NCBI GenBank assembly: GCA_001414345.1
Contig: LLCB01000201.1
Span: 1 to 64,000, forward strand
Direction: 5' to 3'
DNA length: 64,000 nucleotides
Source of the DNA: Hymenoscyphus infarciens
Lineage: Eukaryota > Ascomycota > Leotiomycetes > Helotiales > Helotiaceae
The position numbers and the translations under genes are program-made. How positions within the stretch are numbered: position 1 is the first letter of the stretch; each line of letters starts with the position of its first letter. The notes beneath the pieces were generated by a model. It was not told where the DNA came from, searched no databases, and was given only the letters and a program-made list of their open reading frames with translations. Below are positions 1 to 64,000 of this stretch, in pieces.

Positions 1-3000
1 TTATTACTAGTAAGGTAATCGATAAATAAATCGATTACCTAGTATTATTATTACTAGCTAGGTAATCGATAAATAAATCGATTACCTAGTAGTATTATTA
101 CTAGCTAAGGTAATCGATAAATAAATCAATTACCTAGTATTATTATTAGTAGTATTATTTCTAGTAAGGTAATTGATAAATAAATCGATTACCTAGTATT
201 ATTATTACTAGTAAAGTAATCGATAAATAAATCGATTACCTAGTATTATTATTTCTAGTAAGATAATCGATAAATTAATCAATTACCTAGTATTATTATT
301 ACTAGTAAGATAAGCGATAAATAAATCGATTATCTAGTATTATTATTACTAGCTAGGTAATCGATAAATAAATCGATTATCTAGTATTATTATTACTACC
401 TAGGTAATCGATAAATAAATCGATTATCTAGTGATATTACTAGTAAGGTAATCGATAAATAAATCGATTACTTAGTATTATTATTACTAGCTAAGTAATC
501 GATAAATAAATCGATTAACTAGTATTATTATTACTACCTAGATAATCGATAAATAAATCGATTACCTAGTATTATTACTAATAAGATAATAGATAAATAA
601 ATCGATTACCTAGTATTATTTCTAGTAAAATAATCGATAAATAAATCGATTACTTAGTAGTATTATTTCTAATAAGATAATCGAAAATAAATCGATTACC
701 TAGTATTATTATTACTAGTAAGGTAATTGATAAATAAATCGATTACCTAGTATTATTACCTAGTAGTAATACTATTAAAGTAATAGATAAATAAATCGAT
801 TACCTAGTATTATTACTAGTAAAGTAATTAATAAATAAATCGATTACCTAGTATTATTATTTCTAGTAAAGTAATCGATAAATAAATAGATTACCTAGTA
901 TTATTATTACTAAGGTAATTAATAAATAAATCGATTACCTAGTATTATTATTTCTAGTAAGGTAATCGATAAATAAATCGATTATCTAGTATTATTATTA
1001 CTAAGGTAATCGATAAATAAATCGATTACTTAGTATTATTATTTCTAGTAAGATAATAGATAAATAAATCGATTACCTAGTATTATTACTAGTACTATAA
1101 TTGATAAATAAATCGATTACCTAGTAGTATTACTAGTAAGATAATCGATAAATAAATCGATTACCTAGTATTATTTCTAGTAAAGTAATCGATAAATAAA
1201 TCGATTATCTAGTATTATTATTTCTAGTAAAGTAATCGATAAATAAATCGATTACTTAGTATTATTATTACTAAGATAATAGATAAATAAATCGATTATC
1301 TAGTATTATTACTAGTAAAGTAATTAATAAATAAATCGATTATCTAGTATTATTATTTCTAGTAAGATAATTAATAAATAAATCGATTATCTAGTATTAT
1401 TATTACTAAGGTAATCGATAAATAAATCGATTACTATTATTATTATTACTAGTAAGATAATCGATAAATAAATCGATTATCTAGTATTATTACCTAGTAT
1501 TATTACTACTAAAGTAATCGATAAATAAATCGATTACCTAGTATTATTATTACTAGTAAGATAATCGATAAATAAATCAATTACCTAGTATTATTATTTC
1601 TAGTAAAATAATCGATAAATAAATCGATTATCTAGTATTATTACCTAGTATTATTACTACTAAAGTAATCGATAAATAAATCGATTATCTAGTATTATTA
1701 TTACTAGTAAGATAATCGATAAATAAATCAATTACCTAGTATTATTATTTCTAGTAAAGTAATCGATAAATAAATCGATTACTTAGTAGTATTACTAGTA
1801 AGATAATCGATAAATAAATCGATTACCTAGTATTATTATTACTAGTAAGGTAATTAATAAATTAATCGATTACCTAGTATTATTACTAGTAAGATAATCT
1901 ATAAATCGATTATCGAGTATTATTATTACTATTAAGATAATCGATAAATAAATCGATTACCTAGTATTATTACCTAGTATTATTACTACTAAGGTAATCG
2001 ATAAATAAATCGATTATCTAGTATTATTATTTCTAGTAACATAATCGATAAATTAATCGATTACCTAGTATTATTATTACTAGTAAGGTAATCGATAAAT
2101 TAATCGATTATCTAGTATTATTACTAGTAAGAAAATCGATAAATAAATCGATTACCTAGTATTATTACCTAGTAGTATTACTATTAAGATAATCGATAAA
2201 TAAATCGACTACCGAGTAGTATTACTATTAAGATAATAGATAAATAAATCGATTACCTAGTATTATTACTAGTACTATAATCGATAAATAAATCGATTAT
2301 CTAGTATTATTATTACTAGTAAGATAATCGATAAATAAATCGATTATCTAGTATTATTATTTCTAGTAAAGTAATTAATAAATTAATTGATTATCTAGTA
2401 TTATTATTTCTAGTAAGGTAATCGATAAATTAATCGATTACCTAGTATTATTATTTCTAGTAAGATAATCGATAAATTAATTAATTACCTAGGATTATTA
2501 TTTCTAGTAAGATAATCGATAAATAAATCGATTATCTAGTAGTATTATTACTAGTAAAGTAATTAATAAATAAATCGATTACTATTATTATTATTACTAG
2601 TAAGATAATCGATAAATAAATCGATTATCTAGTAGTATTACTATTAAGGTAATTAATAAATAAATCGATTACCTAGTATTATTATTACTAGTAAGATAAT
2701 CGATAAATAAATCGATTATCTAGTATTATTACCTAGTAGTATTACTATTAAGGTAATAGATAAATAAATCGATTACCTAGTATTATTACTAGTAAGGTAA
2801 TTAATAAATAAATCGATTATCTAGTATTATTATTTCTAGTAAAGTAATCGATAAATAAATCGATTACTATTATTATTATTACTAGTAAGATAATTAATAA
2901 ATTAATCGATTACCTAGTATTATTATTACTAGCTAAGTAATCGATAAATAAATCGATTAACTAGTATTATTATTACTACCTAGATAATCGATAAATAAAT

Positions 3001-6000
3001 CGATTACCTAGTATTATTACTAATAAGATAATAGATAAATAAATCGATTACCTAGTATTATTACTAGTAAAGTAATCGATAAATAAATCGATTACCTAGT
3101 ATTATTATTACTAAGGTAATCGATAAATAAATCGATTACCTAGTATTATTATTACTAAGGTAATTAATAAATAAATCGATTATCTAGTATTATTATTTCT
3201 AGTAAGATAATCGATAAATAAATCGACTACCTAGTATTATTATTACTAAGGTAATCGATAAATAAATCGATTACCTAGTATTATTACCTAGTAGTATTAC
3301 TATTAAAGTAATTGATAAATAAATCGATTACCTAGTATTATTACCTAGTAGTATTACTATTAAGATAATCGATAAATAAATCAATTACCTAGTATTATTA
3401 CTAGTAAGATAATCGATAAATAAATCGATTACCTAGTAGTATTACTAGTAAGGTAATAGATAAATAAATCGATTACCTAGTATTATTACTAGTAAGATAA
3501 TCGATAAATAAATCGATTACCTAGTATTATTATTTCTAGTAAAGTAATCGATAAATAAATCGATTACCTAGTATTATTATTTCTAGTAAAATAATCGATA
3601 AATAAATCGATTACCTAGTATTATTACTAGTACTATAATCGATAAATAAATCGATTACCTAGTATTATTATCTAGTAGTATTACTATTAAGGTAATAGAT
3701 AAATAAATCGATTACCTAGTATTATTACTAGTAAGATAATCGATAAATAAATCGATTATCTAGTATTATTATTTCTAGTAAAGTAATCGATAAATAAATC
3801 GATTATCTAGTATTATTATTTCTAGTAAAGTAATTAATAAATAAATCGATTACCTAGTATTATTACTAGTACTATAATCGATAAATAAATCGATTACCTA
3901 GTATTATTACCTAGTAGTATTACTATTAAGATAATAGATAAATAAATCGATTACCTAGTATTATTACTAGTAAGGTAATCGATAAATAAATCGATTACCT
4001 AGTATTATTATTTCTAGTAAAGTAATCGATAAATAAATCGATTACCTAGTATTATTATTTCTAGTAAGATAATCGATAAATAAATCGATTACCTAGTATT
4101 ATTACTAGTAAGATAATCGATAAATAAATCGATTACCTAGTATTATTATTTCTAGTAAAGTAATTAATAAATAAATCGATTATCTAGTATTATTATTTCT
4201 AGTAAAGTAATCGATAAATAAATCGATTATCTAGTATTATTATTTCTAGTAAGATAATCGATAAATAAATCGATTACCTAGTATTATTACTAGTAAGGTA
4301 ATCGATAAATAAATCGATTATCTAGTATTATTATTTCTAGTAAGGTAATTAATAAATAAATCGATTATCTAGTATTATTATTTCTAGTAAAGTAATCGAT
4401 AAATAAATCGATTACTATTATTATTATTACTAGTAAGATAATCGATAAATTAATCGATTACTTAGTATTATTTCTAGTAAGATAATCGATAAATAAATCG
4501 ATTACTATTATTATTATTACTAGTAAGGTAATCGATAAATAAATCGATTATCTAGTATTATTATTACTATTAAGATAATTAATAAATAAATCGATTATCT
4601 AGTATTATTATTACTAGTAAGATAATCGATAAATAAATCAATTACCTAGTATTATTACTTAGTAGTATTACTATTAAGATAATAGATAAATAAATCGATT
4701 ACCTAGTATTATTATTTCTAGTAAGGTAATTAATAAATAAATCGATTACTATTATTATTATTACTAGTAAGATAATTAATAAATAAATCGATTACCTAGT
4801 ATTATTATTACTAGTAAGGTAATTAATAAATAAATCGATTACCTAGTATTATTACTAGTAAGGTAATCGATAAATAAATCGATTACCTAGTATTATTATT
4901 ACTAGTAAGGTAATCGATAAATTAATCGATTACCTAGTATTATTACTAGTAAGGTAATCGATAAATAAATCGATTACCTAGTATTATTATTACTAAGATA
5001 ATCGATAAATAAATCGATTATCTAGTATTATTATTACTAGTAAGATAATCGATAAATAAATCGATTATCTAGTATTATTATTTCTAGTAAGATAATCGAT
5101 AAATAAATCGATTATCTAATATTATTATTACTAAGATAATAGATAAATAAATCGATTACCTAGTATTATTACTAGTAAGATAATCGATAAATAAATCGAT
5201 TATCTAGTATTATTATTTCTAGTAAGATAATTAATAAATAAATCGATTATCTAATATTATTATTTCTAGTAAAGTAATCGATAAATAAATCGATTACTTA
5301 GTATTATTATTACTAAGATAATCGATAAATAAATCGATTACCTAGTATTATTATTACTAAGATAATCGATAAATAAATCGATTATCTAGTAGTATTACTA
5401 GTAAGATAATCGATAAATAAATCGATTATCTAGTATTATTATTTCTAGTAAGATAATCGATAAATAAATCGATTATCTAATATTATTATTACTAAGGTAA
5501 TAGATAAATAAATCGATTACCTAGTATTATTACTAGTAAGATAATCGATAAATAAATCGATTACCTAGTATTATTATTACTAGTAAAGTAATCGATAAAT
5601 TAATCGATTATCTAGTATTATTACTAGTAAGGTAATCGATAAATAAATCGATTACCTAGTATTATTATTACTAAGGTAATCGATAAATAAATCGATTATC
5701 TAGTATTATTATTACTAGTAAGATAATCGATAAATAAATCGATTATCTAGTAGTATTACTAGTAAGATAATCGATAAATAAATCGATTATCTAGTATTAT
5801 TATTTCTAGTAAGATAATCGATAAATAAATCGATTATTTAATATTATTATTACTAAGGTAATAGATAAATAAATCGATTATCTAGTATTATTACTAGTAA
5901 GATAATCGATAAATAAATCGATTATCTAGTATTATTATTTCTAGTAAGATAATTAATAAATAAATCGATTATCTAATATTATTATTTCTAGTAAAGTAAT

Positions 6001-9000
6001 CGATAAATAAATCGATTACTTAGTATTATTATTACTAAGATAATCGATAAATAAATCGATTACCTAGTATTATTATTACTAAGATAATCGATAAATAAAT
6101 CGATTATCTAGTATTATTATTACTAGTAAGGTAATTAATAAATAAATCGATTATCTAGTAGTATTATTAGTAAGATAATTAATAAATAAATCGATTATCT
6201 AGTATTATTATTTCTTATAAGATAATCGATAAATAAATCGATTACCTAGTATTATTACTAGTAAGGTAATTAATAAATAAATCGATTATCTAGTATTATT
6301 ATTTCTAATAAGATAATCGATAAATAAATCGATTACCTAATATTATTATTACTAAGGTAATCGATAAATAAACCGATTACCTAGTATTATTATTACTAAG
6401 ATAATCGATAAATAAATCGATTACTATTATTATTATTACTAGTAAGATAATCGATAAATAAATCGATTACCTAGTATTATTACTAGTAAGATAATTGATA
6501 AATAAATCGATTATCTAGTATTATTATTTCTAGTAAAGTAATTAATAAATTAATCGATTATCTAGGATTATTATTTCTAGTAAAATAATCGATAAATAAA
6601 TTAATTACCTAGTATTATTATTTCTAGTAAACTAATCGATAAATAAATCAATTATCTAGTATTATTATTTCTAGTAAGGTAATTGATAAATAAATCGATT
6701 ATCTAGTATTATTACTAGTAAAGTAATCGATAAATAAATCAATTACCTAGTATTATTATTTCTAATAAAGTAATTAATAAATTAATCGATTATCTAGGAT
6801 TATTATAAATAAATTAATTACTATTATTATTATTACTAGTAAGATAATTAATAAATATATCGATTACTTAGTAGTATTACTATTAAGGTAATTAATAAAT
6901 AAATCGATTACTTAGTATTATTATTACTAGTAAGATAATCGATAAATAAATCGATTACCTAGTATTATTACGTAGTAGTATTACTATTAAAGTAATAGAT
7001 AAATAAATCAATTACTTAGTATTATTACTAGTAAGGTAATTAATAAATAAATCGATTATCTACTATTATTATTTCTAGTAAGGTAATTTATAAATAAATC
7101 GATTACTATTATTATTATTACTAGTAAGATAATTAATAAATAAATCGATTACTTAGTATTATTATTACTAGTAAGATAATCGATAAATAAATCGATTATC
7201 TAGTAGTATTACTAGTAAGATAATCGATAAATAAATCGATTATCTAGTATTATTATTACTATTAAGATAATAGATAAATAAATCGATTATCTAGTATTAT
7301 TACTAGTACTATAATTGATAAATAAATCGATTACCTAGTATTATTATTACTAGTAAGATAATCGATAAATAAATCGATTATCTAGTATTATTACTATTAA
7401 GATAATAGATAAATAAATCGATTATCTAGTATTATTACTAGTACTATAATTAATAAATAAATCGATTACCTAGTATTATTATTACTAGTAAGATAATCGA
7501 TAAATAAATCGATTACCTAGTATTATTATTACTAGTACTATAATCGATAAATAAATCGATTATCTAGTAGTATTACTAGTAAGGTAATCGATAAATAAAT
7601 CGATTACCTAGTATTATTTCTAGTAAGGTAATCGATAAATAAATCGATTATCTAGTATTATTATTACTAGTAAGGTAATTAATAAATAAATCGATTACCT
7701 AGTCTTATTATTACTAGCTAGGTAATAGATAAATAAATCGATTATCTAGTATTATTACTAATAAGATAATCGATAAATAAATCGATTATCTAGTATTATT
7801 TCTAGTAAGATAATCGATAAATTAATCGATTACCTAGTATTATTACCTAGTAGTATTACTATTAAGATAATAGATAAATAAATCGATTACCTAGTGTTAT
7901 TACTAGTAAGATAATAGATAAATAAATCGATTATCTAGTATTATTATTACTAGTAAGATAATCGATAAATTAATCGATTACCTAGTATTATTACTAATAA
8001 GGTAATCGATAAATAAATCGATTACCTAGTATTATTATTACTAGTAAGATAATCGATAAATTAATCGATTACCTAGTATTATTATTACTAGTAAGATAAT
8101 CGATAAATTAATCGATTATCTAGTATTATTACTAGTAAGATAATCGATAAATAAATCGATTACCTAGTATTATTACCTAGTAGTATTACTATTAAGATAA
8201 TCGATAAATAAATCGACTACCGAGTAGTATTACTATTAAGATAATAGATAAATAAATCGATTATCTAGTGTTATTACTAGTAAGATAATAGATAAATAAA
8301 TCGATTATCTAGTATTATTATTACTAGTAAGATAATCGATAAATAAATCGATTACCTAGTATTATTACTAGTAAGATAATCGATAAATTAATCGATTACC
8401 TAGTATTATTACTAGTAAAGTAATCGATAAATTAATCGATTACCTAGTATTATTACTAGTAAGATAATCGATAAATAAATCGATTACCTAGTATTATTAT
8501 TAATAAGATAATTAATAAATAAATCGATTACCTAGTATTATTATTTCTAGTAAGGTAATTAATAAATTAATTGATTATCTAGTAGTATTATTACTAGTAA
8601 AGTAATTAATAAATAAATCGATTACTTAGTATTATTATTTATAGTAAGATAATTGATATATTAATCGATTACCTAGTATTATTATTACTAGTAAAGTAAT
8701 CGATAAATTAATCGATTATCTAGTATTATTACTAGTAAGATAATCGATAAATAAATCGATTACCTAGTATTATTACCTAGTAGTATTACTATTAAGATAA
8801 TCGATAAATAAATCGATTATCTAGTATTATTATTTCTAGTAAGATAATCGATAAATTAATTGATTACCTAGTATTATTATTACTAGTAAGGTAATCGATA
8901 AATTAATCGATTATCTAGTATTATTACTAGTAAGATAATCGATAAATAAATCGATTACCTAGTATTATTACCTAGTAGTATTACTATTAAGATAATCGAT

Positions 9001-9740
9001 AAATAAATCGACTACCGAGTAGTATTACTATTAAGATAATAGATAAATAAATCGATTACCTAGTATTATTACTAGTAAGATAATAGATAAATAAATCGAT
9101 TATCTAGTATTATTATTACTAGTAAGATAATCGATAAATTAATCGATTATCTACTATTATTACTAATAAAGTAATCGATAAATAAATCGATTACCTAGTA
9201 TTATTATTACTATTAAAGTAATCGATAAATAAATCGATTACCTAGTATTATTACTAGTAAGATAATCGATAAATTAATCGATTACCTAGTATTATTACTA
9301 GTAAAGTAATCGATAAATTAATCGATTATCTAGTATTATTACTAGTAAGATAATCGATAAATAAATCGATTACCTAGTATTATTATTAATAAGGTAATTA
9401 ATAAATAAATCGATTACCTAGTATTATTATTTCTAGTAAGGTAATTAATAAATTAATTAATTATCTAGTAGTATTATTACTAGTAAAGTAATTAATAAAT
9501 AAATCGATTACTTAGTATTATTATTTATAGTAAGATAATTGATATATTAATCGATTACTTAGTATTATTATTTCTAGTAAGGTAATTAATAAATAAATTA
9601 ATTACCTAGTATTATTTTTACTAGTATAATTAATAAATAAATCGATTACTTACTTCTATTTCTCTTAAATTTATTATAAGGTAATTAATAAATAAATCTA
9701 TTATCTTATACTTTTTTTATATAGGTAATTAATAAATTAA
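1..9740. repeat. AT-rich satellite array, ~47-bp double-hairpin unit, ~200 copies
   Basis: The whole stretch is a tandem array of a roughly 43-50 bp unit, about 200 copies, cut by the left edge of the window. Each unit holds two palindromes. One has arms GGTAATCGAT and ATCGATTACC around an AAATAA loop; the other has arms CTAGTA and TACTAG around a short TTATTAT-type loop. Units differ mainly by C-to-T or G-to-A changes (GGTAAT to AGTAAT or GATAAT, ATTACC to ATTATC or ATTACT, TCGATT to TCAATT), plus small gains and losses of TAT or CTAG. Order decays between about 9,600 and 9,740. No gene is present. It could be pericentromeric, subtelomeric or an interstitial satellite; the sequence alone does not decide. 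Confidence 0.97.
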
Positions 9741-9854
9741 TTAAGTACGTAAAAACCGGTTCTTATAAACTCATGGTCGGATATACACGTAAGATCCGAC
9801 CCTTGGCAGGGTATCTGTGCATGCCTAAGGTGAATCAAAGCCATCCAACTCCCT

Positions 9855-10916
9855 TCATATCCAAGTACAATTCCACGACCCAAGTACAACAGAGGTTGGT
9901 GACGGAGCACCTCCCAAATTCCCACTCACAAACACGACCAAAACTGCCGAGTACGCAGCCGTAGCAGCAAAAATCGAATTCCGTTTAGCATTCGTCAACC
10001 ACCCAACACTAATCGCAAACAAAACAGTCCAGCCTCCTAACATCCCCAGTATCGCATATGGGTTGTGAACGAAGTATAGAGATGTTATCGAACCGAAGAG
10101 GAGTATGGCTGACAATATTGAGCTGGTGATCGCTACACACGTTGCGAGAGACCGTTCGGCATAATTTTCGTCGGATGTTTCGGTCTGTTTTTAATTTTTA
10201 TCAGCATTCTTTCTTTATATATCCATAGCCATGAGCAAGGAAGCTCACCGCAAAGAATCGCCCAAAATGATTCAGTATGAAACCTGATAATCTGTCTTGA
10301 TCCGCTGGAGCCCTCAAAGCAACGAGATCATGGGGATCGTTAAACATCGTCGCAGAACTACCCCAAAGTTGTGGTCTCGGTTCAAGTTTCCCATTTTCTC
10401 CTCCTAGGAACCAGTTTCGCATTGCCTTTGCGGTTGTGGGTGCTGGTGTTTTGGCATTGAGGAGGAGTTGGTGGGATGCTAGTGCTTCATCTGTTTTTTT
10501 CTTGTCATTTTGAGATCAATTATAGAACTGAATTTCGCAACGTGCAACGTACGATATTCTCTCAATTTCTCCTTTATTTTCAAAGCGAGAGCTAGTTTTT
10601 CCGCCTGCTTTGGGTGTGTTGGTTGCCCATTGCCATCTTTTTCTATCGCGTGTTTTTCGAACTTCCTCCAGTCGCTGTGGCACTCGATTGTTGTGCGGTC
10701 TGTGGCTCTCAGGTCATCTTGATCCGTTTTATTCTGGAGAGCCTCGAGCTCTGCGAGTTCGGCTTCGAGATATAAAAGATTTCGCGATGATAAATGATCG
10801 AAACGGCGGAAGAGGGTGGTCGTTCTGTCAGGATCGCTGGCGAGCTTTTGAGCCACTCTTGGGAACCCATTAATTGGCTTTGCGGCACGGGTATTTAGTG
10901 CGAAGACACTATTCAT
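9855..10916 (-). CDS. DUF6594 fungal membrane protein (311 aa, 3 exons)
   Basis: Three exons read on the minus strand: 10916-10553, 10490-10249 and 10184-9855. The introns are 62 nt (10491-10552, donor GTACGT, acceptor AACAG) and 64 nt (10185-10248, donor GTGAGC). Splicing gives one 311-aa frame. The N-terminal part (NGFPRVAQKLASDPD, then FRRF and RNLLYLEAELAELE) is the usual opening of DUF6594 proteins. The first junction restores KLREYHEAL, and the middle exon carries the family's DLVALRAPADQDRLSGF block. The C-terminus has three membrane helices, ending FAATAAYSAVLVVFVSGNL. Function is unknown for the family; members are predicted membrane proteins common in Pezizomycotina. The gene lies only about 115 bp from the end of the satellite and looks intact. 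Confidence 0.88.
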
Positions 10917-11612
10917 TTATGATTCATTTGCTTGGGGTTCTGTAATCCGCGACTCTTCGTTTGTAGTTTGAGAAAATGATGAGAACAGGAAGATCATGCA
11001 GGTTTCGGCCTGGTGACTTCTGAGCTTCTGAGTGCTGCAGTCACCCACCAGTGGTGCCAGAAAATGAGGCGCAGCAGCTGGCCAGCTCAATAAGGCTCTG
11101 CTCAACTATTAATCTTCAACATCATCAATCATCTTCACCGCGCACCATCTTGCCCTCTCCTCCTTCAAATTATCGCGCGTTTATATATGTTTCTTGACCA
11201 TTGGTTTCCTTCTCCTGGGTATTGGTGCCATGGTAGTGCTCTCCTACAAGACACACTTGTACGAAATACGCCGGCTTGAGCATTGCATTGCAATCGATTC
11301 CTCCCGAGCCCACGATAATTCAAACACACAAAGAGGACAATTCAGTCAAGAGTTTAAGTGTGGGATGTACTCCTGCTAATTAGGGAAATTGGGTTGGCCG
11401 AATTTCAGTTGAGCAAAAAGGCATTGCTCGGGGTTGTGGTTGGGCTTGGAAAGAGATAGGGCTCCGTTGGGCGCTTCGAAGTCGAATTCTCAATATTTCA
11501 CAACCGGGCCATCACAAGAACACAAACTATCCCCTCCTGCCGGTCTGTTTCCCAAGCTCCTCAAAACTCTCTCCAAATATAGGAATATCCATACAAAGAC
11601 CAACCATAGAAG
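10917..11612. other. Intergenic, divergent promoter region
   Basis: This is the shared upstream region of the DUF6594 gene (minus) and the chimeric gene (plus). I see only short open frames without family features and no repeat. Confidence 0.5.
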
Positions 11613-13812
11613 ATGTCTCCTCAATCAACCTATCAACATTCTTACTATACGGCCGATCTCGTTTATCCATCTGGTAATGTGATGTACCCTGCAGAACTTT
11701 CTATCGAAGATGTACAAATCACTTCCACTCACGATTCAACTGGACACCAGGCCGATTTGACAAGAGAACAAGGCTATCTAACCAACGGCAACACTACTGG
11801 TCTATATACACCCGCCAACAGCCAAGCAACAAGTCCTCTTCGCAGATTGTATACCCCATACGGTGGGGGATACCCACCCCCGTCTCCCGGGCTCTCATCA
11901 CAACGTTATTCCAACGTCATGGCTGCAGAAGAAAGACTCAGACTTGGTCTCCCTAGGTTCGAGTATCAGCAGCAACAGATTGTCTGCTACAACTATGAGC
12001 AGCAGGCTGATTATGTTAGCCTCTGGGAAAAGCCCATAGAGAACGATAAAAACTCTCTGCATGAGAAAGACCCCTTTCTAGAAATTAATTCCGCTCTGGA
12101 GGACGGTTCACAGATCACTGAGAGTATGTTCAAAGCTACATTTCTTTCAGGGTTGTCCGTGATGATGGAATTTGGAGACTAACACGAATTAATCAGATGC
12201 GCAAACGCCCCCAACGCACCTCCCAACGGAAGAGCAAAATTCCGATCCCAAAGTTCCTACAAGGCCCAACATAGCTTTCTTAAAGAAATACTTTTATCGC
12301 AAGGCCCGTCTAACAGTGGAGCAGGCACTGCATATCATCGAGGAGGGTACCAAGGTGTTGAAACAAGAGCCCAATATTCTAGAAATGGATGCACCAATTA
12401 CAGTGAGCGGAGATGTGCATGGTCAGGACTACGATTTAATGAAGCTCTTTGAGGTTGGTGGAGATCCCCCAGAGACGAAATATCCCTTCCAGGGTGATTA
12501 TGTCGATCGAGGGGATCATTCAACGAAGTCATATGAAGCTGCTAGACGTTTTGATCCATTCGATGAACTGGAGATGGCCCACAAATACAGAAAAGCAGCG
12601 CAGGTGAAGGGATTTTCCGGTTCTCGACGAACTTGGCGTCATGGGGATCCATACCCAAATATTTCCCAGGGAGTATTGAAAGAGAATAGGAGAAAGGTGC
12701 TGCGGGTAACGATGAGAGGGAAGGAACACGTTTCCTGTCCAGACTCTGGATCTTCTGAGAACATCATGAGCGAGGATTTCGCACACAATGAAGGCTTTCG
12801 AGTCCGTCGAAGCGGCAAGGATTTGAAGATGTTTCAACTAGGCAGTGGAAAGTTCGTATGGTCAATTGGCAAGGTAAAAGCTTCCGTTCTAGTACCGGGT
12901 CTTCCACTTGTCAGAAAGAAACAATCTTTCTTCGTGCTACCAAACTGCCCTGTGCCGTTGATCATGGGGCTGGCATTTCTGCAGGAGGCGGAGATAATGT
13001 CCAAGAACCGACACATACTCGAGAGTTGCCCAGCGGAATGGAAAAGCATCTCAAATCTTCTCTGGATTGGATCTCCTCGACCCCGAAACAGGATGAGGTG
13101 CTCATTGGATGGTCGTGATTTGACTGGTGTTGCAGACACCGGAAGTGATCTTAACTTGATAAGTTTGGAATGCGCCAAAAGAGAGGGGTTTGATATAGAC
13201 CGGAGAGAAACGAGTCGAAGACGGATTAAGTTTGGGGATAGAACGGAGGCAGAAACACTTGGGCAAGTTTATGTATATGACTTGGGGTTCTACTGGAGCC
13301 AACCGGAGACTGAACCACGGGAAACAACTTCTTCGAGTTCGGAATACTCTCTTCCAACCGCAGGACAGGATATACCGCAAGACAATCCGCACAAAGATAA
13401 TTACGAAATCTTTCACGTCCTCCCCGGTCTGCCATCTGATCTGATATTCGGACGAGACCTTCTCGAGCGACTCGATGCTTTCAACTACTGTCCGGATCTA
13501 CTAGTTGATGAGCACCCCAAAGAGCATGAACCTCATATTCCTGAGCTCAACGTATTGATAGATATGGGAGGTCTATCATTTTCGTTTTGGAGGCGACGGA
13601 AGAACAAAAAAAGAATTCCTACTCCTCACGACGAAAGAGAGCAACATGACGACGACTGGCATGCAGAACTTGGGCGGCGGTCACGGATAGAAGACGAGAT
13701 CTCACTGTTACCACAGCGTGAGCAGGCCCAAGCAAGAAGTGTGGAAAGACGAAAGGCAAGGATATGGGATCACCTTCATGCTCATTGTATACATTGTAAC
13801 CCTGTCAATTAA
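11613..13812 (+). CDS. Chimeric protein: calcineurin A fragment fused to two retropepsin-like domains (708 aa)
   Basis: Two exons, 11613-12123 and 12197-13812, are joined by a 73-nt intron with donor GTATGT, branch CTAAC and acceptor ATCAG. The spliced frame is open for 708 aa. Residues 1 to about 155 are Ser/Thr/Gln/Tyr-rich and not recognised. Residues about 158-276 match the N-terminus of calcineurin A (PP2B catalytic subunit): [26 protein letters not shown], then the metal-site motifs GDVHG (242-246) and GDYVDRG (270-276). The resemblance then stops, so GNHE and all later catalytic residues are missing and phosphatase activity is not expected. Two retropepsin-like domains follow, with DSG at 353-355 and DTG at 484-486, each ending in a hydrophobic-hydrophobic-G motif (LIMG, LIFG). 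The tail is charged. It may be expressed or a recent pseudogene; no frame break is seen. Confidence 0.72.
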
Positions 13813-14260
13813 GGTCCCGACCAGATAATTAGAGGAGTGTGTCTAGCTTTATATATACAATATATTTTTCCGCTTTCAGGTCTTCACAGTCAATCTAGAA
13901 AGCTCTTGGGTCACAAGTCAATTTCTACCTTTGGTTGGTGCATAATGGTGGTAGGATTATGGAAGTTTGATACCTGCGCTCAATTTATGCACCATCAAGA
14001 CTCGAATGTACTTGAAATTACTCACAGTCTTGCTTCTTTCATGAATGAAATAATCCAGAGGGGCAGATCAATCAGTGAATCAAAGTTTGCGTGTCTCGTG
14101 TGAGTGGGTCTGTGTTCCCTTCTCTACTGCGAACATACTTAATGAGTTCTTGTAGTCAGTTACGATCACTCTCATCACCCGCGTTCTTTTAACAAGCATT
14201 CAACGTATTTGCAACTTTATCTTACTCCACAAAAACACAGAAGGGACGCAAAAAGCCGTT
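13813..14260. other. Intergenic, nothing recognised
   Basis: Contains the downstream region of the chimeric gene and the region upstream of the RBR relic. Open frames here are short and show no family resemblance. Confidence 0.4.
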
Positions 14261-15475
14261 ATGGAGGAAGTGGGAGAACCCAAGCGGACGTGCATCATCT
14301 GCGCCAATCCTCGCTCAGAACTTCCAGAAATAACAACAACTTGCTCTACAGCTTGTCTGGAGTGTGTGTTAGGATATGGTTAGCTACTAAGATAGCGGAA
14401 TACCAACTATCTTTAGTGACTTGTATGGCAATCCTAGCTGCTCTGACAACTATTGATTTTGAGAGACTCTGTACAAAGGATCAATTTAACAAGTATGAAC
14501 TTCATCCCCCTGGTTTTCCCTTTCCTGTTTTCTAGATAGTAGATGTTGACTGACCTGTAACAAGGTATTCTGACATGTGTCTCAAAACTCTACTTGCAAG
14601 CGATGAAGAATTTATCTGCCATATCTGGTGCACTGCTCCAAACTGTAATTCTGGGCAACTCTAGATACTCGGTCTAGTATTTTCTGAACGTCCTTAGCTA
14701 CTTTTTAGCTCAGTTTCTCGCTTAAACATAACCCTCTTTTTTCACCTCTACTACATATATATTATATAAAAAGTAATAGAAACTAAGGTCTCTAACACTG
14801 CTCTCTAAAATAGATACGTAATCTAGGTTATCTCGTGCCTAAAGGAGTGACTCTTGCTTATTGGTATTCTGTCCACTTCTACTAATAATAACAGTACGCT
14901 GCTAAACTAGGACCTCACGTCGAGAAGTCTTTCGTTTAGAGGCCTGGCGACCTTTAGATCTTCGGTGTTTCTTTGCCATTTTATGTTGTAGTTGTTAATT
15001 AATTACAAGAATAAAAGTAGGTGTATGAGTGGTTTTTGCTTAGTTTTAGTGCTAAAAGCGCACCAAAAAGTGGTAACGAGCTGAGGGACGTTCAGAAAAT
15101 ACTACGCCTAGTACTCTAAGCGAAGAACCTGATAAGTTCTACTGCGCTGGATGCTTCAAAGTCAGATGTCTAAAGCACAAAACCGACTGGCATTATGGAA
15201 AGACGTGTACGCAATACAACGCGGATTTGAAGGAAACGAAGAAGCCAGTGGATCATGAGAAAGATGAAAAATTACCACTGGGCCTACTGGAAAGAGAACA
15301 AGAGTCACGACAGTGTCCCAATTGTAAGGCTTGGAATACGAAGACTGGTGGATGTCACCGTAAGTACTCAAGTTTTCTAAGTCAATGTAGAAGTTTCTAT
15401 GATTTTTTCCCTGGACTACTACCAATGAAGCTTGCTGATTCCTGTATTTCGTAGATATGATTTCGGGCGACAACA
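14261..15475 (+). pseudogene. RBR-type (RING/IBR) E3 ubiquitin ligase relic split by a transposon
   Basis: The ATG at 14261 opens a frame with a RING-like CIICANPR, then a CSTACLEC segment. A likely intron at 14493-14564 (donor GTATGA, branch CTGAC) joins FERLCTKDQFNKY to SDMCLKTLLASDEEF and WCTAPNCNSGQ, the pattern of the RBR in-between-RING region. The frame is cut by a TA-flanked element at 14668-15111. After it the family pattern resumes in another frame: KFYCAGCFKVRCLKH, DWHYGKTC, then CPNCKAWNTKTGGCH. An intron from 15360 (donor GTAAGT) would complete GGCHHM. Beyond that, similarity is lost and the expected catalytic RING2 cysteines are not visible. RBR proteins transfer ubiquitin through a RING2 cysteine. 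Given the insertion, frame change and missing end, I call this a pseudogene. The first intron could not be placed firmly. Confidence 0.7.
14668..15111. mobile_element. 444-bp non-autonomous TIR transposon (MITE-like) with TA target duplication
   Basis: Both ends carry the same inverted sequence. The left end reads CTCGGTCTAG then TATTTTCTGAACGTCC, and the right end is the reverse complement with CTAGGCGTAG in place of the first ten bases. A TA lies directly outside each end (14666-14667 and 15112-15113), as expected for Tc1/mariner/Fot1-type insertion. The interior has no long frame; a short minus-strand Lys/Arg-rich frame near 14907-14982 could be a leftover of a transposase start but is too short to assign. 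Confidence 0.75.
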
Positions 15476-16410
15476 AGCTAGTAGATCAAGCCCTCTTTAC
15501 CAGGCCGATTTTCTACGCCAAATGGTCTTCTTTCTCTTACTGCGGCCTACTTGGAAAACTAGCACATCGACAAAGGCGACTTCAAAGCCCACCACTTGTG
15601 CGAAGTGCAACAAAAATCCGAAACAACCAACTTTAAAATCGGCGATGGTTAGAATCAACCATAAGAGCAGGGCTAGGATCGATCCAGAGCTAGAGAAACA
15701 GACTTGGGCGGCGATATTACTAGTGGTATATCAGCGGGGTCTACGATATTTATTATATTGTATTAAGTATTCTAATTCATACTAGGTTTCTAAGGATAAC
15801 CGATAATATATTGATTATTAGTGGAAAAATAGTTTCTTCTGGCCTAAGAGCTAATAGAATACTTAGTCTTACTTTTTCTAAAAATAAAAATAAAGTTATA
15901 TGATTTTGATAGTAAATTATAACTATTTATAACTCTTAAGAGATTACTTATCTAATTTTAAGTCTTTTATACTAAATTAATATTTATATAATAATAATAA
16001 AGTAGATTTTAAAAAGAAAATATAAGTTATATAATGCCTATTTAATACTATAAGACTAGTACAAAAAACCTGATATGTAATCGATTATTATTACTTTTTT
16101 AATAATATTTATTATATCAGATAAGAATTTATGATATTTGTCCACGATATAAATATCGTATCGTCGCCTAAGTCTGTAGAGAAATGATCACGGCTAGAAT
16201 TGACCCAGTTTTACAGAGTGCAACAAAAGTACAAAATGGCTGTGGCTAGTTTAAAAATGGCCAAGTTTTGTACAATGGAACAAAAAGGCGAAAACACAAC
16301 CCATAGATAAAGGTATATGCAAATTTCTTTGAATACAATCTACCTATAAAGCCCAAGTAGCCTGCCAGAACATCAATCCATGATATAGAATGCCCTTTGA
16401 AGACCCCGGC
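15471..16410. other. Intergenic with AT-rich, RIP-like stretch (15.78-16.15 kb)
   Basis: About 15,780-16,150 is strongly AT-rich with almost no C or G, unlike the genes on either side. It includes a diverged sequence at 15,792-15,821 that resembles one arm pair of the left-edge satellite. No gene is seen. Confidence 0.5.
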
Positions 16411-18003
16411 TCAAACAACCTTGTAATACTTCTCCTCCGCCACCTTGAGCTTCGGACCCAATCCCCCCTTCGGCTCCGAAAGTGAGAACAAGAATACATG
16501 ATGAGCATGCTCATCCTTCTTTTTCTCCTCTGTCTCTAGCTTCTTAACCTCCGAACCCGACTCGTAATAATCCAAGCTCCCATCCTCAGTGTAATTCCAA
16601 ATCAAATCAAGTTCCCTTCTCGCAGCAGCCGTACCCCACAATGCCAACAAAACCCCGGGAACAAGGTAGAGAAGAGCAGGTTGAGCGTGATTGAAGATAT
16701 TGAGAACGATGAGGGTGGCAAACATGCCCATGATATATCCCACAACGCTTGCTTTGAAGTATACTTTTGGGAATCTTGCTCCGTCTGCAACTGTGGATTT
16801 TGCTGCACTCTTTGGAGGGTTGGTCCAGAAACGTTCGCCCCAGAGGGTGGTGGAGGGTTTGTAGACGACTCTGGTGGGTTTCTGGTCATCTTTTACAAGG
16901 GAATTGTCTGGCATTGTTGACTGCTTTCGTAGGTAGTGGAGGTAGAGGTCGAATCGCAAAGCGAGAGCCATCATGATACCTGGTAAGACAACATCCCCTA
17001 AACCCAGCATACCGCCACGTTTGGGTCCTGGAAATACGAGCTTGATGGGGACGTCGAGGGAAGTGGCTACCGTGACCATGAGTGGTGTGTAAAAGACCAT
17101 TGTGATGTCGTAAATAAAGAGCCCTGCCAACACCAAAGAGCCGGTCCAGAAAGTGGTGGGTGACAAGAGTTGCAGAGTACCATAACAGAAGCCAAAGCCA
17201 ATGAGATTCGTCAACCACCAGGTTTTTCCGATGGTGTTGTAGAGAATGATTGCTGTAAATCCTATGACCAATCCCATCACATCGTTGAGTCTGACTCTAG
17301 ATTTGTGATTGCAAATTCCCTGAACACGAGCCCTGAAGATCCATCGATTCGTGAGAAATGCCCTCAAAGACCACAGACGACTAGTGAAAGATTTGGAAAA
17401 CTTTATGTTGGAAAGGCGGCCGGGGAGAGGATTCGTTTTACCCTCAGCAATCGACCGGTGTTCTTGTATACGAGCTACGTTGACATTTCCAGTAAGTTGC
17501 TTTCGAAAGGCAGGGTCGATGTGATAAGTGTCTTCCCCATTCGACCAGACCGAAGGAAAAATAAAGGTCGTTCCAACATTAAGAGCATCCCCAGCCAATT
17601 TCCCAACACCAAAGATTCCCAAAGCCGAAAAGTACCAAGTGAGAATCTTGTTCAAGATAGCTGGATCCTTCAACCACTTGATGACAAAGTAAAGACCGGC
17701 CAGGGTGAAACCAGCTAAGATGGGGAACATAATTGCATCGGATGGCGTGAGTCCTTCGACGATAGGGTCCTTTTCGATTCCATCGTCTTCACCATCTTCA
17801 TCCTCCTCATTCTCCGGTGCTCTTGCTGACGGGGGACGTCGTAATGAGGCATGTGCCCCGATGAAGATTGGGAAAAGAGCGGCGAGTATGAGATGAGCGT
17901 GCATCTGGATGAGGTCCGTTTCTTCCCAGGCTTTGTAGGCCCATTTGCCAACCAGTTGCAAGAATGGACTATCTCCATCGGTGAAGTTGGATGTTGACTC
18001 CAT
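16411..18003 (-). CDS. sppA: Signal peptide peptidase, intramembrane aspartyl protease (530 aa)
   Basis: A single open frame encodes a multi-pass membrane protein. The family's catalytic motifs are present in order: IYD in the helix GLFIYDITMVFYTPLMV, GLGD in GGMLGLGDVVLPGIMMA, and the PAL motif in QPALLYLVPG. Signal peptide peptidases of the GxGD class sit in the ER membrane and cut signal-peptide remnants and some tail-anchored proteins within the bilayer. An acidic loop (ENEEDEDGEDDG) follows the first helix. The length fits fungal SPPs. The stop is followed by AT-rich DNA. Upstream, 372 bp separate its start from the divergent cyclophilin gene, so the two probably share a promoter region. 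No break or missing motif is seen. Confidence 0.95.
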   Translation of the reverse strand: MESTSNFTDGDSPFLQLVGKWAYKAWEETDLIQMHAHLILAALFPIFIGAHASLRRPPSARAPENEEDEDGEDDGIEKDPIVEGLTPSDAIMFPILAGFTLAGLYFVIKWLKDPAILNKILTWYFSALGIFGVGKLAGDALNVGTTFIFPSVWSNGEDTYHIDPAFRKQLTGNVNVARIQEHRSIAEGKTNPLPGRLSNIKFSKSFTSRLWSLRAFLTNRWIFRARVQGICNHKSRVRLNDVMGLVIGFTAIILYNTIGKTWWLTNLIGFGFCYGTLQLLSPTTFWTGSLVLAGLFIYDITMVFYTPLMVTVATSLDVPIKLVFPGPKRGGMLGLGDVVLPGIMMALALRFDLYLHYLRKQSTMPDNSLVKDDQKPTRVVYKPSTTLWGERFWTNPPKSAAKSTVADGARFPKVYFKASVVGYIMGMFATLIVLNIFNHAQPALLYLVPGVLLALWGTAAARRELDLIWNYTEDGSLDYYESGSEVKKLETEEKKKDEHAHHVFLFSLSEPKGGLGPKLKVAEEKYYKVV

Positions 18004-18375
18004 CTTGGTGCAGGTGTTTGATTATTTGGTGAAGAAATTCGGTAGAGACAGATTGCAAGCCCAGCGGGGTTTGACTGGAGGCCTGACCAGAAAGCTTAGC
18101 AGGTTGTACTTGAGAGGTAGAGAATGGACGTAGACCCATTTGTGACTCCTTCAAGATAGTTTGGAGATGTGTTCTCATCGGTGAATTGTAGATAGAAGTT
18201 GTACCTGCAGCTGGTGGTGTAGGAAAAGAAGCGGGCGGGTCTCAGCCTTGCGCCTTGGCAACAAACAGCTCAAGGTAGATAGATATCTCTCTCTCTCTCT
18301 CTCGCCATTTCTGGCAAAAACAACAACAAGAACCCCTCCAAACTGTTGCATCTACACCTCCCACCCTTTTTCAAC
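18004..18375. promoter_or_regulatory. Shared divergent promoter region with CT microsatellite
   Basis: These 372 bp separate the start codons of the signal peptide peptidase (minus) and the cyclophilin (plus). A pure CT run at about 18,285-18,303 lies 70-90 bp before the cyclophilin ATG, a common feature of fungal promoters and 5' leaders. Individual factor sites cannot be assigned. Confidence 0.5.
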
Positions 18376-18913
18376 ATGGCGACGACCAATGTGCTCCTCA
18401 CTACCTCAATGGCAAGATAATCTTAAACTCCCCAAATACCCTCAATTCCCTGCTAATGATGTACAGGGGGATATCACCGTCGAGCTCTACCATGACCACG
18501 CCCCCAAGACCTGCAAGAACTTCTCCGAGCTTGCCTCGCGCGGCTACTACGACGGCATCATATTCCATAGAATAATCCCAAAATTCATGCTCCAAACTGG
18601 CGATCCAACGGGCACAGGTCGTGGCGGTTCATCAATTTACGGAGACAAATTCGAAGACGAAATCCACCCAGCTTTGAAGCATACAGGCGCGGGCATTCTA
18701 AGCATGGCAAATAGCGGTCCCAATACAAATGGCAGTCAATTCTTCATTACACTGGCGCCAACGCCGTGGTTGGATGGGAAGCACACTATTTTTGGACGGG
18801 TGAAGAGTGGACTGGATAAGGTGGATATGATGCAACGAGTACCCACTGGACCAGATGACAGACCAAGGGATGAGGTTAAGATTGTTACTGCAAGAGTTTT
18901 GACGGAGGGTTGA
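18376..18913 (+). CDS. PPIL1: PPIL1-type peptidyl-prolyl isomerase (cyclophilin, 160 aa)
   Basis: Exon 1 (18376-18411) encodes only [12 protein letters not shown]. Exon 2 (18467-18913) continues [19 protein letters not shown]. Together they give a 160-aa single-domain cyclophilin, the usual size of PPIL1. Active-site features are visible: FHRIIPKFM with the catalytic Arg, the Gln of [12 protein letters not shown], and [26 protein letters not shown]1 is a spliceosome-associated prolyl isomerase that binds SKIP/Prp45. The 55-nt intron begins GCAAGA rather than GT, has a GCTAAT branch and ends TACAG; no GT donor at this place keeps the frame. Reading the intron as coding sequence would replace the conserved start by an unrelated leader, so I prefer the spliced form. 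Confidence 0.93.
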
Positions 18914-20418
18914 GTAACTGTTTCAAGAAAACGGAATTCGCAAATGGAAGGTGCTGCATAGCATGGCGTATAGGTGGGTGGGCATGATTCCCGGCACAAC
19001 TCGATCAAAAAGTGACTGGCCCAGGTCAACGTTTTCTTCCCTCTCTAAAAACAAGAACCGATCAGAGAGAAAACTTAGAAGTATCTAAGAATGAATAATG
19101 AGTCTACTACTCGCTTTCGCCTTTTCCTTCGTCACGATGCTCTTGCGAATTTTTAGTTTCAACATAATTTATTCATACAATGTGTTTGACAGGGAAATAT
19201 CCAAACATTATCATTATTCTCAACAATCCATCCCATCACAGATTCTCCATCTTACAATACCACCAGACCACCTCCTTCAAATGAGGTTTCCATGAACAGG
19301 TTCGCCATTATCAGACCTCCTATTTCTCGAATTGCGCCTCGATCTTTCGATACCGGAAAACAGAACTTGTCCACAAGCTTTCCAGGCGGCCTCCTTTATC
19401 TTGATAGATGGAAGTCGCTTATCTTCCTCGTTTTCGCTTTTGTCTTGCAAAGGCCAGGCCTCGCTTAGGAGTGCTGGTAGAGCCTTTTTGGGCCGAAATT
19501 TTGACATCGAACTTGGTCGTTGTGTATTTTGATTTCAAGATCTGTTTTTCAAATAAATCAGCAAAAAACTCTGAAATTGGGTTGAAAAGAATTACAATTT
19601 ACCTGTCTTGTGCATAAAATCCTGAGGGATAAGGTTGATATGGTCTTCTCAGGCAATAGTACAGTCCAGATTCTGTTGCCTGAGGAGTATAGAGGGTATG
19701 GAGCAAGTGCTCTGTGATCTTCCATAAAAGAGTGACAGGGATGAGGATGTAATGCATTTTTGCAATTGCGAGTAATGGCATCTCAAGAGTGTATTGAAAA
19801 AGAGAGCTGGCAACCACCTTATTAGACCTAATCTAGATTCAATGAAAGCATATTGTTCTGCAAGGAGCCTTCCAGAAGACTGTAAAGACTCCCAAGAACT
19901 TTCGTAGCCCTGATCACTGTACGGACCTTTGCTGAGATTAGAAGCGGGAATACTATTACGTAAATCATTTGCTTTACAACTTAAAATCTAATTAACAAAG
20001 GACTCCAAAGAGAAATTAGTTAAATTCAAACCACGTATCAGAAACATGAGTCAGTTCCATGAATAAAGAATAAAGATCATTTCACATCACAGTGATCGGA
20101 ACCTCAAACACCAAGGTGGTAAAAGTAGAGTATTATAGAAGAAACACAAAAACTAAGCCTCAAGATCTAGCTAGTTTCCATTGCTCGCTTCATTATATTG
20201 GCAGAACGATGATGACAAATTGTTGCTACATCGTCGTTCAAAAGTAAAATCCACCAATCTCAAAACTCCTTCGCTGGAATTCCACCAGCAAGGGAGATTT
20301 GATTCCTCCGGCTCCCACTGCGACAAATTAGCAGATGTTCTTCTCTTTGACTCAGGAGCAGGGAGCAGGGAGCAGTGAGTAAGGATAAAACTTTCTCTCG
20401 ACCACTAGGGACAGAAGC
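18914..20418. other. Intergenic, no supported gene
   Basis: Several frames of 60-76 codons occur. A minus-strand pair near 19,817-19,277 includes a hydrophobic start, but it resembles no family I know and its splice joins are unconvincing. No repeats are seen. Confidence 0.4.
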
Positions 20419-21003
20419 TCAAAAAAAGGAACAAAGGGAAAAATTGCATACATTACAACACATATCATAGTCAATTTCAGTCTTCGTCAAAATGACCTTG
20501 CATGTAATGATGTTGTTTCGGTGGTTAAATTCGTATGGACTGGCGACAGGAGCCAATATTTCTCCTAGGTCTGTTTGGCCATCAAACAGAACATCAGGCC
20601 ACGGTTTATGAGGATCGCCGTGTGTTTCTACCACTACCTTGTCAGCCTCCAGGTACTCCTTTTGCTCAATCCACTTGACTAGCCGAGCAATTTGAAGGTT
20701 CTTTGCTTCAGCGAGAAGAGTGCTATAAAGGACATGATCGTGGCTATGATTGCTGTAGAAGACCGGGAGAACACGACGACTAAGGTATTGAAGGATGAGG
20801 GCAGTGATGGTTGGGTCTCTGTCTTAGAAATAGGAACTATCCTCTTGGATGACATTTTCCTCCTATCGAGCGAAGATAGAGCGGAAGTACTGGCTTTCGT
20901 CCGTTAGAGTGTCGAGTAATGTGACGAAGCGTTTTTCACGGACTTGGATGGTGACACGATTATAAGGATCGGCTCCTTTGGGTAGTTCTCGTTCTGAAGC
21001 CAT
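20419..21003 (-). pseudogene. BTB/POZ (KCTD-like) protein pseudogene with two in-frame stops
   Basis: From the ATG at 21003 one minus-strand frame of 194 codons reads as a T1/KCTD-type BTB domain: YNRVTIQVREKRFVTLLDTL, then DESQYFRSIF, DPTITALILQYLSRRVLP, and a later helix LLAEAKNLQIARLVKWI. Two stop codons break it, TAG after FAR and TAA after SSYF. Both could arise from a glutamine codon by one C-to-T change. BTB domains mediate protein oligomerisation, often as cullin-3 adaptors. The C-terminal half after the domain (VETHGDPHKPW, GEILAPVASPYEF) is not recognised. No intron removes both stops without losing conserved residues, so I treat the gene as dead. Confidence 0.72.
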
Positions 21004-21881
21004 AGCGCCGTCTTTTCCTTTTTGGTTCGAAGCGCCTGTTTGTACGTTAGATCATCATATTTACATGAGTATGAAGGTGTTTTCTGACTAAATGATATGG
21101 TTGGCTCTTCTGAAGATTCTTGGGTGGTTGATAGTCCCAAGTCTTGTTTCTTGTCGCAAGACCAGGTGGCGGAAGCTCTTAAATTTGCAAATTAAGGTAC
21201 CAAAGGGCAATAAGTACTCTGAAAACCACGCTAGCAGACGCGCTAGCGTATTCGCTAGCGCGTAGTCATATGACATACAGGATACCCGTGAGTGAATACA
21301 AGTATCCGCTTCAACATTTCTCAACCAAAATGACTCAAGCTGTTGGTGTCAAGAAAGGAATAGAATGGCATTTGGTGCTGACGAAAGAACGGAGAATGCT
21401 GGTCTCAAATGTTCGAAGCACAAGAAACCTGCGATAGAGAATATAGAGAAATATCTACGGAACAAACGGGGAAAATGTTAAACAGAATAGCCAATCACCG
21501 ACCGGAGTACGTTCTAAAAGAAATCCTTTGATATCGTCAGGAGTAGAATGAATCGGAACCGAATCCAATTTGTTTCCGGTGATATGGGAGCAACGATCGA
21601 GTTACAATGTGGCGTTTGCTTTCGAGTTTTCAAAAGGCAGCAAGCGATTTCTTATGTATTCTTGAGAGCCTCTTCCAACGATAACTTCAACCCATAGTAT
21701 GACCCCGCGAATTGTGGGACCCGTATGCCATTTAGAACACCTTACTCACCAAGTTCTCAAAAGGATGAACGCAGTATCTAGAGGGGGTTTCCGATAGGCT
21801 TAACCCATGACAAAATGACACGCCCAGAAGGATATTTGAGGGAGGATATTTGAGGGAGAAGAGAGTCGAACCTTCTTTCAT
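21004..21881. other. Intergenic, one perfect hairpin, no gene
   Basis: Apart from a perfect 11-bp inverted repeat around a 4-nt spacer at 21,238-21,263 (arms ACGCGCTAGCG and its complement), nothing is recognised. Confidence 0.45.
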
Positions 21882-22515
21882 TCATAACTTCCCAACCTCT
21901 GGATCAATACTCACCTTGCCATGTTCACATATCGCTAGGACCGCCCCATCACTCTCCCTCTTCATCGTCGCCGCAATAGTACACAACCGCTTGCCCGCAT
22001 GTACCACGATACTCTCAATTATAACCTTTGTGCCAACAGGTACCGGTCGTAAATACGTAACATTCAAAGTCCGCGAAACCCCCCAGTATGCCCAGTATCC
22101 AGGCCTCGCAATCGGACCAAGCGCCGAGGTCGTTAACCACTGCATAAATGTATTAGCTCCCTTTCCTCTATGAAGCAATAGGCAAGAGCCCTCACATCGA
22201 ATATCGTAGAAGTACATCCCCCATGTAAATTCCCCAGTCGATTACAATGCTCAGGCTGAACTGTATATCTGAATACCGTCCTTCCCGCGGGTTCTGCCGA
22301 GGCTTCGAGGAGTTCCATTTCGTTCAGTACTTTGCCTCCCCATATCTAATTTGGTTTCTGATGAGTCTCAGTTTTAGATTGTGCTGGGAGGTTGGAGGGG
22401 AATTTACCGATTCAGGGTCATCTTGTTCTGCCATTGCGAAGACTATTGTTTTTACTTTGTCGGTGGCGGATTCGGAGGTGGGAAGGGGCTTTACTTTTGG
22501 AGGCAAGGGTGCCAT
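21882..22515 (-). CDS. HotDog-fold thioesterase (PaaI/THEM-like, 171 aa, 3 exons)
   Basis: The exons are 22515-22408, 22345-22196 and 22139-21882. The introns are 62 nt (donor GTAAAT, acceptor ATTAG) and 56 nt (donor GTGAGG, branch GCTAATA, acceptor TGCAG), both in phase 0. The joined protein reads IWGGKVLNEMELLEAS, then CNRLGNLHGGCTSTIFD, then WLTTSALGPIARPGYWAYWGVSRTLNVTYLRPVPVG and GKRLCTIAATMKRESDGAV. HGG in NLHGGCTSTIFD is the typical active-site loop of acyl-CoA thioesterases of the PaaI type, which hydrolyse acyl-CoA esters as dimers or tetramers. Length fits the family and no break is seen. The acyl substrate cannot be read from the sequence. Confidence 0.9.
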
Positions 22516-23517
22516 GGTTGCGTGAGACTTGGACTGAGAAAGGTTGAAGAGTTGCGCGATGGTGATGGGAGGTTGTGAATAGCATCAAGGTTGATTCCAA
22601 AGTTCCGTTGGCTCATGATACCGAGGCTCACTCGGTATCGGATCGGAAGACTCGGAGCGACTCGGAGGACGGGGAAACGAGAGCTTCAGGGGCCGAATAT
22701 CTGATAGCCAAGGATAATTAAGCATGATAACTCTAAAGAATCCAGCTTTCACCAAAATCCATAAATCCCTCCGCGTCATTCAAAACACAAGTAAGCTAGC
22801 TATTTACAAGCCCAATTCTTAACATCATATCAGCTGCCTAACAAGCTCCAAACCCACCTGCATTCGTACTCCGTACAAGGATCAAACAGTCACCCAAGAG
22901 AAGAGAAAGTAAGACATTCGTATCCAACACCGACTAGCTGACCTCATTCCCCATCACCAGACACACCACAACAACGAAAATCAACACCCTCAATCTCGGT
23001 AGCGGCCCGTTTCCTCTCATGCAGGTAATCGCGACATGCAACGAAATTCTCAAATCGTTCGTTCCCAAAAGAAATGAAACACTTTCCCCAGATAGGTCTG
23101 CATAATATTGGTCCTTCCACGTGATGCAATAATCATGTGGGGTGGATGAGAGGCGACTCATGACTCAAAATAGAGTTTGTCATTTGCTGTTTTGGCGCCA
23201 TTTTTGGAGATTGCATATTGCTTCTTTTGGATTGGGTAAATGCGACAGGAAATCGCGATGTGCAACAAAGCTGTGGTGTGCTTTTCAGCTTTTGCGGGCC
23301 GTTCCGTTGTGGGGGGCTGGATGAATAGCATTGTGACACAGGTGTAACTTGGCCGAATATCTTCAAAAGGTACGCCGTAAAGTTGAGATATTTAGTTATT
23401 AATAAGTGGTCTAAATTCCGCTTCCTTCATTTTCCTTGATTGCTTAACGACATCTATCTAATTTTCATTTTATTTCATTTCCTCAAGTATCCTCCATGTA
23501 GTATACCCCCTTCATTG
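22516..23517. other. Intergenic with two copies of the dispersed 26-bp motif
   Basis: No gene is recognised. Partial motif copies lie at about 23,025-23,047 and 23,251-23,270, both ending in a GCAACRAA core. Confidence 0.4.
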
Positions 23518-24600
23518 TTACTCCATCCACCACTGTTCGTTGACTGTCTATTGTTAACAAAATCCCTTGATTCGAGCTTTACAAAACATACCTTGATGTA
23601 GCCAGCTTTTGCCTTATGTCTACTATTCAACAAATTCCATATTTGAGCGAAGAAATTCAACAACTCAACGGTGAAAATCGTTACGCCAGCGTAATAAACA
23701 TATGTCTAACAACCACAAGTTAGCACTCATCCTCTCACACCATCATCATTCCTCTTCGATGACCTCTTCCAGCCTTCAGGAAATCAACCAACTCACCATC
23801 TCAACACAAGTGCTCTCAAACCCAATCCTCTTATTCCCAAAACTAACCTCGAACTCCTTATGCGAACAAGTCCAAGTCCAAAGATCATACTGCGAATTAT
23901 CACTCTTATTATCCCAACTCTTAAAGTAAACCACAGCACCAAACCACAGCGCACAAGCCACGAAAGTCGAGGGTATAGAAATCAACGGGCGAAGTTTGGA
24001 GAAGTGTTTATTTTTAACCTAGTCTATTAGCGAGGTCTAGTAGCAAAACTCCCCTAGCCAGAAGCCAGAGAATTGAGGTAAACAAACAAGTAAAAGCGCA
24101 ATGAAATTAACGACAAAAGCAAGAACCGCAGCTCCCAGAAACAAATACGTGGGATAAAGTTTCAACCCTTCCGGCCAAGCCGGTAACTCCATCCCAGAAG
24201 GATATTTGAAATTCGCGAGTGCACTACTCCCTCTTAAATACAGTGTGTGGCCAAGTAAGCCGATTATCGTAATGCTGAGAAGTAAACTAATAATACGCCA
24301 AGTTACTTGAATTCCGTGGGAAATTTGATAGCGGGGTTGTCGCTCCTTAGTTTTTAAATCTTCGTGATCGAAGGGAAGTAATCGGTTTTCTGGATCTATA
24401 TGTGTGTACGCTGTGGGCGCCTCGTAACCAGGAGCTCCATATGCGGATTTTGACAATTGATCGTCATTCGAAAGCGTCGTTGTAATTTTTGGAACATTGT
24501 ATGATTCGGGCGGTATATGAAAAGCATCGTGATGGGCGGGGTCGTCGTAAATATCGATCCTAGGGTGAGAAGAGCCACCCGTTTGTCTGTATGGCTCCAT
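23518..24600 (-). CDS. Four-helix fungal membrane protein (about 292 aa, spliced)
   Basis: The start ATG at 24600 opens MEPYRQTGG; an upstream in-frame stretch has weaker support. Exons: 24600-24088, 24018-23797, 23705-23592 and probably 23547-23518. The introns are 69 nt (donor GTTTGT, branch GCTAATA), 91 nt (donor GTGAGT, branch GTGCTAAC) and 44 nt (donor GTATGT, branch GTTAAC). If the last intron is retained, the frame continues to a stop at 23475 and the protein is 321 aa. The N-terminal 110 residues are polar. Four helices follow: VTWRIISLLLSITIIGLLG, YLFLGAAVLAFVVNFIALLL, LISIPSTFVACALWFGAVV and YYAGVTIFTVELLNFFAQI. The topology resembles MARVEL-like four-helix proteins, but I cannot name the family. 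Function unknown. Confidence 0.72.
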
Positions 24601-25067
24601 CTCAAAAATTCCGTGAAATTCAAAAAAAGAAAGAAAATAGCTAAACCAAGAAAGACAAATGGGAAACGGAAAACCAAATACCTTTTCTGTTGTTGCCGTC
24701 AGCACTTGTTAGCCCATCAGCCACGGCCGACAACTGTGGGGGATGCATGAACACGGCGCAAGCGGCGTCAGCACCACTTTAGTTTGCGTGCTAGAAATGA
24801 ATAATTTCCATTGATATTGATTGTCTATTGGGTGATTCGGTCTACTTTCCTGACCTTGGCCTTGAAGGATTAGCAAAGCAGAATACTGAAAGAAGTTGAG
24901 AGGCTGATGTGAGCAATTCTCTCACCTCCCCGATAGCCGATTCAAAATGAAGCTAGCCGCCAGCGCGCTAGGCTAGTTTCCCGGATTTTAAAATTCGTGC
25001 GTAAAGAACCACGGAACAATTCATACACGAAGTAACCCAACTATGGGAACCAAAAAACAACCTCGTG

Positions 25068-25245
25068 GGTAAGCTACTGTAACTGAAGCCTGAAGTAAGC
25101 TGAACAATTATCGAGTAACCCATCGATTGTCGAGTAAGCCATTCCTCGTATTCGCGGGCTAAAATGAAGGTTGGGGGTAGGCCATCAATCATCGAGTAAG
25201 CTAAAAAAACATTTTCGAGTAAACCATCCTTTATCGAGTTAGCTG
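25068..25245. repeat. Degenerate tandem cluster of TCGAGTAAGC-type units
   Basis: Seven or so imperfect units of the form (T)CGAGTAAGCYATC occur at 25,068, 25,092, 25,111, 25,130, 25,190, 25,214 and 25,234, spaced about 19-60 bp. A related cluster lies at 32,981-33,180. Confidence 0.6.
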
Positions 25246-25951
25246 CTTCTATGATAGGTGTAGTAAATTTCGAGAAACTGGATTCGATTCTCTCCGGACT
25301 CTGGCGTGCTGAACAACAGTGAGAGATGACAACTGCGACATTATCACGTACTGCCTTCTACCGCAGGTGCAGGAATCCGTGACTGTAGGTAGTACCTTCC
25401 ATCTTTAATGGAGCTAAATCTTTCATGAATATGAACGTAAGAAAATGGTCCAGCCTGTTGATAAAACATGAACCGAGTCTTGATTGAATAGTTGGAGTGT
25501 ATAATAGGCATTCTACCGCTGGCAAGCTATAAATTCTGCGCCCCCTGGTGTTCGGAGACGTAAGCCAACCAAGAATGACTTTGCCCAACTTCTTTATGCT
25601 TGACGCTCAAAATATATATTTGCGGAATCGAATAACTGAATAACGCAGAATAACCTGCGTACCACTCGGTCACAAATCCACACCAGTTATAAACCCGGGA
25701 TTGTAAAATTGTCCTAACAACCTGTCTCTTGCAATTATCACATTCCAAATTTCCCCTTCCAGGCAAAACCGCACTTGGAACCAAATTTTCCGCGATGTGC
25801 ATACCGCTTGGAAACTAGTTCCCGACCAAAAGAACGGGTTGTCACTCAAACACACGATCCAGAAAATCGGCGGCGCACCAGGGGACCCTAACGAGTAACA
25901 ACGGATAACTCCTGTTAGAGCACACTCGTCCGCCCCCCGACTGAGACAACA

Positions 25952-28885
25952 TTTGCGATATGCAACAAATCCAGCTTCTCAGGAGGTAGAGTCTCCATTG
26001 GGAAAGAATGAAACCAGACTTGTCGAATCGTGGGGTTGGACAAACTTGGACAACTCAGCAGTCCAACCATGAACGAGACTGGCTCTACGGGGACGCTTCG
26101 ATCGTCGGATTCCTGTACCGCCTAGTGCATATAACTGCAAGACTTCTCTAGCTCTGAAAGAAAATCGCAAAAATATACAGAAAATTTAAAGAGGTCTATC
26201 AGCTAGTAGTTCATTACTAGATTAAAGTATCAATTTTTTTTTAGTTATAATTGTGGTTTTATCAAGGTTTTACAACGATATCTTATGTACTAAACTCCGA
26301 CGATGCAGCCGTCCCCGTAGAGACTGGGTTTGGTTGAACAAAACAGTTTGTTGTCCTCAATGCGACAGGAACGACGGATTTCCGCTTCCAAACGACGAGC
26401 ATGGGACTCTAGTACTATGAAGTGTGAAGTGTGAGAGGATATCCTCGAGGCTCGAGGCGGTTTCGAGACGGGGCTTGCGGGAAGTTCTTGGACCCGGGGA
26501 AGCTGGGGTACCAAGAGGGGGCCAGCTCTCTTGGAAGTCTGGAGCCAAGTTGTCTCGATGAGCAACAAAAGATTGAAAGATTGAGATGTTCATCATGACG
26601 TTGAGAGAAATGCCGCTAGATTTTGGGAAGGACAAGCTGTAGTTTATTGGAAACAGTGACTGCGTGACAAGATGGGTGAGCCACCGTCCACCAAAGTAGC
26701 GAGTCAAGTTCGTGATGGCAGTTCAAGAACAAGAAAAGCGAGAAGAAAATTTTCAAGATCTTGTAAAGAAATCAAGTTTCAAACTAGGAAGCTCATCCTG
26801 AGCCAAGTTCTTACGACTTGCAACAAAACTGATGGAGAGTGTTTCCCAGAGACGGATTGGGAAAGTCAACCCCCTTTAGTGCATCAAAGTACGCCACTAA
26901 GTCATCAGCCAAGTTACTACGACTTGCAACAAAAAGCAGAACGATGGAGATCAAACTGTTGCGATGTGCTACAAGTCTAGGAGCCTAGGAGTCTGAGTGG
27001 CTGTGGACGCCAAAGAGATTTACACTGTTGGGGTTGAGCGGTATCTAAGAGGGATGGGCTTAGAGGTATCCATTAAGCAGTCTCGTTCTTCAGCTTCTTC
27101 GATTTCACCCGACAAATAGACTCTGAATATCACATGTTCATAGGAAGAACAAAGTTACATTTCAAAGAAACGTCCACAAGCCAACCTCAAAGCTAAGCCA
27201 GCCGCCAAGTTGCTTCGATTTGCAACAAATCCCAGCTATTAACTCCAAATAGCTAGACCCAAGAGCAATCCGGAAAGACGGCTTCTACTTACATGTAACA
27301 AATCCACAAGGAGAGAGAGAAAAACACAAGAATGTTGTGCAGAAGAAAACTTCTTTCGGCAGCATCTATCCGTCGGTGACTTGTAAGAGCCCAGGACGGG
27401 GAAAAGGCCGATGTAGCGACTTTGAACGGGTGCGACTACGAGTCTACATATAGTATAAGTAATTAGGGCATAAGAAGTATATCCGCGCTTCCCTTATTTT
27501 GAACAGAGAACTCATCTCTATCACTATTTCAATCTTCAAGTCTGTACATTGGAAAGAATTGCCGTCACTCGTGTAAGCACGTTTTCAAAATGCTTTTACA
27601 CAAAAGCTCGCCTCATATTTTCCCAAATACCGCCGAACTTTATGTGGGGTGGAAAAAGTAGGAAGACGGAGAATTGCCAGTTGGTTGCGATATGCAACAA
27701 AATAAAGATTATTGTCCATTTTAGCATTTAGACTTTAACACTCGGTGTGTCGGTGTATAGCTGGAAGGCCGATGAAGTTGACGAGAGACAACCACAGTTA
27801 CAGTACTATGAATTCGGTTGTGTGAGTATTCTTCTGTATGAATTCTTCCCTTTAAGAAAAACAATTATTTTCCCTTGACAAGACACCACTTAGAAGAAAA
27901 CTAAGAAATCCAATCCAAGGCTACCCATCCCATCTTCTCGGCGCGCCTTAATTCAAACCCGAGACCCCTAATACAAGAATGAACCCAACACAAACCTTCA
28001 ACACCCATAATTACAAACCGTTGCACATCGCACCAACTTGGCATACACATCATCAAGAGCCAACCCGTCAGACCGCCTCCAAAATTCTCCATTCTCACCA
28101 GTTTTGTTGCATTTCGCTCAACTTGGCAGGGGCAAGGAAGGAACTAGTTTGCTACCGGGCCCGGAGAGAAGGCTTCCTCCTTCTTTTTCAATTCTCCAAA
28201 CTAGCAAGCCCTGAACTGGAACCAATAGTTTGTAACGCAATATTCGTCATTGTACTGGTATCCCAGTTGGTGGAAGTTTTGTTGCAAGTCGGAGGAACTT
28301 GGCTTTTCTTGTTCAGATGGGATTGTTTTCTATCTTGGCTTTGAATTTCGATGTCCACCTGTGTTAACACACCAAGATACCACGAGAGCAAAGCACAAGA
28401 GCGATCTTTTGATTTGTGTCAGGGAGTGTGAGATAAGATATACATACATACCCAGCACCAGTTCTCCAAATCGTTAGAGTACTCGACATTATCGTGAACC
28501 AACATGGCCGAGGAGAGTCAGGAAATTGTAACCCTTCTCGATCAATAGCTCTGACATTTGATAATGGGTCGCATCACAGGGTAGAAATAATACTCAACCC
28601 TCTTACCAACCAGAGGAAAATAGTTACCTCCTCCTCATTAGCCCAGACCCTCTCAGTGCGTGAAAATAAGAAATCCAGCCTCTTAACCAAAGATAAACAA
28701 AGTTCGCCCTAAGAAAACAAACTAACCGGCCTCGAATCATCTCGACACGCCTCGCCAAGTTCCCTCGAAATGCAACAAAACGTCTTCTTAGCATCTGGAC
28801 CTTGAACTTTTACACAAACACAAGGAGATGGGTGGACACTAGAGAGGGAAGCACCCCTGCCAAGCTTGTTCGATATGCAACAAAC
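25952..28885. repeat. Dispersed 26-bp intergenic motif, main cluster
   Basis: The consensus is GCCAAGTT, four variable bases, CGA, two variable bases, TGCAACAAA. Good copies: plus strand at 26,544, 26,802, 26,908, 27,203, 27,675, 28,754 and 28,859; minus strand at 28,021-28,042, 28,101-28,127 and 28,276-28,303. Partial copies with the right half: 25,952 and 26,953. Outliers outside the span: 23,025, 23,251, 31,888-31,911, 32,215-32,237 and 32,571-32,596. Copies lie in both orientations, are not tandem, and their flanks do not match each other. Confidence 0.8.
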
Positions 28886-29501
28886 TACTTGGAGCTGCCT
28901 TGGTCTTGCGGTACGTTGAATCCAGAGGTTCTGTAAAGTAGAAAAGGAACAATATGTAGGTCTTTAGTGGGATATAAGAGCTGAAGCTACTTAGTCTTTG
29001 AAGGGTGGTTTGGAGGAGGGGAAAACTGATGATGGAGAAATTATAGAAATTGAAGCTTGGGGGTTTTGTGTGTTTGGATCATAGCCCCCCCCCTTCTACA
29101 GCCTCGAGTGAGAGCAGACAGGACGTTTCGCGATCCCTGAATCCTTGGGAATTGATCAAATCGCATACAAAAGACCTTGCAAAATACCCTGTAACACACT
29201 AGTAGCTCCCTTCACGTCCTGCCTATTCCCCCAAGAGACTGTATATCCTATGGAGTGGTGCAGCTGCATTTTGCAGCTTTCACAAGAAACTCGTATATCA
29301 TACCTCGATGTCATTTGGGTACTTGTATAGCTCTCCTATCCTACCGCCCACCAATCCATGACCTGCATCTAGGCTTGCTTGCCTTTTGTTCATATACATC
29401 TTGTTATATTAGCCGCAGCCATCTCCAAATAGCATGGCCTCGCGCTCTCCAGGCTCCCACATCGCCGTATATTTCATATTTCGATTCGAGGTCCAAAATC
29501 A

Positions 29502-29880
29502 TCATTCCCCCCTCCTTCTTTCCTGGCCGACCATACTCTCCTCCCTACTCGCCCCATTCATCCTCGCCTCCGTCTGCTTAAGTTTCTTCTCCAACCCCTG
29601 TCTCTTAACAAGTAATCCGATCTTCTGTTCCTCCAATTGTTCGATCTTCTCGGTAGGCGTTGCTTCAAGCCGTTCTTGCGCTACCTATCGCGAACATTAG
29701 GAAACGAAAAATGGAACAAGAGCCAGAGAGAGAGAGAGGATAGCATACCTTCTGAACATCACTCTGTATCTTCAACCCCGCTCCATACCATGCTCCTACC
29801 ATGGTAATGGACGCAATCGCTCCAGTCCATATAAATCGACGGATCCTCTGAATTTGTGCGAGTTGTGCTGGGGTGGCCAT
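29502..29880 (-). CDS. Small single-helix coiled-coil protein (104 aa, 2 exons)
   Basis: Exon 1 (29880-29749) encodes MATPAQLAQIQRIRRFIW followed by one helix, TGAIASITMVGAWYGAGL. Exon 2 (29684-29502) encodes an acidic-basic coiled coil (ATPTEKIEQLEEQKIGLLV, then KRQGLEKKLKQTEARM) ending RRRGE. The 64-nt intron has donor GTATGC and acceptor GATAG and keeps phase 0. Without splicing the frame stops soon after the helix in an unrelated tail. Short fungal proteins with this layout are common in Pezizomycotina and look like mitochondrial or ER inner-face membrane anchors; I infer location only from the N-terminal basic helix. Function unknown. Confidence 0.75.
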
Positions 29881-30149
29881 CTTTCTTCCCTCGTTCGCGG
29901 GTTTGGTAATTGCAAATCGAGGTTCTCAGACCGTCGTGTGGGATTTTCATCTCATCATCGCGGAGGGATGGAGTCTCAATTACTGATTCGCGGTTCGGAA
30001 TTGGGGAGGCCCGTTGTTTGGTTGTGATGTTTGTTGTTTGTTGTTGGAGGAGGCCTGCTGAGGTTCCGATGTGAGATGTAATACGACCCCTGCGGAGAAA
30101 GCTGAGACCATCGAATTAAATTCCCATCTTCAATTCCGACTTTCTGTGC

Positions 30150-30485
30150 TCAACACCAGAATTCTCTCCATGCCTCGTTTGCCCTCTTGTCTCTTGTTTC
30201 CTTCATTTTCCTTCCAACAGCGGCGTGTTCGATTAAAACTGGTCTTTTGACGATCGCTGTGTTTCGTGCTTTGAAGGCATTGATGCGCACAGTAGTTGTA
30301 GAGTAGTTCCAATCCTCCAACTCTGTATCCGCAGAACAATCCGAGGAATTGGAGGAAGAAGATGAAATGGACGAGCAACTCGAATCTCGTCGGCTTATCC
30401 CCATGCGAGGGGAGTCTGAAGGATGATTGGTGGGGGAAACCACGGGGGCGGCACCATTAGAGGCTATCCAAGTGAGTAAGCGCAT
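30150..30485 (-). CDS. Small Ser-rich hypothetical protein (111 aa)
   Basis: One uninterrupted frame from ATG 30485. It has a hydrophobic start (MRLLTWIASNGAAPVV), a run of serines (CSSISSSSSNSSDCS), then a well-structured basic-acidic tail with WNYSTTTVRINAFKARN and KETRDKRANEAWREFWC. There is no known domain. The alternation of low-complexity and ordered parts and the lack of shadow from another gene favour a real gene. The neighbour on the left (29.88 kb) is also on the minus strand; SHB17 starts 402 bp away on the plus strand. Confidence 0.5.
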   Translation of the reverse strand: MRLLTWIASNGAAPVVSPTNHPSDSPRMGISRRDSSCSSISSSSSNSSDCSADTELEDWNYSTTTVRINAFKARNTAIVKRPVLIEHAAVGRKMKETRDKRANEAWREFWC

Positions 30486-30887
30486 TGCGTTGATTTCTCA
30501 AAAGTACTGTACAAGAAGAAGACAATTGTTATAAATTAATATATTTGTTTGGGATCTGTGTATCTATACGCTTCATCAACTTCATCAAATTCAAATCCCC
30601 ATCTGTCTCCTAGTCCGGTTATCAATCACCAAAGTCTCAATTGACTCGGCTCTCTCCCTCATCCGTACAGTACCTTAGCTCGCGGAGTTTGGTGACTTTG
30701 GTCACAGCGTTTCCATGTTTCAATTGCAATAAAAAGCCCAATCCCATCACCGCATCCGAAACACACCGCGACAGCGGGTCCGACGCTTCAAGCTCTTGTC
30801 TGATCTCCTTCACTTTGCACAATCGCCAAGTTCAACACCAAATTTATCCGTGCGATCCCTCTCAGACCGAGCCGATTAGGAAGCGTC
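30486..30887. promoter_or_regulatory. Divergent promoter region of the Ser-rich protein and SHB17
   Basis: The 402 bp between two divergent start codons hold no gene. No specific site is recognised. Confidence 0.4.
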
Positions 30888-31787
30888 ATGACAACCCCTC
30901 GTGTCTTCGTCGTTCGCCACGGTGAGACAGAGTGGTCCTTGAATGGGAGGCATACTGGAGTTACCGAGTTACCACTCACCGCAAACGGGGAGAAGCGTAT
31001 ACGTGCTACGGGTAGGGCTTTGGTGGGAGATGATAGGTTGATTGTTCCCAAGAATTTGGCCCATATGTTTGTTCTCAACACCATAAAACAAAACAAAAAA
31101 AAACAGTATCAAATTCTCATACTGATTCCCTCTCAGATTTGTCTCCCCTCGTCGACGTGCTCAAAGAACTTTGGAGCTTCTAGATCTAGGTTGTAAAGAG
31201 AAATATCCATGGCAAGATAAACACGAAGCATGTGATATCCGCACCAATGCGAAGGTGGAAGTTACTGAGGATATCCGAGAATGGGATTACGGTGACTACG
31301 AGGGTATCACATCTCCTGAGATCCGAGAGTTGAGGAAGAAGCAAGGTCTTGGAGATTGGGATATCTGGAGAGACGGTTGTCCGGGTGGAGAGTAAGTCAT
31401 ACCCTCTACATCCGCACCATTTTTTCACAATGAGACGGTAAGACAATATCCAAATACTAACGTAAGAATAGGTCACCAGAGGATGTCACAACCCGCCTGG
31501 ATCGTCTCATCTCAAAAATCCGCACCAAATACCACAGTCCTTGCATCGGAAAACCCCTCTCAGAGAAACCAGCCGGCGATGTCCTCCTCGTAGCCCACGG
31601 CCATATCCTCCGCGCCTTCGCAATGAGATGGGTAAATTCAACTCTCCAAGATGGACCGACCTTCCTACTGGAAGCTGGGGGTGTAGGTACCCTAAGCTAC
31701 GAGCATAAACGTATTGAGGAGCCTGCGATTTTGTTGGGTGGGAGTTTCATGGTTGATGAGTTGGTTGAGCTGGAGGCTAAGAAATGA
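30888..31787 (+). CDS. SHB17: Sedoheptulose-1,7-bisphosphatase-like histidine phosphatase (249 aa, 3 exons)
   Basis: Exons 30888-31066, 31137-31391 and 31472-31787 join in frame. The introns are 70 nt (donor GTTTGT, branch ACTGAT, acceptor CTCAG) and 80 nt (donor GTAAGT, branch TACTAAC, acceptor AATAG). The first join restores [20 protein letters not shown]. The histidine-phosphatase signature [24 protein letters not shown] carries the catalytic His; a second His sits in [26 protein letters not shown] provides the acid. [16 protein letters not shown] is typical of the yeast Shb17 branch of the phosphoglycerate-mutase superfamily. Shb17 removes phosphate from sedoheptulose-1,7-bisphosphate, driving carbon toward ribose. 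The protein is slightly shorter than yeast Shb17 (271 aa). A related sugar-phosphate phosphatase is the main alternative. Confidence 0.88.
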
Positions 31788-33310
31788 TATGCATGTAAAC
31801 ACACTTGAGAGGGGGGTAAATAGAGAAATAAAATATTCGAACTGGACAGGGTGAGGGTTATATTGAAGATATTAAGTTGGAGGAGAGGTTTGTTGCACTT
31901 CGCAGTTCTGGGAGGCGTATTAAGCTTAATACCATACACCTCGCTTCGATGAAAGCTCAGACGGGTTTCTTCATCTCATCTCCCCCTTTTTCTGTCTTCC
32001 CCTGTCTTGTCTCGTGCTCTCGTTCTCTCGTTCTCTCGTTCTCTCGTTCTTTGGGCACAGACTTATGGATTTTCTGGCATTTGGTTTGGTTGGTCTGGTG
32101 GTTTGACGACACGGTTGGTCTTGCAGTTTCGTTTGGTTGGGATCTGAAATTGAAGCGACTCAGGTCCGAGACATCGCCACACAGGGAACCACAGGGTCAG
32201 TAATTTCATCGTAACTTCGTTGCACATCGCATTGCTCATGCAGGGAGACCTGAGGTAACAATTTTCTGCATGCTTTTGTGGAGCCTTGAACTTCATTTCT
32301 TGACTGATTTGATCTTTTTGGGTGAGGATATGGGATGAGGTTTTGAGGGTGGCAAAATGTGGATTGGAGGGTATTGTACGGCATGATGAAATTGTAGACA
32401 TCCCTTTCTACGAATTTCCAGTACGAGTGTACACCTACCTCCCTTTAATCCCCCATTTTCTCATCACCCATCCTCACATCAGCAACCGCAGTAACCTAAA
32501 CCTACACCCCCCCTTCTTCGGACCTTCCTCCTTTCCCCCAACTCAAATCCACATCTCCACCTCAAGATATTTTTTGTTGCACCTCGCAAAATGCGGCGGA
32601 GAACCCTCTGATACAAAATCCAAAGCACCCCCTTGGTCGTTTGTTCCATCCAAGCCAAGACGTCCAGAGACTCCATTGTTTTCTCGTTTCGTCTGGACTT
32701 TCCTTTCCATTGACGCCGGACAGACGAGTGGGTCTTCGGCGGGGAAGGGGAAAACGGGGCAAGGAGTTTTGACCTGAACTGGATTGAGCTTGGAGGCGGC
32801 ATTTGTTGTATTGGGATGGTTGGTGTGGGAACGGAGTGGAAGTGTTGGAGGGCACAAGTAGTTGATGTGGTACCTTGCTCAAAAAGACGGGAAAGCAAAG
32901 ATATCAATCTGGGGTAACAGTTGAATTTTACTTATATTTTACTCCTTGGGGATAAAGTCGCATTGTTCATGAGCGACTGGCGAGTAAGCTGCGAGTTACT
33001 TGTGGGTAAACCATCAGTCACTCATGAGTAAGCTGTTGAACCGTTAAATGATTTGCGAGTAAGCTGTCAGCTAGCTTGCGAGTGAGCTACTAGTTACTTG
33101 TGAGTAAGCCATTGGTTACTTCGTTTTTGAGTTGATACCTTACTCCATAGCTCATTCGTTGGCTTACTGGGTCTTTATCACCTCGCTAACAAAATCAAAA
33201 TCTCCACAAGCTGATTAAGGCGTTCGCAAGATATTCCAACTAAACGGCGCATATATTCTTGGGAGTAGTGACACCAAAATTCTAAAAATTCTTTATTTTT
33301 CAACCCAGCT
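31788..33310. other. Intergenic between SHB17 and ALO1 ends
   Basis: The two genes converge here. The stretch holds a (GTTCTCTC)n run at about 32,014-32,050, three copies of the dispersed motif (31,888, 32,215, 32,571) and the second GAGTAAGC repeat cluster. Open frames of 100-150 codons near 32.3-32.9 kb occur on both strands over the same bases without domains. Confidence 0.5.
32981..33180. repeat. Second degenerate GAGTAAGC repeat cluster
   Basis: Units such as GCGAGTAAGCT, GTGGGTAAACC, ATGAGTAAGCT, GCGAGTGAGCT and GTGAGTAAGCC recur about every 20-35 bp, separated by GTTACTTG-like spacers. The same unit type occurs at 25.07-25.25 kb. Confidence 0.6.
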
Positions 33311-34942
33311 CTAAAAATCTTTGATCGTGATCTCACTAGCTCTCAACTCATCAAAACTCTCCTCACTACTCTTACTACTAATCGAGCCCTCCCCCTGCCC
33401 CACAACACCCTGAACAAGCAACCCACCCCCACGATTCTTCTCTCTACTTACCTCCACCTCTTCAAGCGCCAACTTCGGTCCATTCCCCATGACAGTCTGT
33501 CGATGCCAATCCCCAACAAACATACCTTCAGGATCAACACTATTTCTAATGCCCCTCCATTCTTGCAATCGCTCTCCATACATGGCCTCGATCTCCGCGC
33601 CCGAAGTCTCAAAGTTCTTGGCCCAATGTGGACGACCGCCTAACTCTTTCATGAGATATTCAAAGGCTTGGTAATATCGAAATCGACTGGCGGGGTCTTG
33701 GTTATATGGTCTGTATAGAGTGGCATTGAGATAGAGAGTTGCCTCCTCGGTACATGTAGGATCGAGATGTGGACGAGGGGTTTTGGAATTTGAAGTTTCC
33801 GTTACTCGGACTTCTAAAGGCGCGTGGACATAAAGTCCTTCCGCGCTGAATGGGATTCGGTGAGGAATGTAATCTGGGTCCTCGGGGGTTAGGCGGTTAA
33901 GCCATGAGCTGAGACGTCGAATCGCTTCGGGGCCTTTTTGGAGGGGAATTGCCCATTCGTTGACGAATTGGCTGTAAAGGCAGTTCATGAGAAGTGCCTC
34001 TCGAGAAGGTTGGGTAGCAGAGATTGTCGAACCGTTAGCAAACCCGTATTGCATACCAAAAACAAACCACTCGATCCAAGGTAGCATTTTGGGGAAATAC
34101 TGCGAGGCGTAGAGGAGATTATGGTATACATGGTACCCTAACCATGCATCATAATAACTCTTTGGTGGTGGGCGAGCTGCTTGCTCGGTTTTGTCTGCGG
34201 TCCAGACAACGGATCTTCTCGTGTATGGGAACCACCATACTCGTACGAACTCGCTCTGTTTCCATAATTCTTTCTCCCAGGACTCAAACATCGAAAGATC
34301 GGTGTCGATAACTTGTTTCCACGCTAGAGTGAAAGCTGGCACCGCCTGGAAAGTGATTTCACTCACAATACCCAAGGCACCCAGACTAACCAGGGCTGCT
34401 CGGAAGAGCTCTTCATTTTGACCCTTCGCGCAAGTCTCAGTCTCGCCATTCGCCAGAGTAATCTTCAAACTGAGAATACTGCTGGACAGGATACCATGCC
34501 GCAATGTGCTTCCGTGTGTCCCCGTGCTGATTGCTCCTGCAATACTCTGTTCATTGATGCTGCCCAAGTTGGGCATCGCCAACCCAACTTTGTCCAACTC
34601 GGCTCCAATCTGAAATAACCGGATTCCACTTTGCATGCGCACCACACAGCTGTCCCTATCAACATCCAATATCTTATTGTATTTGTCCAAGTTGATCAGC
34701 CATGACGATGTGCTAGTCATGGAATTTGGAGAGTGCCCACATCCTGCGATTGTGATTCGCCTCCTGCAGCGACGCGCGAGGTTGATGGCCTTTTCGATTT
34801 CAGGAAGGGATTCGGGCTGGATGTACAGCTCGGGGCGACTGTGGAAAGTGCGCGCCCATGTTGAATGTGTGTGGCCCGTAACGTAGTTGAAGGGGACGGA
34901 ATCGGTGTCGACGCCGAGTTCGTGGAGGAGAGCGGGGTCCAT
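33311..34942 (-). CDS. ALO1: D-arabinono-1,4-lactone oxidase (543 aa)
   Basis: A single exon from ATG 34942. The FAD-binding domain shows ITIAGCGHSPNSMTSTSSW, where the His of GHS is the usual covalent flavin attachment site. The PNLGSINEQSIAGAISTGTHG stretch is the PCMH FAD-binding core. The C-terminal ALO domain carries RPHWAKNF (the conserved HWxK) and EWRGIRNSVDPEGMFVGDWHRQ. The enzyme catalyses the last step of D-erythroascorbate synthesis in the mitochondrial outer membrane, passing electrons to oxygen and releasing H2O2. The length fits fungal ALO1, with a Gly/Ser-rich C-terminal extension (about residues 495-543). No break is seen. Confidence 0.96.
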   Translation of the reverse strand: MDPALLHELGVDTDSVPFNYVTGHTHSTWARTFHSRPELYIQPESLPEIEKAINLARRCRRRITIAGCGHSPNSMTSTSSWLINLDKYNKILDVDRDSCVVRMQSGIRLFQIGAELDKVGLAMPNLGSINEQSIAGAISTGTHGSTLRHGILSSSILSLKITLANGETETCAKGQNEELFRAALVSLGALGIVSEITFQAVPAFTLAWKQVIDTDLSMFESWEKELWKQSEFVRVWWFPYTRRSVVWTADKTEQAARPPPKSYYDAWLGYHVYHNLLYASQYFPKMLPWIEWFVFGMQYGFANGSTISATQPSREALLMNCLYSQFVNEWAIPLQKGPEAIRRLSSWLNRLTPEDPDYIPHRIPFSAEGLYVHAPLEVRVTETSNSKTPRPHLDPTCTEEATLYLNATLYRPYNQDPASRFRYYQAFEYLMKELGGRPHWAKNFETSGAEIEAMYGERLQEWRGIRNSVDPEGMFVGDWHRQTVMGNGPKLALEEVEVSREKNRGGGLLVQGVVGQGEGSISSKSSEESFDELRASEITIKDF

Positions 34943-35530
34943 GATGATGATGGCGGCACTCTGTAGAGAAGTTCAGGGGGGGCCTGGGGGGGGGGGTATA
35001 GAATAGGGAAGAAGAGGAGTTTCTGCGTTGTCAACACATCGTTCGAGGCGGAGGAGGTTCCTGAGGTGTATTTTGGCTATTGCGCGTGTCGCGGATGAAT
35101 GCCTCGGTGGGTGAGAGTGGAGGACTTTACATCTTGTCAGTGTTGGCCAAACTTGGGGGGGTGGAGGGGGGTAGACGGGAGTTGAGGCCAGGCTCCTTAC
35201 TGTAGGTGGGGGAGCCGCGAATGCAGGGGCCTGGAAAATAAGGTAACTCGCAAGATGCATCTCGAGACCCGACAGCCTCCGACTCTCACCGCTTAGAGAG
35301 AGACATGCATCCAGGTGATGGAGTCAAGTGCCGAGAGTCAACTTTGCTTGTCTATACCTGCTGTACAATTTCATTTGTTTACTTTCTTGTCTTCTCTCGT
35401 TTGTAGGAGACCCTCAAAATACTCTTCTATTTCGTTACTCTCTTGCAATACGCTCTAGGCTCTTTCCAAAGACCCCCTCCGATACGAGGATCTCCGGACC
35501 CTGCATCTCAAACACTTTTCATCGGCTTTG

Positions 35531-35821
35531 GCTAAATCTCCTGACCCTTTTGACTAAAGCGCCTGACTCTAACCCGATTAGGCACTCTTATCGGGCTTGT
35601 ATAACACTAATTCTCTATTCTAAGGGATAGTGACTTGGTTTTCGAGGTTAGGGTTAGTGGCTAGAGGTTAGGGTTAGTTAGGGTTAGGGATCGGGTATGG
35701 GTTAGGGCTAGGGATTAGGGTTAGTGATATATGATTCTGCACTTTAGTAGTGTTCGGGACCGGAAAACGTCCTAATTTGGTTAGATCAGGCGATTTAGTC
35801 AAAAGGGTCAGGGGATTTAGC
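35531..35821. mobile_element. ~290-bp inverted-repeat element (MITE-like) with interstitial TTAGGG repeats
   Basis: The arms at 35,531-35,581 and 35,771-35,821 are about 85-90% complementary over about 50 bp; the core CCTGACCCTTTTGACTAAA is identical in the left arm and the complement of the right. The spacer includes 80 bp of degenerate telomere-type repeats (35,646-35,725) with about seven TTAGGG units. The flanks outside the arms share a short direct sequence (AAACACTTTTCATC on the left, AAACTCTTTTCATC on the right), possibly an old target duplication. Confidence 0.6.
35646..35725 (+). repeat. Interstitial TTAGGG-type telomeric repeats
   Basis: About seven GGTTAGGG/TTAGGG units, interrupted by variants such as GTGGCTAGAG and ATCGGGTATG. 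TTAGGG is the usual telomere repeat in filamentous ascomycetes. Genes lie on both sides, so this is not a chromosome end. Confidence 0.8.
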
Positions 35822-36745
35822 AAAACTCTTTTCATCCCACGAGTCAAAACCCACTGACTCTCTCTTATCGGCCCATGATACCTCAAGAATGATCCGATGA
35901 GACCATTTGCTATTCAGACGCAAAACGGCCTCGTCACGATCAGGAGGAGCATCAAACCGCCTTGGACGGGGGAAACAAGAAGAACGTATTTCCTTGGTCC
36001 CTGTGTGATGGTCGTATTGCAATTTGAATCTTGGGAACCGGACCGGATTGAAAACGATCTGAGTCATCTGACAGCCGCTTTCTAAACTCTATTTCAACCA
36101 CCCAGAGAGTCAGAGACATGACGGATACCCGGGTTGGGTTGGGTTGGGTTGGTATTCCACCAGGAACGGGCGCTTGCAGATTGGCTTGCAGATTGGCGGC
36201 GAAGACCAAGATTGAAAACGAAGCTCGAAATTCGATCTCCAGTTCTGTCAATCGATTCATGAGCGTTGCGGGTGACTATGTTCCGATGGCATTGAGAGCG
36301 CAGATTAGAAGGAAGATGAGATGAGATTCGCAACTCCATCGGTGACACCACAGTCAAGAGCTGATTATTTTTTTCTTTCTTTTCTTTCTTTTGAAACTAG
36401 GACTTACCGAATAATCCAGGCATACCTCCTGAGCCGCGAGACGCGTATATCAGAATTTTGACATTCATATCAGATGTCTGGAGTGGGCAAGGATGATCGA
36501 GGTGTCGTTCAGTCTATTCAAGCCCAAGACTAATTCTTCAAGGAAGAATCCAGCTCTAGTCTCAGCGCATTACAATATCCACCGCTCGTCTATTGAACTG
36601 TGCGACATGACCGAAATTACTGTTCGTCTAGTCTAGTATTACATGGAGATTGGAAAAAAGGAATATTCCGATGTCGGATGAAGGTCATTTGATGGATCCG
36701 CTGTCTGAAAAAGACAACAATTTGGACAACGTACCATGATGTGTG

Positions 36746-37947
36746 ATGTCGACACTTTGCGGTCTGCGTCGACGCCCAAAATATAAATCCCTCGCTCAAG
36801 AGACAAAGGCACCGCCGCTCAGGAGGAGGGCGAAGACACTTACGAGGCCAAAGCCATCTACGAATGACGTCGCGAACCTCAGCCACCGTGACGGTTTAAC
36901 TCCAACTACCACTACAGACGGTTTCCCTGTTGTTGTTAGTCAGGACGAGGAGGAAGGGCGAGAGACCTTCCCTGGCGTCTCCAATCTTAGGAAGAGGAAA
37001 AGCGCCAACTTCGATTGGGCTCGTTCAGATCAATTGTCTGTCATCCTCGAGATTTTGGAGATAACCAGTAACGCTGGAACACCCCAGTGGGAGAAAACCG
37101 AAGCGGCCCTAAAGTGGGACACCATTCCCAAGCTGTCTCCCCCACCACCACCACCACCACCTCCCAGTCCCCGATTCAAGGGAAAGGGAACAGGAACAGG
37201 AACTGGAACGGGAACGGGAACGGGAAAAGGAAAGGGAAAGGGCAAGGAGAAGAGGACGCGCTGGCTTGACTACGAATACGGACTCAGAACCCCGGAATCA
37301 GGCTATCCTCCTTATTATCCTCCTTATTATCCTCCTTATTACTCCCCCCTCGAAATGTCGACCACGCCGGGAAGAAGAGACAGTCCCGTCACCCCGCGAG
37401 CGATTGAGCCCCCGCCTACGGATGTAAGTCTTCACGCCTGCTGGCTGGAATTTCCAATTGCTAATTCTTCTGCCATTGTCAGCTCGCATCGATTCAGCGC
37501 ATCGACACCTCCCTCTGCTTCGAACATTTCACTACGGAAGATGCGTGGGAACTCGGCTCCGCGCTCCGAAATCGACTTCTCCCCCTCCCAACACCCGTCG
37601 TAATTAACATCGCGCTCGCGAACCAGAACCAGACGCTTTTCCATACATGTACGCACACGGGAGTTATGCCCGATAATGATAATTGGGTGGCGCGGAAGCG
37701 GAAAACGGTCTTGCGGTGGGGAGTTAGTACTTGGTATATGCATTGCAAGTTCGACGGGGACGAGGATGCGTTTAGGGAGAAGTATGGATTGGGGAATAGT
37801 GCGGGGGAATATGCTATTCATGGTGGGGGTGTGCCTATTCGTGTTACGGGTGTGGAGGGGGTTGTTGCTGTTGTGGTTGTTAGTGGGTTGAAGCAGCATG
37901 AGGATCATGCCGTTATTGTTGAGGTTATAAGGGAAATGTACTATTAG
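36746..37947 (+). CDS. UPF0303 family protein (HbpS/GlcG-like fold) with possible low-complexity N-terminal extension
   Basis: Exons 36746-37423 and 37483-37947 join in phase 0 through a 59-nt intron (donor GTAAGT, branch GCTAAT, acceptor GTCAG). The conserved domain is in exon 2: FTTEDAWELGSALRNRL, NDNWVARKRKTVLRW, EYAIHGGGVPIRVTGVEGVV and VVSGLKQHEDHAVIVE. This is the UPF0303 pattern (yeast YBR137W relatives), related in fold to heme-binding HbpS/GlcG proteins; the biochemical role is uncertain. From ATG 36746 the protein is 380 aa, and its first 203 residues are low complexity: polyproline, a GT-repeat turning into GK, and three PPYY copies. An inner ATG at 37355 (MSTTPGRRDSPV) gives 177 aa, the usual family length, and may be the true start. 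Confidence 0.82.
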
Positions 37948-38237
37948 ATCGCATGATACCCGTGAGTTTTAGAGCGGGTGCTTGAATAGAGTACTGATTT
38001 TTTCTTTATATCTTTGCGCGAAAAGATGGGCCTGGTAGGGGGCTTGAAATCGGGAAGTGCCCAGTTGAGTTTCTCGTTGGCCCAACTCTACGTAAGCTGT
38101 TTTCAAAATTTCTATCTTTGTGGGGGTTTCTGCTCAAGTCATCGAAGAAGAGCATGCAACGAAGACTGTCCACGATATGGATAAGAGTTGATTTCATAAA
38201 CTCTTTAAACTCAACTATCAGCACAAGTCGTTTCCCT

Positions 38238-39368
38238 TCAATTCCCCCCTTCTTTCTTTACTCTCGCTATGTACCACCTCCTACCAATCACTTCGATGGA
38301 CTTCTTCAACAACACCTTATCGATCGCCAACCTCTCAATCTCACGCCTCTCCTCCACCTCCACATCCCCAGAAATCCAGTCCAAGAAACTCTTGATGCTC
38401 TTCATCTCCCTCTTAATATCCATCTCATCCAAATACGCCCACCCTTGTTCTAGTCTCTGTTCCGTAACAGCGGCATTCGCAAACTCCCTCACAACATCTT
38501 GATCTCCATCTCCCTTCTTTCTTTGAGGTATCTTCTCCGTATTTGTTACCGCATGAAGTGGTCCTTTGGTCTTGAGCCAGAATCTTGTATCCGCACCCAA
38601 AGGATGAGCTACTTTCCAAACAATTCCTTCGCCTATCCCCGAGATCCCCAGGGTTTTTGCGAACGGACATTCTCTCTCGACTTCCACCGTCGGGATTTGC
38701 AGCCTTTCTCGAGTTTCGGATTGCTGGCCTAAATGGAGGGTATCGTGGAAAAATCCACCGCGGGAGATGTTGAGAATCCCATTCTTTTCATCGTTGATAT
38801 CTGCGTATTCTTCGTCCGGCAACCAGGACTTATTTATCGAGACGGAAAGGATGACGAAATATTTCCGCAATAATTTCGAAATAGCAACATTCTTCTGCAC
38901 ACCGGGACCTATCCACTCCCCCGCGATAATAGTAGGAAACTCTTCTAGAATCTCGACACCCGGATTCAGTTCTCGAAAACGGGCGTGATATTTATCTCTC
39001 AACTCCAAGGTCGCTTGTCCCAAAGGTTCCAGAGCAGCAGCAACACCGTAAACATCTTTTCCGGTGGGTGTAAGACCTACAACATTCCGGGATTGGATGG
39101 TGATTTTATCGTTGCAATCTATCACGAGATCCGCATGGGCACCGTGAAGTTTCACTGTCCCAATGAGGGGGAGAACATGATTTCCAATATCGACTTGGAG
39201 GGTTATGTCTCCCTTTTCAAGCTTGATCATGTCGACGTAGTTGTAGCCTATTTCCGCGACTTTGCCGCTGATTTTTGGGAAAAGGGAGCTTGGTCTTTCG
39301 GGTGACTCGGTTGGGGAGTCCATTTTTGGAGTTAGCGGTTGAGGTGGAGGAGTTGCTGGCAGTATCAT
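38238..39368 (-). CDS. ATP-dependent RNA-ligase-like nucleotidyltransferase (376 aa)
   Basis: The frame has no introns. I take ATG 39368 as the start (the frame runs further up without an ATG); 39323 is another possibility. Nucleotidyltransferase motifs are visible: motif I KLHG in IGTVKLHGAHADLVI (Lys about residue 73, the expected adenylylation site), motif IIIa-like AGEWIGPGVQKNVAIS, motif IV EGIVWK and motif V FWLKTKG. This matches the RNA_ligase domain (PF09414-like). Such fungal proteins are presumed to join RNA ends through an enzyme-AMP intermediate, but their substrates are mostly unknown. The last 90 residues are charged helices. It is convergent with the UPF0303 gene, with a 290-bp gap. 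Confidence 0.88.
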   Translation of the reverse strand: MILPATPPPQPLTPKMDSPTESPERPSSLFPKISGKVAEIGYNYVDMIKLEKGDITLQVDIGNHVLPLIGTVKLHGAHADLVIDCNDKITIQSRNVVGLTPTGKDVYGVAAALEPLGQATLELRDKYHARFRELNPGVEILEEFPTIIAGEWIGPGVQKNVAISKLLRKYFVILSVSINKSWLPDEEYADINDEKNGILNISRGGFFHDTLHLGQQSETRERLQIPTVEVERECPFAKTLGISGIGEGIVWKVAHPLGADTRFWLKTKGPLHAVTNTEKIPQRKKGDGDQDVVREFANAAVTEQRLEQGWAYLDEMDIKREMKSIKSFLDWISGDVEVEERREIERLAIDKVLLKKSIEVIGRRWYIARVKKEGGN

Positions 39369-41245
39369 ATTGGGAGAATTGTATTGTTGGTTTCGAAAGG
39401 AGTTGATGAGATTGAAGTGATGAAGTCGACACAATCTAATACATAAGTTGTTTGACAGCAGCTGTACAAATGCCTGGGATATGCGTGGGAAATGCGAAGG
39501 GCTTGGTATTTAAAGGAACGGGCTGTGAGTTAATAAAGCCCTCTCGCTACGTAAATACAAAGCTGCTAGGAATGGAACATCATAATTTGAACTAAGAATG
39601 CTCGTTATGGGGTTGGTATATACTAGGTATCAGCCTTACAGGATGTGACTCACGTAATAAGGTAAGCTCGGTGTCGTTCCCGAGCTAAGCCTCTAGCTCT
39701 CTAACTTAGTAAGTAGGTAATTATTATATTAAATTTTGAAACTACTTCGTCCTAGGGGAAATAGTCTATAATAGATATGATTTTTATAAGAGAGTAAATA
39801 AAGTGTTTTTCAAGGGTTTTATAATAATACTACTTTTCTACTATTTTATCTACTACTCGTCTACTACTTTTAAATCTATATATATCTTATATATTATTCT
39901 AATTAACTCTACTACTATCTGTTTTAGACTAGATTTCTATACCTTAAGAACTATACTTCTTAATCTAATCTTAGAGTTATAAACCTCTAGATAGTAGATT
40001 TAGATATAGTCTTTTATAATATCTTATAGAGTTTTTATAAGATTTAAGTTAAAAGAGAGAGCTAGCTATAGAATAGACTCTAGTTCCATCACTTTAAGAA
40101 CTTAAGTAAATATAGCGTTATATCTCTTAACGTTATTTTATAAAGAATTCTATTTATAAGTATTATTTTATTATAAAGTCTATACTAGAGAGAATAATAT
40201 CTAAGTAGCTCTTAGTATTAATTACTTTCTACTCTTTCTCTTAAAATATAAATTTTACTTTATCTAGCTTCTTATATCTCTTTCTCTCTAGAATAAAATA
40301 TATTATTATCTAATTTTTCTTTAATAGACCTCGTTCGTCTACTAAATATAGTACTACTTAGTATAGAACTCTAGATTAGCCTAAGTCTCGTCTATAAAGA
40401 GAACCTAGTATTATTTCTCGTTAGTCTAGTTTATATACTTTAAGATCTAGACTAACTAATTTATAGTATATTATTCTATAAAAGATAGCTTCTTTCTTTA
40501 ATATCGACAAGTAAAACCTTTCTTAATAAGAGCTATCTAGATCTCGTTCTCTCTATAGTTTTAAATTAAAATAGTAGAGATATTCTACTAAAGCGTCTAC
40601 TAGTTTATTCTAGTTAAGATTACTATTTAGTAAGTTACTTACGTTATAGAGTATTAAGTCTAATATAGCGTCTAGTTTTATTATTTTATAAAATAAGATA
40701 ATAAGATAAAGCATAGTATACCTAGTTATAGATTTAGCTATTTTATAAAACAATATTATCTCTAAACTATTCTATAATAAAAAAGAGTATAAAACTTATA
40801 AGCGAGTGTTATAGATAAGCTCTAGAGACTTCTTATAGTTAGAAGTAATATTTATAGTACTATAGTAAGAGTAGAGTAAAAGAGAGAAGTAAAAGTAACT
40901 ATAGATACTTAAGAATACTTGAGAATAATCTAAAAAGATTAAAAAAGCAGTGTTAAAATACTCTAGGAAATTAGATATATAATAGTAATTTACCTCTTTT
41001 TACCTCTATTAAATAATCTATTTACTCTCTTATAAATACTCTTAAGAATATTATAGACTGTTTCGCCTAGGACGAAGTAGATGCACGGAATAGTGTGATT
41101 GAAATTCAAGGTTTAATAGACATTGAAGTGTAGATAACTTACTATTATAGCTTACAATTCGTCAAAATTTCTGTACTGACTTCTCGTAGACAGACACATT
41201 TCGTATTACAGCGGCTCTGAATCCTTTCAATTATTTTCCTAACGC
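39369..41245. other. Intergenic, mostly a RIP-degraded transposon
   Basis: Outside the TIR element at 39,745-41,077 nothing is recognised. Confidence 0.5.
39745..41077. mobile_element. 1.33-kb degenerate TIR DNA transposon with TA duplication
   Basis: The left end reads CTTCGTCCTAGG, G, GAAA, T, AGTCTATA. The right end is its reverse complement with two changes (CTAGGC and AAAC). A TA sits directly outside each end (39,743-39,744 and 41,078-41,079). The length and TA site fit a Tc1/mariner-type element of 1.3 kb. The interior is almost pure A/T with stops in every frame, as expected after heavy RIP, so the transposase cannot be read. Confidence 0.72.
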
Positions 41246-41564
41246 CTAGTAATACAATCCGTATAACTTCTGAATAATTGATCTTGACGGGGGAAGTAAC
41301 TTAGTAGCTTGATTCATGGCGGGTATACGCCCACTGTAAATGAAAACTCTGGCGAACAGAATGAATAAAAGGACTCCAATCGGGAAGCCTAAGCATCGGC
41401 TGTGTTTCGATTTAAGAAAAGGAGCAGCATAGAGACGCTGAAGTCGAAACCAATCTCGTTTCCTGTTATACTCTTTTTCGCAAGATTCAACAGAAATGAA
41501 ATTTCTCCCCGCCATATAGTACCCTCGTCTCATGTTTTGCTTGTCGAGTGAAAGAAAATGCAAC

Positions 41565-42260
41565 TCAGAAGACACTGACAGTCAGATAAACTTCAGTTTC
41601 TGTTCGCAATATCAGCCCCCAAACCCAACAACACACGAAAACGAAAACCAACTCACGAGGACCCTTCTTATCAAGCACCCCCCAATGAATCCTCTGCTTC
41701 AACTCATGCCCCGGATTCTCCTCCTTCGCCACCCTCCAAACCCCCCTTCCCCCCTTCCCATACACAAGCAGCAACCTCACAACGTTATCCAAACACTTAC
41801 TCTTAACCTCCCACTCCTTACTCGGCCTATGCAACGTACTCAGTGCTGGACAGCACGGGATCTCACTATCCCCAAACCACGTCTCGGCCACTAAATCGCA
41901 CCAAACAGTATCCATCGCCAGTGTCCCATTCGCATTCAAATTAAACGCCCCCTGCTTTGTAAACGAATACTCCCAGGGGTTCGCGATGTATTCGAGCGGT
42001 GGTTGCACGGGGTTGAACACCTTCTCCATGCCGACGAAGACGCGTTCCCCACGGAACATATCTTTTTCTGTCACGGGAATGACTTCGATGGCGAAGGCGA
42101 GCTCGGGGGAGATGGGGTAGGTGCCGCCTTTATATTTGGAGTCGCAGTGGGACCCGGCTTTGAGGATTTCCGTGCGTTTTTCTACTGGTTCAGGGAGGGC
42201 GAGGGTTGTTGGGAGGAGGGTGCCCATGAAGAGGGCGAGCACCGTTTTGGAAACTCGCAT
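41565..42260 (-). CDS. Secreted Cys-containing protein, effector-like (231 aa, or 310 aa if spliced)
   Basis: ATG 42260 opens a clear signal peptide (MRVSKTVLALFMGTLLPTTLA) followed by a Kex2-like KR site. The body has five or more cysteines (SHCD, VWCD, IPCCP, SKCL), an N-glycosylation site NGT and EKVFNPVQPPLEYIANPWEY. No domain is known to me. Near the end a strong intron is possible at 41575-41656 (donor GTGAGT, branch CTGAC, acceptor GTCAG). It would replace the last 30 residues by a 109-residue exon ending at 41246 that contains a membrane helix (FPIGVLLFILFARVFIYS). I cannot tell which form is used. The signal peptide argues for secretion; role unknown. Confidence 0.62.
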   Translation of the reverse strand: MRVSKTVLALFMGTLLPTTLALPEPVEKRTEILKAGSHCDSKYKGGTYPISPELAFAIEVIPVTEKDMFRGERVFVGMEKVFNPVQPPLEYIANPWEYSFTKQGAFNLNANGTLAMDTVWCDLVAETWFGDSEIPCCPALSTLHRPSKEWEVKSKCLDNVVRLLLVYGKGGRGVWRVAKEENPGHELKQRIHWGVLDKKGPRELVFVFVCCWVWGLILRTETEVYLTVSVF

Positions 42261-43926
42261 CTTGGCGAGTGTAGTCTTGGTTGTAGATGAGAGCTGTAAG
42301 TGAAATTCGAAGCCAAATAGGGTTGATTCCAAACCGTAGCGGAGAAAGATCGCTGCACTCAAAGGAGTGTGTTGGAAAAAATGGGAACCGCGATGGAAAA
42401 GTATTTTGCTTAGGCAGGGTGATCGTAAGTAGGAAAGAATTCTAACACTGTAACTAGGAGTTAATCAAGTAGTAATAGACCTCTTTTCACGACTAGCTCA
42501 TATACTGGTGTAAGCCGGGGAAAATTGGGCTCTACACTAAGGAATTAGTTTGGTCCTCAGAATTTCGCTCGTCATTTCCGAGCTAACAGACGGAGAGAGA
42601 TTAACGTGTTTCCGCGTTTGGCAAGTGAAGAAATTAGAATTGGAAGAAGCGATAGAGGATTTCCATTGAAACCTTCCCTCAAGTGACTTGCTCGTTTTAC
42701 AAAGATTAATGACAAGATTTAATGCTAATTGAGAAAAAGTGGCAGTGACGTAAGTAGGAAATAGAGCAAGGGAAGAAACTAGTTCCCAATAAATTAAATC
42801 CAAGTAACATGTAGAAGCAATTGGATTTGACCCTTATTTGGCAGAAGTGTGAAAAATACAAGGGGGTTGATGTTGCGGTAGTATATTCGTATTCATATAA
42901 TATAACCACAGATTCGGTTGATGTGCTGCTAACCACCGAATCCGCGATAGAAAGAAAAAACCAAGGAGTGAAGAATTGAGAAGCGCTAAAGGATTTGATT
43001 CCATTCCAGTGAGACGACTGCCACAAGGGAGTCTATGGACAAAGGGGCCTCATAGTTCAGCAGACTTTCTCCGTATTTGATAAAATCAAAGCAAAGAAGA
43101 TGAAGAAACATAAATCAAGGGGGTTTGAGATGATCAAAAATAGACAAATGCCCCCCTCCACCCCCCAAAAGGGGGAACCACAACCCAAGCAAGCGATAAA
43201 GATAAAATAAACATACATCTTAATGTAGAGCCATGAGTTCAGGACTACCTATGACAGAGGTTCCCGAGGTTTCGAATGTAATACGAGCGCACCCAAGTTG
43301 CAAACCCTGCTCTGTTCTACCTATGAAGAATAGCCTCAATCACTTTGCCTGTGAATCGAAGGCTACTGCATTAAAAAATTGGGAGGAGTGGGCAAACATT
43401 TGAACGTTGGCAACTGTAGGATGAAATAATCATTTTCATATGATGGGGTTTGATTTAAAATACAGATATCCAGGAGAAATATGCTAGAACCACAAAAAGA
43501 TTCCTTTGCGGCAAATTCAAAGAAAGAATATGTTACCTTTTTACTGACGACGTGTGGTATTTCTTGAGTGTAAGAGAAGTGACACTATACCTGTAGCTTA
43601 TTACTTGCCTTGTGACAGGAGAGACGATGAGATTCGTGAGTTTTCTGCAGCAAAGACTTTTTAGCAACAACTCAGCATACACACGATAACGAGGGATGGA
43701 GATACATCCAATTTTGACAGTTTTGTTTTTTGAATTTGTTTCATACTATTGATTACGAACAGCCTCCATGTTAGCCTCCATCTAAAGCAATTGTGCGAAA
43801 GAGAAAAAAGTGGCGCTGGAAGGTAAACACCACCCGAACGCCTTGTGTGATACTTGCAAAGATTCCACCATTGTACACCCCCACCCATCCAGTCAAGCCA
43901 ATTCCCATAAACAAGATAGGATGAAT
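42261..43926. other. Intergenic, no gene recognised
   Basis: Open frames here are short (up to about 106 codons), Ser/Phe-rich and without domains. A C-rich patch lies at about 43,150-43,180. Confidence 0.4.
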
Positions 43927-44908
43927 CTAAAATTCCTCCTCGCCATTCGTTTGATATATATGTCGACTTCTCGTAGGATCTTTGCGCATGGTTTGGCCAG
44001 AACCCGTGAAGCCAACTGATACAAAGTTAACCTTATCCACAACGAGGGGAGGGGTAACGTGCCTCTACCATGAACACCTTCCGGTGTACGAAACATGCTA
44101 TCCTTCTTTCCCGCCTTGCCGAATTTTCCCTTTGCCGCAAAGTCCTGCCACTTGTTTTTGCCAGCTTCCAATTCCTTATTTGCCTTGATCTTCTTGGGAA
44201 CTTTGGCGGGCCGGACAGGGCCATCACTAACCTTACTTGGCTCACGCTTGGTCTGTTGCGCGAGTTCGGGATTGATGTCGGGTGCGGCGGATATGACATT
44301 GGCAGCTGTTGCGGGGGGCGTGGGTATAGAGGCTGCGACTGGTGTTCCATCAGCTTTGCGCTTGTTTGGGTTCACGATGGGTTTGATATCCTTGGCTCGA
44401 AGTGTCTCGGTGGTATCGTAACTCTTGAACTTGACAATATATACGGGTGCTGTCGATGAACCGGTTATCGATGTGATTCTCGCAGGATAGAAACCCTTGT
44501 CCCCAGAGTGCCACTTTGCCAACACGGTATCGTTCACCGAGAATTTGGTTTGGACGTCTGTATCTTCGGGGGCTGCGGGAGGTGCTGCATTATTCTTCTT
44601 GAATGCGGGGTGATTTTCTCGCGACCATTTCTCCTTCACAGCGGGTTCTGATTGTTTGGGAACCGAAGCTGGCACTGAAGAGGGCTTTAGTTCTGCGATC
44701 GATGCTTCGGTGAGGGAAATGACTTGTTCGAGTTCAGTCTTTAATTCCTGAAGCTCTGCACTATCCGGATCTGCTGAGAGGCCGAGTTGGACTGTTTCCA
44801 ACTGTTTGAGGTTAGCAGTATTCCCGCTCGAAAGAGGAAGATGGTGGAACGAGCCTGCAGCTTATACTCCTTGATATCATTTTCGAGGTTGGCGATTTCA
44901 CCACTCAT
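43927..44908 (-). CDS. SPF30: SPF30/SMNDC1-like Tudor splicing factor (291 aa, 3 exons)
   Basis: Exons: 44908-44855 (MSGEIANLENDIKEYKLQ), 44801-44069 and 44015-43927. Intron 2 is 53 nt with donor GTAGAG, branch GTTAAC and acceptor ATCAG; it restores GVHVGFTGSGQTMRKDPTRSRHIYQ, the family's conserved tail, and ends at TAG 43927. Intron 1 (53 nt, branch TGCTAACC, acceptor AACAG) appears to start with GC (CAG then GCTCGT); no GT in this place keeps the frame. The Tudor domain reads KFSVNDTVLAKWHSGDKGFYPARI and VYIVKFKSYDTTETLRAKDIKPI. SPF30 binds symmetrically dimethylated arginines on Sm proteins and is needed for tri-snRNP joining in the nucleus. The start lies 345 bp from divergent SAF4. Confidence 0.92.
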
Positions 44909-45253
44909 CGTGAAGAGAGCGAGCGAGCTTCTTTTGCCGTCACTGACGTGGGATCGTAGTAAAGCCGCGTCGGAGCGAAAGAACTGGCGGGAGGAAGGGG
45001 TCTATTTTTGTGTACAGTTGGAAGACAAGTCAAGAAGTTTGAGATGGTTCGTGGATTGAAGTGAATAAAGACGTGATATTGTCGGGAACCTTCTTCCCTC
45101 AGTGACGGCGCCAGTCGCCAGTGAATCGGGGCTGATTAAGCAAGGCTCCGATTCCCGGCAGGATATCGGCTCTTGCCTTGCCTTCATGAAATTCTCACAG
45201 CCTCGAGCCACGCATCAACAACTCCCCCGCAACAACCAGCACAAATCTTCAAG
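44909..45253. promoter_or_regulatory. Shared promoter region of SPF30 and SAF4
   Basis: These 345 bp between divergent start codons hold no gene. No specific binding site is recognised, but two splicing-factor genes must share it. Confidence 0.55.
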
Positions 45254-46294
45254 ATGCAGGGCTTCAATATGGGACGTTATGTCCCGCCGGACCAAGAAGG
45301 AGTCTTGAGCGGGAATCAGCTCCACGGGAAAAACGCACTCGGAGCTCGCGCCAACAAAATCTCCCAAGGTATCCTCACTGTCCGGTTCGAAATGCCCTAT
45401 CCAATATGGTGCACAACATGTCCCAAACCCTCAATCATCGGACAAGGTGTGCGCTTCAATGCGGAAAAGAAAACAGTAGGAAACTACTTTTCCTCCCCGA
45501 TATACAGTTTTCGAATGAAGCATCTCGCATGTGGGGGCTGGATCGAGATTCGTACCGACCCGAAGAATACGGCATATGTTGTCACGGAAGGGGCAAGAAA
45601 GAGAGATTTGGGCGAGCATAAGGTGATGGAGGGGGATGTGAAGATTATGACACAAGAAGAGAGGGAGTCGATGAGAGATAATGCCTTTGCGGCATTGGAA
45701 GGCAAGGTTGAGGATAAGAAGAGACTGGAATACAACAAGAAAAGACTGGAAGAACTACAAGATTTATCCGAGAAGCAGTGGGAAGATCCATATGAGCAAA
45801 ATAGGAGACTACGTAACTCCTTTCGAGTAGGTAGGAAGGAGAGGGAAGCGGCAGCTGGCGTCACCGCGGCGCTGCAAGAAAAGATGAGCCTTGGGTTTGA
45901 GTTACTGCCGGAGCATGAAGATGATGCCAAAAGGGCCGGCTTCATCGAGTTTGGTGAGTTTGATTCGGAGAGAGGCATTGAGAGGGCTGTCTCCAAACCC
46001 TTATTCGCCGAGAAGGAGCCTCAGAAGAAATCCAGCAGCTCCAAACCGACTAAGGGAAAGCTGAAAACGGAGAAGCTCGCGGAGCAGAGAAGAGCTAATA
46101 TTGCAGCGGAGATAAGAGGCAATACAAGGGCTGCGATGGACCCCTTCCTTCCAGGGTCGAGAACTCATGCAGACTCGAGCCCGAAGTTTGTGCTTGCTGG
46201 TGTCAAGAGGAAGCGGCCAGAACCCGAGAACATCCCTATACCAGTATCAGAAGGATCAAAGGTATCGAGTCTGGTAGACTACGACTCGGATTAG
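45254..46294 (+). CDS. SAF4: CCDC130/Saf4 (CWC16 family) splicing factor (346 aa)
   Basis: I choose ATG 45254 because the family starts MQGFNMGRYVPPDQEG; the frame is open 27 codons further up without similarity. Two CxxC pairs form the zinc site: WCTTCPKP, and ACGGW in MKHLACGGWIEIRTDPKNTAYVV. The middle is a long coiled coil (EERESMRDNAF..., NKKRLEELQDLSEKQWEDPYEQN), then a basic low-complexity region with KRKRP, and the C-terminus is acidic (VDYDSD). CWC16 proteins (Yju2, Saf4) join or proofread spliceosomes around the first catalytic step; CCDC130/Saf4 has the MGRYxPPDxEG start. No intron and no break are seen. Confidence 0.94.
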   Translation: MQGFNMGRYVPPDQEGVLSGNQLHGKNALGARANKISQGILTVRFEMPYPIWCTTCPKPSIIGQGVRFNAEKKTVGNYFSSPIYSFRMKHLACGGWIEIRTDPKNTAYVVTEGARKRDLGEHKVMEGDVKIMTQEERESMRDNAFAALEGKVEDKKRLEYNKKRLEELQDLSEKQWEDPYEQNRRLRNSFRVGRKEREAAAGVTAALQEKMSLGFELLPEHEDDAKRAGFIEFGEFDSERGIERAVSKPLFAEKEPQKKSSSSKPTKGKLKTEKLAEQRRANIAAEIRGNTRAAMDPFLPGSRTHADSSPKFVLAGVKRKRPEPENIPIPVSEGSKVSSLVDYDSD

Positions 46295-47132
46295 AGAAAA
46301 GCAAGAATTGACATTCAAAACCACCGGGAAAAGGCCTTGATACAGATGGCGTTATTGGGAAAATATTGGGTGGCGACCCTCTGGAAAGGACATGGCGTTA
46401 TGGATGCAAAGCAGGCTGGCACGCCTCGGTGATACCCGCGATTTTATTCCCTCTTAGTTCGTCCGAAGCGAGAGGGCAATATTCCTTGGACAAGGGAAAG
46501 CCTTCGTTGATGAAACGTACGCTTTGATTGTTACACAACATGAATGTTGATGGTGGTGCTCGAGGTATATTTCGGGGGCCACACTACTCGGTACGAATAC
46601 TGATGATTGAGTATGTTAGATCTATTCAATAAAATTCTGTTGGCTCACATTACCTGTTTTCGGTGTGATGTTGCTACCCGAGCGGGAAAAACATTGTTAC
46701 TCACATGAATGTTGTGGAACTTCGGGACCTGAACTAAGTTGATGCATGGCCAATATATTAGATGCGGGAGAGACTCTCAGTTCTGCACTATTTCTGCATC
46801 CTTTAGAATCTGGATTTCACCTCGCGTACTCTGGCTGCCACACTCTTGGCGGCTTCGATCTGGCTTTTAACTCATTGATAGAGTCAGAAAATGGTGTGAA
46901 ATTTTAGTGCTAGCGTGCAAAGTGTGTATGTACATGTGCTTGAGCGAGCGATTCTACCTACAACTACCCCAAAAAACATGCGCCCGCTAAAAGCCAACCT
47001 CCCAAAACCCCGGTTCCTTTTTCCCTTCAACTATCTCAAGTTACCAGATAACATTGCCCCAAAAGTACTAGAATCCAGCCCCGTACAAATGAAAGCCCTT
47101 TTTTCATCCGCCTCAAAAGAACAAATACCATG
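46295..47132. other. Convergent intergenic region, nothing recognised
   Basis: It lies between the ends of SAF4 and the rhodopsin-fold gene. No repeat or gene is seen. Confidence 0.4.
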
Positions 47133-48696
47133 TCACCGCGTAACACTAACCTCCGTCGTCCTCAGAATCCCCTCAGACCTCGCCTCCCTCTCTTTCTTCT
47201 TCCTATCCCTCCTCGAACGAGCACGTTCTCGTTCTCTCCTCACATATCTCATTCCTTCTTCTTCCAAATCCTCTTCCAACTTTTCAAGCTTGCTTAACTT
47301 GCTACTCCCCAAACTCGCACCGCTATTTTGTCTCCAAAGTCCCATTTCTTCTTCCTCACTCATCCTACTCCCATTCCGACTCTCACTCTCAACCCCATAC
47401 CCACTCGGGGGCTCAACAATACTGCACGTACTCATCGTATCCCTAGACGGCATACTCTCCAACTTATCATGACCCAAACTAAGCGGAAGCGAAATCTGCG
47501 GATCATGAGAACCAACATTGTCATTGGGTTGATAGAAACGGTAATTTCTATGTTGATGTTGCACGACTCTGATTTGGGATTTCGATGTTCGGTTTTGCGA
47601 GTTGGTGTTTGAGCGGAATGTGGCGTTGTCGAGGAGGGAGGCGAAGAGGGGACGGAGAGTGGGGAGGGAGGCGGCGAGGATGCCGATGTTGAGTTCGACG
47701 TCGTTCCAGACGTTGAAGGCGTTGTTGAAGAGGATGTCGCGGTTGGTGAAGAAGGAGGAGAGGAGGTATTCTTTTATTATTGCTGAGGCGCATGCTGCGT
47801 AGCCGAGTCCGAGAATGCAGATCAGAGATAGTTTCGTTCGCAAATTGATTTTCAGGGGGAGGATCACTGGGATTGGGAGGCTGGCAAAAGCGAAATCTGT
47901 GAAGATATTGACAGCTAGAAGATTGTCAGTAGATTCAACGACTGTCGGGGTCACGAGGTAAGCTCACCGCCGTTGAAGAGTCCGATACTTCGGAATATTT
48001 CAAATTCGTAACATTTTGCATTGACTCTGAATCTCAACTCAAAATCCCACGCCGCGTCAACGGGAAGACATTGGAAAATTCTAATCATGTTAGATGTCGT
48101 AGAGGGCAGGACTGAAGCTCAACTCACAGTGTACCAACACATGCCAAGGTGAAGATAACCAAGAAAAACACCCAACCAATAATGAAGCGCTAGAAACTTG
48201 TTAGAATCGAACAATAGAACTCTTTTATAAGGAGACCTTACCTTGAACCACTTCCCTTGAACCAATCTCAGAAGAAAAAATCCAACAGACAATTTAACAC
48301 TGGTGATGCCAACAACAAGAATCCACCCATGGTGGTAACTGTAGTGCAAGATGTCCGTATAATTTGACATCTGATGAGGATTTCCAAAATGTTCTCCAAC
48401 CCCAAGATGAACCTCGATAACAATGAAAATAAATGCGACAATAGAACAGAGCTAAGTCCGAAGTTAGTCGAGAATTAACAGCAGTTACACAAACATACCA
48501 TGGCAAAAAACATCAGGTAATCATCCATCCCCAATGTATTGAGAATCGCCGTCCTCACATACAGCCTCAAAATAACAACCGCAGTAGCAAAACTAGTAAA
48601 GAAACCAAGAACCCCAAGAATCATCCGTCCTTGACTCTCGGGTGACACCGGCGGGAACTCATAACGGGCGGGAGCTGCTTGTCGTGGTAAAAACAT
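47133..48696 (-). CDS. Seven-helix rhodopsin-domain fungal membrane protein (454 aa, 5 exons)
   Basis: The exons are 48696-48499, 48451-48242, 48189-48128, 48080-47968 and 47914-47133. The introns are 47, 52, 47 and 53 nt, with donors GTATGT, GTAAGG, GTGAGT and GTGAGC and branches such as CTAAC. The join gives helices in the order of the fungal Rhodopsin family (PF20684-like): MILGVLGFFTSFATAVVILRLYVRT with MDDYLM after it, LCSIVAFIFIVIEVHLGVG, WILVVGITSVKLSVGFFLLRL, RFIIGWVFFLVIFTLACVGTL, FNGAVNIFTDFAFASLPIPVI, LSLICILGLGYAACASAIIK and a final amphipathic helix. FQCLPVDAAWDF is the typical extracellular Cys/Trp segment. The cytosolic tail of about 150 residues is Ser/Glu/Arg-rich. These proteins include Pth11-like receptors, but no CFEM domain is present here. 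The ligand is unknown. Confidence 0.88.
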
Positions 48697-51500
48697 ATCA
48701 TCAAAAGGCAGGGTCCAAAAACCCGTTGGATTGAAAATCCCAAAGATTTGAACACGCTCTTTATTTTTCTAGAAGGGACTCGCTTGTGGGGATGAATGCA
48801 TTAAGTGTTGCCGTTCTATATTTCCCCGGAGTTCGCGGATGCTGGGTCAATAATATAGATCTGTAGCTTTTGGATCGACAGTAAGGTGCAATATACTATA
48901 TGCAAGTTTTCTTTCCGGCACTGTGCGCCCCGGGTTTTTTGTAACTTCAATCCATGCGAGGACCCTTCGGGTCGTTGAATAATTTTGTTACAAATAATGT
49001 GGATTGGATGCTGGGCCATGTATCCGGGGAGGATAGCGTTATTTGACTGGTACAACGAACAGAAGAGTGAGCAAGGCGAAAAACTGCTTTTCCCAATGCA
49101 CGACAACGCCATAGGTGGTTTCCCGGTCGGGATTCTCAGAGCCAACGGTCCCAACACACTATATGCTTCACGGTAGGGGATCGGAAGCATGGACGGGAGG
49201 AAGACAAGGGGCAAGGACGACACCACGACATAGGCTGATGGATATTCTTCCGAATTGCGGAGAGAACCTTGGACTATCCAACCAGTATGCAGGAAATCAG
49301 ATTTGGGGCTAAATTGATACCGAAAAAGAAAAAGGCTCAAAGCGAACATTGTGCATGACAATAAAATGATAGCTGTTTTTCGCTTTTCTCTCGCTCTCGA
49401 CCCTTCCCCCCCGCTGGTAGGAATTCTCCTGCCACGACTCTGAAAGGAGTCACGGCATGGTGGTTGGCAGTTGCAACGTAGTGGTTCTAGGTTTGCGAGT
49501 ATCGAGTCTAGATTTGATATCGAAAACCTCAAACCGGCAATTGCTACACACCACCTCGCTACTTGGCAGACGGTAGAGTACATTGAAATATCTATTTGAA
49601 AATCGGAGCGAATTTCATCCTTCTGGTGAGGTCATCGTCTTCAGCTGAATGATAACAGGTGTGCATCCGGAATTCCAGAAGGATTCTCGCAAGCCAAATG
49701 AAAAATGTGGCGCGCATAAGATAACAAGCCTCATTCTCCTTCAGTGCAACTATATGCGAAGGCGTGGGTTATTTGCATCTCAAACTTGGTTGTGTGTGTC
49801 GATTGTTGTTGGTGTGCAGTCTAAGAATTGGTTTTTGAAGAAGTCGCACCTCAGAGTCCGGCCCGTCATTTCCAAGAAAGTATACGTCACAGTATGAATA
49901 ATGATATACTCTAATGAAAATTCTACGAGTTAAATCCTTAACTATTATAGCCCATAACACATTATAATTCAAAATCAATTTTCAAGAACTGCTTTCCATG
50001 TCCAGTCACATGTCTAGCGTCGATTGGCGCGTTTCTCTTCTCGCCAATGAACATCGTCACCAAACTTCAACCACACACTTTTCACAGGTTTACAGCATAT
50101 CAATTACCCAACACCATTACCAAGACAAGGCCCAGATAACCTAAAATGGAGACGGAAGTTACATCTGCGAACATATGCGACCCGTGTGTATGAACAACGA
50201 ATTCGAGAGTACTCAGTACCGACGAGTCGACGACCCACGAAATCGCAAAGGCCTCGAGAGACTGAAGACTCTCACAAACTTGCTACAGAAGCGCACGCGG
50301 CCGAGCAAGCCTCCCTATTCCTTCTCTACATCAATGGCCTGTCAATGAGGCTGATTTTAGTCGCTCTTTTCCTGAAGAACATAGACGAAGAACATGAACG
50401 ATAGCCTCTAACACGTAGCCACACTTCATAGCCACACTTCATAGCCACGCCCACGCTCCTAGGAACTCGACTAGAATTTCATCTTAGCGACTTCAGCCGG
50501 GCGGGCTGCCTTATCTCTGAAACCCTTCCAACTCCTAAGCGTATCATCGATATTAAAGCCTCTCCTTGACCTCCTGTCATAGCAATTGCTGACATGCATG
50601 TTGCGCCGTGCGAATTTCATCATTGTTGTGTTCGTTGTGAATGGTTGCTGTCAACGTTTGTGCGGCTGGACTACATGTCTCGCGTGGCCTAGACTCCGAA
50701 TTGCGCGCCCGTTAATCCATGGTGGGTTTGTCTTGGAGGCATAGACGAAGTATGTTTCTGGGTGAGACGAGTCGAAAAGTCGAAGCGGGTCCTCTTGTTA
50801 CATTATAGGTACTTTTCTTTGTATACTTGACGAGCAAGTGCTGTCTCCTAGACTCACAATTTTGTGTCGAGAAATATCTTTTACACTCTGAAACCCTACG
50901 ATGAATACCTTATCGCAGACCGATGTGCTCCCGCTCAGTGGCAAGGTACACATTTGATCTTCGCTGTAGAGTAGATCCCAAGTTCCTGTTATTATGTACT
51001 TGTGGTAATTGTGGGGTATAAGGGGCTCTTGTAGTAAGGATACAAAAATATAGCGATGATCTATTGTGGGTAGCTACGGCGGGAATCACTGGATCGTTTC
51101 TTTGACTAATGTTTCCAATTCAATCCTTGTAGTTGTACTTCATGGTGGTTTCTTGGAAGTTTCACGGTCTTTTTTGTAATTGAGGCTATTAGATGTAACT
51201 TTTGTCATCAAAGTTTTCGCATAGCTCTAGGGCTTGATACTCTTTGCTATTAGCTAAGAGAACAAGAAAAACGGCTAAGCATAGAACTCCTTCAATAGAG
51301 TACCTGTACGAGCCGTGTCATAATCTTTGTTACACACTCAGGCTAAATAACAATTCCAACTGTCTAGGTCAGCTCAAAATTCATAATATACACTTAGATG
51401 TACTTGATCTGGTGGAATATGGACCCAACTATACTTTAGTTCCTCTTTATCGACTATACTTTTCCTTTGGAATTCACACCTAACCCGCGCGGTTTCATAT
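48697..51500. other. Intergenic, no supported gene
   Basis: A 255-codon minus frame at 48816-49583 exists but has no domain and overlaps the likely 5' leader of the rhodopsin gene. The rest has only short frames. Base composition turns AT-rich after about 51.2 kb. Confidence 0.4.
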
Positions 51501-53959
51501 AAAGTTATATATCGCTAATCGTTTATCGTATATATATATTATATATCAACTTGCCATCGTCAACTGCTAACTATGTAGTTTAAAAAAGCTATATTAGTGC
51601 TTCTTTACAACGTATTTTTAGGTTGAAAACGCTCTAAGAAGCCTTATATTCAGAGGTGAAAACTCTGCTATATATATAGAGGAAATAGAGTGTTATATAA
51701 CTCTATTTCCGCGTAATATACCTCTTAGGTCTAGAAGAGACAACTTCCTAGGCCTATAATAATAGTAGGCTAGATTATAAAAGAACCTCTTAACTATATC
51801 GCTCTCTATTCCTAATCTAGAGAGTCCTATATATTCTTAAGAGTAAAGTCCTACTCTTAGATCCTGTCTAACTTCCTTCTTTATACTCTAGAACGTTATT
51901 AGCTCTAGCTTTAGTAAAAAGCAGATAGTGTTTATAGATAGAGTAGCTCGTAGTTAGCGTTATACTACTAGCTTTATAAAATACTAGGCTTCTAAATTTA
52001 AATATATCTTTAAGTACTTCTTAGAGTAAGCTAGCGTACTACTAGGCTTCAAGTTTTGAATACCTTCTATAAAGAGCTTTATATAAGCTCGTCGAGAGTA
52101 AGCTACTAAAGAGATATATCTACTTATAGTAGAGCTTTTACTATATTCAAAGTTAAGAGCGTCTTATAAGAGAGTCTTATCTACGCTTATTAAGAGAGTT
52201 CTTATTTACGCTTATTAGAAGAGTCTCGTATACACGGTTAGAAGAGCTCTACTTATTATTAAGAGTAAGTATCGAGAGATTAGTTATACTAACTAATAGC
52301 AGAGAGCGTTCTAAATACGTAGTAACGTATTATATAATTAGAAGATAAAGTTATAGAGTATACTATATATATAAACCAGGCTTATAACTATAACGTATTT
52401 TTAGATTAAAAACGCTCTAAGAAGCCTTATATTTAGAGGTGGAAACTCTACTATATATATAGAGGAAATAGAGTGTTATAGAACTTTATTTCTACGTAAT
52501 ATCTTTCTATATTAGGTTTAGTTCGCGGTGCTTTAATCTCTAATCTAGGATATAAGATTATATAGAGGCTTATCTCTTTAACTTAAACGGATTTTCTTAC
52601 TATATAAGAATTAGTTAGACTTATAAATAGTAGATAATATATTTAAGTATAGTATAGTTAATAGTATTTAGAAAATGATACTATAACGAGATATTATTAA
52701 AAACCTACTTTAATATATACTATTTATACTATTTAAATACTATAAATTCTACTATTATTATCTTTTATATTATTAGTCTTTTAATTAATATTATAATAAT
52801 ATTATAGTATTACTAAGACTAAATATTTAAGCTTTTACTCTAGATTTTCACTCTACTTTATTTTCAGCCTTATATTTTAGACTTATATAGTATAAAATAT
52901 AATATAAAAAATATATAGCTTAATAGCTAGAAATATAAAATAGAGTATATTTAAAAAAGAAGTATATAAATAGCTTAAAAATTAGTCTTATAAACTCTTA
53001 TATAGTTAATATTAATAAAAGTAGACTATATAAGATATTAAATTTTAATAATACTAAGGACTAATTTAATAATAATAACTTTAGTTTATTAGATAAATTA
53101 ATATTTCTTAGTATAAGTAACTTATTAAAGTTTACTCTTTAGATATATGTAAAAATTAACTAAATTAAAAAACAAATATAGTTTAGTTATAACTCTAGTA
53201 AAATTATATATATATTTCTATAAAATAATTATATTTATTTAAATATACTACTATAGACTTAATATTTATTAGATTAATACGTATATAAGCTTAAGAGAAA
53301 GCTCTAAATTAGAGCGTTTTAATAATATAATAAAAAGTTAAATCTATAGCGTAAGTAACTTTTAATTAAGTCTTAAAAGTATTAGACTTTAAATAAGAAA
53401 TTTAGCTTTAATATACGTTCTAGTTAAAATATTCTCTATCTTTTTCTAGATTAGAAAGTATTATCTATAAATACTTTATATATAATTTATAAGTAAAAAA
53501 AGTCTTTAAAAGGTTTATCTTTATTCTCTACTTCTATCTTATTTTACTTCTTTTTAGTATTAGCTATTAAAAATTATAACTCTCTTTACTACTATTAATA
53601 TCTTAAAAGTTTAATAACTTTAGTTATCTTAATTACTTTAGTAAATTTACTCTTTAATTATTATCTATTTCTCTTACTTTTTTCTTATTTAAACTCTTCT
53701 TATTTAAACTAATCTTTGCTTTCAATCGTAAATTTAGACCTCTTTTACTTATTAAATACTACTACTTCTAATACCTTTTAATATTCTCTTACTTAATATA
53801 ATACTAAAGCTACTTTGAATACTTTTTAATCTTAATATAAAAGTAAGATAACTAAAAAGATTAAGCTCTTAGATAATAGTATCTTATCTATATACTAATA
53901 ATAGAAGATATTAGTACGCTATAGACTCTATATAAATACTAATTATTATAATTCCTCTC
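51501..53959. repeat. RIP-degraded AT-rich repeat region with a 110-bp direct repeat
   Basis: The sequence is very poor in C and G, with stops in all frames. Two copies of about 110 bp lie at 51,610-51,719 and 52,393-52,502. Each contains an inverted sequence built on GGAAATAGAGT and its complement. They may be the short terminal repeats of a 0.9-kb element or two solo repeats. Confidence 0.6.
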
Positions 53960-54377
53960 TATAAGAGATTACGTACATATAGAGTAGGTTATAGAGTAGA
54001 CTATAGAGTAGGCTATAGAGTAGACTATAGAGTAGACTAGGAGTACGTAAGTTAAATTAGTATAGAGTAGATTAGATAATCGCTCAACTACGTTTAAGAT
54101 GTTAAAGTATAAGATAAGAATAAAGACTTAAGAATTAACTTAATTTCTAATTAGAAGGATAGTAGAGAGCTATATATACTTCTAGAGTAAATACTAGAAG
54201 CTTTTATAGCTTATAAATTAAAGAGTTACTAGAAGGTTCTAGAGATTACGTATTTACTTAACTATAACTAAGAACGTAACTAAACCTTTTAAATAATACT
54301 AGAAAGAACTAGTATAGACTAAGATTTAAACCTAAAGCCTATTAGTAAGTAAGGTAGTTATTACCTAATACTAATAG
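53960..54377. repeat. LTR, left copy
   Basis: It starts near ATAAGAGATTACGTA and ends near TACTAATAG. It carries five units of an imperfect 14-bp tandem (TATAGAGTAGRCTA type) near its start; the right copy has about four. Confidence 0.65.
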
Positions 54378-56350
54378 ATTCTCTTAATAAGTACTTTACT
54401 TAATAATAGAGGAAATACTTACTTAACTTTAAAGTAGAAGTAAGTAAATAAAATAGAAGTAAATAAACTTAGACTAAAGTATTAACTTAGCTTTAAAGTA
54501 TAAGTTAATAGACTAAGTAAGAGCTTAAAGTAGACTAATAACTAATCTAATCTTAAAGAACGAGTATCTTTTTAAAGAGAGTAATAAAAATAAATAAAAG
54601 TATCTCTTTAATAGAGAATACTAAATATATAGCTTATATAAAGCTAAGTTTTTTAAAAAAGCTCTTATAATACTTAAAAGCTTTAGTAAAGTATAATTTT
54701 TCTTTTTAGTAGAGACTTAAATAGAAGCTAAAAGTTAAAGAGAGACTAATAGACTAAAGATAGTATCGCTTTACTAGAGAGAATACTAAAAAGTCTTTAT
54801 ATAAAGCTAAGTTCTTTATAAAGAACTTATTTAAAGTCTTTTTTTTATTTTTTAATTTTTAATTATAGACTAACTTTTAAGCTTTATATAGTTCTCTTTA
54901 AAGTCTTTATTCTTATAAACTAACCTAGTTATAGTAGATATAATAGAAGAAGAAGAAGAGTCTTTAGTAATAAAAGAGTTATTTTCCTCTTCTTCTTTAG
55001 ACTTAATTATATAGTTCTTATAAGAGTTATTATAACTAATAGCTTCTTTATAAGTTTTAGATTCTAAAATAAAACCTATAAAAGGCTTCTTAATTATATT
55101 AATAGTAGCTTTATTATCTTCTTTTATAAGCTTTTAACTCTCTATTTTAGAGACTAAAAGAGTAGAAGTTTTAGATTTTAAAGGCTTTTAGAAAGCTCTT
55201 TATTAGTAGTCTCTAAGAGAGTTTCTTTATATTTTAGTTTATTTTTAAACTCTTTATTAGAGTCTAGTTTTTTATTTCTAGTCTTAGATAAGTAGTTAGA
55301 GCTATTAGCTTTATAAAATACCTTTTTAAGCTTCTTATAATTTATAGCTAGGTTTAATAGATAGTAGATATTATTTAGCTAAAGAGCTTTAATCTTAATA
55401 TTAGCTTTACTATTACTAATATAAGTATAGCTCTTATTAAGCTTAATATTCTAACCTTTATTAGCTAAAGAATAAGCTAAAATAAGAGTATTATCAAGAC
55501 TAGAGACGTAATATACGTCTTTAATAAGTAGCTCTTTAGCTTTATAAGTAATAGATATATTACCTTTTTCTAATAAAGGTACTTTAGTATTATTAGCTAC
55601 TATAATAGAGCTATTAAGCTCTTTAAAATTAAGAAGCTAGCTCTTATTAGAAGTAAAGTAATTAGAGGCTCTAGAGTCTAATACTAGTTTTCTTTTATTA
55701 CTAGTCTAGCTAGTTATAGTATTATTATTATTATTATTACTATTAATACTAGTTAATATAATAACTCTAGAAGAGACTTTATTATTAGAATTAGAGTCTT
55801 TAGAGTCTTCTAATTCTCTAGAGTTATTAAAGTCTTTATCTTTAGCTTTTTTCTTCTTTTTCTTCTTCTTAGAAGAGTTATTACTAGTATTCTTACTAGT
55901 ATTATTACTAGCATTATTACAAGTATTCTTAGAGCTCTTTCTAAGCTCTAAATAAAGTATAAAGCATTTACTCTTAATATGTCTGCTTTTATTATAGTAG
56001 ATATATATAGAGCTAGTTTTAATAGAAGCTTTATTAGCTTCTAAATCACTTCTTTAAGTTATTCTAAACTCTTCGTCTATAAGATTATCTATTAAGTCGT
56101 CTAAGTTTATAAAACTAATATTATTTCCTATATCTTCGTACTTTCTAGATATAAAAGAATTAAAAGAACTAGGAAGACTATTAAAGATAGTAACTAGTAT
56201 AAAAGTATTAGATACTTTTTTATCTAAGCTTCTTAAGTATATAGCTAAGAACTAGATTTTAGATATATATTCTTCTATAATACTAAAGTTATTATAGTAG
56301 GTATTAGTTATCTTATTATAATATCGACTTACTAGTTCTAGACTAGAGTA

Positions 56351-57708
56351 TAATAGTACGAAATATATACTACTATAGAAGAGGTATATAAGAGTATGTT
56401 TAGTAGAATAATATACGTAAATACTAGGCTCTAATATAGAAGAAAAGGCTAAACTAGCCTTTTCTAACTCTAGGAGAGTAGGCTACTATATATAAGAAGG
56501 TTCGGATAATATAAAAGAGTCTAGAACTGAATAATAATATACGTCGGCTAATATAAAAGCCCGAACCTACGTAATCTTCCTAAAACAGATAATATAAAAC
56601 AATAGCTAAAATAATAACTGAAACATTATACCTAGCTATCTAGAATAGCCTAGGTAATAGGCTATTATATAGAGCTACTAAAATTAGACTTAATCTTATT
56701 CTAAAGTATAGAAGAGGAATCGATATCTATAAATCTCTTTATATTATTAGAAGATATAATAGATTCTAAAGTAGTTATTACTTTATTACTTTTAGCTTTA
56801 TAATTATCGAGTTTATTCTTATATTTAACTACTAATTTATCTAATTTAGCTTTAAGCTTTCCTTCTTCTATCTTATTATAGTATAAAGACTTCTTAGGTT
56901 TTTAATAGTCTCTAAGATATAAGGTATAAAATATTTATTTTAAGAAATAGCGCGGCTTCTATAAGCTACTCTATATAATTAGAGTAGCTGATTAGCTTCT
57001 CTCTTTTAAACGAAGTAGAAGATATATTTAAACTCTCTTTTTAAAGTATATATATATATATATAGATTAAAACAAACTCTTTTAAGTCTTTATTAGCTTT
57101 TTTATTTAAAGAAGAATAGTAAGCTTTATATTCTCTTTTAAATATAAATAACTATACTATCTTTCTTTCTTACTAAGCTAACTTATCTTATACTTAACTC
57201 TCTTTAAGAATAGCTTCTTATAAGTATAGATAATAGTAGTCTTATATAAGCTAAAAGTCTACGAGAAGAGATAGCTACTTCTTACTAGCTTCTTTATATA
57301 TATAAGTCCTTATATAAAGGTAGCTATAAGCCTAGGCTCCTTAGTTTAAGAAGAAGGCTATACTACCTATTATAGAATAACGTAATTATATAGATATAGC
57401 TATAGATCTAAGTATAAGTAGTATATATACGAGTTTTTATATATATTTACTTATATCTCTAGCTTTACTCTTACTAGAGCTTCTATCTTAGAGATATAGA
57501 ATATATATCTCTTACTAAAGACTTTACTAGAGAGTAGAGAAGGTAGAGTATACTACTAAATATACTAGTATTTAGACTAGAAGTTAGATAACGTTATATA
57601 ATATTATATATAATAGTACGAAATATATACTACTACTAAAGAGGTATATAGAAGTACCTTTAAGATAGAATAATATATATAAATACTAGGCTCTAGTATA
57701 GAAGAAAA
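56351..57708. mobile_element. Nested repeat pair inside the Copia interior
   Basis: About 96 bp at 56,351-56,446 and at 57,611-57,708 are direct repeats (both start TAATAGTACGAAATATATAC) spaced 1.26 kb. This suggests a second small element inserted into the Copia interior before RIP. No coding content survives. Confidence 0.5.
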
Positions 57709-58039
57709 AGAAGAACTATCTCTCTTCTATACTAAGTATAAACATCTATATATAAGAGGTTAGAAACTACTAAGTCTCGATAATAATAATAACCGAGCCT
57801 TATCTAATATAGCTACTACTAAATAATAAGAGCCTTAAAGCTAAATATATAATATCTAAACCTTAATCTCTTTAGTATCTTCGATTATATAAGTATTAAA
57901 TTAACTATAATCTTAGCTCTAAGGTATTAGAGATATTAGTAGTTTCACGAATACTAGTAATTTAGAATAGCGTGCTATTATATTACGTAATAAGAGTTCA
58001 GCTCTAGAGACCTAAAGTTAGCTCTTTAGGCTTATAACT

Positions 58040-58446
58040 TATAAAAGGTTACGTATATATAGAGTAGGTTATAGAGTAGGCTATAGAGTAGGCTATAAGA
58101 TAGGCTAAGAGTACGTAAGTTAAATTAGTATAAAATAGGTTAGATAATTACTAAACTACGTTTAAGAAGTTAAAGTATAAGATAAGAGTAAAAACTTAAG
58201 AATTAACTTAATTTCTAACTAGAAGAATAGTAGAGAGCTATATTTACTTCTAGAGTAAATACTAGAAGCTTTTATAGCTTATAAATTAAAAAGGTTATTA
58301 GAAGGTTCTAGGGATCACGTGTTCGCTTAACTATAACTAAGAACGTAACCGAACCTTCTAGATACTACTAGAAAGAACTAGTATAGACTAAGGTTTAAAT
58401 CTAAAGCCTATTAGTAAGTAAGATAGTTATTATTTAATACTAATAG
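58040..58446. repeat. LTR, right copy
   Basis: It matches the left copy at 53,960-54,377 over its whole length, with scattered A/G and C/T differences and one fewer tandem unit. Confidence 0.65.
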
Positions 58447-59949
58447 TTATTATAGATTTCTATTATTCTTTATAAATAAAGTCTTCTACTACTTCTTAAT
58501 ATAATTAAGAGATATAAATACTATAGATTACTTTTATTAGAAACGCTAATTTAATTTAGAGAAAGACCTTAAACTAGTCTATATCTATATTATATTTACT
58601 TATTATTTATATAATTAGTACTAAAACTTACTTAATATCTAGACCTCTTACTAGGTATACTTTAGCTTATCTCTTTATATCTTTAGTAAAGTATATTAGT
58701 ACTAGTAGTAATAGAGCTTTAGCTTAGGTTTCTGGTTTATTAATATTATTCTTAACTATTAGTTATATTTTAATAAGAGTTTAGGATTATAATAATATTA
58801 ATAGACTTTAGCTTTAAAAGTATAAACGTCTTTATCTCTTTTATATACTCTTAGTCTCTAGTTTAGATTTAGATAACTTAATAGATTCTTTAACTAGTAG
58901 CTTAATCTTCTTATTTTCTATATCTTTTATTTCCTCTTTAGTAAATATTAGAACGTTTAAATAGACTATAAATTTTAGAATTATAACTTATACTATTATT
59001 AATCTTATAGATATATCTTTAACTAGTTTTAGTACTTTTAATAACTATCTATAAAGCTTTTTATCTTTTATTATATTTATTATTTCTTAAGATCTAGTTA
59101 TATAGTTTTAGAGCTTTAGTTAAATATCTTCTTCTTTTAACTCTTTATTAATACTTATAATACTAATAATAATAATCTACTTTCTTATTTAAGATAGTAA
59201 ACTCTAAAGTATTTAATTATCTAGTCTAAGTATTTTATAAAAACTCTAACTTATCTAGGGTTTATAAGCTTATTATCTCTTTCTATAGCTAGAATTATTA
59301 TCTAGTTAATATAATAGTAGAATTTGCTTCTTTATTATTAAATATAGTTTATACTTAGAATCTTCTTAGTAAATACTTCTATTAGACTTATCTTCTTTTG
59401 ATTAATTATAAGTCTACTATTGGTTTAGTTTTATAAGTATATATCTATCTCTACTAGTTTATCTTAGAATTCTATTAGAAGATTAGCTTAGTTTTATAAA
59501 GCTCTTATACTTACCTTAGCTATCTAGATAACTCTCTTAGCTAGTTTATTCTAATATAATAAAATAATTATTATAGATTATTCTTTTATACTTATATTAA
59601 CTTACTATTCCTTTATAGCTTTTAAGAGTTCTAGTATATTATTATTTTAAGTACTCTTAATCTTCTTTTTAGTTTAACTTTTAATATAGATTTTCTATTA
59701 TAAAAGTATTTTATATATCTTATCTTTTAACTTTAAGAGAAAGACTTAGTTTTATTAAGAGAACGTATTAATAATTAATAAAATCTATTAATAACTTTAT
59801 ATTATAGTTAGAAAAGAGCTAGTAAAATTAAACTAGATTTAGCCTAGAATTATATCTATCTATTTAGCTAGTTCTTTTAAAAACTTATTTTAAAGCTTAA
59901 TAAATATATATACTTTATAGATAATCTTAGAAAAAGAGAGAATTAATAA
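58447..59949. other. AT-rich RIP-degraded DNA, family not identified
   Basis: It has the same composition as the elements on either side, with no readable coding remains. It may be the 5' part of the LINE or another element. Confidence 0.4.
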
Positions 59950-62900
59950 AGTAACTCTAAAAGCCTTGAAATATATTTAGACGACTATTAGACAGTCTAG
60001 AAAGAGACTAAAGCACTTTATAATTATACTAAATAATTATAGTAGTAGTAGTAGTAGAGAAAAGAGAGGCTTATAAAGAGTCTCTATTTCTCTCTCTAAA
60101 GTACTAGTAAATAACAAAGATAGAATAATAAACTAAGAGAAGTAAAGTATAAGAGAATAGAAGAAAGTATTAGACTATATAGACGTAATAAAGATAACTC
60201 TTATTTAATTAACTTAGTAATAGAAAAAATAAGTATTATAGTAAATATTAAAGTAGTAAGAAAAGTACTTAAGTATAGAAGAGTAAGAAAGAAAGGAGAT
60301 AAAATAATTATATATAGAATTCTATAAGTAGAGCTTACTATTATACTTAAAAAGGTAGAAGGAATAAAAGAGTATAGTCTAATATAGGCTAAGAGAGCTA
60401 GAACTAGAGAGCTATAGAAAGAGATAAGAACTATACTATAGAGAGAATTCGTAGTACTAGCTAAATATACTAAGGAGATTATAGTCTAAATTATAGGAAT
60501 AAATAAAGAGAAGAATAAGCTATTACTAAAGGAGGTAATTAGAGCTATAAATATAAGTAGATATAGAGTAGAAGTAATAGTAGCTAAGAAGCTCTAAAGT
60601 AGAGATATTATTATATAGTTTAAGAAAGGGAAATAGATAAGATATATATAAGATAATAGCTAGGTAAAGAAAGTATTTAGATAAGAGACTATATAGTAGT
60701 AAGAACGCTTATAATACTTATAAAAAGAGCTCTAGTAAATATACTTAAGAATAGAGTAGAGGATATACTATAAAGTATCTTTTAAGCCTCTAATATAAAG
60801 ATACTAAAGATTATATAATAGAGAAATCAGTATAAAAAGCGCTAGAGATAGAAGAGACTAGCTCTAAGGAACTATATCTTAGAGATAGTAATAATTAAGA
60901 AAGTAAGAAGACTATACTTAAGAGAGATACTATAAGAGGTATAGTACTTCTTATATAAAAGATATATCTCTAAGATAGTTATATAGAGGTATTATAAGTA
61001 CTAAAAGTAGAGATATATAATACGCTTTTATAAATAAAATAAGAGATATACTTAGTATACTTATAAGAGATATAAAGAAGGTAAAGAAGAGTATTTTACT
61101 AAGAAGGACTTAAAAAGCACTTAGTAAAGTATAAGAACTATAGAGAAGAATATATAGTATTTATAAAAGAATACTATATAGAGGAATAGTATTATAAGTA
61201 AGTAAGAGAGTAATATTTAGATAGAATAACCTCGTTTATAAACCTATAAAGAGCTTTAAAAGAAGGAGAGATAGAGATACTCTACTTATTTATCTTTAGC
61301 TAGAAAGAAGGCTTATAAAGCTTAAGAAAGAGACATAAATAGAATTCTATACTAGAGAGACTAATAGATATAAATAAAGTAGAGTATATAAATAGTAATA
61401 ACCTTATCTAGTTCTTAGAGAGGCTAAGAAGCCTTATTAATATAAGAAGAGATCTAACTAGAAAAGAGATAAAAGTAACCTAAACCCTACTTATAAGACT
61501 ACTATAAGTATAATAGTACTATACTAGAATATAAGAAAGACACTAGAAGCTCTTAATCTAGCTCTAAACTATAAAAAGAAATATAATATCTTAGTAATTT
61601 AAGAATTAGCGTAGAATAGCGTAAGAGACTCTCTAAGCTACTTCTTAAGCTTAAAGTATAATATAATCTAGTTAAACGAAGTAGTAATACTCTTTATATA
61701 TAGAAGATACTTAAAAGTAAGCTAGATATATACTATAAGTAAGAACTAGATAAGTATAATAATAAGAGAGAGAGTAAACGAGATAATAGTTTACTTAGTC
61801 TATAACTTATAAACTAGGCGAATACTAATTAAGAATATACTTTAATAGATAAGACTAGAAAGAGCACTTATAGTAAGTAACTTAAATACTTACTACTTTT
61901 TATAGAATATATATAAGAGGTATAATAAGAACGTAGACCTTATTCTTAAACTTACTATACTTTAGGTACTTAAGAGAGATATACTCTATAATAAAGTTAC
62001 TTAAAGAAGAGAGAGCTCTTATAACTCTCTTATCTTCTCTACTAGAAACGTAGTAACTTAGTAAGAGTCCTTAGACCTATTAGAATTAGACTATATAGCT
62101 TAACTCCTTATAATAGAAGTAGGAGAAGAGAGGAAGGTATTATAGATACTAAGATTTAGCTAGAGACTAATAAATAAGATCCTAGTTAAGATAGAAGCCT
62201 CTTACTTAGAGATACTAGTAATCTAAGATATATAAGAACTTAAGAAGGTAGTTTAGAAACTTATAAAAGACTTTTAAAAGATAGTAAAGGCTTTAATACT
62301 ACTTTAAAAACTAGATAGAGAGAGAGTATAGCTCTAGTAGAATATAGAGGTTAAAGAAGCGTTAAGAAAGATAAGAAGATATAAGAGAACCTAGAAAGAG
62401 CTTTAAATAAAGAGCTCTGAATAATAGCTTAATAATACTCTTTAAGAACTCTAAATAGTAAGTAAAAAAGCAAAGATAAGAAGCTAGAGAGTGGTATTAG
62501 TAGAGGTAGTAAAAGATAAAAGAAAGTTTTAAATACTTAAAAAGTAGATATATCTTAAAAGATATATAAGACTAGAAGTACTTTTACTACTAATACTTAT
62601 ATTACTTAGTAGAATAAAAAGTAAAACCTATTAAAAGAAGGCTTATATCTTTATACAAAAGTTCTTTCTAGAGTTAATAGCTAAATACTTAAGCGTTTTT
62701 AATAGAGACTAGAATATTAAGAGCTTCTCTTAGAAGTACTTAATAAACTAATATATAACTAAGAAGTATATTAAGATAGCTATAAGATTAGTACTATAGA
62801 AGGTACTAGAGCTTATTATACTAATAAACAGCTTCTTAAAAGCTTATAATAAGCTACTTTAAGAAGTACTTAGTATAATAGTAGAAGCGAGCTTCTACTT

Positions 62901-64000
62901 ATAGCACTTTCTATTACTTCTATTTCTACTATATAAAGGTAATAGTATTAAGAAAACTAGGTAGAATAATAGAGAAGTAGAGTAAAGTAGAGGCTTATTA
63001 GCTAATAGTACTACTCTTAACTATAGATAAGATTCTTAAATAAGTAATAGTATAAAAGCTTATATAGTTTATAAAGAATATAGTAATACTACTAGGATTA
63101 TAGATATATAACTAGAAGTACTAAAATATAAAGCTAGTAATTAGAATAGTAATAGATAATATATATATAGTATAGGAAAATAAGAGCTACGCGTCTTTAG
63201 TCTAACTAGATCTAGTAGTAGTATTTAATTAAATAGACTATATATAGCTACTTTATACTCTAAGAGAAAAGAAGGTACTATAGTAAGTAGTAATATAGAT
63301 AGAGAGCTTCTTCTTTAAATAAAGAGCTATACTCTTCTTTAATAAATAAGTAGTAGATAAGAGAGACCTTAACTAGAGTATCTTATAAGAATTAATACTA
63401 TTACTAATACTATTTATCCTCTTTACTTTAACGTTATATAAGAACCTAGTAAGAATTAATAAGCTTATTATAGTAGGCTTTATAAACGATATAAACCTGC
63501 TTAGAATATTAAAGAGTATAGTAGTAAACTATAAGATACTTAAGATAGTCTAGGAAGTATATAATACGTAGGTAAATAAGTAAGAGATAGCTTTTAGCCT
63601 AGAAAAGACTATACTTATATACTATATAAGAATAAGTGTATTATAGAGTAAGATAGTTTATTTTAAGAAGAGAAGGCCTATACTAGTTAAGTATATAAGG
63701 TTTCTAGAGATAGAACTTAATAAGAAACTAAACTAGAAAGTATCTTAGAAGAGAGTCTAAACGAAGCTTATAATATAGACTTTTATACTTATAAGGCTAT
63801 CTAGAAAGACGTAGAGAGTAGATTACTACTATATAAGGTAGATATACGTAGTAGTAATAAGAAGTATAATTATATATAGAGCGTTAGTATAGTATTATAT
63901 TATACTAAGAGAAGAGAACGTAAAAGAGATAGTAAAGAGCTTTCCTATATAATAATTAAGATGCTTATAAGTAGTAATAGAAATATATAAAGCTACTCTA
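59950..64000 (+). mobile_element. RIP-degraded Tad1-like LINE, cut by right edge
   Basis: Plus-strand remains follow LINE order. Near 61,880-61,990 a fragment reading NLNTYYFL, then NIYKRYNKNVDLIL, matches the GDFN-H-like part of an AP-endonuclease domain. At 63,004-63,040 a fragment reads IVLLLTIDKILK, like the reverse-transcriptase block IALLxTIGKILE. At 63,473-63,505 GFINDINLL matches GFVDDVNxL, the catalytic FxDD box, with the first Asp now Asn. The Asp-to-Asn and Gly-to-Asp changes fit G-to-A RIP. Stops are frequent. The element continues past the window. Confidence 0.62.

Follow-up and report, generated by a model that had tools for sequence, protein, structure and literature searches.

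An intergenic fungal motif with a genome-wide core and locus-specific upstream blocks: candidate composite DNA-binding sites

In mating-type and cell-cycle genes, partner elements adjoin the site of Mcm1. The DSR motifs of S. pombe stand in arrays in non-coding DNA and act as RNA. The excerpts of PMC6173580 describe Mcm1 and Rap1 at preferred spacings, with other partners in other clades. Clusters of short motifs also mark the pairing centres of C. elegans, where, in the excerpts of PMC3820632, the motifs differ by chromosome and related proteins read them. Short-motif arrays in non-coding DNA are likewise found at lncRNA pairing and elimination loci of S. pombe (sme2, in the abstract of PMC3820632; DSR clusters).

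The window, by which we mean the whole stretch of 64,000 nucleotides analysed here, comes from a fungus close to Hymenoscyphus and contains a 26-bp motif, GCCAAGTT-N4-CGA-N2-TGCAACAAA, in which an upstream block, GCCAAGTT, stands beside a 14-15-bp core, (G)CGA-N2-TGCAACAAA; some 400 exact copies of this core occur in the genome. Like Mcm1-type composite operators, the repeats place a common site beside partner sites at set distances. They are an analogue and not a member of that class, as the core CGANNTGCAACAAA differs from the Mcm1 (MADS) consensus, the block varies by locus, arrays reach up to ten copies, and the cores show no promoter bias in the flanks counted. To our knowledge, the sites of PacC (pH response) need no CGANNTGCAACAAA neighbour. 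The GCCAAG of the block, present in nine of the ten strong copies in the window, fits the PacC hexamer GCCARG given in the excerpts of PMC3618310; this resemblance covers six bases only, and the blocks of most other arrays are unrelated. ATTGG near several cores of group C106 is likewise a known-factor resemblance only. Resemblances of the core to HMG-box, RFX, PAC-box and mimp-TIR consensuses were set aside, as none matched throughout. The clusters of short motifs are reminiscent of the C. elegans pairing centres, from which they differ in numbering tens on many contigs, several with private blocks. Unlike the S. pombe sme2 and DSR loci, core orientation flips inside an array, and an RNA signal was not found.

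A search of the literature (open-licence PMC, partly top-ranked matches) found no description of an element composed of a core and a private tag. Six core 12-mers retrieved only two papers, one on a fish heat-shock gene and one on an Otx2 reporter; at least one of three core 9-mers occurs in 681 papers, and among the matches listed the titles look unrelated. Viral contigs gave no match for two long patterns. In 257 Gb of prokaryotic sequence, 25 stretches had one TTGCGANNTGCAACAAAAC match each, near the ~30 expected by chance.

The 26-bp motif in the window

The first-pass annotation had counted about 17 copies, ten of them strong and lying at 26.5-28.9 kb, with partial copies out to 23.0 and 32.6 kb. 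We recovered all of these: the ten strong copies span 2.4 kb, one of them with a spacer a base shorter, and the seven weaker copies are core-only or degenerate sites (Table 1). Both orientations are present, as had been reported (seven plus and three minus among the ten strong copies), and the orientation flips twice inside the array. Across the 64-kb window, five copies matched the 26-bp pattern exactly, seven with at most one mismatch and nine with at most three, and all nine fall in 26,544-28,884. When the window was subjected to 200 dinucleotide shuffles, the control by which the motif was to stand or fall, no shuffle contained a match with up to three mismatches (nine observed) or an exact core (13 observed). 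With seven mismatches allowed, the window was no longer clearly above the shuffles (34 observed; mean 18, maximum 34).

Conservation was confined to the motif. In a comparison of nine of the ten strong copies, which omits that at 28,103, each of the 20 specified positions was kept in at least eight copies. The free positions, six in number, vary widely with one exception, which is T in seven of the nine. The flanks of the same nine copies do not match, in agreement with the annotation, their mean pairwise identity being that of chance (0.27 for 30 bp upstream, 0.25 for 30 bp downstream).

The placement of the copies outside genes also held, with none of the 17 inside called coding segments or inside two gene candidates missed by the caller. 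These are a small gene or candidate at 24.0-24.7 kb, for which homologues were found, and a candidate at 29.4-29.9 kb, read by eye; at the threshold used, the caller placed no coding segment from 18.9 to 31.4 kb. The first of the two, at 24.0-24.7 kb, lies on the minus strand, with its 5' end towards a gene-poor stretch at 24.8-28.9 kb.

Table 1. Positions of composite copies and core sites in the 64-kb window
Feature	Position	Strand	Basis
Composite copy 1, 1 mismatch	26544..26569	+	26-bp pattern match
Composite copy 2, exact	26802..26827	+	26-bp pattern match
Composite copy 3, exact	26908..26933	+	26-bp pattern match
Composite copy 4, exact	27204..27229	+	26-bp pattern match
Composite copy 5, core exact, block with 3 mismatches	27676..27701	+	
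Composite copy 6, exact block, core with 3 mismatches at its end	28017..28042	-	
Composite copy 7, block and core exact, spacer 1 base shorter	28103..28127	-	
Composite copy 8, exact	28278..28303	-	26-bp pattern match
Composite copy 9, exact	28754..28779	+	26-bp pattern match
Composite copy 10, 1 mismatch	28859..28884	+	26-bp pattern match
Core-only site, exact GCGANNTGCAACAAA, without GCCAAGTT block	25955..25969	+	
Degenerate core, 2 mismatches	26961..26975	+	
Core, 1 mismatch, with different upstream block CAGGTAATC	23031..23045	+	
Exact core with block CAGGAAATC, similar to CAGGTAATC	23255..23269	+	
Core-only site, exact, between converging coding segments	31889..31903	-	
Core-only site, 1 mismatch, between converging coding segments	32216..32230	-	
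Core-only site, exact, between converging coding segments	32573..32587	-	
Single exact core, beyond the 23.0-32.6 kb range of the first-pass annotation	15600..15614	+	

A common core and private blocks across the genome

A scan of the whole genome, which the first-pass annotation had proposed, divided the motif in two: its right half recurs genome-wide and its left half is private to the window locus, a split that the annotation had missed. The right part, CGANNTGCAACAAA, has at least 403 exact copies in the genome compared to at least 8 for a reversed-pattern control, and GCGANNTGCAACAAA with one mismatch allowed gave 691 matches compared to 45 for the control. Its spacing is rigid, the exact N2 form of the core occurring at 100 or more places, the exact GCGA-N1 form at 4 and GCGA-N3 at 1. 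The cores are also strongly clustered. Among 388 of the 403 positions, 142 adjacent pairs lie within 1.5 kb of each other, where 3.4 would be expected if positions were uniform; 123 of these pairs have the same orientation and 19 the opposite one. There are 28 clusters with at least three exact cores, 17 of uniform and 11 of mixed orientation, the latter including array C1 (-+-++-+--) and the window's own.

Outside the window the core was again intergenic. In 50 other loci, with 99 core occurrences between them, no occurrence fell inside a predicted coding segment; this set remained after 33 of 83 loci, including every locus of the window's array, had been dropped as overlapping, and because L011, L014 and L019 were kept though mutually overlapping, the 99 occurrences hold ~11 repeats. 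The segment caller does make false calls: at 20 bits it gave 58 in the real sequence and 8 in the reversed one. Where a flank of a core had a coding call (46 flanks), it was a 3' end in 33 cases and a 5' end in 13, with 3' ends on both sides in five loci and 5' ends on both sides in one, a count biased by the 3-kb size of the loci.

The block GCCAAGTT behaved differently from the core. Beside a core and with at most three mismatches, it was found at 18 places in the genome (control, 4), of which nine are in the window array. The other nine each carry exactly three mismatches and are roughly what chance would yield for some 400 cores (~11 expected), which indicates that GCCAAGTT exceeds chance only in the window array. 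Cores were then compared by group, assigned by hand from locus coordinates; the window group W26k takes in the core-only site at 25,955 and omits those at 26,544, 26,961 and 28,017, whose cores each depart from the pattern at more than one base. Within the 40 bp upstream of the core, 15.4% of 306 within-group pairs had a stretch with at least 10 of 12 bases in common; between groups the figure was 1.05% of 9010 pairs. In the remaining three flank windows, too, likeness was somewhat higher within groups (3.3-3.9%) than between them (0.4-0.75%), so that local duplication plays a part in some arrays. At p<0.05 (uncorrected), an upstream block was detected in 11 of 14 groups and a downstream block in 3 of 14. 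The upstream block fell short of significance in groups C106, C1a and W32k and was borderline in C17 and C13 (0.049). A composite operator should pair its common core with another conserved site at a near-fixed distance, and these 11 of the 14 groups show that arrangement.

Candidate composite binding sites

We believe that the repeats are probably composite DNA-binding sites, with one factor on the core and a locus-specific partner on the block, a reading to which the sequences lend somewhat better than even chances. Of the three options that the first-pass annotation had offered, the best fit is a site bound by an unknown factor, since there are invariant positions among free ones, the spacing is rigid, homology is absent outside the motif, and sites occur on either strand. 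One putative sequence-specific DNA-binding protein, or a fixed complex, would recognise the core at all its sites. The adjacent block would be read, array by array, by a partner or partner domain, and only the pair would hold firmly. Within the gene-poor stretch, the ten sites over 2.4 kb may work together as a single strong regulatory array, which would most likely control transcription, either of a neighbouring gene or of an unannotated transcript. Weighing against the composite-site reading, the neighbour genes form no obvious regulon and the cores show no promoter bias in the flanks counted (33 3' ends to 13 5' ends). Of 30 neighbouring ORFs, 17 had a Pfam match at E 0.001, that of L050 falling below Pfam's own cut-off, and no theme unites them; the matches include pectate lyase, aldo-keto reductase, MBOAT, ESCRT-II, mitochondrial carrier, thiolase and Clr2. 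If the repeats are composite binding sites, they point to an undescribed DNA-binding factor, widely used in this fungal group, and the arrays are ready-made, locus-labelled substrates for finding it.

A bolder proposal, which we hold to be distinctly doubtful, is a two-part chromosomal address code, in which one protein would mark hundreds of intergenic sites and the private block would give each array its identity. Equally doubtful is its extension, that partners or a family of related proteins would read the block, so that each locus could be recognised individually for regulation, pairing or silencing. An address system, if true, would be a new way to tell loci apart.

Alternative explanations

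It is possible, though unlikely, that the core is bound by a structural protein, at an insulator, a polar replication barrier, an origin or a meiotic pairing or recombination site, with the block as the locus address. The cores are intergenic and stand beside unrelated genes, more often next to 3' than to 5' ends (33 to 13; on both sides, 5 loci to 1), although the 3-kb loci may be the source of this bias. Most neighbours within clusters share an orientation (123 to 19 pairs), but 11 of the 28 clusters with at least three exact cores, including C1 and the window, are mixed. A precedent is offered by the C. elegans pairing centres, whose short motifs are recognised by paralogous zinc-finger proteins in the excerpts of PMC3820632. 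Origins in particular fit poorly, since the excerpts of PMC10945306 report, for lower-abundance Mcm sites in yeast, a preference for divergent rather than convergent flanks, opposite to the bias of the cores.

It is improbable that each array consists of genes for small non-coding RNAs or encodes a single long non-coding RNA, with the core as promoter or RNA motif and the block as a conserved seed. Uniform orientation in 17 of the 28 clusters of three or more would suit a transcript, but the window's own array flips twice. On the core strand, 12.7% of 102 copies had an upstream window with z < -2, compared to 5.9% on the other strand, whereas an overall fold signal was absent (mean z -0.35 to -0.07; four windows, both strands, 102 exact-core copies, observed values only). 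A 17-nt upstream hairpin appears in six sites chosen for holding a palindrome, and two-sided changes keep pairing at one of its seven pairs. L036 and L073 have ~217 bp in common, ending at the core. A search of 40 of the 83 loci (~120 kb, some overlap) against Rfam found nothing at E<=0.5, and neither a T-run nor any other signal stood at a fixed distance over 130 contexts. When T-runs, A-runs, TATA, CCAAT and 6-mers were considered as features of small-RNA genes, none at a fixed distance was common to all groups. The "short RNA source" of the annotation is left without support from folding, Rfam or T-run analysis. A bacterial promoter and terminator scan, a method ill-suited to a fungus, gave no excess.

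That the sites are what is left of a transposon family, its terminal or subterminal repeats or its SINE tails worn to a common core, is very improbable. Longer homology around the core is seen in few loci (type A units of ~110 bp in five loci; L036/L073). Translated frames of at least 40 residues, compared all-against-all in 52 loci and part of the window (31 of 83 loci dropped as overlapping), yielded no protein common to the arrays; six independent locus pairs had matches of 20-68 residues, some from other repeats. Save a 20-residue match within the type A unit (L030/L076), no protein-frame match links separate multi-core arrays. Since the free positions differ between copies, adjacent cores are rarely inverted (19 of 142 pairs), and neither a protein nor an extended homology connects the multi-copy arrays as a set, the "smallest conserved part of a very old mobile element" suggested by the annotation was not borne out, and the chance identity of the window flanks and the strict N2 spacing likewise count against it. 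A TIR transposon or MITE was rejected, the motif being opposed in only those 19 adjacent pairs and homology across elements being lacking (flanks 0.27 and 0.25), with type A and L036/L073 as exceptions.

Functionless local duplication, in which each array was made by copying a short stretch, is scarcely credible, as it leaves the genome-wide common core unexplained and copying would carry the N4 and N2 bases, which differ among the window copies, even though flanks are somewhat more alike within groups than between and array C1 holds real ~172-bp duplications at 75% identity.

The core and its arrays

The 26-bp motif described by the first-pass annotation is confirmed. Between 26,544 and 28,884 the sequence GCCAAGTT-N4-CGA-N2-TGCAACAAA (N4 and N2 being free positions) recurs ten times, once with a spacer 1 base shorter, and the outlying copies are borne out by seven more, core-only (without GCCAAGTT) or degenerate, across 23.0-32.6 kb. 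A shuffled-sequence control gave zero matches at ≤3 mismatches in 200 window shuffles. Each of the 20 specified positions was conserved in 8 or more of nine copies; five of the six free positions varied widely, the remaining one being T in 7 of 9. The flanks of the nine copies compared did not match, as the annotation had said (identity 0.27 and 0.25, equal to chance), and its placement of the motif almost only outside genes held for all 17 window copies, none of which fell inside segments called coding. The main array sits between the 5′ end of the 24.0-24.7 kb gene and the 3′ end of the 29.4-29.9 kb candidate, and the cores at 31.9-32.6 kb lie between converging coding segments.

The motif consists of two parts, a right part found genome-wide (CGANNTGCAACAAA, the core) and a local left part (the block, GCCAAGTT in the window's array). 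The exact core occurred in 403 genome copies, compared to 8 for the pattern read backwards; with the preceding G and one mismatch allowed, the counts were 691 and 45. Changing the N2 gap to N1 or N3 left 4 and 1 exact copies, and because these forms are nearly absent, the core is a rigid unit. Among the 388 of 403 exact positions that were listed, on which the clustering and orientation counts rest, cores formed 65 clusters (at least 2 within 1.5 kb). C1, C115 (the window's array), C129 and C141 were the largest, each holding 9-10 exact cores. There were 142 close pairs versus 3.4 expected under uniform spread, 123 in the same and 19 in opposite orientation. Seventeen of the 28 clusters with at least three cores were uniform in orientation and 11, the window's array among them, were mixed. 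Arrays C141, C321, C447 and C647 entered these counts only; sequence comparisons were made on other arrays. We found no description of the core in the open-licence PMC literature, which does not prove its absence from print.

Private blocks beside the core

Allowing ≤3 mismatches, GCCAAGTT plus core was found at 18 genome places, 9 in the window's array and 9 elsewhere, the latter with exactly 3 mismatches each; by our own arithmetic, ~11 would be expected by chance among 400 cores. In this genome, GCCAAGTT stands beside the core beyond chance in the window's array only. Elsewhere, arrays have blocks of their own at about the position that GCCAAGTT takes (Table), and within the window the pair of cores at 23.0-23.3 kb has in common another block, CAGGWAATC.

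Blocks were compared in 137 copies with ≤1 core mismatch. Among 306 within-group pairs the best upstream 12-mer matched at ≥10/12 in 15.4%, and among 9010 between-group pairs in 1.05%. In the remaining three flank windows the shares were 3.3-3.9% and 0.4-0.75%, and this likeness within groups indicates that some local duplication is also present. When groups with at least 3 copies were tested against sets drawn from other groups (p uncorrected for group number), the upstream block reached p<0.05 in 11 of 14 groups and p<0.01 in 8, and the downstream block p<0.05 in 3 of 14. In this test C17 and C13 were marginal upstream, and C106, C1a and W32k (a group of window cores) had no significant upstream block. 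Blocks may be common to a few loci, since a 28-bp block+core stretch is 93% identical between arrays C1 and C13 (L011 2648-2675, L025 1489-1516). At C1:834-837 kb (loci L011, L012, L014, L019), cores that alternate in orientation, 65-80 bp apart, lie in ~172-bp duplicated units, with an AACCYRGGTT-like block between diverging cores.

Readings of the arrays

We believe the repeats are most likely composite protein-binding sites on DNA, the annotation's option of a site for an unknown factor. The pattern of invariant and free bases, one rigid spacing, no outside homology, intergenic position and occurrence on either strand point to a putative protein-binding site, and the private block conserved array-wide beside the core to a composite one. 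One factor would read the core and a partner, or partner domain, the adjoining block; protein, partner and output are what we infer from the observed two-part anatomy, genome-wide core, clustering and local blocks. The block's GCCAAG fits the PacC hexamer, GCCARG (PMC3618310); six bases are weak evidence, however, and most other arrays' blocks lack a match to it. The nearest working analogue is the Mcm1 composite site of yeasts (PMC6173580). Since the core differs from a Mcm1 site, the likeness is one of function and not of membership.

A less likely reading gives the arrays an architectural role (insulator, replication, meiotic pairing), because the cores showed no promoter bias and their neighbours no gene theme. 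A codon-usage model placed no core inside a called coding segment at 50 loci outside the window's array (99 occurrences, ~11 counted twice via overlapping loci), and Pfam matched 17 of 30 neighbour ORFs, with no common theme among them. The core faced the 3′ end of orientable neighbouring coding segments 33 times and the 5′ end 13 times, a lead only, since the loci span just 3 kb, where long-promoter genes can escape, and the segment caller gives false positives. Worm pairing centres offer a comparison for meiotic pairing (PMC3820632). For replication origins the comparison is mixed, as lower-abundance yeast Mcm sites are reported to prefer divergent flanks (PMC10945306).

Three results speak against a short-RNA role, also raised by the annotation: the folding values (mean z -0.35 to -0.07, observed values without a completed control), the lack of an Rfam match in 40 of the 83 loci and the lack of a signal at fixed distance from the core. 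Two observations point the other way: on the core strand, 12.7% of upstream windows reached z < -2, versus 5.9% on the opposite strand, and six palindrome-chosen sites keep pairing through double changes at 1 of 7 pairs. These sites (L023, L056, L065, L066, L075, L079) share an upstream 17-nt palindrome, TAGTAGNNNNNCTACTA, with the inner pair changed on both sides and one change each in L023 and L075; a palindromic site for a protein would account for it just as well. The annotation's old mobile element is likewise disfavoured as the core's origin by the orientation counts (19 of 142 close pairs opposite), by free positions that vary between copies and by the lack of shared sequence outside the motif at most loci, the exceptions being longer homology between L036 and L073 and in type A units common to five loci. 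The L036 (1305-1515)/L073 (693-903) homology covers ~217 bp with 75% identity and stops one base beyond the core; it may delimit a unit that has the core on its border.

Genes and repeats of the window

The window is the first part of a 110-kb contig in a genome of 65.6 Mb and 742 contigs. A Pfam search of the small conserved gene gave no match. The best named match of the signal peptide peptidase was a Hymenoscyphus albidus protein (85% identity), and an unnamed protein was 96% identical; we take the other recognised named matches, among 120 listed, to be Leotiomycetes. These matches place the host among helotialean fungi, near Hymenoscyphus.

Features of the window and blocks of core arrays
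Feature	Location	Description
AT-rich tandem array	1-9649	9.6 kb, 47-bp unit, ~208 copies, with TAGTATTATTACTA-like stretches
Single open frame	12193-13812	calcineurin-like phosphoesterase fragment, then retroelement-type aspartyl protease domains; perhaps a chimeric or relic gene
Signal peptide peptidase	16.4-18.0 kb	
Small conserved gene	24.0-24.7 kb	5′ end towards main array; five homologues
Degenerate GAGTAAGC-type repeats	25107-25243, 32980-33121	two intergenic stretches, 8 kb apart
Inverted repeat	26083-26322	CTCTACGGGGACG...CGTCCCCGTAGAG, ~240 bp end to end, ACTGG flanking each side; resembles a MITE insertion immediately ahead of the array
Small gene candidate	29.4-29.9 kb	3′ end towards main array; read by eye
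Repeat with inverted ends	35519-35834	305-316 bp; window copy 95% identical to L048, 83% to L065; likely another MITE family
Block	C129	GGRTCARGG-like
Block	C79	CGGRTATTAAA
Block	C1	AACCYRGGTT-like stretch; several C1 cores
Block	C80	AGAATT(T)CGGAAAATAAAC stretch; two copies
Block	C35	AGCCAAGA-like stretch; further upstream
Block	C56	TTGGTGGCTGT; both C56 copies
Type with GGGACAATTTCAAAAAT	C16, C23, C24, C43, C95	five loci
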